Assembly (NCBI GenBank): GCA_947644305.1 | Contig: CANRYS010000022.1 | Location: 1-49,366 of the forward strand | Length of the DNA stretch: 49,366 nt | Reading direction: 5' to 3' | Origin: an uncultured Roseburia sp. | GTDB lineage: Bacteria > Bacillota > Clostridia > Lachnospirales > Lachnospiraceae | In this document: in pieces, positions 1 through 49,366 of the stretch | Layout: each line of letters begins with the position of its first letter | Position numbering within the stretch: the stretch's first letter is position 1 | Made by a program: the position numbers and the translations under genes | The notes under the pieces: model-generated | Told to the model about the DNA's origin: nothing | The model's database searches: none | Seen by the model: the letters and a program-made list of their open reading frames with translations, nothing else

Positions 1-305
1 CGTGAGACAGTTCGGTCCCTATCCGGCGCGGGCGTAGGATATTTGAGAGGAGCTGCCCTTAGTACGAGAGGACCGGGGTGGACTGGCCGCTGGTGTACCG
101 GTTGTACTGCCAAGTGCATAGCCGGGTAGCCAAGCCGGGAAGGGATAAACGCTGAAGGCATCTAAGCGTGAAGCCCCCCTCAAGATAAGATATCCCAGAT
201 CAAAAGATCATAAGACCCCTTGAAGACGACGAGGTAGATAGGTCTGAGGTGTAAGCATGGTAACATGTTAAGCTGACAGAAACTAATAGGTCGAAGGCTT
301 GACCT
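1..305 (+). rRNA. 23S ribosomal RNA, 3' end (partial)
   Basis: The window opens inside a 23S rRNA. The stretch near position 70 (AGTACGAGAGGACCGGGGTG) is the sarcin-ricin loop region, and the end near 275-303 (ACTAATAGGTCGAAGGCTTG) is the usual 3' terminus of clostridial 23S rRNA. The 5' part lies outside the window. Open reading frames on the minus strand here are chance products. The exact 3' end is uncertain by a few bases. Confidence 0.97.
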
Positions 306-440
306 TAAGAGGTTTGAGAAGGTTAGGAAGCAGTGTGTAGTTTTGAAGGTGCAGAGAAAGAGAGCGCCGAAAGAGAGGACTCCGTTGGGGTTCTTTCTGT
401 AGGTTTCCATAAAAGGTAAGAGAGTTAAGGAAACCTGTAA

Positions 441-512
441 TCCTCGATAGCTCAATGGTAGAGCACACGGCTGTTAACCGTGGGGTTGTTGGTTCGAGCC
501 CAACTCGGGGAG
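441..512 (+). tRNA. tRNA-Asn (GTT)
   Basis: A full cloverleaf can be drawn. The acceptor stem TCCTCGA pairs with TCGGGGA (505-511) and is followed by discriminator G at 512. The D arm is GCTC...GAGC, the anticodon stem CACGG/CCGTG holds loop CTGTTAA with anticodon GTT at 473-475, and the T arm contains GGTTCGAGCCC. CCA is not encoded. It follows the 23S gene by about 135 bases and is probably co-transcribed with the rRNA operon. Confidence 0.97.
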
Positions 513-538
513 CTAGACAACTAAAAAGCAGTTGTCCG

Positions 539-573
539 AAAGTCCTGTAAATTTAATGTTATAGGACTTTTTT
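539..573 (+). terminator. Rho-independent terminator of the rRNA/tRNA unit
   Basis: AAAGTCCT (539-546) pairs with AGGACTTT (563-570) and is followed by further T residues. A second hairpin, GACAACT/AGTTGTC, lies just upstream at 516-536. Together they close the rRNA-tRNA transcription unit. Confidence 0.85.
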
Positions 574-913
574 GCATAGTTTTATTTTAAAGCAGATCAA
601 GAAAACTGGGTTACAGATGAAATGTGACTGTGAATCGAAATGCAGTTAATTACGGAACACATAAAGATTTTCATCCTGTGACCATAGCAGCTATTACTAA
701 TTAAATGGGAAAGTGGCATTGAAAAAAGGGTAGGACAGTTATGGGGATAAACAGTATGTGCCTCATGTCCTACGGTATTATCTGATGGGACAGGTAATCA
801 GGCGGTTTTACGAACGCACTTGCAAAATTGGGAAACAGTGGGGATTTTCAGAGGTAGCGCAGTTATCCGGTTGAAGATAAACAGATATATGGTTATGGTA
901 TATATTGATAAAA
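574..913. other. Gene-free stretch between rRNA unit and Xre gene
   Basis: No convincing gene is seen. Short open stretches exist, for example about 40 codons ending near 872, but none has a ribosome-binding site or a recognisable family. It may hold decayed coding sequence. Confidence 0.5.
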
Positions 914-943
914 GAGGGGGGACTACTTCTGTAGTCCCCCCTC
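914..943 (-). terminator. Terminator downstream of the Xre gene
   Basis: A 13-bp perfect stem (914-926 with 931-943, core AGGGGGGACTAC) has a four-base loop TTCT. On the minus strand it is followed by TCTTTT. It lies 14 bases past the stop of the minus-strand Xre gene. Confidence 0.8.
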
Positions 944-956
944 CCTAGCTGTAATG

Positions 957-1187
957 CTATTTTTTTTCCGGCGGGTAGAAGATAAGCAAATCTTCAATTT
1001 TACATTCCAAGACGGTACAGAGTTTGCAGAGAACAAAGACATCCAGACGGGTGATCTTGTTGGTGCAGAAATTATCAATCTGTTTCCAGTTCATCTCAGC
1101 CTTATGGGAAAGTTTGTTCTTACTCAGGCCTTTTTCTTTTAATAACTTATCCAATTGTATAACGATATGTCCATAATCTTCATCCAC
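957..1187 (-). CDS. Small Xre-family (Cro/CI) helix-turn-helix regulator
   Basis: This 76-residue protein is essentially one helix-turn-helix domain. Residues 8-70 fit the Xre pattern: QLDKLLKEKGLSKNKLS (helices 1-2), then a recognition helix near MNWKQIDNFC, then the VLCKLCTVLECKIEDLL end that is typical of short Cro-like regulators in Firmicutes. The start is GTG at 1187, chosen because GAGGTGAG (1191-1198) sits just upstream and no better start is in frame. It stands alone on the minus strand with its own terminator. Its target is not evident. The family binds DNA as a dimer, often near its own promoter, but no clear operator could be picked out here. Confidence 0.85.
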   Translation of the reverse strand: MDEDYGHIVIQLDKLLKEKGLSKNKLSHKAEMNWKQIDNFCTNKITRLDVFVLCKLCTVLECKIEDLLIFYPPEKK

Positions 1188-1199
1188 GTTCTCACCTCA

Positions 1200-1460
1200 T
1201 ATGTTCATTTGCTTATGAATTATGATATTATTTTATACTTGTTATAGAAATTTTGTAATCCTAAACATATATTATAACACTAAATGAAGAAACGTATGTT
1301 TATATACGCGTTTTATTTATCATCTGTATCAACTAAAATATGAAAATTTTGTATTTTGCATGGTGGCTATATTGAAGCTATCAGTGAGGTAAATACGATT
1401 ATATTTCTGTGTGCTGTCTAAAATTAATTATTGATAAAATATATGGAAACGAGCTTTTAT
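1200..1460. other. AT-rich intergenic region
   Basis: Very AT-rich sequence lies between the divergent Xre gene and the vanY-like remnant. It must carry the Xre promoter, but no strong -35/-10 pair was identified. No gene or RNA is recognised. Confidence 0.5.
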
Positions 1461-1461
1461 T

Positions 1462-2131
1462 ATGACTATGACTAAAAAACAAATGAAGAGCAGATTCAGA
1501 AATAAGAAGAGAGGAAAGAGGAAAATAGTTAGTTTAATTACTGTATTTTTTCTATCTTAATTCTTAGTTTTGCGTGGAAGGCAGGTATTACAGAAAGACT
1601 ATCAGCTCTCCCACGCGTTTCTGTAGAGAATAGTACAATTGAAGTTAGCTCGACGGCGCGAATTTGAACCCGTCGTCGAGCTAAGAAGCAGACAAGTAGT
1701 CTGATTGATAACAAGCAGGATGATATAACACAGGATTCAAGTTTCGGAGGCAAGGGTAGCCAAGATTTGGAGCCTCATACATCTTGGTATTTAACTTTAG
1801 TAAATAAAATGAATGCTCTTCCAAAAGACTATAGGCCAGATTTGGTAGAGGTACAGGGTGGTGAACGTGTAGATAAACGCATTTATGATCCATTGATGCA
1901 GATATTAGAGGCTGCTAAAGAAGGGAATTGTGGGTTTATCTATGGCTGCAGAAAAATAGTTATAAATACGGTTTTATCTTTCGATATCCTGGAAATAAAT
2001 CACAGATTACTCATGTTGCGGAGGAAGTCTGGCTTTATCGATATGTTGGAGTGGAAGCGGCGACAGAGATGTATGAACGGGGGCTTTGCTTAGTAGATCA
2101 GTTACGAGACTTCGATATATTTAACAGTTAG
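1462..2131 (+). pseudogene. Decayed VanY-type D-alanyl-D-alanine carboxypeptidase
   Basis: The pieces form an ordered but broken M15B peptidase (VanY). A basic N-terminus starting at ATG 1462 runs into a hydrophobic anchor, but the frame shifts at the T run near 1545-1551 (VSLITVFF then ILSFAWKAG). The linker is interrupted by a short palindromic repeat (1646-1683) that adds an in-frame stop. Then comes the hallmark WYLTLVNKMNALPKDYRP (from about 1782). After EAAKEGN the frame shifts again and the zinc-ligand core (SxHxxGxAxD region) is missing. The sequence resumes with YGFIFRYPGNK...LYRYVGVEAA, the usual VanY C-terminus. VanY enzymes trim D-Ala from peptidoglycan precursors. This copy cannot be active. 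Family assignment is firm from the two conserved blocks. Confidence 0.85.
1646..1683. repeat. Short TA-flanked palindromic repeat (copy 1)
   Basis: TAGCTCGACGGCG at the left pairs with CGTCGTCGAGCTA at the right around a short loop containing AATTTGAACC. The element is 34 bp between flanking TA dinucleotides (1646-1647 and 1682-1683). It interrupts the vanY-like remnant. Removing it with one TA gives GAA GTT AAG AAG CAG, in frame on both sides, so it appears to have inserted at a TA target. Confidence 0.9.
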
Positions 2132-2195
2132 CCGTTTATAGATGCATGATAATAGAATACATTCATTTTCTATGGCAGATATTAGAAAAAAGTTC

Positions 2196-2224
2196 TTGCA
2201 AATTGTGAATTTATGTGATATACT
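2196..2224 (+). promoter_or_regulatory. Sigma-A-type promoter for rpmJ
   Basis: TTGCAA (2196-2201), a 17-base spacer and TATACT (2219-2224) match a housekeeping promoter. It lies 91 bases before the rpmJ start and probably drives rpmJ and part of the downstream ribosomal operon. Confidence 0.75.
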
Positions 2225-2314
2225 CGTAGATGGACTTTCGCTAGACGGAAGTAAATGGGCCTGTTTTCCTGGCTCAAAGATAACATGTCAACCATGTGAA
2301 AGGAGGTTATTACT

Positions 2315-2428
2315 GTGAAAGTTAGATCATCAGTAAAACCAATTTGCGAAAAATGCAAAGTTATTAAAAGAAAGGGTCGTATCAGAGTAATCTGTGAAAA
2401 TCCAAAACACAAACAAAGACAGGGCTAA
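2315..2428 (+). CDS. rpmJ: Ribosomal protein bL36
   Basis: This is a 37-residue protein too short for routine ORF listing. It has the typical L36 sequence: [19 protein letters not shown], then [16 protein letters not shown], with the zinc-binding Cys/Cys/Cys/His set (CEKC...C...H). The start is GTG at 2315, preceded by AGGAGG (2301-2306). L36 is the smallest protein of the large ribosomal subunit. In many Firmicutes rpmJ sits between infA and rpsM. infA is not seen upstream here, where a vanY-like remnant lies instead. Confidence 0.97.
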
Positions 2429-2443
2429 GAATATATCAGAGAG

Positions 2444-2469
2444 ACCTAAAGGAGACTTTAGGTTCTTTT
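2444..2469 (+). terminator. Terminator or attenuator between rpmJ and rpsM
   Basis: ACCTAAAG (2444-2451) and CTTTAGGT (2456-2463) form a stem with loop GAGA, followed by TCTTTT. Its place inside a normally continuous ribosomal operon suggests attenuation or partial termination before rpsM. Confidence 0.75.
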
Positions 2470-2779
2470 CGTGCTTATATAAGTCTTGCTTTCTGTGTTA
2501 CAGACTTCTCATTCCGTCATTATGGGAAGCTGTGATATCATGACGGTAAGCGCCGCAGATTTCTCCACAAAGTTTCATCTTATATATTTTATAGAAGAAA
2601 GTGGTTCTTGGTCTGTGACGTTGTTATGGTTTAAAGCGGCTGCAAAGAATTTTCATATGAAAATAAAGAATTTCCATACGAAAATTCTTAGAAGGAAGCG
2701 TTGCTTCTTTCGGGTGGAATCCAGAGGGGATTCCAGAGAAACATTTTATTTAAAATTTTTATGGAGGTGTAAAGTACAC
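2470..2779 (+). promoter_or_regulatory. Structured leader of the rpsM (alpha) operon
   Basis: This 310-base stretch has no gene of its own, although it is open in the rpsM frame. It contains a 16-bp palindrome ATTTTCATATGAAAAT (2649-2664), a near-copy at 2670-2685, a hairpin GGAAGC/GCTTC near 2693-2711 and a hairpin TGGAATCC/GGATTCCA (2715-2735). It ends in GGAGGTG before the rpsM ATG. A ribosomal-protein-binding leader is plausible but not proven. No strong promoter was identified. Confidence 0.5.
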
Positions 2780-3148
2780 ATGGCTCGTATCAGTGGTGTA
2801 GATTTACCAAGAGAAAAACGTGTAGAGATAGGTCTGACCTATATTTACGGTATCGGCGTTGCCAGTTCAAGACGTATTCTGGCAGAAGCAAACGTAAATC
2901 CTGACATTCGTTGTAAGGATTTGACCGACGATGATGTTGCAAAGATTCGTGATGTTATTGACAGAACTCAGGTCGTAGAGGGTGATCTTCGTAGAGAGAT
3001 CGCATTGAATATCAAGAGATTACAGGAAATTGGATGCTACAGAGGGATTCGTCACAGAAAAGGACTTCCGGTTCGTGGTCAGAAGACAAAGACAAACGCG
3101 AGAACTAGAAAAGGTCCTAAGCGTACAGTAGCAAATAAGAAGAAATAA
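2780..3148 (+). CDS. rpsM: Ribosomal protein uS13
   Basis: The protein is 122 residues. It has the canonical S13 start [21 protein letters not shown], the helix-two-turn-helix core, the middle [19 protein letters not shown] and the basic C-terminus [18 protein letters not shown]13 sits in the head of the 30S subunit and contacts the 50S subunit and the P-site tRNA. The frame is open further upstream to about 2486, but the true start is ATG 2780, fixed by GGAGGTG (2763-2769) and by homology. It is the first gene of the rpsM-rpsK-rpsD-rpoA-rplQ operon. Confidence 0.98.
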
Positions 3149-3188
3149 TTCTGTAAATCAATGAAGAAATAATTTAGGAGGTTTTGTC

Positions 3189-3584
3189 ATGGCTAAGAAA
3201 GTTGCAAAAAAAGTGACAAAAAGGCGTGTCAAAAAGAATATTGACCGCGGACAAGCGCACATTCAGTCATCTTTTAATAATACAATCGTAACACTGACCG
3301 ATATGCAGGGAAATGCTATTTCATGGGCAAGTGCAGGTGGATTGGGATTCAGAGGATCTAGAAAATCGACTCCATATGCTGCTCAGATGGCTGCAGAGAC
3401 AGCAGCAAAGGCAGCATTGCCACATGGACTTAAGTCGGTAGAGGTAATGGTAAAAGGACCTGGTTCAGGCCGAGAAGCTGCAATCCGTGCGATCCAAGCT
3501 TCTGGTATTGAAGTTACTAGTATTCAGGATGTAACGCCAGTTCCACACAATGGTTGTAGACCACCAAAACGTAGAAGAGTTTAA
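3189..3584 (+). CDS. rpsK: Ribosomal protein uS11
   Basis: The protein is 131 residues. It shows the diagnostic S11 motifs [35 protein letters not shown] and the C-terminal [19 protein letters not shown]11 is in the platform of the 30S subunit near the E site. The length is normal, with an N-terminal Lys-rich extension ([16 protein letters not shown]). The start at 3189 has AGGAGG just upstream (3177-3182). It lies 40 bases after rpsM in the same operon. Confidence 0.98.
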
Positions 3585-3602
3585 TCATAGGAGGTATTAA
3601 AA

Positions 3603-4196
3603 ATGGCTATAGATAGGACGCCTGTTCTGAAAAGATGTAGATCTCTTGATCTGGATCCAGTATATCTGGGAATTGATAAAAAATCAAAGAGAAATGCAAG
3701 AACTGGAAGAAAACTCAGTGAGTATGGTACTCAGCTGAAAGAAAAGCAAAAAGCGAAATTTATATATGGTGTACTTGAGAAGCCTTTCCGTAACTATTTT
3801 GCGAAGGCTCAGAAGTTAAAATATGGTACCGTTGGTGAAAACCTGATGATCCTTCTTGAACTGAGACTTGACAATGTTATGTTCCGTCTGGGATATGGTA
3901 GAACAAGAAAAGAAGCAAGACAGATCGTTGATCATAAGCATGTGCTTGTAAATGGCAAACCGGTAAACATTCCATCTTATCAGCTGAAGTCTGGAGATGT
4001 GATTGAAATTAAAGAAAAATTCAAAGGAACACAGAGATATAAGGACATTCTGGAAGTGACAGGTTCTCGAATGGTACCGGCATGGCTGGAGGCAGACCAT
4101 GAAAATCTCAAAGGAACCGTATCTCAGATACCGACAAGAGCAGAGATCGATGTTCCTGTAAATGAAGTGCTTATCGTCGAGTTGTACTCCAAGTAA
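3603..4196 (+). CDS. rpsD: Ribosomal protein uS4
   Basis: The protein is 197 residues. The N-terminal part lacks the CxxC zinc-type pattern and reads RCRSLDLDPVYLGIDKKSKRN. The S4 RNA-binding domain covers about residues 90-150 (LELRLDNVMFRLGYGRTRKEARQIVDHKHVLVNG). S4 nucleates 30S assembly, and in many bacteria it represses its own operon by binding mRNA. AGGAGG precedes the ATG at 3603, and the gene is 18 bases after rpsK. Confidence 0.98.
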   Translation: MAIDRTPVLKRCRSLDLDPVYLGIDKKSKRNARTGRKLSEYGTQLKEKQKAKFIYGVLEKPFRNYFAKAQKLKYGTVGENLMILLELRLDNVMFRLGYGRTRKEARQIVDHKHVLVNGKPVNIPSYQLKSGDVIEIKEKFKGTQRYKDILEVTGSRMVPAWLEADHENLKGTVSQIPTRAEIDVPVNEVLIVELYSK

Positions 4197-4225
4197 TTAA
4201 GTAAACCCAAAAGGAGGGTCCTAGA

Positions 4226-5188
4226 GTGTTTGAATTTGAGAAGCCAAGAATTGAAATCGCTGAAATTTCTGAAGATAAGAAATATGGACGTTTTGTAGTA
4301 GAACCACTTGAAAGAGGATACGGAACAACTTTGGGTAATTCTTTGAGACGGATTATGCTTTCGTCTTTGCCAGGTACTGCGGTAAGTCATATCAAGATTG
4401 ATGGTGTTGTGCATGAATTCAGTGCGATTCCGGGAGTAAAGGAAGATGTCACGGAGATCGTGATGAATATCAAGAGTCTTGCCATCAAAAACAGCAGTGA
4501 TAACCTGAATGAGACGAAGATGATGTACATTGATGCAAACGGCGAGGGCGTGGTAACGGCCGCTGATATCAAATGTGACGCTGATCTTGAGATTATAAAT
4601 CAAGATCAGGTCATCGCCACATTGAACGGTGGAGCAGACTGTAAGCTCTACATAGAAATGACTGTGGTAAATGGTCGTGGATATGTAAGTTCTGATAAGA
4701 ACAAGAGAGAAGAAATGGCAATCGATGTAATTCCGATTGATTCCATATTTACTCCCATCGAGCGGGTAAATATCTCGATTGAAAACACACGTGTCGGTCA
4801 GATTACTGACTTTGATAAGCTTACACTGGATGTATATACAAATGGAACTCTTGAGCCAGACGAGGCTGTCAGCCTTGCTGCAAAGGTTATGAGTGAGCAT
4901 TTGAATACATTTATTGATTTGTCAGAAAAGGCCAGAATGGCTGAGGTTATTGTGGAGAAGGAAGAAGATGACACCGTCAAGGTATTGGAACTCAATATCG
5001 ACGAGCTGGAGTTATCGGTACGTTCCTATAACTGCCTGAAGAGAGCGGGAATCAATACAGTGGAAGAACTGACAAATAAGACAGCTGACGATATGATGAA
5101 AGTTCGTAACCTGGGGCGCAAATCATTAGAAGAGGTGCTCGCCAAGTTGAAAGAACTCGGTTTGTCACTTAAGTCAAGTGAAGATTAA
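4226..5188 (+). CDS. rpoA: RNA polymerase alpha subunit
   Basis: The protein is 320 residues. The N-terminal domain carries the assembly signature [25 protein letters not shown] (split at about residues 32-57). The C-terminal domain (about 255-315) has [19 protein letters not shown] and [16 protein letters not shown], the alpha-CTD that contacts UP elements and activators. The start is GTG at 4226 after AGGAGG (4211-4216). It is the fourth gene of the alpha operon. A 258-codon minus-strand frame opposite this gene is a shadow. Confidence 0.98.
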
Positions 5189-5227
5189 TCAAACTTTGTT
5201 TTACTAAGTATCAAGGAGGAAATAGAA

Positions 5228-5764
5228 ATGGCAGGTTATAGAAAGCTTGGAAGAACTTCCAGCCAGAGAAAAGCCTTGCTTCGCAATCAGGTAACGAATC
5301 TTCTTTATCATGGTAAAATCGTTACTACTGAGGCAAAAGCAAAAGAAATCCGCAGAATTGCTGAGCATATGATCGCTCTTGCAGTTCGCGAAAAAGATAA
5401 TTATGAGACAGTTACAGTCAAAGCCAAAGTGGCTCAGAAGGATAAAGACGGAAAACGTGTAAAAGAAGTCGTAGATGGCAAGAAAGTTACCGTTTTTGAT
5501 ATCGTTGACAAGGAAATCAAAAAAGAAGCTCCTTCCAGACTGCATGCAAGACGTCAGATGAACAAGATGCTTTATGGTATCAAGGAAGTTCCGACGGCTA
5601 CAGCAGGACGTAAAAAAGGAACCAAGACAATCGATATTGCAAGCAAGCTGTTTGATGAGATTGCACCGAAGTATGCTGACCGCAAGGGTGGTTATACAAG
5701 GATTATTAAGATTGGACCTCGTAAGGGCGATGCGGCAATGGAAGTTGTAATTGAACTTGTGTAA
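5228..5764 (+). CDS. rplQ: Ribosomal protein bL17, long form
   Basis: The protein is 178 residues. It starts [21 protein letters not shown], as L17 does, and ends [21 protein letters not shown]. Typical L17 is about 115-130 residues. Here an extra segment of roughly 50 residues, including [19 protein letters not shown] and [17 protein letters not shown], sits between the N-terminal helix and the C-terminal strand. Such insertions occur in Lachnospiraceae L17 proteins. AAGGAGG precedes ATG 5228. It is the last gene of the alpha operon. Confidence 0.96.
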
Positions 5765-5779
5765 AGGTTTTTGATATCA

Positions 5780-5813
5780 TTATGGCGGTATGACGAAGGT
5801 CATATCGCCATAA
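5780..5813 (+). terminator. Hairpin ending the alpha operon
   Basis: The near-perfect stem TTATGGCGGTATGAC / GTCATATCGCCATAA has loop GAAG. It is followed by an AT-rich stretch with only a weak T run, so termination may be partial. Confidence 0.65.
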
Positions 5814-5876
5814 ATATTTACGCGAAGGTAAAGTGAGAATACCTGTGAGCTTGGTAGCGCAGAAATGGAGGGAAAG

Positions 5877-6527
5877 ATGAGAAAAGCAACAAAATTATTA
5901 TGTTTGGTATTGATATTAGTTCTAGGAATTACTGGATGTGGCGGCTACGCGAAAGAGAAAGAACAGTCCGGCAAAACTGGTTCGGCGGATTCCGGGAAAC
6001 AGCAGGAGTCACAGACTGGTGAGACACTTACGGGAAAACATCATGTGGAGATACAGATAAAAGATTATGGTACCATTAAGGCGGAACTGGATGCAGATGT
6101 GGCGCCGATCTCCGTTTCAAACTTTGTATCCCTGGCAAAGAGTGGGTTTTATGATGGTTTGACTTTTCACCGTATCATTTCTGGATTTATGATTCAGGGG
6201 GGAGATCCCAAGGGCGATGGAACAGGTGGCTCTGACAAAAACATCAAAGGAGAGTTCTCCGCCAACGGAGTTGAAAACAGTATTTCCCACGTGAGGGGGA
6301 CGATCTCCATGGCACGCGCCCAGGAATACGACAGTGCAAGTTCCCAGTTTTTTATTATGCATCAGGATTCCGCATCCTTGGACGGCCAGTATGCAGCATT
6401 TGGTAAAGTGACAGAGGGAATGGAAATTGTGGACCAGATCTGTGAAAAGACGCCAGTGGTGGACGGAAATGGAAAAGTGGAGGCAGACAAGCAGCCCAAG
6501 ATTGAGACCATTAAGGTGATTGACTAA
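5877..6527 (+). CDS. Cyclophilin-type peptidyl-prolyl isomerase lipoprotein
   Basis: The protein is 216 residues. The N-terminus (MRKATKLLCLVLILVLGITGCGG) is a lipoprotein signal with lipobox ITGC, so it should be anchored outside the membrane. A Gly/Ser/Gln-rich linker follows. The cyclophilin domain (about residues 55-214) shows VSNFVSLAKSGFYDGLTFHRI, GFMIQGGDPKGDGTGGS, SMARAQEYDSASSQFFI and AAFGKV. The catalytic Arg (FHRI), the Gln of MIQGGDP and the Phe of SQFFI are present. It probably helps secreted proteins fold. ATG 5877 is preferred over ATG 5865 because GGAGGG lies directly before it. It ends 31 bases before the tyrS start, so the two may be co-transcribed. Confidence 0.93.
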   Translation: MRKATKLLCLVLILVLGITGCGGYAKEKEQSGKTGSADSGKQQESQTGETLTGKHHVEIQIKDYGTIKAELDADVAPISVSNFVSLAKSGFYDGLTFHRIISGFMIQGGDPKGDGTGGSDKNIKGEFSANGVENSISHVRGTISMARAQEYDSASSQFFIMHQDSASLDGQYAAFGKVTEGMEIVDQICEKTPVVDGNGKVEADKQPKIETIKVID

Positions 6528-6558
6528 TGGGCTAGCATGGTTTCGGAAGGGAGAAAAG

Positions 6559-7785
6559 ATGAAAGTATATGACGAACTGGAAGCTCGTGGGCTGATCGCT
6601 CAGGTGACCGATGAAAAAGAGATCAAGGAGCTGGTGAATAACGGTAAGGCGGTATTTTACATTGGATTTGATCCGACAGCGGACAGTCTTCACGTAGGAC
6701 ACTTTATGGCGCTTTGTTTAATGAAAAGACTGCAAATGGCTGGAAATAAACCGATTGTGCTGATCGGAGGCGGGACAGCCATGGTGGGTGATCCGTCTGG
6801 CAGGACAGATATGCGTCAGATGATGACAGAGGAGACGATCCAGCATAATGTGGACTGTTTTAAAAAGCAGATGAGCCGGTTTATCGACTTCTCGGAAGGC
6901 AAAGCCATTGTTGTAAATAATGCGGACTGGCTGAAGGACTTAAATTATATGGAAGTCCTCCGGGATATCGGACCGCATTTTTCCGTAAACCGCATGCTTG
7001 CAGCGGAGTGTTATAAACAGCGTATGGAGAAGGGATTGACTTTTCTGGAATTCAATTACATGATCATGCAGAGTTTTGACTTTTATGCCCTGTTTCAGAA
7101 ATACGGCTGCAATATGCAGTTTGGCGGGGATGACCAGTGGAGCAATATGCTTGGCGGTACGGAACTGATACGCCGTAAGCTGGGTAAGGATGCCTATGCC
7201 ATGACCATCAATCTTCTCCTGAATTCTGAGGGAAAGAAGATGGGAAAGACGCAGTCTGGGGCGGTCTGGCTGGATCCTGAAAAGACCAGTCCCTTTGATT
7301 TTTACCAGTACTGGCGAAATGTCAGTGATTCGGATGTGTTGAAATGCTTGCGTATGCTTACCTTCTTACCATTGGATCAGATCGACGAGATGGATCAGTG
7401 GGAAGGAAGCCAGTTAAATCAGGCGAAAGAAATCCTTGCTTATGAGCTGACTAAGCTTGTGCATGGTGAAGAAGAGGCAGTGAAGGCACAGGAGGGTGCC
7501 AGGGCCCTGTTTGCCAGCGGAAGTGCGGCACAGATGCCGGAGGTGGAGCTGACAGAGGCTGATTTTGAAGAGGGAAGTATCGGAATTCTTAATCTTCTTG
7601 TGAAGGCAGGACTGGCGCCTTCTAACGGTGAAGCGCGGAGAAATGTTCAGCAGGGAGGCGTATCTATCGACGGAGAGAAGGTAGAGGATGCCAGGTTGCA
7701 GGTGGCAAGAGAAAGTATTGGCCCCGAAGGCGTCGTGCTGAAGCGTGGAAAGAAAAAGTTTATGAGGATCATTGTGAAATCCTGA
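6559..7785 (+). CDS. tyrS: Tyrosyl-tRNA synthetase
   Basis: The protein is 408 residues. The class I catalytic domain contains the HIGH-type motif HVGH (in FDPTADSLHVGHFMALC) and the KMSKS-type motif KMGKT. Substrate-binding motifs YMIMQSFDFYALF and GGDDQWSN are present. A C-terminal S4 RNA-binding domain (about 345-408, GEARRNVQQGGVSIDG) completes the normal bacterial form. It charges tRNA-Tyr. The start is ATG 6559 with GAAGGGAG upstream. No T-box leader is seen, and the gene follows the cyclophilin gene closely. Confidence 0.97.
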   Translation: MKVYDELEARGLIAQVTDEKEIKELVNNGKAVFYIGFDPTADSLHVGHFMALCLMKRLQMAGNKPIVLIGGGTAMVGDPSGRTDMRQMMTEETIQHNVDCFKKQMSRFIDFSEGKAIVVNNADWLKDLNYMEVLRDIGPHFSVNRMLAAECYKQRMEKGLTFLEFNYMIMQSFDFYALFQKYGCNMQFGGDDQWSNMLGGTELIRRKLGKDAYAMTINLLLNSEGKKMGKTQSGAVWLDPEKTSPFDFYQYWRNVSDSDVLKCLRMLTFLPLDQIDEMDQWEGSQLNQAKEILAYELTKLVHGEEEAVKAQEGARALFASGSAAQMPEVELTEADFEEGSIGILNLLVKAGLAPSNGEARRNVQQGGVSIDGEKVEDARLQVARESIGPEGVVLKRGKKKFMRIIVKS

Positions 7786-7835
7786 AAGTTTGCCGATGCA
7801 GCAGGAAAAGAAATATAGTTATTGCTGGGGAAGCA

Positions 7836-7906
7836 GGACGAAGACCTAGTAGCTCGACGGTGCGAGTTTGCACTGTCTAGCTATCGGAGACTTCGTCCCG
7901 TTTTTT
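7836..7906 (+). terminator. tyrS terminator carrying a repeat in its loop
   Basis: GGACGAAG (7836-7843) pairs with CTTCGTCC (7891-7898), followed by CG and six T residues. The loop between the arms is occupied by a TAGCTCGACGG palindrome (7850-7883), which folds on itself. Termination is therefore probably kept. Confidence 0.85.
7850..7883. repeat. Short TA-flanked palindromic repeat (copy 2)
   Basis: TAGCTCGACGGTGC pairs with GCACTGTCTAGCTA around loop GAGTTT. It is the same family as the copy at 1646 but 30 bp between the TA pairs. It lies inside the loop of the tyrS terminator. Confidence 0.85.
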
Positions 7907-7920
7907 ATGCCAGAAGAGGC

Positions 7921-7949
7921 TTGACAATGTATGACTATTATGATAGTCT
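7921..7949 (+). promoter_or_regulatory. Possible promoter of the BspA-like gene
   Basis: A perfect -35 TTGACA (7921-7926) is followed after 17 bases by TAGTCT (7944-7949), a weak -10. It lies about 50 bases upstream of the start at 8001, just after the tyrS terminator. Confidence 0.5.
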
Positions 7950-8000
7950 ATATGTATCCAGAGACGATATGTGGAAATAAAATTATAATGGAGGGAGAAC

Positions 8001-10298
8001 ATGAAGCGAAAATATTTGTTGCAGGTACTTTTTTGGCTATTCGTTACAGGGATTATGGTACAGAGTGGAACTGCTCTGGCAGCAAATGTTTACCGGGTCA
8101 ACAGATATGGTGAACTTACCTATTATTCTGGAAGTCCATCTGTCACCATTCGCAGCGATACATCTGCAATATACCAGCATGCCTTCGATGGTGTTCGCAC
8201 CACTGGATTCTCAGTATCATCGGGAAATCCATATTTCAAGACAATTGGGGGCGTGTTGTATAGTAAGGATGGAACACTGCTGCTCAGGTGCCCAACGGAG
8301 AAAACAGGAGCTATCACCATACCGTCTACTGTAAAAAAGATAGCAGTAGGAGCCTTTAAGGATTGTTCTAAGCTGTCTAGGGTATTCATACCAGATTCTG
8401 TGAAGGTGATCGGTGAAGCATGTTTTGATAATTGTTCGGCTCTGCGAAGCATAAGAATATCTGGACAACTTGAAAAGATCTCTGATGACTGTTTTATGGG
8501 CTGCTGTAGCCTGACAAGCATTGTCATCCCTACATCGGTTCGCGAGATTGGAGATCGTGCATTTTATCGGTGTCAGAGTTTGAAGAATGTTTCTCTGCCA
8601 GATTCAGTGAATCGTTTTGGTAACCGGGTATTTACGGAGTGTGTTGACCTGACAACGGTTAGGGTTTCAAAAAACATGGATACCATTGGGAACCGCAGTT
8701 TTGAGAATTGTACCAGTCTTAAGACGGTGAACAACACAGGAGGCATCGAGGAGATCGGCAATCGCGCATTTTACAACTGTGTAAATCTTAAGACCATGAA
8801 TTTCCCGGATAAACTGGACCGGATTGGATGGCAGGCGTTCCGAAACTGTGTGGCACTTGGGACGGTTCTGATTCCCAGAAAGACAGAGCATATTAATAAA
8901 GATGCGTTTATGGGAGCAGCGAGTCGGTTTATCGTGGATGGATCAAATCCAAACTATTCCAGTACAAATGGAATGTTGATGTCAGAATCCAAGGAGACAT
9001 TGATACAGGCACCAGCGATGGAAATGGGAGATCTGAAGATTCCCAACGGTACGAAACGCATTATGCCCAACGCATTGGTGAATGGTCAGTATAGCAGTGT
9101 TTCTCTGCCGGAGAGCATCACAGAGATTTACAGAAGGCAGTTTAAGAATTGCGATAAGCTTAAGATCTTATATTTGCCCGCTAGTTTACAGCAAATCAAG
9201 GGGTCCAGCTACGATTCTACTAATCTGGGACTTGATCGTCTTGAGAAGATTTTGGTGTCGGAAGGCAATTCTGCATACCAGAGTGTAGATGGGGCGGTTT
9301 ACACAGCAGATGGAAAAGTACTGGCATTCTATCCCTATGGCAGAAGAGGAAGCTTGCGTCTGCCAGATGCCTGTAAGAAAATAGGAAATCAGATCAAGGA
9401 AAATAAACTGAGTTCCATCCGTGTTTCTTCTGAGAATAAATATTTTACATCCGTTCATGGAGTACTATATGATCTGAGGGGAAAGAAAATAAAATGTTTT
9501 CCAATGAATAAGAAAACATATAAAATACCCAAGACCTTAAAGAGTATTGATTATCTCTATCGGGTTAAGGAAGATATGAAATGTAAGGCGATTCAGGTAG
9601 CTTCCGGCAATAAGACGTTTTATTCCAAGGGGGGCGTAATCTTTGAAAAGGGATCTCATACACTAGCATTTTATCCGACGAAAAAGAAAGGAAGCTACAA
9701 AGTACCTGTGTCTACGCGATATATCAACGCTCGTGCATTTGAGGAGGCTCATTATATCACGTCCCTTACGATCACTAAAAATATAAATCGAAAGGGGGGA
9801 ACTACTTATTATTTTAACAGGTGTCATAGCCTCAAGAATATTGATGTTAAACAGGGAGAGTTGAATTATATCAGCATGAGTTTTTCAGGCTGTAACAAAC
9901 TGAAAAGTATTTCTTTCCCATCAAATATCATGACGACAGATCTTTGGGGACTTCCAGAAGGAGTGACTATTCGTGGATGGCAGAATACCCAGGCGAAGGA
10001 ATCCGCGGAGAGAGCCAAAGGAAAATTTGTGAGTCTTGGTACGATTCCACCGGTAATCACTGGAGGAAGGGTGAGAAAGATTATTGACAAATATCAGCTT
10101 TGCTGGAATGCCAGCAGAGGGGTAAGTGGCTATCAGGTCTACACGGTATATAATACCATTGCGGATTTGAAAGGTTCTGGAAGCACTTCCTGCTTTATCA
10201 AGGACATATATGAGTATGATACCATTTATATCCGGGCATACAGGATCGTTAAAGGCAAAAAAGTCTATGGAAAAGCGAAAGCAGTTTCGATCAGTTGA
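8001..10298 (+). CDS. Secreted BspA-type leucine-rich repeat protein
   Basis: The protein is 765 residues with an N-terminal signal peptide (KRKYLLQVLFWLFVTGIMVQ, cleavage probably after ALA near residue 27). Residues about 95-320 hold tandem 22-24-residue repeats of the LRR_5 (BspA) type, e.g. IPDSVKVIGEACFDNCSALRSI and IPTSVREIGDRAFYRCQSL (quoted in part). Weaker repeats and VDGAVYTADGKVL-type units follow to about 670. The C-terminal ~90 residues (PPVITGG...YQLCWNASRGVSGYQVY) look like a fibronectin-III-type fold. BspA-like proteins are surface or secreted binding proteins, often for host or bacterial ligands. No LPXTG or anchor is visible. GGAGGG precedes ATG 8001. Two related proteins occur at 38007 and 39200. 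Confidence 0.88.
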   Translation: MKRKYLLQVLFWLFVTGIMVQSGTALAANVYRVNRYGELTYYSGSPSVTIRSDTSAIYQHAFDGVRTTGFSVSSGNPYFKTIGGVLYSKDGTLLLRCPTEKTGAITIPSTVKKIAVGAFKDCSKLSRVFIPDSVKVIGEACFDNCSALRSIRISGQLEKISDDCFMGCCSLTSIVIPTSVREIGDRAFYRCQSLKNVSLPDSVNRFGNRVFTECVDLTTVRVSKNMDTIGNRSFENCTSLKTVNNTGGIEEIGNRAFYNCVNLKTMNFPDKLDRIGWQAFRNCVALGTVLIPRKTEHINKDAFMGAASRFIVDGSNPNYSSTNGMLMSESKETLIQAPAMEMGDLKIPNGTKRIMPNALVNGQYSSVSLPESITEIYRRQFKNCDKLKILYLPASLQQIKGSSYDSTNLGLDRLEKILVSEGNSAYQSVDGAVYTADGKVLAFYPYGRRGSLRLPDACKKIGNQIKENKLSSIRVSSENKYFTSVHGVLYDLRGKKIKCFPMNKKTYKIPKTLKSIDYLYRVKEDMKCKAIQVASGNKTFYSKGGVIFEKGSHTLAFYPTKKKGSYKVPVSTRYINARAFEEAHYITSLTITKNINRKGGTTYYFNRCHSLKNIDVKQGELNYISMSFSGCNKLKSISFPSNIMTTDLWGLPEGVTIRGWQNTQAKESAERAKGKFVSLGTIPPVITGGRVRKIIDKYQLCWNASRGVSGYQVYTVYNTIADLKGSGSTSCFIKDIYEYDTIYIRAYRIVKGKKVYGKAKAVSIS

Positions 10299-10323
10299 TC
10301 AGTAACCATAATATAACAAAAGA

Positions 10324-10365
10324 CCAGAGAATGTTTTGTGGAGTGGAACATTCTCTGGCTTTTTT
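10324..10365 (+). terminator. Terminator after the BspA-like gene
   Basis: CCAGAGAATGTT (10324-10335) pairs with AACATTCTCTGG (10347-10358), followed by C and six T residues. Confidence 0.92.
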
Positions 10366-10375
10366 ATTGCATGGA

Positions 10376-10579
10376 TTAATTCCCTCCGGGACCATCTCTG
10401 CGTTCTCGCTGGTCATCTTGGACTACATATTTTGTAGTGGAGGAATCTTGATCTGAATTGTCATTTGCTCCGGATTCCGGGACAGGACGTTTTTTCGTTC
10501 TGTGGCAGTTGGTTACACTATTTTTGATGGGATCATTGATTCGATCATTCATTTGATCTGTGGTTTCGTTATTTGGCAT
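10376..10579 (-). CDS. Small hydrophilic protein, unknown function
   Basis: This is a possible 67-residue protein starting MPNNETTDQMNDRINDPIKN and rich in Asn, Asp, Thr and Gln, ending in RERRDGPGGN. No family is recognised. ATG 10579 is chosen because AAGGAG lies about 8 bases upstream on the minus strand. The frame is open further upstream to 10741, but that longer version would need a TTG start without a ribosome-binding site and would overlap the divergent oxidoreductase gene. The composition resembles small spore or stress proteins, but nothing specific can be claimed. Confidence 0.5.
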   Translation of the reverse strand: MPNNETTDQMNDRINDPIKNSVTNCHRTKKRPVPESGANDNSDQDSSTTKYVVQDDQRERRDGPGGN

Positions 10580-10733
10580 ATAATCTGCTCCTTCTATTTC
10601 GCTCGTTTGTGCTGTTGTAGCTGCACGCTGTACCATTTCAATGGTGGTATCGAGCTTTTTTCTAGAATAGTATTTCCCATATTGTTCAAAATAATCATAA
10701 AAAGTCGAGATCCAATAGGAAGTGAGGGTACTA

Positions 10734-12094
10734 TGGGACAATTTAAAAATATTAAACCAGAATCTTTTTGGAGCAGAGAGGTGGAGATTCCTTCAAGAAG
10801 ACCGCTTGAAGGAGATAAAGAAACGGAGATAGCAGTGATCGGAGCAGGGATGGTAGGCTTACTTACTGCATATTCTCTCAGGAAACAGGGCAAAAAGGTG
10901 ATTGTTCTTGAGGCAGACCGAATCGCCGGGGGACAGACAAAGAATACGACAGCCAAGATCACAAGTCAGCATGGACTTATTTATTCCTCGCTTATTAAAA
11001 AGCTTGGAAAAGATAAAGCGAAACTTTATGCTATGGCGAATCAGGAAGCGGTGAGACTTTATGAAAAATTGATCACGGAGCAAGAGATTGATTGTGATTT
11101 TAGGAAACTTTCATCCGTACTCTACTCTTGTCAAGAAACTGACAGCTTGAAAAGGGAAGCAGAGGCAGCAGAAAACCTCGGATTGAAAGCTGCCTTTTCA
11201 GAGAAAACCGAGCTTCCCTTTCGAGTGGAGGGAGCAGTTTATTTTGAAGATCAGGCCCAGTTTGAACCGTTGGCATTTGCAAAGCATATTTCACAGGAAC
11301 TTGAGATATATGAGGATACCAGAGCGCTCTCGGTGAGGGGGAATGTAATTGAGACAGATCATGGGAATGTGACAGCGGATCATATTGTATTTGCCACGCA
11401 TTATCCTTTTATCAATGTGCCAGGTTTTTATTTCTTAAGGCAGCATCAGGAACGGAGCTATGTCCTCGCACTGTCAGGTGCAGAACAATACGAGAATATG
11501 TATTATGGAATGGATTCAGGAGCTCTTTCCTTTCGGAATGCCGGGGAATATCTCCTTCTGGGTGGTAGCAGTCACCGCACTGGGGATAAAACATGTGGGG
11601 GTGCGTATGAGAAACTTGCTGAAAAGGCGGCAAAGTTCTTTCCTGACTGTAAGATCGAGGCGAGATGGTCTGCACAAGATTGTGTAACCCATGACCGAAT
11701 TCCGTTTATAGGAAAATTTTCTCTCTATCATTCAAACTGGTATGTGGCGACGGGGTTTAAAAAATGGGGGATGACCTCTTCCATGGTCGCCGCTAGGCTT
11801 ATTACGGATCAGATCTGTGAAATAGAAAATCCTTATGAGGTATTGTTCCGTCCTGCTAGATTTTTGGTGCGAGCCTCTACCAAAGATCTGTTGAAAGATA
11901 TAGGAATCAGCACGGCGGGATTGATCCGGGGTGGCCTTTACAGGAACAGACGGTGTCCGCACATGGGATGTGGCTGCCGTTGGAATCCGAATGAACAGAG
12001 CTGGGATTGTCCCTGCCATGGTTCGCGGTTTGAAGCAGACGGTAGTTTGGTCGACAATCCGGCACAGCTCAGCAAAAAAGCAGGATTTCGCTAG
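10734..12094 (+). CDS. FAD-dependent oxidoreductase with C-terminal Rieske domain
   Basis: The protein is 453 residues. An N-terminal Rossmann FAD motif (IAVIGAGMVGLLTAYSL, about residues 30-46) begins a DAO-type domain. The C-terminal ~60 residues carry a Rieske [2Fe-2S] centre: CPHMGC and CPCHGSRF supply Cys-X-His and Cys-X2-His ligands. Such fusions are common in Firmicutes as 'FAD-dependent oxidoreductase, Rieske'. The substrate is unknown, and an amine or amino acid oxidation or a redox-relay role is possible. Start ATG 10734 follows GTGAGGG. The frame is open upstream to 10502, but that part overlaps the minus-strand small gene and is not conserved-looking. It ends at a bidirectional terminator. 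Confidence 0.9.
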
Positions 12095-12129
12095 AGTGTG
12101 TCTCGGTGAAATTGTAGCCATACCGAACC

Positions 12130-12166
12130 AAAAGCCAGAACCGAAGGATTTCCGGCTCTGGCTTTT
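12130..12166. terminator. Bidirectional terminator
   Basis: AAAAGCCAGA (12130-12139) pairs with TCTGGCTTTT (12157-12166) with an inner CCG/CGG pairing. With A and T runs on the two sides it can end the oxidoreductase gene on the plus strand and cotJC on the minus strand. Confidence 0.88.
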
Positions 12167-12190
12167 GAGATTATAATAAAGTTTAAAAAG

Positions 12191-12808
12191 TTATTTTTTG
12201 CAGTCAAACATTTTTTTGTCAAATTCTGCATTGAAATAATAAAAATTGTTTGAATCCAGCTTGGATTTGGTCATTTCCAGGGCTTCTCCAAAACGCTGAA
12301 AATGAACAACTTCTCTGGCACGCAGGAATTTTAATGGAGCTCGCACGTCTGGATCATCGATGACCCGCAAAAGATTTTCATAGACGGTACGTGCTTTCTG
12401 CTCTGCGGCGAGGTCCTCATAAAGATCTGCAAAGGCATCACCTTTGGATTGGAATTCCAAGGAAGTGAAGGGGACACCGGCTGCTGCCTGGGGCCACAGT
12501 CCAGTCGTATGATCGATATAATAGGCATCGAATCCGGCAGTTTTTGCCTGTTCTGGAGTGAGATCCTTTGTCAACTGGTAAACGATGGAGCATATGATCT
12601 CCATATGATTGATCTCTTCGGTTCCGATATCTGTTAGCAGACCGCCTACTTTCTTCACTGGCATGGAATATCGCTGTGCCAGATATCGCATGGAAGCAGA
12701 GAGTTCACCGTCAGGACCACCATATTGACTGATGATGAGCTGTGCTGTTTTCGGGCAGGTTTTTTTGATCTTGACCGGATACTGCAAACGTTTTTCATAA
12801 CTCCACAT
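12191..12808 (-). CDS. cotJC: Spore coat manganese catalase CotJC
   Basis: The protein is 205 residues. It starts MWSYEKRLQYPVKIKKTCPK, typical of CotJC, and carries the di-manganese ligand pattern of Mn-catalases: GTEEINHMEII (Glu and His) and REVVHFQRF (Glu and His). Known CotJC is a spore-coat-associated protein made in the mother cell, probably protecting the spore from peroxide. It starts one base after the stop of the CotJA-CotJB gene upstream on the minus strand, so translation is probably coupled. Confidence 0.95.
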   Translation of the reverse strand: MWSYEKRLQYPVKIKKTCPKTAQLIISQYGGPDGELSASMRYLAQRYSMPVKKVGGLLTDIGTEEINHMEIICSIVYQLTKDLTPEQAKTAGFDAYYIDHTTGLWPQAAAGVPFTSLEFQSKGDAFADLYEDLAAEQKARTVYENLLRVIDDPDVRAPLKFLRAREVVHFQRFGEALEMTKSKLDSNNFYYFNAEFDKKMFDCKK

Positions 12809-13270
12809 TTAGACCAGCCCCCCTTCCCATGGTGCAGGGCCCTCGCCCCAACCGTAGTCCGAGGTTTCGGGATTACCTGTGATCATAGAGATCTGTGTCA
12901 GGGGATTATATTTTTCTGCGTATTCTGCCAGAAGATCCAGACGACGCTGGAGCAGTTCTTTAAAGAGCGAAAGGCCATTCTGACATGTAGGATGCGTATC
13001 GAGATAGAGCGTCAGATCATTGATGGCAAAACTGACGGTGTTAATCTCATTCATCAGACATTCACGTTCTGAGGCTTTGTCTAGAGCAGAGCCGGATTTC
13101 AGGGAACTTTTGATATCTTCTGCTTTGAAAAATTCTAGATTTAGGCTGGGAAAGACAGTACCTTCTCTGAGTGCAGTTTCCAGGTCATAAGGTTCACACC
13201 ATTCCTGCATGGGAACAGACGCCATCGCTAATGTTTCCGGGCAGGAACAGCAGGTGCTTGGATTACTCAT
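12809..13270 (-). CDS. Fused CotJA-CotJB spore coat protein
   Basis: The protein is 153 residues and joins two proteins that are separate in Bacillus. Residues about 15-60 match CotJA (MASVPMQEWCEPYDLETALREGT then FPSLNLEFF). Residues about 75-135 match CotJB (INTVSFAINDLTLYLDTHPTC...YNPLTQ). The C-terminus DYGWGEGPAPWEGG is also CotJB-like. Both assist assembly of CotJC into the coat. The start at 13270 (MSNPS) is preferred over 13279 because GAAGGAG abuts the earlier ATG and fits the later one. A degenerate half of the TAGCTCGACGG repeat lies just upstream in what should be its promoter region. Confidence 0.88.
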   Translation of the reverse strand: MSNPSTCCSCPETLAMASVPMQEWCEPYDLETALREGTVFPSLNLEFFKAEDIKSSLKSGSALDKASERECLMNEINTVSFAINDLTLYLDTHPTCQNGLSLFKELLQRRLDLLAEYAEKYNPLTQISMITGNPETSDYGWGEGPAPWEGGLV

Positions 13271-13299
13271 TTGTATCATCTCCTTCTTTCGTATTTTGG

Positions 13300-13316
13300 G
13301 CTCGACAGTGCGAATT
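13300..13316. repeat. Degenerate half copy of the palindromic repeat
   Basis: GCTCGACAGTGCGAATTTT resembles the left arm of the TAGCTCGACGGTGCGAATTT family. No right arm follows. It lies in the upstream region of the cotJ operon. Confidence 0.6.
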
Positions 13317-13555
13317 TTATCGAACAGTATTATTTTTTGTAAAAATGGGAGATAATATTCGGACAGTTATTTCCATAATGAATATTAATTAGGACTGGTA
13401 GACCTTGTGATTCTTTTATGATAAAATAAGTCCTGGTGGACTTATCCACAAAAACCGTGTGCAGAAATTATGATAAAAGGATGAAGTTATTGATATGACG
13501 TCTAACAAGAGGTGGGCGATCAAATCTTGATAAAATCATAAGAAATTATCTGCCA

Positions 13556-13570
13556 CAGTATGTTATACTG
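13556..13570 (+). promoter_or_regulatory. Palindrome overlapping the response regulator promoter
   Basis: CAGTAT-GTT-ATACTG is an inverted repeat that contains a -10-like TATACT (13564-13569), about 20 bases before the response regulator start. No good -35 is present at the right spacing, as expected for a promoter that needs an activator. Binding by the adjacent response regulator is an inference. Another hairpin, ATAAGTCC/GGACTTAT, lies at 13426-13445. Confidence 0.45.
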
Positions 13571-13590
13571 TACAAGGAATGGAGGTCGCT

Positions 13591-14283
13591 ATGTCAGAGC
13601 ATATTTTGATTGTGGATGATGAAAAAGAGATCGCGGATCTTCTGGAAGTATATCTTAAAAATGAAGGATATCAGGTACACAAATTCTATCATGGAAAGGG
13701 AGCTCTTGAGTGTCTCAAAGATACGAAGATTGATTTGGCACTTTTAGATATTATGCTTCCAGATATTGATGGGTTTACGTTATGTCGGAAAATTCGCGAA
13801 AAATGGTTTTTTCCAGTTATCATGCTGACAGCAAAGTCAGAGGATGGAGATAAGATCATGGGGATTACGCTAGGAGCGGATGATTATATTACTAAACCGT
13901 TCAATCCTTTGGAGGTGACAGCAAGAGTAAGGGCACAGCTCAGGCGGGTGAATATGTATAATACCAGGCAATCAGAAGAAGATTCAGATTATTTTAATAT
14001 TGATGGACTTGAAGTAAACGGAAAAAATCATGTCTGTTTGTTGTACGGAACCGAGATCGCTCTGACTCCGCTGGAGTTTTCTATCCTTTTCTACCTTTGC
14101 CAGCGTAGAGGAAACGTGGTGAGTGCAGAAGAGCTGTTTGAAGAGGTATGGGGAGAACGATATTTGGACAGTAATAATACGGTAATGACTCATATCGCTA
14201 AACTTCGGGAGAAATTGAAAGAAAATGCGAGAAAACCTAAATTTATAAAAACTGTCTGGGGAGTTGGATATAAGATTGAGTGA
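13591..14283 (+). CDS. OmpR/PhoB-family response regulator
   Basis: The protein is 230 residues. The receiver domain (1-115) has the acidic pair DDE, the phosphorylated Asp in LALLDIMLPDIDG (about residue 53), the conserved Thr in VIMLTAKSE and Lys in DDYITKPF. The C-terminal winged helix (about 130-228) reads IALTPLEFSILFYLCQRRGNVVS and ends FIKTVWGVGYKIE. It resembles VanR-type regulators. ATG 13591 is chosen because GGAGG lies just upstream of it. It overlaps the downstream kinase start, so they form a two-component pair. Targets are unknown. The C39-like gene and the envelope genes downstream are candidates. Confidence 0.94.
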   Translation: MSEHILIVDDEKEIADLLEVYLKNEGYQVHKFYHGKGALECLKDTKIDLALLDIMLPDIDGFTLCRKIREKWFFPVIMLTAKSEDGDKIMGITLGADDYITKPFNPLEVTARVRAQLRRVNMYNTRQSEEDSDYFNIDGLEVNGKNHVCLLYGTEIALTPLEFSILFYLCQRRGNVVSAEELFEEVWGERYLDSNNTVMTHIAKLREKLKENARKPKFIKTVWGVGYKIE

Positions 14284-15397
14284 ACATTACGATAATAATA
14301 AAAGATTAAGAATGGAGCTGACAGAGCAGCTCATGAGACGTTTTTATCTTCAACTGTTGATTTATGCGATCCTGACGGCTCTGTTGTTTGTAGCTGCCTA
14401 CGTGATTTGTTCCAGGCGGATCTGGTATGAAAGTGATCCTTTTTGGTCATTGATCCACTTCATTCATGAACATTGGTTTGGATGTTTTATGATCTGTATT
14501 GTTGCTGGGTTTATTCTTTTATCCTTTTGGAATTTCAGGCGTACGGTGTGGTTTATGGAAAATATCCTTGGAGCAGTAAACCGTATTTACCGTGATACCA
14601 ATGAACTGGTGGAACTGCCTCAAGAGCTGCATGAGGTAGAAAAAGAACTGAATCAGGTGATGTTGAATGTGCGTGTCAGTAGAGAAAAAGCGGAAGAGGC
14701 AGAGCAGCGGAAAAATGACCTCATTATATATATGGCACATGATCTGAAAACGCCGCTTACTTCTGTTATCGGCTACCTTTCTCTTCTCGATGAAGAGAAG
14801 GATATCTCTGATGAACTGAAACAAAAATATCTTGGCATTGCGTTGAAGAAGTCACAGCGATTGGAAGAGCTGGTCAACGAGTTTTTTGAGATAACAAGAT
14901 TTAATCTTTCCACCATGACCCTGGAACTGTCCACCGTCAATCTGACCCGGATGCTGGAGCAGATATCTTATGAATTCATTCCTGTTTTTCAGGATAAGGA
15001 TCTCACGTATCATCTGGAACTGGAGCCAGAACTGAAACTTTTATGTGACATAGACAAGATGGAGCGAGTATTTGATAATCTTTTGAAAAATGCGGTAAAT
15101 TACAGCTATAAGGGGACGCAGATCCGTATTTTGGCCCATTTGGAGCAACAACAGGACTCCAAGGAAGAAAAACTTCACATACAGATTATCAATCATGGAA
15201 AAACGATACCAAAGGAAAAGCAGGAGCGGATTTTTGAACAATTTTTCCGGCTAGAGTCTTCCAGAGATTCAGGAACCGGTGGAGCGGGACTTGGTCTTGC
15301 CATCGCCAGAGAGATCGTAGAACAGCATGGTGGAGAGCTGACCTGCGAAAGTGAGGATGAGCAGATCATCTTCCATATAAGAATGGCCTGTGGATGA
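14264..15397 (+). CDS. VanS-type sensor histidine kinase
   Basis: The protein is about 377 residues. Two membrane helices (about residues 26-47 and 70-90) frame a short extracytoplasmic loop. The dimerisation/phosphorylation box is YMAHDLKTPLTSVIGYLSLL (His about 160). The ATPase domain has FDNLLKNAVNYS (N box), ERIFEQFFRLE (F box) and GTGGAGLGLAIAREIVEQHGG (G boxes, split). The start is uncertain: TTG 14264, TTG 14276 and ATG 14312 are all in frame, and the region overlaps the response regulator stop. The stop codon lies inside the first base positions of a tandem 154-bp repeat. Confidence 0.92.
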   Translation: MDIRLSEHYDNNKRLRMELTEQLMRRFYLQLLIYAILTALLFVAAYVICSRRIWYESDPFWSLIHFIHEHWFGCFMICIVAGFILLSFWNFRRTVWFMENILGAVNRIYRDTNELVELPQELHEVEKELNQVMLNVRVSREKAEEAEQRKNDLIIYMAHDLKTPLTSVIGYLSLLDEEKDISDELKQKYLGIALKKSQRLEELVNEFFEITRFNLSTMTLELSTVNLTRMLEQISYEFIPVFQDKDLTYHLELEPELKLLCDIDKMERVFDNLLKNAVNYSYKGTQIRILAHLEQQQDSKEEKLHIQIINHGKTIPKEKQERIFEQFFRLESSRDSGTGGAGLGLAIAREIVEQHGGELTCESEDEQIIFHIRMACG

Positions 15398-15855
15398 AAG
15401 CCGGTTGCTCCGTGCGTTGCACTCCCCAACCGCCGCTTGAATTCGCATTTCAGGCATTCGCCTTTCATGCTCATTCCGTCGGCGCGCCAAATGTCCGGGT
15501 CTGCGCTCATGCAAGCATGGCGCCGCCCCGTTCGCTTGGCTTTGCTTATGAAAGCCGGTTGCTCCGTGCGTTGCACTCCCCAACCGCCGCTTGAATTCGC
15601 ATTTCAGGCATTCGCCTTTCATGCTCATTCCGTCGGCGCGCCAAATGTCCGGGTCTGCGCTCATGCAAGCATGGCGCCGCCCCGTTCGCTTGGCTTTGCT
15701 TATGAAAGCCGGTTGCTCCGTGCGTTGCACTCCCCAACCGCCGCTTGAATTCGCATTTCAGGCATTCGCCTTTCATGCTCATTCCGTCGGCGCGCCAAAT
15801 GTCCGGGTCTGCGCCTATGCAAGCATGCCGCATCCCCGGCCGCTTGGCTTTGCTT
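15394..15855 (+). repeat. Tandem repeat, three units of 154 bp
   Basis: Units begin at 15394, 15548 and 15702 with ATGAAAGCCGGTTGCTCCG. Units 1 and 2 look identical, and unit 3 differs only near its end. They are much richer in G+C than the neighbours (GGCGCGCC, GGCGCCGCCCCG) and contain inverted segments ATGAAAGCC/GGCTTTGCTT. Apparent reading frames of up to 150 codons on both strands arise only from the repetition. The array starts on the last codon of the kinase gene. Confidence 0.95.
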
Positions 15856-15898
15856 TCATAAAAATAAGAAAATGTTAAGAATGATATAAGAAAACATT

Positions 15899-15947
15899 CA
15901 GATACTATGTATTGTGGGATTGTATAATGAGGTTAAAATAGTATCTG
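15899..15947 (+). promoter_or_regulatory. 10-bp inverted repeat around the C39-like gene promoter
   Basis: CAGATACTAT (15899-15908) and ATAGTATCTG (15938-15947) are perfect complements flanking a TATAAT (15923-15928). The right arm touches the ribosome-binding site GGAGGG. It could be an operator, or a hairpin that hides the Shine-Dalgarno site. Confidence 0.5.
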
Positions 15948-15958
15948 GAGGGATTTTT

Positions 15959-16648
15959 ATGTCAAAAGTCAATGTACGTTATTATCAAAAAAGAGCACGG
16001 AGAAGAAGACTGCTGGTTTCACGAACGATAAAAATAGTTTTTGTCCTGGCAGTGACGATTGGTATGCTTTTATTCTTGAGGCATATGTATCTTACAGAGG
16101 CGAAAGTACTGCTTGGCAGAGATGAAAAGGTGACCCAGACGTTAAGTGATGAAGTGATTCCAGGACAGATTCCAATGTTTTTTCAATATGACAATCGGTG
16201 GAAGGATGAGGTTTATGGGGATGGAACTATGGAATTTAACGGCTGTGGTCCTACCTGCCTGTCAATGGTATTGTGCGGTCTGAATGGAACAGCAGAGTAT
16301 GATCCAGTAACTATAGCGAAATTGGCAGATACAAGAGGTTATTATAAAGCAGGATCAGGCTCTTCGTGGACATTGATGTCAGAGTTGTCGGAAGAGCTTG
16401 ACCTGAAAGTGCATGAGGTGCGTTTTGATGAAAGTCATATCCGGCAGGAGCTTATGGAGAAGAGACCGATCATCTGTGTGGTGGGACCTGGAGATTTTAC
16501 AACTACGGGACATTTTATCGTATTGTGCGGGCTAGATTCGGATGGGAGAGTGATCGTTCATGATCCCAACAGTGAGGAACGAAGCCGAAGGACGTGGGAA
16601 ATTGGAGAACTTATGCCTCAGATAAAAAATTTGTGGTCTTATAGTTGA
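15959..16648 (+). CDS. Membrane-anchored C39-like cysteine peptidase-fold protein
   Basis: The protein is 229 residues. A basic cytoplasmic stretch (YYQKRARRRRLLVSR) is followed by one membrane helix (about residues 26-44), so the rest is outside. The C-terminal ~150 residues form a papain-like C39_2 domain: FNGCGPTCLSMVL supplies the catalytic Cys, GHFIVLCGLDSDG the His, and VIVHDPNS the Asp/Asn. Relatives cleave peptides or bind cell-wall material. The actual substrate is unknown. ATG 15959 has GGAGGG upstream. It follows a two-component system, separated only by the 154-bp repeats, so regulation by that system is possible. Confidence 0.85.
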   Translation: MSKVNVRYYQKRARRRRLLVSRTIKIVFVLAVTIGMLLFLRHMYLTEAKVLLGRDEKVTQTLSDEVIPGQIPMFFQYDNRWKDEVYGDGTMEFNGCGPTCLSMVLCGLNGTAEYDPVTIAKLADTRGYYKAGSGSSWTLMSELSEELDLKVHEVRFDESHIRQELMEKRPIICVVGPGDFTTTGHFIVLCGLDSDGRVIVHDPNSEERSRRTWEIGELMPQIKNLWSYS

Positions 16649-16895
16649 GGAACCCAAACGTAAAGGGATATTTCACTGTTCAGCCAGAAAGCCAGGTTTC
16701 GTCAGCGTCTACATCTCGCTTTGGCTGAGGAACCCAAACGTAAAGGGATATTTTATTTCACTGTTCAGCCAGAAAGCTCGATTTCGCCTGTGGCTACATC
16801 TCGCTTTGGCTGAGGAACCCAAACGTAGAGGGATATTTTATTTCACTGTTCAGCCAGAAAGCTCGATTTCGCCTGTGGCTACATCTCGCTTTGGC
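16646..16895 (+). repeat. Tandem repeat, three units of 80, 85 and 85 bp
   Basis: Units start TGAGGAACCCAAACGTA at 16646, 16726 and 16811. Each contains an inverted pair AGCCAGAAAGC ... GCTTTGGCT and the word CACTGTTCAGCC. Units 2 and 3 differ by one base in the AAACGTA(A/G)AGGG segment. The first unit has a 5-base gap and a diverged middle. The stop codon of the C39-like gene is formed by the first bases of unit 1. Confidence 0.93.
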
Positions 16896-16903
16896 TGAGC
16901 GCC

Positions 16904-16971
16904 ATATACAAGGGGAGGGGACTTTCTGTTCGCAAGCAAGCTTGCACAGAAAGTCCCCTCTCCTTGTGCAT
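16904..16971. repeat. Very long hairpin following the tandem repeat
   Basis: ACAAGGGGAGGGGACTTTCT (left) pairs with AGAAAGTCCCCTCTCCTTGT (right) over about 22 bp with one mismatch. An inner GCAAGC/GCTTGC stem continues it. Outside it, GGCTGAACAGTGAAA (from 16972) is the complement of the TTTCACTGTTCAGCC word in each upstream unit. It could act as a terminator or as a DNA-level structure. Confidence 0.85.
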
Positions 16972-16992
16972 GGCTGAACAGTGAAAAAGTAC

Positions 16993-17055
16993 TTGACCTG
17001 TCGTAGTAGTTGTGCTAAGATATAACTACGACAGGCGTACTACGATAATCGTAGT
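16993..17055 (+). promoter_or_regulatory. Promoter and operators of the PadR operon
   Basis: TTGACC (16993-16998), a 17-base spacer and TAAGAT (17016-17021) make a promoter. Two inverted repeats overlap it: CTGTCGTAGT (16998-17007) with ACTACGACAG (17025-17034), and ACTACGAT (17039-17046) with ATCGTAGT (17048-17055). All share the TACGA core. This is the expected layout for autorepression by the PadR protein encoded next. Confidence 0.8.
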
Positions 17056-17111
17056 ATAAAAAAATATTGTGAGGAGAGGAGGCGCGGGCAGGAGGATATG
17101 CCTAAAGAGTT

Positions 17112-17432
17112 ATGATAAGCAGTGATGTGATCCGAGGTTATAATGATACCATTATTTTATATCTTCTGAAGCAAGAACCATCCTATGGTTATGAGATTTC
17201 CAAACAGATCCGACAGATTTCAGAAGAAAAGTATGTTATAAAGGAAACTACGCTGTATTCTGCATTTACAAGGATGGAGAAAAATGGATATATTGAGTCT
17301 TTTTTTGGAAATGAGACCGGGGGAAAGCGAAGAACATATTACCGTATCACGGAGGAAGGACTTCAATATTATAAAGAAAAATGCGAAGAATGGGCAGTGA
17401 CCAAGGAAGTAATTGATAAATTTGTGCGATAA
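17112..17432 (+). CDS. PadR-family transcriptional regulator
   Basis: The protein is 106 residues and is a single winged-helix domain of the PadR type: ILYLLKQEPSYGYEISKQI, then KETTLYSAFTRMEKNGYIES and GKRRTYYRITEEGLQYYKE. PadR proteins are dimeric repressors, often responding to envelope-active compounds, and typically precede a DUF1700-type gene as here. Operators with the TACGA core lie over the promoter at 16993. The next gene starts 44 bases later and is probably in the same transcript. Confidence 0.94.
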   Translation: MISSDVIRGYNDTIILYLLKQEPSYGYEISKQIRQISEEKYVIKETTLYSAFTRMEKNGYIESFFGNETGGKRRTYYRITEEGLQYYKEKCEEWAVTKEVIDKFVR

Positions 17433-17476
17433 AATAAGTTTTGCACAAATATACGATAAAATGAATGGAGGATATT

Positions 17477-19204
17477 ATGGAAGCGATCAGGGAATATCTC
17501 AATAATCTGTTTATGAGTCTGCCGGAGACGCCGGAGGTGCTTCGGGCAAAGGCGGAGCTTCTTGAGATGATGGAGGACAAATACGAGGAGCTGATCCAGG
17601 AAGGCAAATCTGAGAAGGAAGCCATCGGTACAGTGATCTCAGAGTTTGGCAATCTAGAAGAACTGGCAGAGGAGCTTGGGATTGATATTTATTTGAAGAA
17701 AGAAACAAAAGATAAAGAAACAAAAGATCCGGGAACCAATAAAGAAGAAACCGGGGCGGAGCCAAAAAATAGTGAGCCTGCTAGTGCAGATAAGACCAGG
17801 GCGGTATACTGCTGGGGGCTTGAAGAGGCGAGAGATTATGTATCCTATGCATGGAAGCATGCAGAATATATTGCCATAGCGGTATTTCTTTGTATCTGTG
17901 CGCCTTATGTGGATTGTATTATGGATGGCGCCTGCGCCCAGGGTTACATTTCTCCTATGATCGGAAATATAATAGGAACCAGTGGTCTCTTTGCTATGGT
18001 GGCGGTCGCAGTCAGCTTGTTCTGTGGGGCTTCGGGGCTGAAGAAAAGATATGGAAAGCTGTCCAGGTACTGTGTATTGTTGGATGAAAAGGCAAGTAGA
18101 TATGTGGGGCAGAAGCAGGCAAAGGATGCCCAGAGCAGACTGACGATGCGTATTGTTGGAATCAGTCTCTGCATATTGAGCGTTGTGCCTTCCAGCGTAA
18201 ATTATTTTACTAATTTATTCTTGCAAGAGATTTTTGACAGCAGTGTGCTGCCGATCGCAGGTGTGGGAGTTCTCTTCCTGGTCCTGTCGGCAAGTGTGGG
18301 AAATCGATATGAAGAACTGGACAAAGCGGTAAAAAATGCTGGGAAGGTACAGGGAAAAACTTTTCAGGGGGCGGTATGGGAAAGTGCACCCAGAAAAGGA
18401 ATGTCCCCCGCTGTTATACTGATTCTCGTCTTTATAGGATTTGTTGTACTTGGAGGAAATCTTCTGGGAAGTCTGTTATTTGGAGCGAATGCAAAATATG
18501 AAGAAATAAGTTCAGTCAAAGAATATGATGTTGTAGATATCCGGTCATTGTCAGTGGATATGGATGCAGGAAACGTGGAGATCCGAAAAAGTGAAAATGC
18601 AGGAGAGGAAAAGCTTCGTGTGGAATATAGCGGGGATTCCAGCCGAAAGCCCCAGGTAACATGCTCCGGCGGCAGGCTCCAGATCAAAGAACCAGGAAGA
18701 TTTCGTTGGTTCAACTTTGATCTCAGTTTTTTCCGCCGGGGATACTGGGAGCGTAAACTGATCATTTGGGTGCCAGAGGGTCTGAAAGATCTGGATGTTC
18801 AGATTGACTCAGATGCCGGCAGTGTCATCTGTTCTGATATTTTCATGAAAAACCTGACAGCGGATGTGGACGCCGGACAGCTGGAAGTTGAGGGATGTAC
18901 GGTTACGGGAGAAGCGTCTCTTGAAGTGGATGCTGGCAGCGCTGATATAAATAACGCATCCATCGGATTTCTCAAAGGGGACATAGATATGGGAGATATC
19001 AACTGCCGCTTGACAAGTGGGATCCTTGCTGGGTATACAATGGATCTGGATGTGGATATGGGGGATATCACCATTAATGGAGAAAATAAGGGTGGTTCCT
19101 ATAAGCAGACCGCTACTCCAAATCAAAGCGGAGGTGATCAGCCGCCACGGATCCAACTGGAAGTTGACATGGGAAATATTGAGATTGAGGCTCCTGTGCA
19201 GTAA
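17477..19204 (+). CDS. DUF1700-like membrane protein with DUF4097-type C-terminus
   Basis: The protein is 575 residues. The N-terminal ~75 residues form the helical prefix domain common in PadR-linked proteins (LRAKAELLEMMEDKYEELIQ, ISEFGNLEELAEELG). A charged linker and several membrane helices follow (about residues 135-300 and 318-340). The C-terminal ~220 residues repeat DVDAGNVEIRKSE-like units such as SDAGSVICSD, DVDAGQLEVEG and VDMGDITINGE, the beta-helix pattern of DUF4097 adhesin-like domains, probably outside the membrane. The start is ATG 17477, with GGAGG just upstream. With the neighbouring LiaF-like gene it suggests an envelope-stress module. The exact function is unknown. Confidence 0.87.
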   Translation: MEAIREYLNNLFMSLPETPEVLRAKAELLEMMEDKYEELIQEGKSEKEAIGTVISEFGNLEELAEELGIDIYLKKETKDKETKDPGTNKEETGAEPKNSEPASADKTRAVYCWGLEEARDYVSYAWKHAEYIAIAVFLCICAPYVDCIMDGACAQGYISPMIGNIIGTSGLFAMVAVAVSLFCGASGLKKRYGKLSRYCVLLDEKASRYVGQKQAKDAQSRLTMRIVGISLCILSVVPSSVNYFTNLFLQEIFDSSVLPIAGVGVLFLVLSASVGNRYEELDKAVKNAGKVQGKTFQGAVWESAPRKGMSPAVILILVFIGFVVLGGNLLGSLLFGANAKYEEISSVKEYDVVDIRSLSVDMDAGNVEIRKSENAGEEKLRVEYSGDSSRKPQVTCSGGRLQIKEPGRFRWFNFDLSFFRRGYWERKLIIWVPEGLKDLDVQIDSDAGSVICSDIFMKNLTADVDAGQLEVEGCTVTGEASLEVDAGSADINNASIGFLKGDIDMGDINCRLTSGILAGYTMDLDVDMGDITINGENKGGSYKQTATPNQSGGDQPPRIQLEVDMGNIEIEAPVQ

Positions 19205-19236
19205 CAATTTATAGAAATGATGATTGGAGGATCAGA

Positions 19237-19932
19237 ATGAAGAAAGACAATGTGTTTTGGGGAGTGGTACTGATACTTGCGGCAGTATATATTATCATAA
19301 ACAGTCTCGGTTTTATGCCAGATGTAAGTGTGGTGCGTCTGGGAGTGGCGGTGATCTGTAGTGTTGTATTTTTCAAGTCGCTGGCGGGGTTAGAATTTGG
19401 AGGAATGCTGTTTTCCCTTGCGATACTTCTCATCCTTTTTGATGAGCAATTGGGGATCACAGCGATCACACCCTGGCCGGTATTGATGGCTGCTTTGTTG
19501 GGCAGCATTGGACTGAATATGATATTTGGAAACCGCGTCACAGAAATAAAAAAAAGTAACCATGGTCCGGCAGAGTTTAAAGAAGCAGACTATGTGTCGG
19601 GAGATGAAATCCGCATCGGTGGAATGTTTGGTGCTTATAAGAAAAACATTTCCTCTGATAATTTTACGAAAGCCAATGTAAGCTGCAGATTTGGCGGTAT
19701 GGAGATCAGTTTTGACGATGCAGTGATCCAGAGCGGCAGAGCGGTGGTACAGATGAACATATCGTTTTCCGGAGTGGAATTTTACATTCCCCAGTCTTGG
19801 AAAGTGGAAAATCATACGCAAGGGATGTGCGGTGGGTTTCATGAACACCGTTCTCACAGCAGTAATGATGGACCGACTATTGTATTTGAAGGGAATGTAA
19901 CATTTTCCGGTGTGGAAGTCTACCGGATCTGA
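19237..19932 (+). CDS. LiaF-like membrane protein
   Basis: The protein is 231 residues. Four hydrophobic segments in the first ~100 residues (FWGVVLILAAVYIIINSLGF, VAVICSVVFF, LFSLAILLILF, VLMAALLGSIGLNMIF) resemble the DUF5668/LiaF N-terminal domain. The C-terminal ~110 residues (IRIGGMFGAYKKNI, VSCRFGGMEISFDDA, ISFSGVEFYIP, VTFSGVEVYRI) form the beta-rich LiaF C-terminal domain. LiaF proteins restrain LiaRS-type cell-envelope stress kinases. GGAGG precedes ATG 19237. It is the third gene of the PadR operon, and a terminator follows. Confidence 0.87.
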   Translation: MKKDNVFWGVVLILAAVYIIINSLGFMPDVSVVRLGVAVICSVVFFKSLAGLEFGGMLFSLAILLILFDEQLGITAITPWPVLMAALLGSIGLNMIFGNRVTEIKKSNHGPAEFKEADYVSGDEIRIGGMFGAYKKNISSDNFTKANVSCRFGGMEISFDDAVIQSGRAVVQMNISFSGVEFYIPQSWKVENHTQGMCGGFHEHRSHSSNDGPTIVFEGNVTFSGVEVYRI

Positions 19933-19938
19933 TCATCT

Positions 19939-19973
19939 GGGGCTGTCAGAATGACATATCTGACAGCCCCTTT
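19939..19973 (+). terminator. Terminator of the PadR operon
   Basis: GGGGCTGTCAG (19939-19949) pairs with CTGACAGCCCC (19960-19970), followed by a short T run. Confidence 0.9.
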
Positions 19974-20000
19974 CTCAGTGAAAAATTGCATTTATGAAGA

Positions 20001-20045
20001 AGTTCTGATAAAATAAGTTCTGATAAAATAAGTTCTGATAAAATA
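20001..20045 (+). repeat. Three perfect 15-bp direct repeats
   Basis: AGTTCTGATAAAATA occurs three times head to tail. A near copy (AGTTCTAATAAATA, 21034-21047) lies on the other side of the MNT/HEPN remnant. GATAAAATAAGT also appears in intergenic DNA at 13421 and 17429. Confidence 0.9.
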
Positions 20046-20120
20046 TTGAAATGTAGAAAAATAATAAATGTGTAACAAAATATTATTTCATATTAAGAAT
20101 GTTGATTTGTGAGGAAAAAT

Positions 20121-20933
20121 ATGGAAATTGAAGGGGTATTGGGAAAAATTGAAGAATTACAAGAGATGCTTTCTAATGTTTCTATGTCAAATAGGATAGC
20201 AGTATTATCTGTACTTGTTTCAATAAGTGCTTTGATTGTGACAGTGATATTTAACGTGATAACAAGAATGCAATATATAAAAAGTTTAGATCCTTTATTA
20301 TCTTTTAGTTTGTTTGAAGATCAGGGTAAACTGTTTTTGCAAGTTGAAAATACTGGAAAAAGTCCAGCAAGTTCAATAAATATTAATGTGAGATTTATAA
20401 AGGGAAATACTAAAAAGCAGGAGAAGTATGAGAGAACGATTACATTTACAAATGAATCTAATAGTATGGGTAACATAATTCTTTTTGGTGAGATAAATGC
20501 ATTAGTAGAAGAGATTAGATCTGTTTCTTATTCGATTAACCGCATGACAAATTATTTTGAAGGAAGGTGTTTGTATAAAAATGACAATGGAGGTAAATCT
20601 ATGCCAATGAATGAAATAGAAGAGCTAAATAAACAATTTATTGCAGAACTTTCTCCGGTAAAAATATATTTATTTGGCTCGTTTGCTTATGGGACAAATA
20701 CGGAAGATAGTGATTTTGATTTCTATATAGTTGTGCGTGATGACGTTTTGGATTTGGCGGGAGCAACAGCACAGGCATACCGGGCAATCCGAAGAATAAA
20801 ACAACGGCCTGTAGATATTATTGTAGGTACGGAAAGCAGGTTTGAGCATAGAAAAGAGATTCCATCTGTGGAAAGTGAAGTTTATCAAAAAGGAGTATTG
20901 TTATATGGAGCAAGTAATCAGGGAATGGCTTGA
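20121..20933 (+). CDS. MNT nucleotidyltransferase, possibly fused to a membrane-anchored domain
   Basis: The frame codes 270 residues. The C-terminal ~110 residues are a minimal nucleotidyltransferase (MNT): VKIYLFGSFAYGTNTEDSDFDFYIVV gives the GSF...DSDFD metal-binding motif, and RPVDIIVGTESRFEHRKE follows. The first ~160 residues hold one membrane helix (about 30-52) and a beta-rich domain (LSFSLFEDQGKLFLQVENTGKSPA) of unknown role. An internal start at ATG 20601 has GGAGG seven bases upstream and would give a normal stand-alone 110-residue MNT protein. The upstream part may therefore be a separate gene fragment that happens to be in frame. MNT proteins usually neutralise a HEPN toxin by nucleotide transfer. 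The HEPN gene that follows is truncated. Confidence 0.75.
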   Translation: MEIEGVLGKIEELQEMLSNVSMSNRIAVLSVLVSISALIVTVIFNVITRMQYIKSLDPLLSFSLFEDQGKLFLQVENTGKSPASSININVRFIKGNTKKQEKYERTITFTNESNSMGNIILFGEINALVEEIRSVSYSINRMTNYFEGRCLYKNDNGGKSMPMNEIEELNKQFIAELSPVKIYLFGSFAYGTNTEDSDFDFYIVVRDDVLDLAGATAQAYRAIRRIKQRPVDIIVGTESRFEHRKEIPSVESEVYQKGVLLYGASNQGMA

Positions 20934-21060
20934 GCTGGCTGAAATGGACTATGGAGTCGCAATGCATTTGTTTGGAAATTATAACCCGTTTTTCAGCAAA
21001 GGTGAGAAAATAACCCCTGTCGAATTTAAAATAAGTTCTAATAAATATACTGGCAGGTAG
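20905..21060 (+). pseudogene. Truncated HEPN-domain toxin partner
   Basis: The first ~25 residues (MEQVIREWLELAEMDYGVAMHLFGN) match the start of HEPN proteins paired with MNT antitoxins. They are preceded by AAAAGGAG at 20888-20895 and overlap the MNT gene end. The usual HEPN continuation, including the RxxxxH active site, is absent. The sequence leaves homology near residue 28 and stops at TAG 21058, which is the first base triplet of the 269-bp palindromic element. HEPN proteins are usually RNases. This copy should be inactive. Confidence 0.75.
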
Positions 21061-21330
21061 CTCGACGGTGCGAATTTGAACCCGTTTCTCAACCAGCTAT
21101 TTTGTGAATGCGTTCGTTAGTTTCAATCGCCGTAGCCACCGCTACGACTCATTCAACTGCCTTCGCATTCGCAAAATAACTGGTTTGAAATCTTCGACCG
21201 TGTGTGGTGTATTTTGGCGAAGAACAAGGCTAGAGGACGAAGTCTTGCTGACGCAAGACAAGGACGAAAAACGAAGTAGTTCGCCAAAATACGCCGTTCA
21301 CGGCGGGTTCAAATTCGCGCCGTCGAGCTA
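21058..21330. mobile_element. 269-bp palindromic TA-flanked element (long form, copy A)
   Basis: Ends TAGCTCGACGGTGCGAATTT and AAATTCGCGCCGTCGAGCTA are inverted repeats of 27 bp with one mismatch. The element measures 269 bp between TA pairs (21058-21059 and 21329-21330). Inside are two further long hairpins. Arm 1 (AACCAG...CTGGTT, 21091-21185) is tipped by CGTAGC/GCTACG. Arm 2 (GTATTTTGGCGAA/TTCGCCAAAATAC, 21209-21292) is tipped by GTCTTGC/GCAAGAC. It has no transposase gene and resembles a MITE or structured RNA. It is the same length and plan as the copy at 33958. Confidence 0.88.
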
Positions 21331-21434
21331 GCTACGCAACTTGGGATATGCAGAAAGTTTTCATGCAAATCATGAGAAATATTTAATTTTTTTAAAAATT
21401 TTCTTGGTATCCCAGGGCAATTACAACATTTCCC

Positions 21435-21464
21435 TTGACTTTCCCTAGTAAACTGTGGTATTCT
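21435..21464 (+). promoter_or_regulatory. Promoter for rpmG-secE-nusG
   Basis: TTGACT (21435-21440), an 18-base spacer and TATTCT (21459-21464) lie about 95 bases before rpmG. Confidence 0.75.
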
Positions 21465-21480
21465 ATTCTAGCGATGAAAT

Positions 21481-21510
21481 GGAACAAAATGTTCCCTAGG
21501 TCTTTTTTTT
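21481..21510 (+). terminator. Leader hairpin with T run before rpmG
   Basis: GGAACA-AAA-TGTTCC is followed within seven bases by eight T residues, between the promoter and rpmG. It is possibly an attenuator of the rpmG-secE-nusG transcript. Confidence 0.5.
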
Positions 21511-21558
21511 ATGCCTAAATTTTAACAAGAATAAAACAGAAATCACGGAGGTGACGTA

Positions 21559-21708
21559 ATGCGTACTAAAATTACTTTGGAATGTACAGAATGCAAACAG
21601 CGCAACTACAACATGACCAAAGACAAGAAGAACCATCCGGACAGAATGGAAACAAAAAAATATTGTAGATTTTGTAAAACACACACATTGCACAAAGAGA
21701 CGAAATAA
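21559..21708 (+). CDS. rpmG: Ribosomal protein bL33
   Basis: The protein is 49 residues. It has the L33 sequence [20 protein letters not shown] and [15 protein letters not shown], with two CxxC pairs that bind zinc. GGAGGTGA precedes ATG 21559. It is the first gene of the rpmG-secE-nusG group, the standard Firmicute order. Confidence 0.97.
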
Positions 21709-21745
21709 TTGTTTCGTGTGATGTTATGGAAAGGATGTGTGTCGC

Positions 21746-21946
21746 ATGAGCGAAGCAGAAAAGACTTCGAAAAAGGGCAGCTTCTTCAAACATGTCAAGG
21801 CTGAGTTTAAGAGATGTACATGGCCCAAAAAAGATGAACTTATTCGTCAGTCTTCATTAGTAATCGTAGTTTCAGTAATTCTCGGATGTGTGATCGCAGG
21901 GATTGACTGGCTGATTCGTATGGGGATGCAGGTCATTGGACTTTGA
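21746..21946 (+). CDS. secE: Preprotein translocase subunit SecE
   Basis: The protein is 66 residues. The conserved amphipathic segment KHVKAEFKRCTWPKKDELIRQ is followed by one membrane helix (SSLVIVVSVILGCVIAGIDWLI), the typical short Gram-positive SecE. It clamps the SecY channel. The start is ATG 21746 rather than GTG 21737, because GGAAAGG is correctly spaced only for the former. It lies 37 bases after rpmG and 16 before nusG. Confidence 0.95.
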   Translation: MSEAEKTSKKGSFFKHVKAEFKRCTWPKKDELIRQSSLVIVVSVILGCVIAGIDWLIRMGMQVIGL

Positions 21947-21962
21947 TTAGATGGAGGGTGCT

Positions 21963-22481
21963 ATGACGGAAGAGGCAAAATGGTATGTAGTGCATACTTA
22001 TTCCGGTTACGAGAATAAGGTAAAGGTTGATATTGAGAAAACGATTGAGAATCGTAATCTTCAGGATCAGATCCTTGAGGTTATGGTGCCGATGCAGACA
22101 GTTGTGGAGGACAAGAATGGTGAGAAGAAACAGGTTCAGAAGAAAATGTTTCCCGCATACGTTCTGCTCAATATGATCATGAATGACGAGACCTGGTATG
22201 TAGTCCGCAACACGCGGGGTGTGACAGGATTCGTCGGACCAGGATCCAAACCGGTACCGCTGACGGAAGAAGAGATCGCCAATATGGGATTTCTGGCACA
22301 GGCAGAGGAGGCACCATACAGTATTGGAGACCATGTTGTGGTTACCAAAGGTGTGTGGCAGGATACCCACGGTGTCGTTCAGGAGGTCCACCCGGCAAAA
22401 CAGATGGTCGTTATCGAGATCGATATGTTTGGGCGTGGAACACCGGTAGAGATCGATTTCTCAGAATTAGAAAAGCTATAA
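21963..22481 (+). CDS. nusG: Transcription termination/antitermination factor NusG
   Basis: The protein is 172 residues. The NGN domain (KWYVVHTYSGYENKV, MFPAYVLLNM, WYVVRNTRGVTGFVG) is followed by a KOW domain (GDHVVVTKGVWQDTHGVVQEV). It binds RNA polymerase and affects pausing, termination and coupling to translation. ATG 21963 is preceded by GGAGGG, and an earlier in-frame ATG (21951) overlaps that site. Confidence 0.97.
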   Translation: MTEEAKWYVVHTYSGYENKVKVDIEKTIENRNLQDQILEVMVPMQTVVEDKNGEKKQVQKKMFPAYVLLNMIMNDETWYVVRNTRGVTGFVGPGSKPVPLTEEEIANMGFLAQAEEAPYSIGDHVVVTKGVWQDTHGVVQEVHPAKQMVVIEIDMFGRGTPVEIDFSELEKL

Positions 22482-22499
22482 AACAGGAGGAAACTTGAA

Positions 22500-22925
22500 A
22501 TGGCTAAGAAAGTTGAAGGATATATCAAATTACAGATCCCAGCTGGAAAAGCAACACCGGCGCCACCGGTTGGTCCGGCACTTGGACAGCATGGAGTAAA
22601 TATCGTAGAGTTTACAAAGCAGTTTAATGCAAAGACAGCAGGACAGGAAGGAATGATCATTCCGGTTGTCATTACTGTATATGCAGACAGAAGTTTCAGC
22701 TTCATCACGAAAACTCCGCCGGCAGCAGTTCTTCTTAAGAAGGCATGCAAGATTGATTCCGGTTCTGGAGTACCGAATAAGCAGAAAGTGGCTTCTATCT
22801 CCAAGGAAGAGATCCAGAAGATCGCTGAGCTTAAAATGCCGGATCTGAATGCAGGCAGCCTGGAAGCTGCCATGAGCATGATTGCCGGAACTGCAAGAAG
22901 TATGGGAATCACAGTAGAAGAATAA
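22500..22925 (+). CDS. rplK: Ribosomal protein uL11
   Basis: The protein is 141 residues, of normal length. It has the L11 N-terminal [23 protein letters not shown] and the C-terminal RNA-binding part [25 protein letters not shown]11 forms the GTPase-associated centre with L10/L7/L12. CAGGAGG lies before ATG 22500, 18 bases after nusG. Confidence 0.98.
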
Positions 22926-22973
22926 AACAGATATAAAATTTAGACATCGCAAAAGACTTATGTCAATTGAACG

Positions 22974-23027
22974 TTGTGGGAGACAGAGAACTTTAAAAGT
23001 TCTTTCATTTGTTCGCTAATACCACCA
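22974..23027 (+). promoter_or_regulatory. Possible L1-binding leader before rplA
   Basis: Between rplK and rplA a palindromic hairpin (AGAACTTT/AAAGTTCT, 22987-23003) is enclosed by GTGG (22976-22979) and CCAC (23022-23025), right before the ribosome-binding site. L1 of other bacteria binds such asymmetric loops to repress L11-L1 translation. The match is by plan only. Confidence 0.45.
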
Positions 23028-23040
23028 GGAGGTTTTTATC

Positions 23041-23733
23041 ATGAAAAGAGGTAAAAAGTATTTAGAAGCTGCAAAGTTGGTCGACAGAACTGTGCAGTAT
23101 GAGCCGGAAGAGGCTATTGACCTTGTAAAGAAAACAGCAGTTGCAAAATTCGATGAAACGATTGAAGCGCATATTCGTCTCGGCGTAGACGGACGTCATG
23201 CAGACCAGCAGGTTCGTGGTGCGGTAGTACTGCCTCACGGAACTGGTAAGAAAGTTCGCGTTCTCGTATTCGCTAAGGGTGATAAGCTGTCAGAGGCAGA
23301 AGCAGCAGGAGCTGATTTTGTCGGTGGCGAAGAGCTTATTCCGAAGATCCAGAACGACGGATGGTTAGAGTTTGATGTTGTAGTCGCTACTCCTGATATG
23401 ATGGGTGTTGTTGGTCGTCTGGGACGTGTCCTGGGACCAAAGGGCTTGATGCCAAACCCAAAAGCAGGAACCGTTACAATGGATGTTACAAAGGCTGTTA
23501 ATGATATCAAAGCAGGTAAGATCGAGTATCGTCTGGATAAAGCAAATATTATCCATGTTCCAGTTGGAAAGGCTTCCTTTACAGCGGAGCAGTTGAACGA
23601 CAACTTCAATACGCTGATGGATGCGATTATCAAGGCGAAACCTTCTAGCGCAAAGGGTCAGTACTTGAGAAGTGTAACCGTGACCAGCACAATGGGACCT
23701 GGCGTGAAGGTAAATACCGCAAAGCTTGCATAA
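23041..23733 (+). CDS. rplA: Ribosomal protein uL1
   Basis: The protein is 230 residues. L1 landmarks are [40 protein letters not shown] and [20 protein letters not shown]. It forms the mobile L1 stalk that helps release E-site tRNA, and it often represses its own mRNA. AGGAGG precedes ATG 23041. Confidence 0.98.
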
Positions 23734-23819
23734 TTCGGACGGATTAATAAGTTTTTATGGCGCAAAATTGGCGCTATTGAGCTAGATAAAAGGTCGGGAA
23801 AAAGAATTTAATTCCTTTC

Positions 23820-23849
23820 TTGACATCAATTATATATTTGTGTTATTAT
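23820..23849 (+). promoter_or_regulatory. Promoter for rplJ-rplL
   Basis: TTGACA (23820-23825), an 18-base spacer and TATTAT (23844-23849) lie about 235 bases before rplJ, just ahead of the L10 leader. Confidence 0.8.
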
Positions 23850-23861
23850 ATCATTTGTTAA

Positions 23862-24084
23862 TAACTGCCGTAGACAGTAAGTAAAGAGAAATCTTTGTAA
23901 GAGCGCAAGCCGCTTACCGAGGAGTAAAAGGATGAAATTATATTCGCCCTCTCTTTGTCTTGGCAAAGAGAGGCGTTTTTTGTTTTGCTGCAGAGACTTG
24001 CTGTGAAGAAAGAAGGTAAGACGAGGCGGCAATATAGAATCATCTCCTTTCAGGCAGAAAAAATCTATAAGGAGGTAATAACCA
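23862..24084 (+). ncRNA. L10 leader (ribosomal protein autoregulatory RNA)
   Basis: The sequence AACTGCCGTAGACAGTAAGT near 23863-23882 is the characteristic kink-turn hairpin of the L10 leader bound by L10(L12)4. It is followed by GAGCGCAAGCCGCTTACCGAGG, in part. A terminator sits downstream at 23948 and the leader ends at the rplJ ribosome-binding site. The family represses rplJ-rplL when L10 is in excess. Confidence 0.85.
23948..23981 (+). terminator. Attenuator in the L10 leader
   Basis: CCTCTCTTTG pairs perfectly with CAAAGAGAGG (loop TCTTGG) and is followed by CG and six T residues. It lies inside the L10 leader, so it probably works as the conditional terminator of rplJ-rplL. Confidence 0.9.
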
Positions 24085-24618
24085 ATGGCGAAAGTCGAGT
24101 TAAAACAGCCGATCGTTGAGGAAATCAAAGGTTATGCAGCCGACGCAAAGGCAGCTGTACTTGTTGATTATCGTGGACTTACGGTAGAGCAGGACACAAG
24201 ACTTCGTAAGCAGCTCAGAGAAGCAGGTGTGGTATACAAGGTATACAAGAACACAATGCTTGTCCGCGCATTCGAGGGCACAGATTTTGCACAGTTGGAA
24301 AAGGATCTGGAAGGACCTACAGCGATTGCATTTTCATCAGAGGATGAGACGGCACCGGCAAGAATTCTTAATGATTTCGCGAAGGAAGCAGAAGCTCTTC
24401 AGTTCAAGAGTGGTATCGTAGCTGGGACATACTATGATGAGGCGGGAATGCAGGCACTTGCTAAGATTCCGTCAAGGGATGTGCTTATTTCCAAACTTCT
24501 TGGAAGTATGCAGTCACCTATTACCAATCTTGCCCGCGTTCTGAATCAGATCGCAGAGAAGGGTGGAGCGTCCGCAGAGGCAGAGGCTGCTGAGGCAGCG
24601 GAACCAGCAGCAGAGTAA
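24085..24618 (+). CDS. rplJ: Ribosomal protein uL10
   Basis: The protein is 177 residues. L10 features are [35 protein letters not shown] and GPTAIAFS, and an Ala/Glu-rich C-terminus binds L7/L12 dimers. It is the base of the ribosomal stalk and the repressor that binds the leader upstream. GGAGG precedes ATG 24085. Confidence 0.98.
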
Positions 24619-24662
24619 GCTGGAAATATAGAATAATAAAAAATAAAATGGAGGAATTTAAA

Positions 24663-25031
24663 ATGACTACTCAGGAATTTATTGATGCTATCAAAGAGAT
24701 GAGCGTATTAGAGTTAAATGATCTTGTAAAAGCATGTGAAGAGGAATTTGGTGTTTCTGCAGCAGCAGGTGTTGTTGTGGCAGCAGCAGGTGACGGTGCA
24801 GCAGCAGGCGGCGCTGAGAAGGATGAGTTTGATGTAGAGCTTACAGAAGTTGGACCAAACAAAGTTAAGGTTATCAAAGTAGTACGTGAGGTAACTGGTC
24901 TTGGACTGAAAGAAGCAAAAGAAGTTGTAGACGGTGCTCCTAAAGTTGTTAAGGAAGCAGCTGCAAAAGAAGAGGCTGAGGATATCAAGGCTAAGCTTGA
25001 GGCTGAGGGCGCAAAAGTTACATTGAAATAA
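24663..25031 (+). CDS. rplL: Ribosomal protein bL12 (L7/L12)
   Basis: The protein is 122 residues. It has an N-terminal dimerisation part ([20 protein letters not shown]), an Ala/Gly-rich hinge, and the C-terminal factor-binding domain ([40 protein letters not shown]). ATG 24663 has GGAGG upstream, and an earlier in-frame ATG at 24648 contains that site. It is the last gene of the ribosomal block, and a strong terminator follows. Confidence 0.98.
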
Positions 25032-25076
25032 TTCAAAGTGACAGATCAACAGGCGAGTGTTGTACTGCCTGAAAAT

Positions 25077-25126
25077 AAAGAGTCCATTTTTAGATGCATG
25101 GTATGGCATCTGGGATGGGCTCTTTT
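25077..25126 (+). terminator. rplL terminator (duplicated at 35753)
   Basis: AAGAGTCCATTTTTAGATGC pairs with GCATCTGGGATGGGCTCTTT. It is followed by T residues. A close copy with the same flanks occurs at 35753. Confidence 0.9.
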
Positions 25127-25143
25127 TGTGTGCAATTGGGTTT

Positions 25144-25208
25144 TGTCGATTTATGTCGAAAAACATCGAACGGTATTTCTTGTTAATTTTACTATTAAAT
25201 GCTAAAAT
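25144..25208 (+). promoter_or_regulatory. Promoter with Spo0A-box-like sites heading the biosynthetic cluster
   Basis: TGTCGAT (25144-25150) and TGTCGAA (25154-25160) match the 0A box TGTCGAA, and a third looser site ATCGAAC follows. A promoter TTGTTA (25180-25185), 17 bases, TAAAAT (25203-25208) lies just downstream, a layout suited to Spo0A activation. The same arrangement is repeated at 35820. Spo0A binding itself is an inference. Confidence 0.6.
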
Positions 25209-25282
25209 TAATTTATAGTTTGACATAAAATTGACAAAAATACATTGAGATAGGAAAAAATGAAAGTATTAAAAAGTTATGA

Positions 25283-26005
25283 ATGTATAATTCTCTCCTT
25301 TCGTTTCTTGAAAATTCTGCTGCCATTACGATAGGGATGGTTTCTGACTTTTTGACGTATGATCCGGTATTTTCCCAGACAAGCGGCGCTTCCCATTTTA
25401 TCAACATATTGAAATATGACAGTGATAAAATGAGATTTTATATTGCAGATGGAGATGTTCCCTCTGCAGAAACAGGAACTTATTTCGGGTGGCTGGAAGA
25501 GAGTGATGTCTTGAAGGGATGGGAGATAAAGTGTGGTGAAATTTTTGTTCTAAAACTGCCAGAAGGCCTGGATCGGGAAAAGTTTTGTCAGCGCGTCCGG
25601 GAAGAGGCGAATTCTCAGGTAAAGCGGTCAATTAAATGTTATTTAGATGGTACAGATCATTTCTGGCTAAGCCGCTCAACTGGCGAGAAAGCGATTTCCT
25701 GCATGGTGAAAGAAATGGGAAGATATGTAGAAAAAAGAGACTTTAGAGATATAACAATAGATGCCAATTTTCGTCTGAGGGTAGATGGATATATGGGGGC
25801 AAAGAAATTTTTATTAGAGAAGCTTTGGGAACAGGGAAAAATTAAGTTGGCAGAAGAATATAAAGTTCTCATCGATCGATGGTCAAAATGGTGCATGTTG
25901 CTGTTAAAAAGCGGATTAGTAGCAACGCCGGAGAATTTTTCCTTTGTAAAACAAAGAATGGAGGAACTGGTTCAACAGGAGCATCAAATATTGGAGAAAT
26001 ATTAA
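25283..26005 (+). CDS. BtrH-like cluster protein, start probably frameshifted
   Basis: The open frame codes 240 residues (MYNSLLSFLENSAAITIGMV ...). ATG 25283 has no ribosome-binding site. An ATG at 25260 (MKVLKSYEC) has AGGAAAAA upstream, and one extra base after GAATG (25285) would join it as SYECYNSLLSFL. That would give the Cys-then-hydrophobic-helix start seen in BtrH-type N-terminal domains and also in the protein at 33774. The middle has HFINILKYDSDKMRFYIADGD, and the helical C-terminus (WSKWCMLLLKSG ... EHQILEKY) also fits that family. BtrH-type enzymes transfer aminoacyl groups from carrier proteins. The assignment is tentative, from pattern and context only. It is the first gene of the cluster, 13 bases before the decarboxylase. 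Confidence 0.5.
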   Translation: MYNSLLSFLENSAAITIGMVSDFLTYDPVFSQTSGASHFINILKYDSDKMRFYIADGDVPSAETGTYFGWLEESDVLKGWEIKCGEIFVLKLPEGLDREKFCQRVREEANSQVKRSIKCYLDGTDHFWLSRSTGEKAISCMVKEMGRYVEKRDFRDITIDANFRLRVDGYMGAKKFLLEKLWEQGKIKLAEEYKVLIDRWSKWCMLLLKSGLVATPENFSFVKQRMEELVQQEHQILEKY

Positions 26006-26017
26006 CAGGTGATAGAC

Positions 26018-27214
26018 ATGACAGAAGATATTCAAAAGAAAGCCATTCAGGAATATGGTTCCCCATTGTATCTTTATGATTTGGATCAATTCAGACTCAA
26101 TATAGATAAACTTAGAGAGAATCTGTTTCCTGAAAGCGGTTTATTTTTTTCTGTGAAGGCAAATCCATTATCTGCATTTTCCAGCATAGCCTGTGAGAAA
26201 AGTTGTGGCGTAGAAATAGCATCTGGAGGGGAGCTGGAGCGGGCACTAGATAGTGGTGCTGCTCCTGGAAATATCGTGTTTACCGGACCAGGGAAAACAG
26301 AAAGTGAGTTACTGCAGGCCATCGATGCACAAATTTATATGATTCATGTAGAATCTCTCCGGGAGATACGAATCATCAATCAGTTAGCGGAGGGGAAGAA
26401 CCGCAATGTACCCATTGCACTTCGTATTAATCCCGATGGAATAAATCCATCGGGGAGAGTGCAGATGAGTGGAACTGCTTCGCAGTTTGGAATCGAAGAG
26501 ACGGATCTTGATGATAGTTTGTTCGAAGAAATAAATTCCTTAAAAAATGTTAATTTATACGGCGTACATATTTATATGGGGACATCTATATTAAATGCGG
26601 AGGAGATATGTCGGAATACGGAGTATTCGATTCGGCTGGGAATAGAACTTTCTGAAAAATATGCTTTCAAATTAAGATATTTAAATGTAGGTGGGGGATT
26701 TGGCATTCCTTATTTTCCAGGAGAAAAGGCATTAGATTTGACAGCGATGAGAAACGGAATGGAGTTGTTAAATGAAAAATACCAGGAACAGTTACGGGAA
26801 ACAAAATTGTTTTTTGAGAGTGGACGTTTTCTTTTGGCGGAATGTGGATTGTTTATGGTTCGTGTGTTATATCGAAAAGAATCTCGCGGGAATACTTATC
26901 TGGTTTGTGACGGCGGTGCGAATTTCCATGCTGCCTCTGCCTTTTTAGGAAGGTTCGTTCGGGGAAATTTCCCTATGTATGTATTAGGCAAAGAGGGAGC
27001 GGAAAAAGAGTTTTATGTGACGGGACCCTCCTGTACGCCAACGGATCTGCTGGGGCAGAAGGTTATGCTTCCATCGGATACAGATGAAGGTGATATCATT
27101 GTGATAGAAAAGTCTGGAGCATACGGACTTACCTACAGTCCTTATGGTTTTCTGAGCCACAAACTGCCATTGGAGATTGGATACGAAGAAGAAAGTGGGT
27201 TTCATATTTTGTAA
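26018..27214 (+). CDS. PLP-dependent fold-III decarboxylase, BtrK/LysA-like
   Basis: The protein is 398 residues. It belongs to the alanine-racemase-fold decarboxylases. FSVKANP carries the PLP-binding Lys (about residue 47), GVEIASGGEL follows, HIYMGTS carries the active-site His, NVGGGFGIPY the phosphate-binding Gly stretch, ESGRFLLAECG a substrate Arg, and GPSCTPTDLL the Cys from the partner subunit. Diaminopimelate decarboxylase is the classical relative, but the neighbours (ATP-grasp ligase and carrier protein) point to BtrK. In butirosin synthesis BtrK decarboxylates glutamyl-ACP to 4-aminobutyryl-ACP. The amino acid used here cannot be told. ATG 26018 is preferred over GTG 26009, because AGGTG is placed for the former. 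Confidence 0.85.
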   Translation: MTEDIQKKAIQEYGSPLYLYDLDQFRLNIDKLRENLFPESGLFFSVKANPLSAFSSIACEKSCGVEIASGGELERALDSGAAPGNIVFTGPGKTESELLQAIDAQIYMIHVESLREIRIINQLAEGKNRNVPIALRINPDGINPSGRVQMSGTASQFGIEETDLDDSLFEEINSLKNVNLYGVHIYMGTSILNAEEICRNTEYSIRLGIELSEKYAFKLRYLNVGGGFGIPYFPGEKALDLTAMRNGMELLNEKYQEQLRETKLFFESGRFLLAECGLFMVRVLYRKESRGNTYLVCDGGANFHAASAFLGRFVRGNFPMYVLGKEGAEKEFYVTGPSCTPTDLLGQKVMLPSDTDEGDIIVIEKSGAYGLTYSPYGFLSHKLPLEIGYEEESGFHIL

Positions 27215-27229
27215 ATATCTGAAGAGACT

Positions 27230-27267
27230 TAGCTCAACGGTGCGAATTTTAACCCGCCGTTGAGCTA
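27230..27267. repeat. Short TA-flanked palindromic repeat (copy 3)
   Basis: TAGCTCAACGG and CCGTTGAGCTA are perfect complements flanking TGCGAATTTTAACCCG. The element is 34 bp between TA pairs. Compared with copy 1, both arms carry a matched change (CGACG/CGTCG to CAACG/CGTTG). It lies between two cluster genes, just before the ribosome-binding site of the ATP-grasp gene. Confidence 0.9.
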
Positions 27268-27280
27268 AGAAGAGGTGATA

Positions 27281-28546
27281 ATGAATTTTTGCTGGCTGTT
27301 TAATATTGGAATAGAAGATAATTGGTTTGTAGACCGGTTTAAGATGAAAGATCTGGAAGAGGATCGTATTGTGCAGCACATGGAAGAAATTATGTTGATG
27401 ATGGCAGATAGAGATGATACTCTGCTCTTACGCAGGAAACCAAATGACACGTTTTTATGCCAAATGAGATCCTATGGATTTGAAGTGCCAAAAATAATCT
27501 GCCCTAAGAAAGAAGATACAACAAAAACAATTACCCAGCTTGTTCTCGAAGATAATAAGGTACTTTGGGAATTAAAAGAGTTATCTTATAAAAAGGATGT
27601 ACATCTACTTCCCTATGGTGTTACCGAGGATGAGGAAATACTGGCGAAGGAATGTGGTATGGGGTTGATTGGACCGGATTCGACGGTATCTCGTGTTTCT
27701 AATAGCAAATTATATGCAAAAGAACTTGTTAAAAGGCTTCATCTGTCATCGCCAGATGGAAAAGTATGTGAGAATTTTGACCAGATCCGGGAAGAGTGGG
27801 ATCGTCTAAGGAATCAGTTTCGCCGTATCGTCATTAAAAGACCATATGGGGCATCTGGAAGAGGATTATATCTGGTGGAGGATTTTGAGAAGCTGCAAAA
27901 AGTGTTGTATATTTTGAAGCGTTCTGGCAGTGAAAATCAAAAGTGGATCGTAGAGGGTTGGTATGAGGACAAAAAAGATTTAAATACCCAGATGTATATA
28001 TGCGATGATGGCAAAATTAAAATACTTTCAGTAAAGGAACAAATCCTGGAGGGTACTGTATACAAAGGTTCAATTTTTCCAATTGAATTGTCAGTTGATA
28101 TAAAGAGTAAATACTTAACTGCTTTAGAAAGGGCAGGGAGCTGGTTGTACAGGGATGGCATAAGAGGAATTGTCGGCATTGATTCTATCGTGACGGAAAA
28201 AGAAATTTTTCCGATCATTGAGATCAACGTGAGATTTACGCTTTCTACCTATCTGTCTATGTTACCATTGCGATTTCCAGATAGATATTTTTGCTCTATG
28301 TATTATAGGATTTTTTTGTCGGAGAAATGGAACTGCACAGAAATAACAAAAAAACTAGTTCGAGCCGGGCTGGCGTTTGATACGAAAACAAGGGAAGGAA
28401 TATTTTGTTATAATCATGCCTGTGTAGACCGGGATATTTTAGGTAAAGCTGGACGCTTATTTGTCATAATGATTGCAAAGCAAAGGACGGATTTACAAAA
28501 ACTGCGTTTTAAGTTAGAGCAGTTATTGGAGGAGGCAAAATATTGA
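27281..28546 (+). CDS. ATP-grasp amino acid:carrier-protein ligase, BtrJ-like
   Basis: The protein is 421 residues. The ATP-grasp core is visible: IVIKRPYGASGRGLYLVEDF (nucleotide-binding Lys and glycine loop, about residues 186-205), QKWIVEGWYE, and IRGIVGIDSIV...IFPIIEINVRFTLSTY with the metal-binding Glu/Asn pair. BtrJ, the known relative, attaches glutamate (and later a second glutamate) to the carrier protein BtrI with ATP. Sitting between a BtrK-like decarboxylase and an acyl carrier protein, this enzyme should load the amino acid substrate. ATG 27281 is chosen because AGAGGTG lies just upstream. It is one base from the next gene, so translation is coupled. Confidence 0.82.
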   Translation: MNFCWLFNIGIEDNWFVDRFKMKDLEEDRIVQHMEEIMLMMADRDDTLLLRRKPNDTFLCQMRSYGFEVPKIICPKKEDTTKTITQLVLEDNKVLWELKELSYKKDVHLLPYGVTEDEEILAKECGMGLIGPDSTVSRVSNSKLYAKELVKRLHLSSPDGKVCENFDQIREEWDRLRNQFRRIVIKRPYGASGRGLYLVEDFEKLQKVLYILKRSGSENQKWIVEGWYEDKKDLNTQMYICDDGKIKILSVKEQILEGTVYKGSIFPIELSVDIKSKYLTALERAGSWLYRDGIRGIVGIDSIVTEKEIFPIIEINVRFTLSTYLSMLPLRFPDRYFCSMYYRIFLSEKWNCTEITKKLVRAGLAFDTKTREGIFCYNHACVDRDILGKAGRLFVIMIAKQRTDLQKLRFKLEQLLEEAKY

Positions 28547-28547
28547 C

Positions 28548-28787
28548 ATGGAGCTGGAAAAAACGATACGGAACAAGCTGGCAGAAGTGTTAAAGATCGA
28601 GAATCCAGAGGAAATATCTTTGGAAAAGGATTTGAAAGAGTATGGTATGGATTCATTAAATGCCATCGAACTGGTTGTGGCATTAGAAATGGAATTTGGG
28701 ATTGAATTTGCCGAGGATGACTTACTGGTAGACAATCTCTGTACCGTGCAGAAATTAATACTTGTGGTGAGGAAATATTTAGTGTAA
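28548..28787 (+). CDS. Acyl carrier protein 1 (BtrI-like)
   Basis: The protein is 79 residues, four helices. The phosphopantetheine site is the Ser in GMDSLNAIELV (about residue 37). Many acidic residues follow (EFGIEFAEDDLLV). It starts one base after the ATP-grasp gene and is the natural carrier for the aminoacyl group. It is distinct in sequence from the second carrier at 30438, which suggests the two are loaded by different ligases. Confidence 0.93.
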   Translation: MELEKTIRNKLAEVLKIENPEEISLEKDLKEYGMDSLNAIELVVALEMEFGIEFAEDDLLVDNLCTVQKLILVVRKYLV

Positions 28788-28860
28788 TCAAAATCATTTA
28801 TATATATAAGCAGTGGTAAATCAGTCTGTATTTTTCATCTAAGTAAAGGAGGGCAAAGAA

Positions 28861-29523
28861 ATGAAAAAAATATTAAAAAGGAAAAAGATATTAATCACAT
28901 TGGGGACATGTATTGTTATTTTAGGCTTAACTTTTGGAACCGTAAGCATTGCTCAAAATTATTATAAGAGCTCTGGTTCTAGTGAAAAGGAAAAGGCAGT
29001 ATATCAAATGGCTGAAAAAGAAAAAGAGAGATTAAAGGATAGAGGAGCTTATAATCCCAAAGGTCATATTAAAAAGGAAGATCTTGCCCAAAAAGCTGAA
29101 AATGTTGCAGATGTGTTTGATATGAGCGTCAGTGAAGCAGAAAAACGGATTACGAAAAATTCGATTGAGAAAAAAGCTTTATATCTGGCAGCGGAAGAGG
29201 CGGGGATTACCGTTGATGAACAGGAAGTAACAGAAGCAATTGATAAAATAAGGGCCACTTTTGTATCGGATCCAGAAGGTAAGAAAGAGCTTGAGGCTGA
29301 GATCGCAGGTATGGAAATGGATGAAGAGGAGTATTGGAATTTTTTACGTCCACAATACAAGTCAAATATGATAGTCAACAAGTATTTGAATAAAATGTAT
29401 GAAGAGAAATGTAAAGAAGAAAAAATAGATTTATATTCTGAAGAATATATGGAAAAGCGCAAAGAGTGGCGGGATTCCATCGCACAGGAGGCAATTAAAA
29501 AATATAATGTCAAGGTAGAATAA
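28861..29523 (+). CDS. Membrane-anchored SurA/trigger-factor-like protein
   Basis: The protein is 220 residues. An N-terminal basic stretch and one membrane helix (about residues 10-31, ILITLGTCIVILGLTFGTVS) place the rest outside. The remainder is charged and helical. ENVADVFDMSVSEAEKRITKNSIEKKALYLAAEEAGITV, in part, resembles the N-terminal substrate-binding helices of SurA/PrsA-type foldases (ALYLAAEEAGITVDEQEVTEAI). No PPIase domain is present. It may help fold or bind an exported partner. Similar short SurA_N-like proteins occur in clostridial peptide or lipoprotein clusters. AAAGGAGG lies just before ATG 28861. Confidence 0.7.
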   Translation: MKKILKRKKILITLGTCIVILGLTFGTVSIAQNYYKSSGSSEKEKAVYQMAEKEKERLKDRGAYNPKGHIKKEDLAQKAENVADVFDMSVSEAEKRITKNSIEKKALYLAAEEAGITVDEQEVTEAIDKIRATFVSDPEGKKELEAEIAGMEMDEEEYWNFLRPQYKSNMIVNKYLNKMYEEKCKEEKIDLYSEEYMEKRKEWRDSIAQEAIKKYNVKVE

Positions 29524-29557
29524 ACATTGTTATAAGTAATAATGAATTTAGTGCTTA

Positions 29558-29598
29558 TTGGTCAAATTGTTGTTTCAATAAAGTGGCAATTTGACCAA
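29558..29598. promoter_or_regulatory. 12-bp perfect inverted repeat between cluster genes
   Basis: TTGGTCAAATTG (29558-29569) and CAATTTGACCAA (29587-29598) are separated by 17 bases. There is no T run, so an operator or a processing hairpin is more likely than a terminator. It sits 35-44 bases before the lipoprotein gene. Confidence 0.7.
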
Positions 29599-29641
29599 AA
29601 GTACATTTGCATAAATAGTTATTTTGCGAGGAGATACACGG

Positions 29642-30436
29642 ATGAAAAAACGATATTTAGTATTGATAATTAGCATTTTGGTTTTACTATTTGGCTGTGG
29701 AGAAAGGAATACTTCAACTGAGACAAAAAACACGTATCCGCCAGAAAAAACGGACATAGCAAAAGAAATATATTGGGAAAAAAAAGAAGATCTGGGGTTT
29801 CAGAAAACCAGTACTGTTCATTTGGAGTCTAACAAAGATAATACAGGGTTGAAAATTGTAATAGACGGATACCCTGTCAGTTTGGAAAACGAAAAAGAGC
29901 TCACATATCAGAATTTTGACTTTACTAAAATGATAAAAAAGGATTTTGATGAAGATGGAATTATGGAAATCGTTATATTATTTTATGGGGGGGCTAGCGG
30001 GACTTTTCAGAATTTCAGAGTAATAAAATATGATGGGAAAACATGGGGGATGGTAAATATGGGTCAGATAGAAGATACGTGGTCAAATTTCGTAGAGGTG
30101 AAGGCGCTGAAAAATAGTTCAGTGAAGATTGAGGTTAAAAAAACAGAGTATAAAACTACAGTAAAGCTTCCAAACAATAAATATCTTAAAAGAGAAGGAG
30201 AGAAAGCAATTTCGGGTACAGGTTATCATTTCTTTGAATTGCAGAATAATGATATCATTGTGGTCCATCAATTATATCTGAATAATGTGGGGGATGCCTT
30301 TGGACAGGTCAGGCAAAAGATTCATCTCGATGAAAAAGGAACAGAGCTGATACTGGGAGAGACCAGTTATATGTCCCAAAAAGATGCCAAAGGGAGAAAG
30401 TATGAGATGTATGAAGAATTCGTAAGGAGGAAATAA
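29642..30436 (+). CDS. Lipoprotein of unknown function
   Basis: The protein is 264 residues. The signal peptide MKKRYLVLIISILVLLFGCGE ends in lipobox LFGC (Cys at about 18). A motif DFDEDGIMEIVIL (about residues 97-109) resembles an FG-GAP/VCBS calcium-binding Asp-rich loop. The rest is beta-strand-rich with no recognised family. GAGGAG (29628-29633) precedes ATG 29642. It is followed after one base by the second carrier protein gene, so it belongs to the cluster operon. A role in export, immunity or sensing is possible but not shown. Confidence 0.75.
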   Translation: MKKRYLVLIISILVLLFGCGERNTSTETKNTYPPEKTDIAKEIYWEKKEDLGFQKTSTVHLESNKDNTGLKIVIDGYPVSLENEKELTYQNFDFTKMIKKDFDEDGIMEIVILFYGGASGTFQNFRVIKYDGKTWGMVNMGQIEDTWSNFVEVKALKNSSVKIEVKKTEYKTTVKLPNNKYLKREGEKAISGTGYHFFELQNNDIIVVHQLYLNNVGDAFGQVRQKIHLDEKGTELILGETSYMSQKDAKGRKYEMYEEFVRRK

Positions 30437-30437
30437 A

Positions 30438-30683
30438 ATGCAGACGATACGCAGACAGATTATCGATATCATAGAAAAATATGCTGGTAAGGAAGTTGTA
30501 ACAGACGGAGATATCAGCCTGATTGATGATTTGGAGTTTGATTCCCTTCAGCTTGTAGGAGTATTGACAGAGATAGAGGAAAAGTTTCAAATTTCTTTTG
30601 AACAGGGGGAAAAACTATTGGATATGGTGGACAGTCTGGATAAAATAACAGAGTATGTGGAGGAATTCAATGAAATATCGTAA
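30438..30683 (+). CDS. Acyl carrier protein 2
   Basis: The protein is 81 residues. The phosphopantetheine attachment Ser is in LEFDSLQLVGVLTEIE (about residue 36). It lacks the GxDS form of the first carrier and is closer to D-alanine/aryl carrier types (EFDSL). AAGGAGG precedes ATG 30438. It lies directly before an adenylate-forming enzyme, its probable loading partner. Confidence 0.92.
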   Translation: MQTIRRQIIDIIEKYAGKEVVTDGDISLIDDLEFDSLQLVGVLTEIEEKFQISFEQGEKLLDMVDSLDKITEYVEEFNEIS

Positions 30684-30695
30684 GGCAATTATGAG

Positions 30696-32153
30696 ATGAA
30701 GACGAGAGAGCTACATGACTTATGGAATTTTAAAAAATACGCAGACCTGCCAGCAGTTCTGACAGAGGACGGAAAAGAATACCGCTATTCGGAAATTGAC
30801 CTGCTTAGGCAGGAATTTGCTTGCCACATTCAGCCGCATACACTTGTGTTGCTGCTGGCAGATAATGATATCGGAAGTCTGATTGGATATGTGACCTGTC
30901 TTACACATGGCAGTGTACCGATTTTGTTTCCGCAGGAGAGAGATAATACTGGTTTTATCTGTATGGCAGAACATTACTCTCCAGATTATGTGTGGCTGTC
31001 AGAATTACAGTATAGTAGATTGAGACAAGGATTAGATGTTGGATATGAAAGCTGTTTTTTCTTCCTGGGGTACATATTATTGCAAAAGAAGGAAGGAAAG
31101 AAAATCCAACTCCATCCAGACCTGGCGTTATTGCTGCCGACGTCGGGCTCTACCGGCAGTCCAAAACTGGTACGTATAAGCGCTGAAAATATAGCGGCTA
31201 ATACGAGATCCATCTGTGAATATCTGGATCTGACAGAAGCAGACAGGGCAGTTATGTCTCTGCCTATGAGCTATACCTATGGGCTTTCTGTCATAAACAC
31301 TCATCTGTTCGCAGGAGGAAGTATCCTTCTGACAAAGGCAAAGGTAATACTGAGACGTTTCTGGGAGATGGTAAAAAAGTACCATGTTACATTTTTTGCG
31401 GGCGTCCCCTATACCTTTGATTGTATGAAGAAAATACAGGCGGATAGGCTAGAATTAAAGGATCTGCGGATATTGACCCAGGCGGGAGGTAGGCTGTCAG
31501 CGGAGCTGCAGCAGTATTGGGGTAAGTATGCAGAGAAGAAGGGAAAGGAATTTTATGTGATGTACGGGCAGACGGAGGCAACGGCGAGAATCAGTTATCT
31601 GCCGTCAGAGGATTGCTTGAGAAGGATTGAGAGTGTGGGAATACCTGTTCCGGGCAGCTGTATCCAGATAGAAGATGAAGGACATCATATCATTTCCATA
31701 CCGAAACAAGAGGGGGAAGTCGTCTGCATGGGAAAGCAGGTGAGCCTGGGTTATGCAGAAAGTATAGAGGATTTATCTCAGCCAGATCAGAATAAGGGGG
31801 TACTCCATACTGGAGATTTAGGATATTTAGACGAAGAGGGGTATCTTTATATCACGGGAAGGAAAAACAGGTTTGCCAAGATTTATGGAAAGCGGATTGA
31901 CTTAAATGTTTTGGAGAAGCTGGCTAAAGAATATTTTGGCGGAGAGACAGCAGCATTGGCGGATGATAAAAGAATTTATTTATATACCGATGCGGATGTG
32001 ACTGAGGATAAGCTTGAGAAATTACGAAGGCACCTGCCTTTTAGCGTGGATGTCTTTGAAATCCGGGACATGGAAACAGTGCCAAGGAAAAGTTCGGGCA
32101 AGATTGATTACAGAGGAGAAAAGTTATGTTTACAGAGAAACAAAGAAAAATAA
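30696..32153 (+). CDS. AMP-dependent acyl/aryl ligase
   Basis: The protein is 485 residues. It shows adenylation motifs TSGSTGSPKLV (A3, about residues 147-157), YGQTEATARISYLP (A5), GVLHTGDLGYLDEEGYLYITGR (A7-A8, split) and KSSGKIDY with the catalytic Lys (A10). It activates a carboxylic acid as an AMP ester and should load it on the adjacent carrier protein 2. Its size, absence of condensation domains and stand-alone form suggest an aryl or fatty acid. The substrate is not predictable by eye. It overlaps the next gene by 28 bases. The ribosome-binding site before ATG 30696 is weak. Confidence 0.9.
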   Translation: MKTRELHDLWNFKKYADLPAVLTEDGKEYRYSEIDLLRQEFACHIQPHTLVLLLADNDIGSLIGYVTCLTHGSVPILFPQERDNTGFICMAEHYSPDYVWLSELQYSRLRQGLDVGYESCFFFLGYILLQKKEGKKIQLHPDLALLLPTSGSTGSPKLVRISAENIAANTRSICEYLDLTEADRAVMSLPMSYTYGLSVINTHLFAGGSILLTKAKVILRRFWEMVKKYHVTFFAGVPYTFDCMKKIQADRLELKDLRILTQAGGRLSAELQQYWGKYAEKKGKEFYVMYGQTEATARISYLPSEDCLRRIESVGIPVPGSCIQIEDEGHHIISIPKQEGEVVCMGKQVSLGYAESIEDLSQPDQNKGVLHTGDLGYLDEEGYLYITGRKNRFAKIYGKRIDLNVLEKLAKEYFGGETAALADDKRIYLYTDADVTEDKLEKLRRHLPFSVDVFEIRDMETVPRKSSGKIDYRGEKLCLQRNKEK

Positions 32154-33394
32154 TTCGGCATGCCTATCAGACGGTGCCTTTTTATATGGATATTAGCAGG
32201 GAAAAGGGGATTGACTGTGAGAAGTTTGAAGATCTTGCGGACGTTCCTATCGTCAGTAAGGAAGATCTGGTCCTGCGGAATGATTCTTTTATTTCAGCAG
32301 GGCATATGGCGGAATATCTACAGGGAAAGCTGCTACAGACCCATACTTCCGGTTCAACCGGGAAATGCGCCAATATGTTTTGGAATCTAAAGGAATGCAG
32401 GCGTTCTCTGCTGCCGTTGTGGATAAAGAGAAAAAAGTATTATGATATTAATCCACATGACAGGTACTGCTATTTTTATACGGGGAGAAGTGTTGGAGAG
32501 ACTGATATAGAGATAGAGGAAGGGGGATTTGCCCTCGGTTTTTGTAAATGCAATCTGACAGATGAAAAACTGGTACATATATGGGAGAAAATGAGAGAAT
32601 TCGGGCCGGTGTGGATGAACCTGCAGCCAAGTATGGCGATATTATTGTGCCGGGTCATAGAAAAAAACGGGTTGGATCTGATACCTACTCTGCGATATGT
32701 GGAAACAACTGGTGAGATGCTATTTCCGCAGATGCGAAAATACATACAGGAAAAAATGAATGTAGTGCTTGCGGATCAGTATGGCTGCAATGAATTAAAT
32801 TCTCTTGCCTTTGAATGTCCGAAAGGACATCTGCATTGCATGGAGGAAAATGCAGTGATTGAAATTCTTGACGAACAGGGTAATCCACTGCCGGATGGGG
32901 AGGAAGGAGAGATCGTTGTTACCTCCCTGAGTAATTTTGCAATGCCGCTTATCCGTTATAAGATTGGTGACCGGGGATGTTTTTTGAAAGAGACTTGTTC
33001 CTGTGATGATCCCGGGAAAATACTGAAACTGACAACCGGGAGAAGTAATGACTGGGTTGTGGACAGGGAGGGTAATCTGTTAAATGCCTATATTTTTGTC
33101 AGATGTGTTGAAAATATTAACAGGATATTTGAACATGCAATTCTGCAGTTTCAGGTGATTCAGCATGCAGTGGATAAGTTTACAATAAATCTTGTAATCG
33201 ATGAGGAATGTGAATCGGATGAAATATGCCGATACTTTATGGAAAACCTTTGGCAAGGCACCCTTTTGGGGGCCGATTTCCGCATACGGATTTATCCGGA
33301 ATTGATACCAGAGGATAGAAGTGGGAAGCTGAAATGGTTTGTCAGTGAGATGGAGGATAATGTACAAGGAAGAGGAATGGGGTATCATGTTTGA
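32126..33394 (+). CDS. PaaK/CapK-type adenylate-forming enzyme
   Basis: The protein is 422 residues. It is related to phenylacetate-CoA ligase: TVPFYMDISREKGID at the start, the ATP-binding THTSGSTGKCAN (about residues 76-87), DQYGCNELNSLAFECPKGHLH and PLIRYKIGDRG, then LTTGRSNDW. PaaK-like proteins in biosynthetic clusters (CapK type) activate acids or act in acyl transfer. Having both this and a standard AMP ligase in one cluster suggests two different acids are used. RBS GAGGAG lies inside the end of the previous gene. The gene is followed by an 8-base overlap with the membrane protein gene. Confidence 0.88.
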   Translation: MFTEKQRKIIRHAYQTVPFYMDISREKGIDCEKFEDLADVPIVSKEDLVLRNDSFISAGHMAEYLQGKLLQTHTSGSTGKCANMFWNLKECRRSLLPLWIKRKKYYDINPHDRYCYFYTGRSVGETDIEIEEGGFALGFCKCNLTDEKLVHIWEKMREFGPVWMNLQPSMAILLCRVIEKNGLDLIPTLRYVETTGEMLFPQMRKYIQEKMNVVLADQYGCNELNSLAFECPKGHLHCMEENAVIEILDEQGNPLPDGEEGEIVVTSLSNFAMPLIRYKIGDRGCFLKETCSCDDPGKILKLTTGRSNDWVVDREGNLLNAYIFVRCVENINRIFEHAILQFQVIQHAVDKFTINLVIDEECESDEICRYFMENLWQGTLLGADFRIRIYPELIPEDRSGKLKWFVSEMEDNVQGRGMGYHV

Positions 33395-33755
33395 GAATAT
33401 AGCTGTTGGCATTATAACTTTGTTAATCTATGGAATTATCATAACGGGATGTATTATTCCATTCGTTTTCATAGTAAGGACAAAACATAATATTACGAAA
33501 TTTGGTTATGGAAAATATATCTTTATCATTGTAGGGTTGGGGGCTGTACTTCTTTTGGCTGCAGTGCTTATATTGTTCCTGTTGGCAAACTCGTTTTACA
33601 ATTCTAACGCATGGAACAAGCGGGGAATCAATATGGAATTTTTTATCATGTTGTACCAATTGATGCTGAAATATATCCTGCCAGTGTATTTGTTGGTAAT
33701 CGCATTGTCAGGGGTGTATGCGAAATGGAAGGAGAAGCATTCAACTTTAAGATGA
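33387..33755 (+). CDS. Small membrane protein with three predicted helices
   Basis: The protein is 122 residues. Hydrophobic segments lie at about 5-27 (IAVGIITLLIYGIIITGCII), 42-66 (YIFIIVGLGAVLLLAAVLILFLL) and 90-112 (MLKYILPVYLLVIALSGVYA). No family is recognised. The start at 33387 (MFENIAVG) follows GAATGGGG and overlaps the end of the PaaK-like gene, so it is translated with the cluster. It may be an exporter accessory or immunity protein. That is conjecture. Confidence 0.7.
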   Translation: MFENIAVGIITLLIYGIIITGCIIPFVFIVRTKHNITKFGYGKYIFIIVGLGAVLLLAAVLILFLLANSFYNSNAWNKRGINMEFFIMLYQLMLKYILPVYLLVIALSGVYAKWKEKHSTLR

Positions 33756-33773
33756 CCTAAATGGAGATATATT

Positions 33774-35019
33774 ATGGGTGAGTATATAAAAAGAGAAATT
33801 AAACCATTTAACGAATTTTGGATAAACTGTGAATCTACAATGCTTCATTCTCTGTTGATCACACTTGATGAAAAATACCGCGTCATGGCATATACGAATA
33901 ATTATGTATATGAAGTTCTTCATTTTCCAACGCTCAGCCGTAAGTGGGTCAATGAGGTAGCTCGACGGCGCCAATTTGAACCCTGCCTCCGCCTTGTGAT
34001 TTTTCAATTTGCTACGTCAACGTCAATCAACGTACATCCAGTACGTTTCATTCCGTTTCCTTGTAAATTAAAAAATCACAAGAGGAGGTCAGGGATTTCG
34101 AATTGTGATAACAGCAAAATAGCTAGGCGCTTGAATGAGGCGATGCGGTGGTATCGCTGAATGAAAGCAACAACGCTATTTTGCTGTTAGCGCAGGACGA
34201 AACAGGGTTCAAATTGGCGCCGTCGAGCTAAGAGTAAAACCTGAAATAATAGACATTTTTCATGTGGTTCTGAAAAATAAACGTGAAGTGCGGTGGAATG
34301 ATTATGATAAGGCAGTCTGTGAGATAAAGGATTTCCTTAGACAAGGGAAAATAGTTATGGCTGGCGTGGATTTATTTTATTGGATACCGATGAATATGTG
34401 TTACCACAAGCACCATGTGGATCATTATGCTATAATTAACGGTTTTGATGAAGATAAGAATAATTTCTTTGTTATGGATACGGATAATGTGAAATACCAG
34501 GAATTCGAAATGCCGGCAGAGAATGTGATGGAGGCCATTGCGCATTGTGATTTGCATTATGACGCACTTGTATATGATCTATGTACAAGAGAGGAAATTG
34601 AGCCTTACATGTTTGATAAAAAGGAATTGATCTGGCGGGCAAAAAGGATTTATAAGAGCCTCCGGCCGTTGGCCAGGAAATACTTCTGGCTGATGGAGGA
34701 GGATGATTATAAAAAAGGATTTTACAGGGATATGTGTGTCATGTACATATTGCAGATAAATTGCCGGATGAAGGCAAACCGGCTGCTAATTGAATATCTT
34801 ATAGAAAAGGAGATGATAGTGGAATTGGCTCCATTGCAGGAGGATTGTCACCGGATCGAAAGGAAGTGGACCGCTATAAAAAATAAGGTGTCAAAGGCTT
34901 ATTTTGCAGAGAACAGTGTGGCAGAGATGATGAATCTTGGTGAACAGATGATGGAGCAGTTTGAAGAGGAACGAAAGATGTGGAAGGCGTTTATAAAATT
35001 GTATGATAAACGCCGTTGA
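33774..35019 (+). pseudogene. BtrH-like acyltransferase gene interrupted by a 269-bp element
   Basis: The two halves belong together. The first (33774-33957) reads ...FNEFWINCESTMLHSLLITL... with the N-terminal Cys of BtrH-type (C39-like fold) domains. The second (from 34231) reads RVKPEIIDIFHVVLKNKRE, then GVDLFYWIPMN, HHVDHYAIINGFDEDKNNFFVMD (the conserved H/GxDxD-like region), and a helical C-terminus. The element at 33958-34230 splits them. Deleting it with one TA gives GAG GTA AGA GTA, in frame, for an intact protein of about 324 residues. BtrH transfers gamma-glutamyl-aminoacyl groups from a carrier protein. Here the target is unknown. The copy is broken unless the element is removed. 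Confidence 0.8.
33958..34230. mobile_element. 269-bp palindromic TA-flanked element (long form, copy B)
   Basis: The ends TAGCTCGACGGCGCCAATTT and AAATTGGCGCCGTCGAGCTA are perfect inverted repeats (28 bp in all). The element is exactly 269 bp between TA pairs (33958-33959 and 34229-34230). Two inner hairpins repeat the plan of copy A with different sequences: arm 1 pairs CCTCC/GGAGG and GTGATTTTT/AAAAATCAC, tipped by CGTAC/GTACG. Arm 2 pairs AACAGCAAAATAGC with GCTATTTTGCTGTT, tipped by GCGAT/ATCGC. No transposase is encoded. It interrupts the BtrH-like gene. Confidence 0.92.
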
Positions 35020-35062
35020 GGGATGACAAGGATAAAAATTGTAAAGGAGGTACAGGAAACAT

Positions 35063-35098
35063 ATGAGTAATATCTATTTTTCCTGGAAAAGTCTATGA
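35063..35098 (+). CDS. Eleven-codon open frame coupled to the next gene
   Basis: AAAGGAGG (35043-35050) precedes ATG 35063, which codes MSNIYFSWKSL and stops at TGA 35096-35098, overlapping ATG 35095 of the next gene (ATGA). It may be a leader peptide for translational coupling or the stub of a lost gene. No family is recognised. Confidence 0.4.
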   Translation: MSNIYFSWKSL

Positions 35099-35727
35099 AT
35101 AAACAAAAAGGAATTATTATTTGCATCTTACTGGCTTTCATAGTATTGGGCGGCATAGGTATCTGGATTTATGTTTCCGGTAACCCGGCAGACGACACAT
35201 ATTCTGCCTCCTGGGAAGAGAATGGGAATAAAGTTTACTTTAATGAGCCAGATCATGATGCTGTAGCGGCGGCTAAGTTAGCTCTTCCAGATGGGGAAAA
35301 GAAAGAATTAACACTAGAAGAAGTCAACCAGTATTATGGACGTGATATGTCAGACTGTTATATTCCTGAAAATTTGGTGAATAACAATTTAAAAGAAAAA
35401 TTTGATTTTTACTACGATGGGGATAAAGTGACAAGTGACCGAGTTGTACTGTGGTACAGTATAGAGGGAGGGACTGGTCCTAACTATCCATACATGGAGA
35501 TCGAATTCCAGAAGGGAAAGATACCATTGTCGGATATGATATGCGCTGACAACGATATAAAAGAATCTATCATCAACGGAAAAAAGGTAACATTTACAGC
35601 AGAGTTCCCGGAAGGAAGTACAAATTATACAGCAGAGTTCCTTAACAACGAGATTGGGTACAGGGTACAAGGTATTTCAATTTCTCAGGAAGAGTTTATG
35701 AAAGTGATTTATTCCCTGCTTGATTGA
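35095..35727 (+). CDS. Membrane-anchored DUF4367-like protein
   Basis: The protein is 210 residues. One N-terminal membrane helix (about residues 6-27, IIICILLAFIVLGGIGIWIYV) exposes the rest outside. The C-terminal half (VLWYSIEGGTGPNYPYMEIEF ... NEIGYRVQGISISQEEFMKVIYSLL) resembles the DUF4367 fold found in anti-sigma-linked and exported Firmicute proteins. No sigma-factor gene is adjacent. ATG 35095 overlaps a short upstream frame that has the ribosome-binding site. It is the last gene of the first cassette; a terminator follows. Confidence 0.65.
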   Translation: MNKQKGIIICILLAFIVLGGIGIWIYVSGNPADDTYSASWEENGNKVYFNEPDHDAVAAAKLALPDGEKKELTLEEVNQYYGRDMSDCYIPENLVNNNLKEKFDFYYDGDKVTSDRVVLWYSIEGGTGPNYPYMEIEFQKGKIPLSDMICADNDIKESIINGKKVTFTAEFPEGSTNYTAEFLNNEIGYRVQGISISQEEFMKVIYSLLD

Positions 35728-35752
35728 TCTGGGCGTTGTACTGCCTGGAATA

Positions 35753-35803
35753 AAGAGTCCATTTTTAGATGCATGGTATGGTGTCTGGAAGGGGCTCTTT
35801 TTA
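35753..35803 (+). terminator. Terminator duplicated from the rplL region
   Basis: AAGAGTCCATTTTTAGATGC pairs with GTGTCTGGAAGGGGCTCTT using G-U pairs, followed by T residues. It is a close copy of the rplL terminator at 25077 and starts with the same TTGTACTGCCTG flank. Confidence 0.88.
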
Positions 35804-35819
35804 TGTGCGGTTATTTGCT

Positions 35820-35884
35820 TGTCGATTTGTGTCGAAAAAGATTGAACGATTGTTCTTGTGCAAATTATTAAAGAATGATAAAGT
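35820..35884 (+). promoter_or_regulatory. Second copy of the Spo0A-box-like promoter
   Basis: TGTCGAT (35820-35826) and TGTCGAA (35830-35836) precede a promoter TTGTGC (35856-35861), 17 bases, TAAAGT (35879-35884). Spacing and order match the copy at 25144. It heads the genes for secreted proteins that follow. Confidence 0.55.
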
Positions 35885-35938
35885 ATATATTAACAAATAA
35901 TGAAAAACAAGTTATTATTTAAAATTAGGAGGTACAAA

Positions 35939-37990
35939 ATGAGAAAGGTAAAAAAGAAAACAAATTATTTAGACAAATATAGGAGAATCATTTCATTTTT
36001 CTTAATAATATTACTGCTTTTCGGTTGTATTACGAAGTTAGAACTGAAATATGTAGAAGCAAAGGAATTAACAGTTTATGAAAATAATTCGAATAATGTT
36101 TTTAGTTCCACTAAAGACAATAGTGATGTTGAGCTTTCATATCATATTAATAGCAGTTGGGGTGAACATTATAATGTGGATGTTACACTTACAAATATTA
36201 CAGACGAAAAAATAGATGATTGGGAAATAAAGCTACCTGCTAATTTTTTTATAGAAAATATTTGGAATGCGAGAGTAATGTCTAGTGAGAAAGATAGTTA
36301 TACAATTCATAATGCGGATTGGAATCAAGATATTCCGGTTGAAGGAAAAGTTTCTTTTGGAATGACAATAAAATCTGATAAAAAACCGGATTTGCCGAAG
36401 TATTGTAACACAACTAGAATGTGTCTGGGGGTGATGACAGAGTATAAAGTTGAATATATGGAATATAGTTCATGGGATAATCATATTAATGGTAAGATTA
36501 CCATAACGAATTGTGGAAATAACAGAATTGAAGACTGGAAACTTATGTTAGAAACCAATTTTAATATAGAAAATATTTGGAATGCGACTATTCTTACACA
36601 GGAAGAGGAAGAAAATGTATACTATTATGATATTGACAATGTAGTGAATAATCAAAATATAGAACCACAACAGAGTATTGAATTTGGTTTTATCGCTACA
36701 TGTGATGAGAAACCAAAAATTATTAACTCTGATTTGTTTGAAATGAAAGAATTTACTGATGAAATCAGGGAATCTTGTATGGATATAGATTTAGATGATG
36801 TCAAAGATTATGAGAATGATGAATGTATTTTTGACGCAGATTACTTTGAAACGCCCCAGGAGTATGAAGATTATATTAATGGATTAATTGGGAACAAGAA
36901 AAAAATATCAAGGCAGAGAACAATAAAGGATAATTTATATAGGACCTTAACGGATCCTATTTCTGGAATGCTTATTAAGTCATTTGATTTTTCACCTTCT
37001 GAAAAAGCAATACAAAATTATATGCCTTTAGCTAATGGAATTTATACGTTGCAGCATAGGTCAAATGATAAAGAATCGAAAAAGTATAATGACGCATTAT
37101 TAATGTCAGGAAGTTTAAATGATAATAAGTATTATAATTTTTCTGAAAAAACAAACTTAGTGGGATTCGCCCATGGTCAGACATTTGAACAATTTTGTTG
37201 TAATGGAGTAGGATACTATCTTCTGGCTGGATATGCTAAAAATGGTTTTGCTCGAAATTTAGTGATTATGAAAGAAAAAAAGTTTGAAGAAATTTCTCAT
37301 AAGCAGACATATGATTTTGAAGAGTGGAATAAGAAAAAGAGGTCATTTTTACGACTTACAGGCTTAGAGTGTGCAAATAAAAAGGGCAAAAAAAGTGGAT
37401 CAGGCGAGATACATCGAGTAGATGCTGCGCTTACTGCGGATGGGAAAACCATGGTTATCTGGAAAAAACTCACGAAACCCTCTGTAGTAGAGATTAGTTT
37501 ATATGATATGGATAAAATACAAAAGAAAATTTTAAAAAATAAGTTTGAAAAGGCACTGTCCTTTAGTAATAAATCTACTAGATGGGAATTAAAAAAGGCA
37601 TGTATTGGCTCTTTTTATGAAAAGTATAAGGTTGGTGATGATACTTCAAAACATATTTTACAAGCAAATGACTCATTTCAATCCATTGACATAGAAAATG
37701 CAGGTAAAGATGCTTGGAAAATATTAATTACCAGTGGAAATCAAAAAGTTAAAAAGCCAGTATCAATAACTCGAATCGATTTTAAGAAAGACGGTACAAA
37801 AAAATGTTACAGGGAATATATTTCATTTCCGGGAATTGAAGAAAATGAATTCGATTTTGAGCTTGAAGGCGGACATATAGTTGGAGACAATTTAGATTTT
37901 GTGGTGAAAATGGCTAAAAAGGCGGGGAATGGAAAAGAGCAGTATATAGCAACCATTCCTTTAAAAGATATTAAAACACCCTTAAAATAA
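35939..37990 (+). CDS. Secreted CBM2-type / helveticin-J-like fusion protein
   Basis: The protein is 683 residues. A signal/anchor segment (about residues 17-40, IISFFLIILLLFGCITKLEL) is followed by two tandem domains (about 60-155 and 165-265) of the CBM2 cellulose-binding pattern: SWGEHYNVDVTLTNITDEKI, DDWEIKLP, IWNARV, then SSWDNHINGKITITNCG, EDWKLML, IWNATI. The C-terminal ~330 residues carry YTLQHRSND, GFAHGQTFEQF, FLRLTGLECAN, HRVDAALTADGKTMVIW and VEISLYDMDKI. Their order fits the helveticin-J class III bacteriocin family. This points to a binding-plus-antibacterial protein, by pattern only. ATG 35939 is chosen for AGGAGG upstream. Confidence 0.65.
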   Translation: MRKVKKKTNYLDKYRRIISFFLIILLLFGCITKLELKYVEAKELTVYENNSNNVFSSTKDNSDVELSYHINSSWGEHYNVDVTLTNITDEKIDDWEIKLPANFFIENIWNARVMSSEKDSYTIHNADWNQDIPVEGKVSFGMTIKSDKKPDLPKYCNTTRMCLGVMTEYKVEYMEYSSWDNHINGKITITNCGNNRIEDWKLMLETNFNIENIWNATILTQEEEENVYYYDIDNVVNNQNIEPQQSIEFGFIATCDEKPKIINSDLFEMKEFTDEIRESCMDIDLDDVKDYENDECIFDADYFETPQEYEDYINGLIGNKKKISRQRTIKDNLYRTLTDPISGMLIKSFDFSPSEKAIQNYMPLANGIYTLQHRSNDKESKKYNDALLMSGSLNDNKYYNFSEKTNLVGFAHGQTFEQFCCNGVGYYLLAGYAKNGFARNLVIMKEKKFEEISHKQTYDFEEWNKKKRSFLRLTGLECANKKGKKSGSGEIHRVDAALTADGKTMVIWKKLTKPSVVEISLYDMDKIQKKILKNKFEKALSFSNKSTRWELKKACIGSFYEKYKVGDDTSKHILQANDSFQSIDIENAGKDAWKILITSGNQKVKKPVSITRIDFKKDGTKKCYREYISFPGIEENEFDFELEGGHIVGDNLDFVVKMAKKAGNGKEQYIATIPLKDIKTPLK

Positions 37991-38006
37991 CTAAATTGGA
38001 GGCAAC

Positions 38007-39173
38007 ATGAGAAAACTGATTCATTTAATTTTTGGTATTTGCATTTGTATATGCTTAATAAATGCCATAGAGCAATCATTGAATGCCAAAGAACGCATTC
38101 AATACAGTTTGTCTGAGAAGGGTGTTATTACGTTCTCTGGCAAAGGAACACTTACTTATTATGACCATCGATCTCTGGTATGGGAAGAAAAGGAAAAGAT
38201 TAAGAAAATTGTTATTGGCGAGGGAATAACAGAATTAGAAGAACAGGCGCTGGCTGGTTTTTCTAATGCAGAAAGTATTGTGTTTCCAGATTCATTGACT
38301 AAAATTGGAACAGAATGCTTTAGTAATTGCTATTTACTAAAAGAAATTACATTTGGAAAAAATATCAGAGAAATTGGAGAAAGTGCATTTTCTGGATGTG
38401 TTGCGTTGGAACGTCTGACGATACCAGATACAGTAACTAAAGTAGGCGGGCATGCATTTTATAATTGTAAAAGGTTAAAGGAATTGATTTTGCCAGCTTC
38501 TTTGAAATCATGGAAAAAAAGTGCTGTTAAGCAGTGTCCTCAGCTAAAAAGGATTGTAAATCGTTCAAAAATTTCCTGTGAGATTAATACATATAAAGGG
38601 CTACGGATTTGGTGGGTAAGCGGCAGGAAAATAAGCGTATTACCAAAAGGAAAAACGGCATTGGCCAAAGGGAAGATGATCCCCATTACTTATAAACTGA
38701 AAGGTGGGAAAAGAAACGGAATACTGCCAGGTGCTTATGAGTATGGAACCCGTTTAAAAATACCTTTGAATGTGACGAAAAAGGGATATACAGCTGTTGC
38801 ATGGTACTGTCAGGGAACGGACAGCAATTCAGATATGACATTTTATGTTGGACCCGAAGCGAAAAAAGTGATTCTTACGCCCTTCTGGTATAAATACAAA
38901 ATCGAAAACAAAGAAAATGGTTCTGTTCATGCGATTATTGATATAGAAAATAAAGATTGGGCATATGACAGATATGAAATAAGATATTCTGAGTCTGCTA
39001 ATATGAAAAATTCAACAATTACAACGTTATCTCTGAATAAGGGAAATATCTCAAAGAAGATTACTGGTTTGAAAAAAGGTAAAACTTACTATTTTCAGTT
39101 TCGGGCATATGTAGATGCCGAATCCGGTGCAGGATGCTGGGTCGGAAAACGGAAGGTCAAAATAGTAAGGTAA
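38007..39173 (+). CDS. Secreted BspA-type leucine-rich repeat protein (2)
   Basis: The protein is 388 residues. A signal peptide (about 1-27, ending NAKERI) precedes an N-terminal strand region and about five LRR_5 repeats (about residues 65-190; IPDTVTKVGGHAFYNCKRLKEL). A further beta-rich part has repeats resembling InlB B-type or similar folds (ITYKLKGGKRNG...LPGAYEYGTRLKIP). The C-terminal ~90 residues resemble a fibronectin-III-like domain (YEIRYSESANMKNSTI, LKKGKTYYFQFRAYVD). GGAGG precedes ATG 38007, 16 bases after the CBM2 gene. Confidence 0.85.
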   Translation: MRKLIHLIFGICICICLINAIEQSLNAKERIQYSLSEKGVITFSGKGTLTYYDHRSLVWEEKEKIKKIVIGEGITELEEQALAGFSNAESIVFPDSLTKIGTECFSNCYLLKEITFGKNIREIGESAFSGCVALERLTIPDTVTKVGGHAFYNCKRLKELILPASLKSWKKSAVKQCPQLKRIVNRSKISCEINTYKGLRIWWVSGRKISVLPKGKTALAKGKMIPITYKLKGGKRNGILPGAYEYGTRLKIPLNVTKKGYTAVAWYCQGTDSNSDMTFYVGPEAKKVILTPFWYKYKIENKENGSVHAIIDIENKDWAYDRYEIRYSESANMKNSTITTLSLNKGNISKKITGLKKGKTYYFQFRAYVDAESGAGCWVGKRKVKIVR

Positions 39174-39199
39174 AAGGAGGTGTAAAAAGGAGATATTTC

Positions 39200-41068
39200 A
39201 TGAAAAAAATATTAGTTGTTTTAGTCCTTTTTTGTTGCGTTTTCTTATTGGACTGCCATCCCATTTATGCAGAGGAAACCATAAAAGGCAACTGCGGAGA
39301 ATCGGTTTTCTGGGAATATAATAATGGACTGTTAAGGATTTATGGAAATGGTGAAATGAAAACAAATCCGTGGATGAATTATAAAGACTGCAGAGAAAAT
39401 TTGCGCAAAGTAATCATTGATGAGGGGGTTACCACTGTTTGTGAAAAAGCCTTTAATACTACAAAAGGCGATTCTTTGGAATACGACTATATGGCAGAGG
39501 GGGTTTTCCTGCCAGATACATTAGAACGTATTGGGGAGATGGCATTTGCATTTTCATGGGGATTGAAGGAGATTGATATTCCAGCTGGTGTAAAGAGCAT
39601 TGGTGAAGGAGCGTTTGCGCATTCTTCTAACCTGCAGACCGTTACTTTCTCAAGTGGATGTAAACTGGAAAAAGTAGAGGCTTATACTTTTAGTGGTTGT
39701 AGTGGTCTGGAGAATATTGTGCTGCCAGAAGGTATTTCATATATTGGAGACGGTGCCTTCACAGAATGCAGATCCTTGAAGAAAATTAATCTTCCGGACA
39801 GTGTGAGTAAAATAGGCAAGCGGCTTTTTTATGAATGCTATCTGTTAGAAAGGATTAAAATCCCGGATGGAATTACATCAATTTCCACTGGAATGTTTAT
39901 TAAATGTTATCATTTGACGAAGGTTGAGATGTCAAATAATATTAAAAAAATTGGTTCTTATGCATTTTCATTTTGTTCTAGTTTAGAAAAGGTCAATATC
40001 CCATCAGAGTTAGAGGAGGTAGGAAAACAGGCATTTATCTATTGCGCGGCTTTAGAGGAACTGAATCTTCCCGATACTATAACCAGGATTGGTGTGGATG
40101 CTTTTGAGGGGTGCTCTGGATTGAAGAGGATTCGGTTCCCTCAAAAATTGAAAGAAATCCCGTCAAAAATGCTCTATGACTGCACTGGATTAAAAAAGAT
40201 CAACATCCCGGTTACGGTAACGAAGATTGGGAAAAACGCATTTGGAGGATGTGCCAGTTTAAAAAGATTAGTGATTCCCCCAAATGTTAAAAAAATCGAC
40301 CCGTGCCATCAAGATTGTCCAGGATTAAAGGAAATACTTAATAAATCCAAGGTAACATATTCATTGTCGGCGAGTGAACTTGTAATGAATTGGTACCAGG
40401 GGAAGAAAAGGGTTACGGAAGTAAAGCCGGGAAAGGCAGTTGTTTCTAAAGGAAAACGTTTTCAAATTACATATGATTCTGGATTGCTGAAAAAATACAA
40501 GATAAATGTAAATGGAAAACTCCCGACATCTTATGTGTATGGAAAAGAGCCTAAAATGCCACAGAAGGTAAAGGCGGCTGATTCCAACATACTTTTTATG
40601 GGATGGCGCTATCGGGTAAATAGAAAAAAATATAAGTCTGGTCCGACCCGCACATGGTATAATGCCAGAGTAACACAGTTTAGTAAAGGATTAAAGGGTG
40701 ATGTGAAAGTATTTCCAATGGTAGACAAGGTTATGGTAAGAAAGAATAGCACAAAAAAGGTTGTTATGGTTTCCAAAGTGCTGTTAAAGGATTATTTAAC
40801 CGCGGATAGTATTGATCTCGGATATATTAGCAAAGACCCTGGTCCAAGATATTTAATGTTTCAAGCAAGATATGCAGACAATAAGCACATGAAAAATGCG
40901 AAGTATTTACCTTTGCTTAGTCATGAATGGACAAGAAGATTTGCATTAAAAAACTTAAAAAAAGGAAAGGTATATTACATTCAATATCGAAGTATTCCGT
41001 TTAGATATTTTGGAGTTCCGAGTGAAACCTGCTGGGGGCAGACGTTTAAAGTGAAAATAAAGGAATAG
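39200..41068 (+). CDS. Secreted BspA-type leucine-rich repeat protein (3)
   Basis: The protein is 622 residues. Signal peptide about 1-23 (VVLVLFCCVFLLDCHPIYA). An N-terminal domain with CGESVFWEYNNGLLRIYGNGEM is the usual BspA-associated start. About 14 LRR_5 repeats follow (from LPDTLERIGEMAFAFSWGLKEI through VTKIGKNAFGGCASLKRLVI). The C-terminus (YMFQARYADNKHMKNAKYLP-like, LKKGKVYYIQYRS) is fibronectin-III-like. The start ATG 39200 has AAAGGAG upstream. It is the last gene of the second cassette, and a strong terminator follows. Confidence 0.86.
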   Translation: MKKILVVLVLFCCVFLLDCHPIYAEETIKGNCGESVFWEYNNGLLRIYGNGEMKTNPWMNYKDCRENLRKVIIDEGVTTVCEKAFNTTKGDSLEYDYMAEGVFLPDTLERIGEMAFAFSWGLKEIDIPAGVKSIGEGAFAHSSNLQTVTFSSGCKLEKVEAYTFSGCSGLENIVLPEGISYIGDGAFTECRSLKKINLPDSVSKIGKRLFYECYLLERIKIPDGITSISTGMFIKCYHLTKVEMSNNIKKIGSYAFSFCSSLEKVNIPSELEEVGKQAFIYCAALEELNLPDTITRIGVDAFEGCSGLKRIRFPQKLKEIPSKMLYDCTGLKKINIPVTVTKIGKNAFGGCASLKRLVIPPNVKKIDPCHQDCPGLKEILNKSKVTYSLSASELVMNWYQGKKRVTEVKPGKAVVSKGKRFQITYDSGLLKKYKINVNGKLPTSYVYGKEPKMPQKVKAADSNILFMGWRYRVNRKKYKSGPTRTWYNARVTQFSKGLKGDVKVFPMVDKVMVRKNSTKKVVMVSKVLLKDYLTADSIDLGYISKDPGPRYLMFQARYADNKHMKNAKYLPLLSHEWTRRFALKNLKKGKVYYIQYRSIPFRYFGVPSETCWGQTFKVKIKE

Positions 41069-41147
41069 AAGAACTTCTCTGTATTCGTATACCGCAGAGT
41101 AACCCTCTCCCCCTTCACCGCATATAATATAATAACCAGACATATGT

Positions 41148-41180
41148 AAGGGTAATGTCCATTTTGGCATTACCCTTTTT
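41148..41180 (+). terminator. Terminator ending the secreted-protein cassette
   Basis: AAGGGTAATG (41148-41157) pairs with CATTACCCTT (41168-41177) followed by T residues. The transporter gene's earlier ATG (41155) lies inside this hairpin, so it is not a start. Confidence 0.9.
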
Positions 41181-41196
41181 GATCGGTGATGAAAGT

Positions 41197-41973
41197 ATGG
41201 TATTATTGGGAATCCTTCTGCCCTTTATGGGGACGGCTGCGGGGGCGGCGTCGGTCTTATTTCTGAGAAACAAGATGAGTGACAAACTTCTGACGATCAT
41301 GATGGGGTTTACTTCGGGAATCATGATGGCGGCGGCGGTCTGGTCTCTTCTGCTTCCGGCTATTGACATGTCTTCTTCCATGGGGAAATTTGCTTTTCTG
41401 CCGGCGGCCGGCGGTTTTTTGGGAGGTGTGTTCTTCCTTTTGCTACTGGACCGGGTGATCCCTCACATTCATGCTAAGACAAATCAGAAAGAGGGACCTG
41501 ACAGTCGGCTGAAAAAGGTGACGATGATGGTGCTGGCGGTTACTCTACACAACGTTCCAGAGGGGATGGCTGTGGGAGTTGTCTTTTCCAACTGTATGAC
41601 AGGAGAGGGGGCAGTGGTTACTATGGCGGGGGCGTTTCTTCTGGCTGTGGGCATCGCTCTCCAGAACATTCCAGAGGGGGCGATCATCTCTGTGCCACTG
41701 AGAGGATTTGGAAAAAGCAGGAGAAGAGCTTTTGGGTATGGTGTGTTGTCCGGGGTGGTTGAACCTATTGGGGCAGTGTTTACCATCCTTCTCACAAAAC
41801 AGATACAGAATCTTCTGCCATTCCTGCTGGCATTTGCCGCGGGGGCGATGGTATTCGTTATCATTGAAGAGCTGGTTCCCGAATCTTCGGGGGGAGAAGA
41901 TTCGGATATGGGTACGATTGGTTTTGCAGTGGGATTTACGATCATGATGATACTAGATGTGGCACTTGGATAA
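41197..41973 (+). CDS. ZIP-family metal transporter
   Basis: The protein is 258 residues with about eight membrane helices. The ZIP signature histidines/glutamates appear in LAVTLHNVPEGMAVGVVF (helix IV) and VGIALQNIPEGAIISVPLRG (helix V), the binuclear metal path of ZupT-type Zn/Fe/Mn importers. A short loop (HIHAKTNQKEG) between helices III and IV may bind metal. ATG 41197 (MVLLGILL) is chosen because an earlier ATG lies in the terminator at 41148 and GGTGATG is placed upstream. It stands alone. Confidence 0.9.
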   Translation: MVLLGILLPFMGTAAGAASVLFLRNKMSDKLLTIMMGFTSGIMMAAAVWSLLLPAIDMSSSMGKFAFLPAAGGFLGGVFFLLLLDRVIPHIHAKTNQKEGPDSRLKKVTMMVLAVTLHNVPEGMAVGVVFSNCMTGEGAVVTMAGAFLLAVGIALQNIPEGAIISVPLRGFGKSRRRAFGYGVLSGVVEPIGAVFTILLTKQIQNLLPFLLAFAAGAMVFVIIEELVPESSGGEDSDMGTIGFAVGFTIMMILDVALG

Positions 41974-42053
41974 TTCTTTTTGCAGGAGTTCTTTTTTGTC
42001 CAGGCAGCCATATACTGTATATAGAAAGTCCAAATGGGAGGAGAGAAATTTAC

Positions 42054-43094
42054 ATGAATTATCTGCGGAAGATCATATATTTGAATGAATATCATGGGGG
42101 AGAGTACGGCAGCAGTATAGGCTTTGTGAAGTTATCTAAAAAGCAGACAAGACTTCGGATCGAGATTCAGTTGACGGGAAAAATATCACTGCACCGTCAG
42201 AAAATATATCTGCTCATAAAAAATAAGAATGTGGTAAACAAAATGTTTGCCGATACGGTGACAGAAGAGGGGACAAGGATCGATATCAGTCTGGAGGAGC
42301 CGGCGGAGGATACACTGAAAGGCGATATCATAGGGATTATTATTGGCACAGAAAATGAGATCACATGCGGCGGAACACAGGATCACAGCATCAATCTTCT
42401 GGACTATGTGCATCCGGAAAAAGTGAGAGCAGCAGCGGAAATTCCGGAACTTTCGGAGCAAAAGACAGAAAGGGTGGAGAAGATTTCAGAAGAGCCAGTT
42501 TCAGAAAATGAAGTCTTGGAAGAGGCGGTTTCAGAGGAACTGGTTCCAGAAAGACAGGCCATTCAGGAAACCTCCGAAGTGGAAACAGAAGCCCAGAGAG
42601 AGACCGGACAGGAAATCCAACAGGAGACACGGCCAGAGGTGCAACCCGAAGCAGCAGAACCAGAAGAAGAGGAAGAAGAGATTGTTCAGATAGAGATCGA
42701 AGCCGATCACGATGAGGCCTACGAGTTTCGGAAAATCTTTTCCTCTCATCCCGGGATGTATCCTTTTGATGATGATGAAATGGAAGTGTGCGTACAGATC
42801 TCCCCGGTGGACTTTTCCGATTTTCCCAAAGCATTCTGGCGGATGGGAAGCAATTCCTTTCTGCTTCAGGGGTATTATAATTACAGACATCTGCTTCTGT
42901 CCCACACGAAGGAGAAGATCTACATCGGAATTCCAGGACAGTATCACCGGAGAGATAAATATCTGGCAGATATGTTTGGATTTGGCAGATTTAAGGGAAT
43001 ACATAATAAGCAGATACGGTTAGGGGATTTTGGATACTGGATGATGGAATTTGATATGCCTCAGTCGACAAATGGGGGAATGTGCTGTTCGTAA
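42054..43094 (+). CDS. Lachnospiraceae-type hypothetical protein with acidic linker
   Basis: The protein is 346 residues. An N-terminal beta-rich domain (about 1-115, YLNEYHGGEYGSSIGFVKLSK) is followed by a very acidic, low-complexity linker (about 120-225, EEAVSEELVPERQAIQ, EEEEEEIVQIEIE). A C-terminal domain (about 230-340) has VCVQISPVDFSDFPKAFWRMGSNSF and IGIPGQYHRRDKYLADMFGFGRF. It has no signal peptide or helices for the membrane. Similar domain pairs are widespread in Lachnospiraceae, but no function is known to me. GGGAGGAG precedes ATG 42054. A bidirectional terminator follows. Confidence 0.75.
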   Translation: MNYLRKIIYLNEYHGGEYGSSIGFVKLSKKQTRLRIEIQLTGKISLHRQKIYLLIKNKNVVNKMFADTVTEEGTRIDISLEEPAEDTLKGDIIGIIIGTENEITCGGTQDHSINLLDYVHPEKVRAAAEIPELSEQKTERVEKISEEPVSENEVLEEAVSEELVPERQAIQETSEVETEAQRETGQEIQQETRPEVQPEAAEPEEEEEEIVQIEIEADHDEAYEFRKIFSSHPGMYPFDDDEMEVCVQISPVDFSDFPKAFWRMGSNSFLLQGYYNYRHLLLSHTKEKIYIGIPGQYHRRDKYLADMFGFGRFKGIHNKQIRLGDFGYWMMEFDMPQSTNGGMCCS

Positions 43095-43096
43095 AA

Positions 43097-43168
43097 AGGA
43101 GCTCCCTGTGCCGTCGAGCTAGCATATGTTGTAACTGAGGTTTACAACTGGTAGTGCAGGGAGCTCCT
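43097..43168. terminator. Bidirectional terminator with half repeat in the loop
   Basis: AGGAGCTCCCTG (43097-43108) pairs with CAGGGAGCTCCT (43157-43168). The loop holds GTGCCGTCGAGCTA (43108-43121), the right half of the palindromic repeat family, and a GTTGTAA/TTTACAAC hairpin. It separates the convergent acidic-protein and asparagine synthetase genes. Confidence 0.75.
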
Positions 43169-43203
43169 ATATGAGAAATTATGAAAAATGATTTATGACC
43201 GTA

Positions 43204-45084
43204 CTACGAGATACCGTACTTTTCTATCCAGTATCCCACCTGAAGGAAATAGGCAAGCATCTGGGGACCAGCCATGAGCTGACCATACCAGGGCTTTCCG
43301 TAGTCGCTGGGGCTTTTTAGAAAAGCTTCTAGTTTGCGGCGGTCTACGATGCTGGACAGAGGGGAATTGGTCCGATCCAGCATATCCATGAGCCGTCCTG
43401 CCAGAAGACGTTCATAGGCAGGATCATAGGTTTTTGGATAGGGACTCTTCTTGCGGTACAGGACGGAATCCGGGAGAAGGCCTTTTCCGGCTTCCTGCAA
43501 AAGACTTTTTGTTCTTCCGTTATGGCATTTCATCTCCCATGGGATGTTATATACATATCCCAGGATCCGCGGATCTGCAAAAGGAACCCTTGCCTCCAGT
43601 CCAGAATACATGCTGGCGCGATCCATGCGGTTTAGAAGTGTCATCATGAACCAGCGGACATTGAGCCATGCGATTTCACGCCGTCTGGCCTCATCCGCAC
43701 TATCTTCACTGCAGCGGGGAGTAAGTTCTAGAGTTTTCAGGTAGGCACGCTGGGAATATTCCTCCATTTGAAGATGATGGGCAAAATCATCCCTTAGCAG
43801 AGCCTTTCTAGCTGCCATATCCCATGACCAGGGAAAGGTGTTTTTGTTCCACATATCCTTTCTGTGAAACCAGGGATATCCGCCGAAAATCTCATCCGCA
43901 CACTCACCAGTCAGTGCGACCTGATTGGATTTTGACACCAGCTCACAAAAATACAACATAGAAGATTCTACGTCTGCCATACAAGGGAAATCCCTGGCGT
44001 CAACCGCTTTGTACAGATAATCTGCCTGGGTTTGGTTGTCGCATTCCAAAAAGGTGTGATGGCTTCCGATGTGCTCTGCCATCTCTGCGGCAAAAGGCCG
44101 ATCTAGAGAGGACTGGAAAGCATTTGCCTGAAAGTTTTTCTGGTTATCTTTGAAATCAAAAGAAAAGGTGTTTAGCGTCCGTCCTCGCTCTTTTAAATGT
44201 TTCTGACAGATGGCAGAGACCAGAGAACTGTCCAATCCCCCGGACAAAAAGCTGCATATGGGGATGTCTGATACCATCTGGCGCTGGATGCTGTCCTCGA
44301 TCAGCCATTTTACTTTCTCCACCGTGTCCTGGTAAGAGTCCCTGTGGGGATATGCTTCCAGCGACCAGAAGAAATGCTTCTGGCAATTGTAATAAGGAGC
44401 ATTCGGAGCATCTGAAAAGGTCAGGCATTCTCCGGGAAGAACCTCCTTCATATTTTTAAATCCGCCCTTTCCCGGAGTTCTCGCCGGTCCCAGGGCAAAT
44501 ATCTCATTCCAGCAATCCCTGTCTGCCTCCGCAGGTACGCCATAGGCAAAGATCGCCTTTGGTTCCGAGCCGAAAACCACAGTATCCTGATGTTCCTGAT
44601 AAAAAAGGGGTTTTACTCCCATAGGATCCCTTGCCAGCAGCATTTCACCACTGTTGTGATCGTAGATGGAAAAAGCAAAAATTCCGTTCAGTCTGGAAAA
44701 GAAGGCGGTTCCCATGGCGAGATAGCCGTTCAGGATCACCTCTGTGTCACATTTGGTGTTCCAGCGCAGTGAGTAGGAAGAAAGGCTGTTTCGGAGCTCG
44801 TCAGTGTTGTAGATTTCACCATTGTATACAATGGTGGCAGTCTTGCCGTGAAAGGAAGCAGTCATAGGTTGGGCGCCGCCCTGGATATCCCGGATGGATA
44901 ACCTGGTGTGGGCGAGACCGGCGTGGTTGTAGAGAAGCACATGCTGATCGTTGGGGCCCCGGTGGACAAGACAGTCCCTCATTTTTTCTAGTGTGCCATA
45001 CCATTTATTTTTCCTGTTTCTGCCACCGTATTCCGGGGCGAGAAAATCATATTTGTTTTGATAAAAACCTGCGATACCGCACAT
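43204..45084 (-). CDS. Asparagine synthetase (glutamine-hydrolysing)
   Basis: The protein is 626 residues. The N-terminal Cys (MCGIAGFY) and RLSIRDIQGGAQPM, YNGEIYN and GEPK-like blocks form the class II glutaminase. The synthetase domain has the PP-loop SFLSGGLDSSLVSAI (about residue 285) and TGECADEIFGGYPW. It makes asparagine from aspartate, ATP and glutamine. It sits 20 bases downstream of dpaB on the same strand, so it may be the sporulation-linked (AsnO-type) enzyme. That is inferred from position only. AAAGGAG precedes the start at 45084. Confidence 0.94.
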   Translation of the reverse strand: MCGIAGFYQNKYDFLAPEYGGRNRKNKWYGTLEKMRDCLVHRGPNDQHVLLYNHAGLAHTRLSIRDIQGGAQPMTASFHGKTATIVYNGEIYNTDELRNSLSSYSLRWNTKCDTEVILNGYLAMGTAFFSRLNGIFAFSIYDHNSGEMLLARDPMGVKPLFYQEHQDTVVFGSEPKAIFAYGVPAEADRDCWNEIFALGPARTPGKGGFKNMKEVLPGECLTFSDAPNAPYYNCQKHFFWSLEAYPHRDSYQDTVEKVKWLIEDSIQRQMVSDIPICSFLSGGLDSSLVSAICQKHLKERGRTLNTFSFDFKDNQKNFQANAFQSSLDRPFAAEMAEHIGSHHTFLECDNQTQADYLYKAVDARDFPCMADVESSMLYFCELVSKSNQVALTGECADEIFGGYPWFHRKDMWNKNTFPWSWDMAARKALLRDDFAHHLQMEEYSQRAYLKTLELTPRCSEDSADEARRREIAWLNVRWFMMTLLNRMDRASMYSGLEARVPFADPRILGYVYNIPWEMKCHNGRTKSLLQEAGKGLLPDSVLYRKKSPYPKTYDPAYERLLAGRLMDMLDRTNSPLSSIVDRRKLEAFLKSPSDYGKPWYGQLMAGPQMLAYFLQVGYWIEKYGIS

Positions 45085-45103
45085 TTGCTATGCTCCTTTC
45101 GGA

Positions 45104-45703
45104 TTATTTCGGACAGGGACCCTGAATGACCGGCTGTAGTTGGCAGCTATTCAGAGCCTGGCTGATGGTATCAGTCAGGAACTCCATATGGGCGATCATA
45201 GAGTTTGGCTTTGCCTTATAATTATCCTGTCCAAAAGGAATAAAATAGATATTTTTCGTATTTAATAGTATTCCAATGTTTTTTAGATTCATTCCCAGAG
45301 CATCGTTGGTAGAGAGTGCGACGACCAATGGACGGTTGTTTCTGAGATGTGCCTTCGCGGCCATAAGCACAGGCGTATCGGAGATACCATTGGCAAGCTT
45401 GGAAAGCGTATTCCCGGTACAGGGTGCGATGACCAAAATGTCAAAAAGTGCACCTGGTCCGATGGGTTCGGCGTCTGGGATCGTAGTGATCGGCTTTTTG
45501 CCGGTGATCTCCTCGGCGCGTTTTAGAAAATCTGCGCACTTGCCAAAGCGGCTGTCCGTAGAAGCGGCGTGGTCGGAAAAGATCGGATACAGATTGGCTC
45601 CGGTCTCTGCCAGCTTCTGCAGCTCCTGAAACACTTTTTCATAAGTACAGTAGGAACCAGTAATGGCGATTCCAATATTCTTATTTGATAAATCTGCAGA
45701 CAT
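45104..45703 (-). CDS. dpaB: Dipicolinate synthase subunit B
   Basis: The protein is 199 residues. It is flavoprotein-like (SpoVFB): NIGIAITGSYCTYEKVFQEL at the start, DILVIAPCTGNTLSKLANGISDTPVLMA in the core, and NTKNIYFIPFGQDNYKAKPNSMIAH at the end. With DpaA it makes dipicolinic acid from a lysine-pathway intermediate for the spore core. AAGGAAATG-type site precedes ATG 45703. It is in one minus-strand unit with dpaA upstream. Confidence 0.95.
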   Translation of the reverse strand: MSADLSNKNIGIAITGSYCTYEKVFQELQKLAETGANLYPIFSDHAASTDSRFGKCADFLKRAEEITGKKPITTIPDAEPIGPGALFDILVIAPCTGNTLSKLANGISDTPVLMAAKAHLRNNRPLVVALSTNDALGMNLKNIGILLNTKNIYFIPFGQDNYKAKPNSMIAHMEFLTDTISQALNSCQLQPVIQGPCPK

Positions 45704-45761
45704 AATTCATTTCCTTTCTAAATATATTTATGGATGATAACTTCTGTTTTACCCCCACTTC

Positions 45762-46565
45762 CTAGAGTTGAAAGTGATGGCAGATCTCAGTGGCGATTAG
45801 ACGTCCGGCAGTTTTGGGTGCATATTTTCCCGGAATTCCTGGGCAGTTGACCAGTTGTTGTGACAAGGGAAGGGGCAGTGCCAATGGACCGGAAGCGACT
45901 TGAAAGACAATGCAGTGTTCAGGGAAGTACTGCCACAGCTCATCCTCCAGAGGTTGGCCGGGAACCGTATTGATCAGTGTATTGATCTGTTTTAATCCGG
46001 GATGATCCTGGAACGCACTTTTGTCCGAAATGATTTTAAAATGATTCGACCGGGCGGCTTTTAAAGCGGCGGCATCCGTGTCGTAAATGTATATTTCCTC
46101 CGTAAAATTATGGAGGATTGCGGCGATCTCTCTGCCACATCTTCCGTAACCGATAATCAGAGTACGGAAGTCACCAGCGGAGAAAGAGGTCTGGGTAAAC
46201 AGATGGACCAGAAGTCCCTCTGCGGTGAGCTTTGCATTTTTTTCTGCAAGGCCGGGAGCCGTAAGTACATCATAATATTTTATGCCATGGTCGGTACACC
46301 AACGAGTGACAGTTTTTGGAAGTGATCCTCCTACCAAGACGTGAGAAGGAGTTAGAAGACCTAAAAAACTGTCGATATTTAGAGCTGGTTTCAGGGAAGT
46401 GTTCATGAACTGCTGATCTTTGGTAAAGGGGATTCCGCAGATGATCAGACCAGAATCTGCGATTTCATCCCAGGAGGAACAGCATTGAGCGCCTTTTTTT
46501 CCTAATTCTGCGCACACGTATTCCATTCGCTCGTCCCCTGGGAGAACAGAGATTGATGGCTGCAT
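45762..46565 (-). CDS. dpaA: Dipicolinate synthase subunit A
   Basis: The protein is 267 residues. N-terminal domain ISVLPGDERMEYVCAELG is followed by a Rossmann NADP domain with LIIGYGRCGREIAAIL (about residues 140-155) and a C-terminus AGRLIATEICHHF typical of SpoVFA. It works with DpaB. The true start is ATG 46565 (MQPSIS) with AGGAGTG upstream. The longer frame to 46703 would run into the upstream region that overlaps the SRP RNA promoter. A mother-cell (sigma-K/E) promoter is expected upstream. CATATATTG near 46600 on the minus strand is only a loose match. Confidence 0.95.
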   Translation of the reverse strand: MQPSISVLPGDERMEYVCAELGKKGAQCCSSWDEIADSGLIICGIPFTKDQQFMNTSLKPALNIDSFLGLLTPSHVLVGGSLPKTVTRWCTDHGIKYYDVLTAPGLAEKNAKLTAEGLLVHLFTQTSFSAGDFRTLIIGYGRCGREIAAILHNFTEEIYIYDTDAAALKAARSNHFKIISDKSAFQDHPGLKQINTLINTVPGQPLEDELWQYFPEHCIVFQVASGPLALPLPLSQQLVNCPGIPGKYAPKTAGRLIATEICHHFQL

Positions 46566-46629
46566 GGGATCACTCCTGATAGAGTGTTTAAAAACAATAT
46601 ATGTCAGTTGTTTTTTGGGTGTGAAAATC

Positions 46630-46658
46630 TTGACATAAACATGAAAAACATATATACT
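46630..46658 (+). promoter_or_regulatory. Strong promoter of the SRP RNA
   Basis: TTGACA (46630-46635), 17 bases and TATACT (46653-46658) form a near-consensus sigma-A promoter about 70-90 bases upstream of the SRP RNA core. It is divergent from dpaA. Confidence 0.85.
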
Positions 46659-46723
46659 TATTTTGTGTGAGAGGATGGCGGTACGCGCCGATAAGTTACT
46701 CACGTTTATATTTGTTAAGATTT

Positions 46724-46988
46724 CCGTGCAGCCGGGGAGATAGCGGTGCCCTGTACCTGCAATCCGCTATAGCAGGGGTGTTGTCTTGCCTAGGGTCTTT
46801 CGATGAGGAGCTGCCCTTTATAAGTGGCGTTGACATTCGGGTCTTACGCAACAGGAACTTGTGAACCGTGTCAGGTCAGGAATGAAGCAGCACTAAGCAA
46901 ACCTTCTTGTGTGTCGTAGGGGTGCCTGAATCGAGTTAACTGTAGAGGTAACGTCTTTTGAAATTGATTCGAAGCAGGGCGCACGGAT
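46724..46988 (+). ncRNA. ffs: Signal recognition particle RNA, large bacterial type
   Basis: The conserved apical domain GTCAGGTCAGGAATGAAGCAG (near 46870-46890, in part) is the Ffh-binding site. The 5' part has GTGCCCTGTACCTGCAATCC and CGCTATAGCAGGGG, the usual Alu-like start of Firmicute SRP RNA. The 5' arm (GCCCTG, with CCGTGC) pairs with CAGGGC and GCACGG near 46975-46986. A T-rich run follows. Ends are approximate. It directs ribosomes making membrane and secreted proteins to the Sec translocon. Confidence 0.9.
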
Positions 46989-47080
46989 TATTTTATTTTT
47001 TGTGGCTGGTGATCTGGAGAAGCACTGGGGTGCATTCATAACCATATCGGGGCCACCATTATTTTACGAGGTTGCCAAAC

Positions 47081-49366
47081 ATGGATAATAAAGCTCAATT
47101 AACACTAAATAGCATGAATTCTATAAGCAGTGGTACTCTTCTGTACGAGAAGGGAGATCCTGTGGATTCCATCAGTCTTCTGGTCAAAGGAAGAGTCGAA
47201 GCGGTAGCAGGCGGTGTGTGTACCGTTCTGGCATCCGGAAATTTCCTTGGCATATGTGATGTGGAACGAGGGATGCACCAGTTTACATATACGGCAAAGG
47301 ATGATGCCGTTGTTTTTGTATTGCCAGTCAACGGTCTGGACAGCGTGCGTAAATTATTAGTAGCTAAGCCGGAGTATTGCGGTCTTCTTGTTACTTCACT
47401 GAACTTTTTTATCACCGAGCTGTATAAAAGACAGTCTCAGCTCAAGGGAGAATGCGTGAAGCTGCATGAATTTATCCTTCAGAATTATGAATTGTGTGAA
47501 GAAGTTGGAAAGAGCAGTGATATTGCCGTAGAGACAGGAAATCCCCGGGAGAAGTTGGAGAGATATTCCGGTGAAGAAGTAACATTGAATGATAAGACAG
47601 AGTATTATCTTCACTGTGGGAAGCTTCCCATCGAGGTTCAGAAAAAATATTTCAGCGGCAGTGATTACATCGCCTTATTTCATTTCCAGGAGCAGTGTCT
47701 GGTGATCCGGTCTTTGGTAAAAGGATGTTCATCTTATGGAAACAATCTGTTTAAATATTTCCGCAGCCTGATCATGGATGAGGACAGTGTCTTCAATACC
47801 ATGGGTAAACTGGCACTGGCTATGCTGGAAAAAGGGACAAAAAATGCATTGCTGGACCGTGCTGTGGACGAGGTCGTGGAAAAGATTAATGACACAGAGA
47901 CCTATCTGGTAGAGAAAGCTGGATTGGTAATTGAGCTCGACAGAGAGCGGATGGAAAGACTTTATTTTGCTCTTTTATCTGGAGATGCGACTGGGGGAGA
48001 AGAGCGGGAAGACTTTGAGACGCCAGGGGTTGAGTATTTATATGATTCTCTGGAGCAGATCACAGAATATGCAACGGTTCATCTCAAGGTAAAGAGTGAA
48101 TTTAAGGAAAATATTGGAAAGTTCATTAAATTAAAAGATAAATTTGAAAAGACGCCGGAGGCGACGGCCCTCAGAAAACAGATTACGTCTGGATTTTTTG
48201 AGATATATGAGGCGGTGGCGTTCCGAAGCTTTGGGGACAGAGACATTCCTTTAGCGGTGAAACTGTTTTTAGATTATGGATTTGTCAGTGAAAAACTTTT
48301 GACAGAAGAAGAACTTCAAACCCTTCTGTCGTTGCGGCGTGAAAAGTATAAAAAAGAAAATGGCTGTCGTGTCTATACGATGCGGAAGTGGCTAAAGGCG
48401 ATCTATGACGGTGTAAAGGAAGCTTCCAAGAACGAGTATGACATGGATTATGAAGAGACGCTGCGTCAGCTTGTGAAAGAAAAGAGATTGGAGAAAAAGG
48501 ACGTTCCGGGAGAACTGGCGGATAAGGAAAAAAGAATGCGTTTCGAGTGCCAGAATCTTTTCCGCTATGCAGACCGCGTTGTCAGCGGAAATATCAGTGC
48601 CTTTGTTCCGGTGCTCTGCTCCGATGGAATATTTGGAAGCATAAGCAATTCTTATATCACAGAGGCGAAGATCAATGCGGCAGTGGAAAAACTTGAGGAA
48701 GTGGATTATTCCATCTTTTACCGTGACCGCCTGGCAGCTTTCGAAGAGATCGACGTTATGAAAGCGACAGTGATCGATCGTATTCCGCCGGATGTCATTT
48801 TGTTTCCGGTATATGGGAAAAATTGTATTATGTGGCAGGATATTACCGGAAAGCGGCGAAGCTCCAAAGGTCGTATCCTTATTCCTATTCTATTTGAAAA
48901 GGATTTGGAGATGGAGATGGTCAGAGCCCTTGCGGCTTTCCGCTGGGAAAAATGCCGTACCGATATGGGGAACCGATGGAACGATTTCCGGTATCCGTCG
49001 CTTACCAGTGAGTACACGGACTATCTGCAGTTTTACCGGAAGAACAGCGAGTTGACCCAGGAGAGAAAGACAAAGATCCGGGCACAGTTGCAGCAGTGCA
49101 ACAACAAACATAAAGAGGTATTTGTGAAAGATTATATGGACTGGGTTCTGAGGGAAGCCAGAGGAGCGATGAAACTCAGCCGGGTGGCGAGAAATATTTT
49201 GTTTACTTACTGTCCGCTGTCGGCCGGAATATTTAAGAACCTAGAAGGGCAGACGGTGTATGCCGAGGCGGCGAAAAAGTATATTCGGGAGAACCGGGCA
49301 GCGCGGAAGAATCAAGAAATGCTGATTCACAAGTTTGAAAAGGAAGGAATCGAAATTCCAGAGGAA
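47081..49366 (+). CDS. Large protein with N-terminal cyclic-nucleotide-binding-like domain (partial)
   Basis: The frame is open from ATG 47081 (after GAGG near 47068) to the end of the window, 762 codons without a stop, so it runs off the edge. The first ~110 residues resemble a Crp-type cupin: SGTLLYEKGDPVDSISLLVKG, VLASGNFLGICDV. The rest is long and largely helical, with no HTH or kinase motif seen and no clear family. Blocks include MRKWLKAIYDGVKEASKNEY and RAARKNQEMLIHKFEKEG. Such cyclic-nucleotide-binding proteins are common single genes in Lachnospiraceae. The function is unknown. Confidence 0.8.
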   Translation, partial: MDNKAQLTLNSMNSISSGTLLYEKGDPVDSISLLVKGRVEAVAGGVCTVLASGNFLGICDVERGMHQFTYTAKDDAVVFVLPVNGLDSVRKLLVAKPEYCGLLVTSLNFFITELYKRQSQLKGECVKLHEFILQNYELCEEVGKSSDIAVETGNPREKLERYSGEEVTLNDKTEYYLHCGKLPIEVQKKYFSGSDYIALFHFQEQCLVIRSLVKGCSSYGNNLFKYFRSLIMDEDSVFNTMGKLALAMLEKGTKNALLDRAVDEVVEKINDTETYLVEKAGLVIELDRERMERLYFALLSGDATGGEEREDFETPGVEYLYDSLEQITEYATVHLKVKSEFKENIGKFIKLKDKFEKTPEATALRKQITSGFFEIYEAVAFRSFGDRDIPLAVKLFLDYGFVSEKLLTEEELQTLLSLRREKYKKENGCRVYTMRKWLKAIYDGVKEASKNEYDMDYEETLRQLVKEKRLEKKDVPGELADKEKRMRFECQNLFRYADRVVSGNISAFVPVLCSDGIFGSISNSYITEAKINAAVEKLEEVDYSIFYRDRLAAFEEIDVMKATVIDRIPPDVILFPVYGKNCIMWQDITGKRRSSKGRILIPILFEKDLEMEMVRALAAFRWEKCRTDMGNRWNDFRYPSLTSEYTDYLQFYRKNSELTQERKTKIRAQLQQCNNKHKEVFVKDYMDWVLREARGAMKLSRVARNILFTYCPLSAGIFKNLEGQTVYAEAAKKYIRENRAARKNQEMLIHKFEKEGIEIPEE

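Follow-up and report, generated by a model that had tools for sequence, protein, structure and literature searches.

An aminoglycoside gene set and a BtrG-type cyclotransferase are features of the butirosin pathway. In the making of the butirosin side chain, BtrK decarboxylates glutamate while the amino acid is bound to the carrier protein BtrI, according to one account (PMC7857480). For closthioamide, a product of Ruminiclostridium cellulolyticum, the published description (PMC6772006) predicts that the ATP-grasp enzyme CtaD loads beta-alanine on the carrier CtaE, that CtaI loads hydroxybenzoate on a second carrier, CtaH, and that CtaG transfers between the two carriers. Papain-like proteins of the BtrH family had been suggested earlier to act as transacylases (PMC2922099). 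Given the cta work and this earlier suggestion, an assembly line of this kind must be regarded as already known; searches of open-licence papers listed no title on such a cluster in gut bacteria. One locus among those compared here (L054, genome G431) encodes, in order of transcription, chorismate-lyase-like, class-III aminotransferase, AANH-like, ATP-grasp, carrier, decarboxylase, C39-like, carrier, acyl ligase, transglutaminase-like, and aldo-keto-reductase-like proteins, with the last assigned by eye and the AANH-, C39-, and transglutaminase-like assignments below Pfam cut-offs. These functions are those of CtaA to CtaK, in the same order, and the AANH-like protein carries D, S, C, C, and C at positions 77, 78, 154, 157, and 284, the five CtaC residues reported there as mutated (PMC6772006). 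By its content, L054 is the closthioamide (cta) cluster.

Here, a related run of genes is examined in a window of 49,366 nucleotides that constitutes contig C22 of a Roseburia genome (3.19 Mb, 99.99% complete). The named genes of the run, according to the open reading frames of the window, all lie on the plus strand from 25260 to 35727, 3' of rplL (Table 1). Quite probably, the run represents a Lachnospiraceae form of an amide assembly line that is independent of NRPSs and built on carrier proteins, as seen in closthioamide and, in part, in butirosin; in this host genome it is most likely unable to finish its product. The initial annotation had listed an ATP-grasp ligase, an acyl carrier protein and a second carrier, an AMP ligase, a PaaK-like ligase, two exported lipid- or membrane-anchored proteins, and a small membrane protein, and all of these were located in the run, with both free-standing carriers confirmed by PP-binding matches above the cut-off. 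The frames of the ATP-grasp ligase, both carriers, the AMP ligase, and the PaaK-like ligase are open. The annotation's remark that sugar and aminocyclitol genes are missing also held: in a Pfam family search, the cluster proteins gave no match to sugar, aminocyclitol, BtrG-like, exosortase, polysaccharide, or transporter families, and no AANH-type match (CtaC-type thioamide synthetase) was found among them. Its treatment of the second carrier and the AMP ligase as additions peculiar to this cluster had to be given up, since both have counterparts in cta, with its two carriers and its acyl ligase. Scans for promoters (43 sites versus a shuffled mean of 33.8, sd 6.1) and terminators (8 sites versus 6.1, sd 2.0) were left out of the interpretation.

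Table 1. Features of the gene run, listed 5' to 3' (positions in the window).
Feature	Position	Strand	Basis or remark
BtrH1 remnant; 240-aa ORF 25283-26005 in a different frame from the start codon	25260..26005	+	Comparison with whole 315-aa L039 copy
Fold-III PLP decarboxylase, BtrK clade	26009..27214	+	Orn_Arg_deC_N 129 bits; tree 100/100
ATP-grasp ligase	27275..28546	+	ATP-grasp_3, PreAtp-grasp, PGM1_C, all above cut-offs
Acyl carrier protein 1 (ACP1), GMDSL motif	28548..28787	+	PP-binding 58 bits, above cut-off
SurA_N-like protein, exported	28861..29523	+	SurA_N 23.6 bits, below cut-off of 27.2; present in L039 and L037
Predicted lipoprotein	29639..30436	+	No Pfam family; weak NCBIfam lipoprotein models; in L039, no L037 match
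Acyl carrier protein 2 (ACP2), FDSL motif	30438..30683	+	PP-binding 26 bits, above cut-off
AMP-dependent acyl ligase	30696..32153	+	AMP-binding 137 bits
PaaK-like AMP-dependent ligase	32126..33394	+	Pfam/NCBIfam family matches
Small membrane protein	33387..33755	+	L037 homologue has a different position; none in L039 at E 1e-3
BtrH2 in two ORFs: 33774-34160 (Cys side), 34264-35019 (His, Asp side)	33774..35019	+	3' part BtrH_N 27.7 bits
Inverted-repeat (MITE-like) element, 273 bp	33958..34230	.	37-nt arms; empty site in L039
Exported protein	35095..35727	+	L039 and L115 have homologues, L037 gave none; cluster membership unsure

Within the genus, 4 of 39 genomes carry the ATP-grasp gene, namely the host, G108 (locus L037), G681 (locus L115), and G701, whose match coordinates are those of the L039 contig. 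Common to the window, L039, and L037 are the PaaK-like ligase, the SurA_N-like protein, and two BtrH-like genes. A 176-aa exported-looking gene occurs in L039 and in L037, at 55% mutual identity, and has no match in the window, and the lipoprotein between the carriers varies, with L037 and L115 having a different one (73% identical). The L115 locus is decayed: BtrH1 and the decarboxylase each lie in two ORFs, and matches to the AMP ligase, the PaaK-like ligase, the SurA_N-like protein, and BtrH2 are absent from the 20 kb examined.

Across the class, the decarboxylase was found in 11 of 391 genomes (E<=1e-80) and the ATP-grasp ligase in 12 (E<=1e-30); the latter include all 11 decarboxylase genomes along with G408, the only one without the decarboxylase. 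For this co-occurrence, Fisher's test returns 1.7e-20, a value that overstates independence: seven of the 11 genomes fall in a single genus, and some of the loci behind the ATP-grasp profile had themselves been located by way of their decarboxylase. The genes are separated in G323 and G356 and are adjacent in 11 loci (the window, L039, L037, L053, L054, L055, L058, L059, L060, L061, and L101). A carrier gene adjoins the ATP-grasp gene in every one of these, and the AMP ligase and BtrH profiles each match 10, the exceptions being L058, a short contig, and L054, respectively; it should be noted that members of these loci had in part gone into building the profiles for ATP-grasp, ACP, AMP ligase, and BtrH. 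The search for co-occurring clusters that had been advised at the outset thereby returned the set of decarboxylase, ATP-grasp, and carrier in 11 loci, more than chance would give. Two BtrH-like genes are also present in L055, L059, L060, and L061. Beyond the window, L039, and L037, the PaaK-like and SurA_N-like profiles found no match in the other loci scanned.

The consistent pairing of ATP-grasp ligase and carrier bears on a different arrangement, an unlikely one, that would follow exosortase-A-like or vicenistatin-like logic: the AMP ligase would load an amino acid for trimming by the decarboxylase, the ATP-grasp enzyme would add a residue later, and the product would decorate a surface polymer or an exported protein. 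The best NCBIfam models of the decarboxylase and the AMP ligase, TIGR03099 (348 bits) and TIGR03098 (150 bits), are indeed both exosortase-A-associated and exported proteins are encoded within the cluster, but the two scores fall far under the curated cut-offs (478 and 592, respectively), and BtrK itself (381 residues) scores 375 bits on TIGR03099, so that this model cannot single out exosortase systems. Moreover, it is the ATP-grasp and not the AMP ligase that adjoins the carrier beside the decarboxylase in 11 of 11 loci, and exosortase and polysaccharide families are among those missing from the cluster proteins.

The initial annotation took the cluster to be a working one with two BtrH-like proteins; both genes are present, but neither is whole. 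Whole copies of BtrH1 comprise 315 aa in L039 and 323 aa in L037, and whole copies of BtrH2 comprise 324 and 328 aa, respectively. The BtrH_N scores of the whole BtrH2 copies (31.5 and 34.0) are above the cut-off of 29.7, and those of the whole BtrH1 copies (23.5 and 22.0) are below it. In an alignment of nine BtrH-like sequences, nothing is invariant apart from Met1 and a single Cys, His, Asp, and Trp column each, and the Cys, His, and Asp fit a predicted papain-like triad. Against solved structures, the BtrH profile gave weak matches only (Azi29 and AziU3, E 0.07), and an AlphaFold model of BtrH1 (pLDDT 44.5, from a two-row alignment) was too poor to use. In the BtrH1 gene of the window, exactly 202 bp of the L039 sequence, a length that is not a multiple of three, are gone at 25288/25289. 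The ATG at 25260 reads 24 codons and then a stop, the 240-aa ORF that follows has no Pfam match, and the predicted Cys is separated from the His and Asp. BtrH2 is interrupted between its two ORFs by a 273-bp element, the inverted arms of which are 89% complementary and both ends of which are TA (counted in the 273 bp); L039 BtrH2 represents the empty site, with a single TA. The host genome has 11 near-full copies of the element, including the one in BtrH2. This element had not been noticed in the initial annotation.

As assembled, both BtrH-like genes are broken in the host genome, although errors of assembly could in principle account for the lesions. Together with the lesions of L115, this places damage in two of the four genomes of the genus that carry the cluster, with an assembly fault possible for either. 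Given the deletion in BtrH1 and the insertion in BtrH2, the host line most likely cannot complete a product, and the cluster is probably non-functional in this genome. It is very unlikely that the cluster still works in the host, with the groups being joined by a truncated BtrH1, a split BtrH2, or some other transferase. Such a view could draw on the remaining genes being open, on dN/dS values of 0.08 to 0.26 relative to L039 (eleven cluster genes or parts), and on a weak BtrH_N match (14.6 bits) in a 344-aa frame on contig C3. The predicted triad, however, is retained in no single ORF of the window, the C3 frame is the best BtrH_N match elsewhere in a 99.99%-complete genome and none there exceeds the cut-off, and a search of the genome with BtrH1 matched its own remnant only. 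Additionally, dN/dS is for the most part a record of the period that preceded the lesions and leaves present function undecided.

The closest solved structures to the decarboxylase are two BtrK entries (289 bits; next best 156 bits), and its identity to BtrK is 38.6%. In a maximum-likelihood tree, 13 core rows and BtrK are split from 22 LysA-type rows with support of 100/100; this tree of 36 rows includes L101 and the LysA-type L063 and L080, three rows that a 33-row tree lacks. All 13 core rows and BtrK have the motif ESGR, whereas 21 of the 22 LysA-type rows have EPGR, the sole exception being the host genome's own LysA-type protein (ELGR), which is encoded by a separate gene on contig C13 and forms a long branch, so that its exact placement is unsure. 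On homology, the decarboxylase is BtrK-like and not LysA-like, as the initial annotation had held, and it groups away from the diaminopimelate and lysine pathway enzymes among which that annotation would have been wrong. LysA identity was considered and ruled out by the structure scores, the split, and the C13 gene. The placement of BtrK relative to the cta decarboxylase is weak (85/52 in the 33-row tree), and the tree is thus silent on whether decarboxylation takes place on or off the carrier.

For the ATP-grasp ligase, a ten-row profile matches solved structures of an ATP-grasp domain protein (7r8p), an ATP-grasp peptide ligase (8ynd), BesA, and PGM1, and also biotin carboxylases at similarly weak scores; because peptide ligases and biotin carboxylases score alike, the substrate is unreadable from the profile. 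The proteins nearest to this profile are ATP-grasp proteins of the peptide-ligase type and, with scores about as weak, biotin carboxylases, with no lysine-pathway enzyme among them. An AlphaFold model (pLDDT 40.8, from a three-row alignment) was too poor to use. In the family, 83 of 299 genomes have a match at E<=0.001; the best match is at most 29 bits in 80 of these, which were treated as general ATP-grasp enzymes, and exceeds 29 bits only in G000, G108, and G278. An ordinary role for the decarboxylase and the ATP-grasp protein in the lysine pathway or in housekeeping, with neighbours unrelated to them, is scarcely credible and already contradicted, for while the LysA superfamily is shared and the lysA model gives the decarboxylase 235 bits, the separate LysA-type gene, the tree (apart from the unsure placement of the genome's own long-branched LysA), the ESGR and EPGR motifs, and the recurrence of the neighbourhood in 11 loci all speak against it.

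In the assembly line proposed here, the ATP-grasp ligase would load an amino acid on ACP1, by analogy glutamate or aspartate, and the BtrK-like enzyme would decarboxylate this amino acid, whether in its carrier-bound form, in the manner of BtrK, or ahead of loading, the order proposed for CtaF. ACP2 would receive a carboxylic acid from the AMP ligase. BtrH1 and BtrH2, which are papain-like, would form amides between the acyl and aminoacyl groups and set the product free, and the PaaK-like ligase may activate a second acid or aid release. This brings gut Lachnospiraceae into the range of closthioamide-like lines, here with a combination of PaaK-like ligase, SurA_N-like protein, and two BtrH-like genes that was not found in the other loci compared. 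It also sets right the earlier reading, in which a disrupted cluster passed for an intact one. A product is better sought in L039 and L037 than in the host genome. A further, rather doubtful suggestion is that these loci form a gut-commensal branch of NRPS-independent carrier-protein assembly, in which an omega-amino acid is capped at either end through a pair of papain-like transferases and two acid-activating ligases, SurA_N-like and lipoprotein partners act at the membrane instead of a recognizable transporter, and the products make up a new class. If this were true, the damage in half of the genomes of the genus that carry the cluster would mark the product as a costly or social trait that lineages have repeatedly dropped.

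Compared with the butirosin side-chain genes (BtrI, J, K, and H), the cluster has in common a BtrK-clade decarboxylase, a carrier, a protein of the ATP-grasp family, and, in its relatives, BtrH_N-type transferases; it differs in having no aminoglycoside or BtrG-like family matches in the window and in possessing a second carrier and two AMP-forming ligases. The clusters of L055, L060, and L061 (genus g327) share the decarboxylase, ATP-grasp, and ACP as well as the AMP ligase, BtrH, and second ACP, with two BtrH-like genes in each, but carry other accessory genes (type II thioesterase-, kinase-, and glycosyltransferase-like, by eye) and neither a PaaK-like nor a SurA_N-like match. Judged by gene content, the nearest whole cluster among those compared is that of closthioamide and not that of butirosin. 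Counterparts of CtaA, B, C, J, and K and an ABC transporter are lacking in the window, which adds the PaaK-like ligase, the two BtrH-like genes, and the exported proteins; moreover, CtaG has the barest similarity to the BtrH-like proteins (9 bits on their profile), and a closthioamide-type line has an intact papain-like transferase where the window has none and L039 and L037 have whole ones. Set against these differences from closthioamide (PMC6772006) are homologous ATP-grasp (27% identity to the CtaD-like ligase of L054, 194 bits), decarboxylase (40%), and acyl ligase (21% identity to the CtaI-like ligase) proteins, an ACP1 that is 33% identical to the CtaE-like carrier of L054, and, in both systems, two carriers and at least one gene of a papain/C39-like transferase.

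The locus of the same genus as the window, L115, is a decayed version of the window cluster: its BtrH1 is split over two open reading frames, as is its decarboxylase, and no match to the AMP ligase or the PaaK-like ligase was found within this interval (see table).

Coordinates of the features discussed
Feature	Location	Strand	Remarks
Decayed cluster L115	G681:C54:13000-32999		same genus as window
MITE-like inverted repeat	window 33958-34230		TA at ends
CBM2-type protein and two BspA-type leucine-rich repeat proteins	window 35900-41068		after cluster
Two dipicolinate synthase subunit-like genes	window 45104-46703	-	DpaA_N and Flavoprotein matches

The inverted-repeat element that splits BtrH2 belongs to a MITE-like family that occurs 11 times at near-full length in the window genome and many more times in part; the window itself has partial matches at 21058-21162, 21305-21330, and 1646-1671.

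Upstream, at position 25031, it is the cluster rather than rpoB that lies downstream of rplL. In the window genome rpoB is found on contig C9, and rpoB and the cluster are likewise on separate contigs in G108 and G679, the two genomes with whole BtrH1 and BtrH2. Beyond the cluster, one gene of the dipicolinate synthase-like pair has a DpaA_N match above the cut-off, and the other has a Flavoprotein match and probably encodes dipicolinate synthase subunit B.

Genome G679 carries further BtrH_N matches outside its cluster (L039), on contigs C53, C51, C1, C6, and C3, the highest scoring of which (109 bits) is on C53.

Among other genomes, G431 carries, in addition to L054, which resembles the closthioamide (cta) biosynthesis locus, a second cluster (L053) with decarboxylase, ATP-grasp, and BtrH genes. 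Relatives of the L053 cluster are present at L055, L060, L061, and L101. A cluster of the window's kind at L058 (genome G406) is neighbored by a KAS III-like and an MGDG-synthase-like gene.
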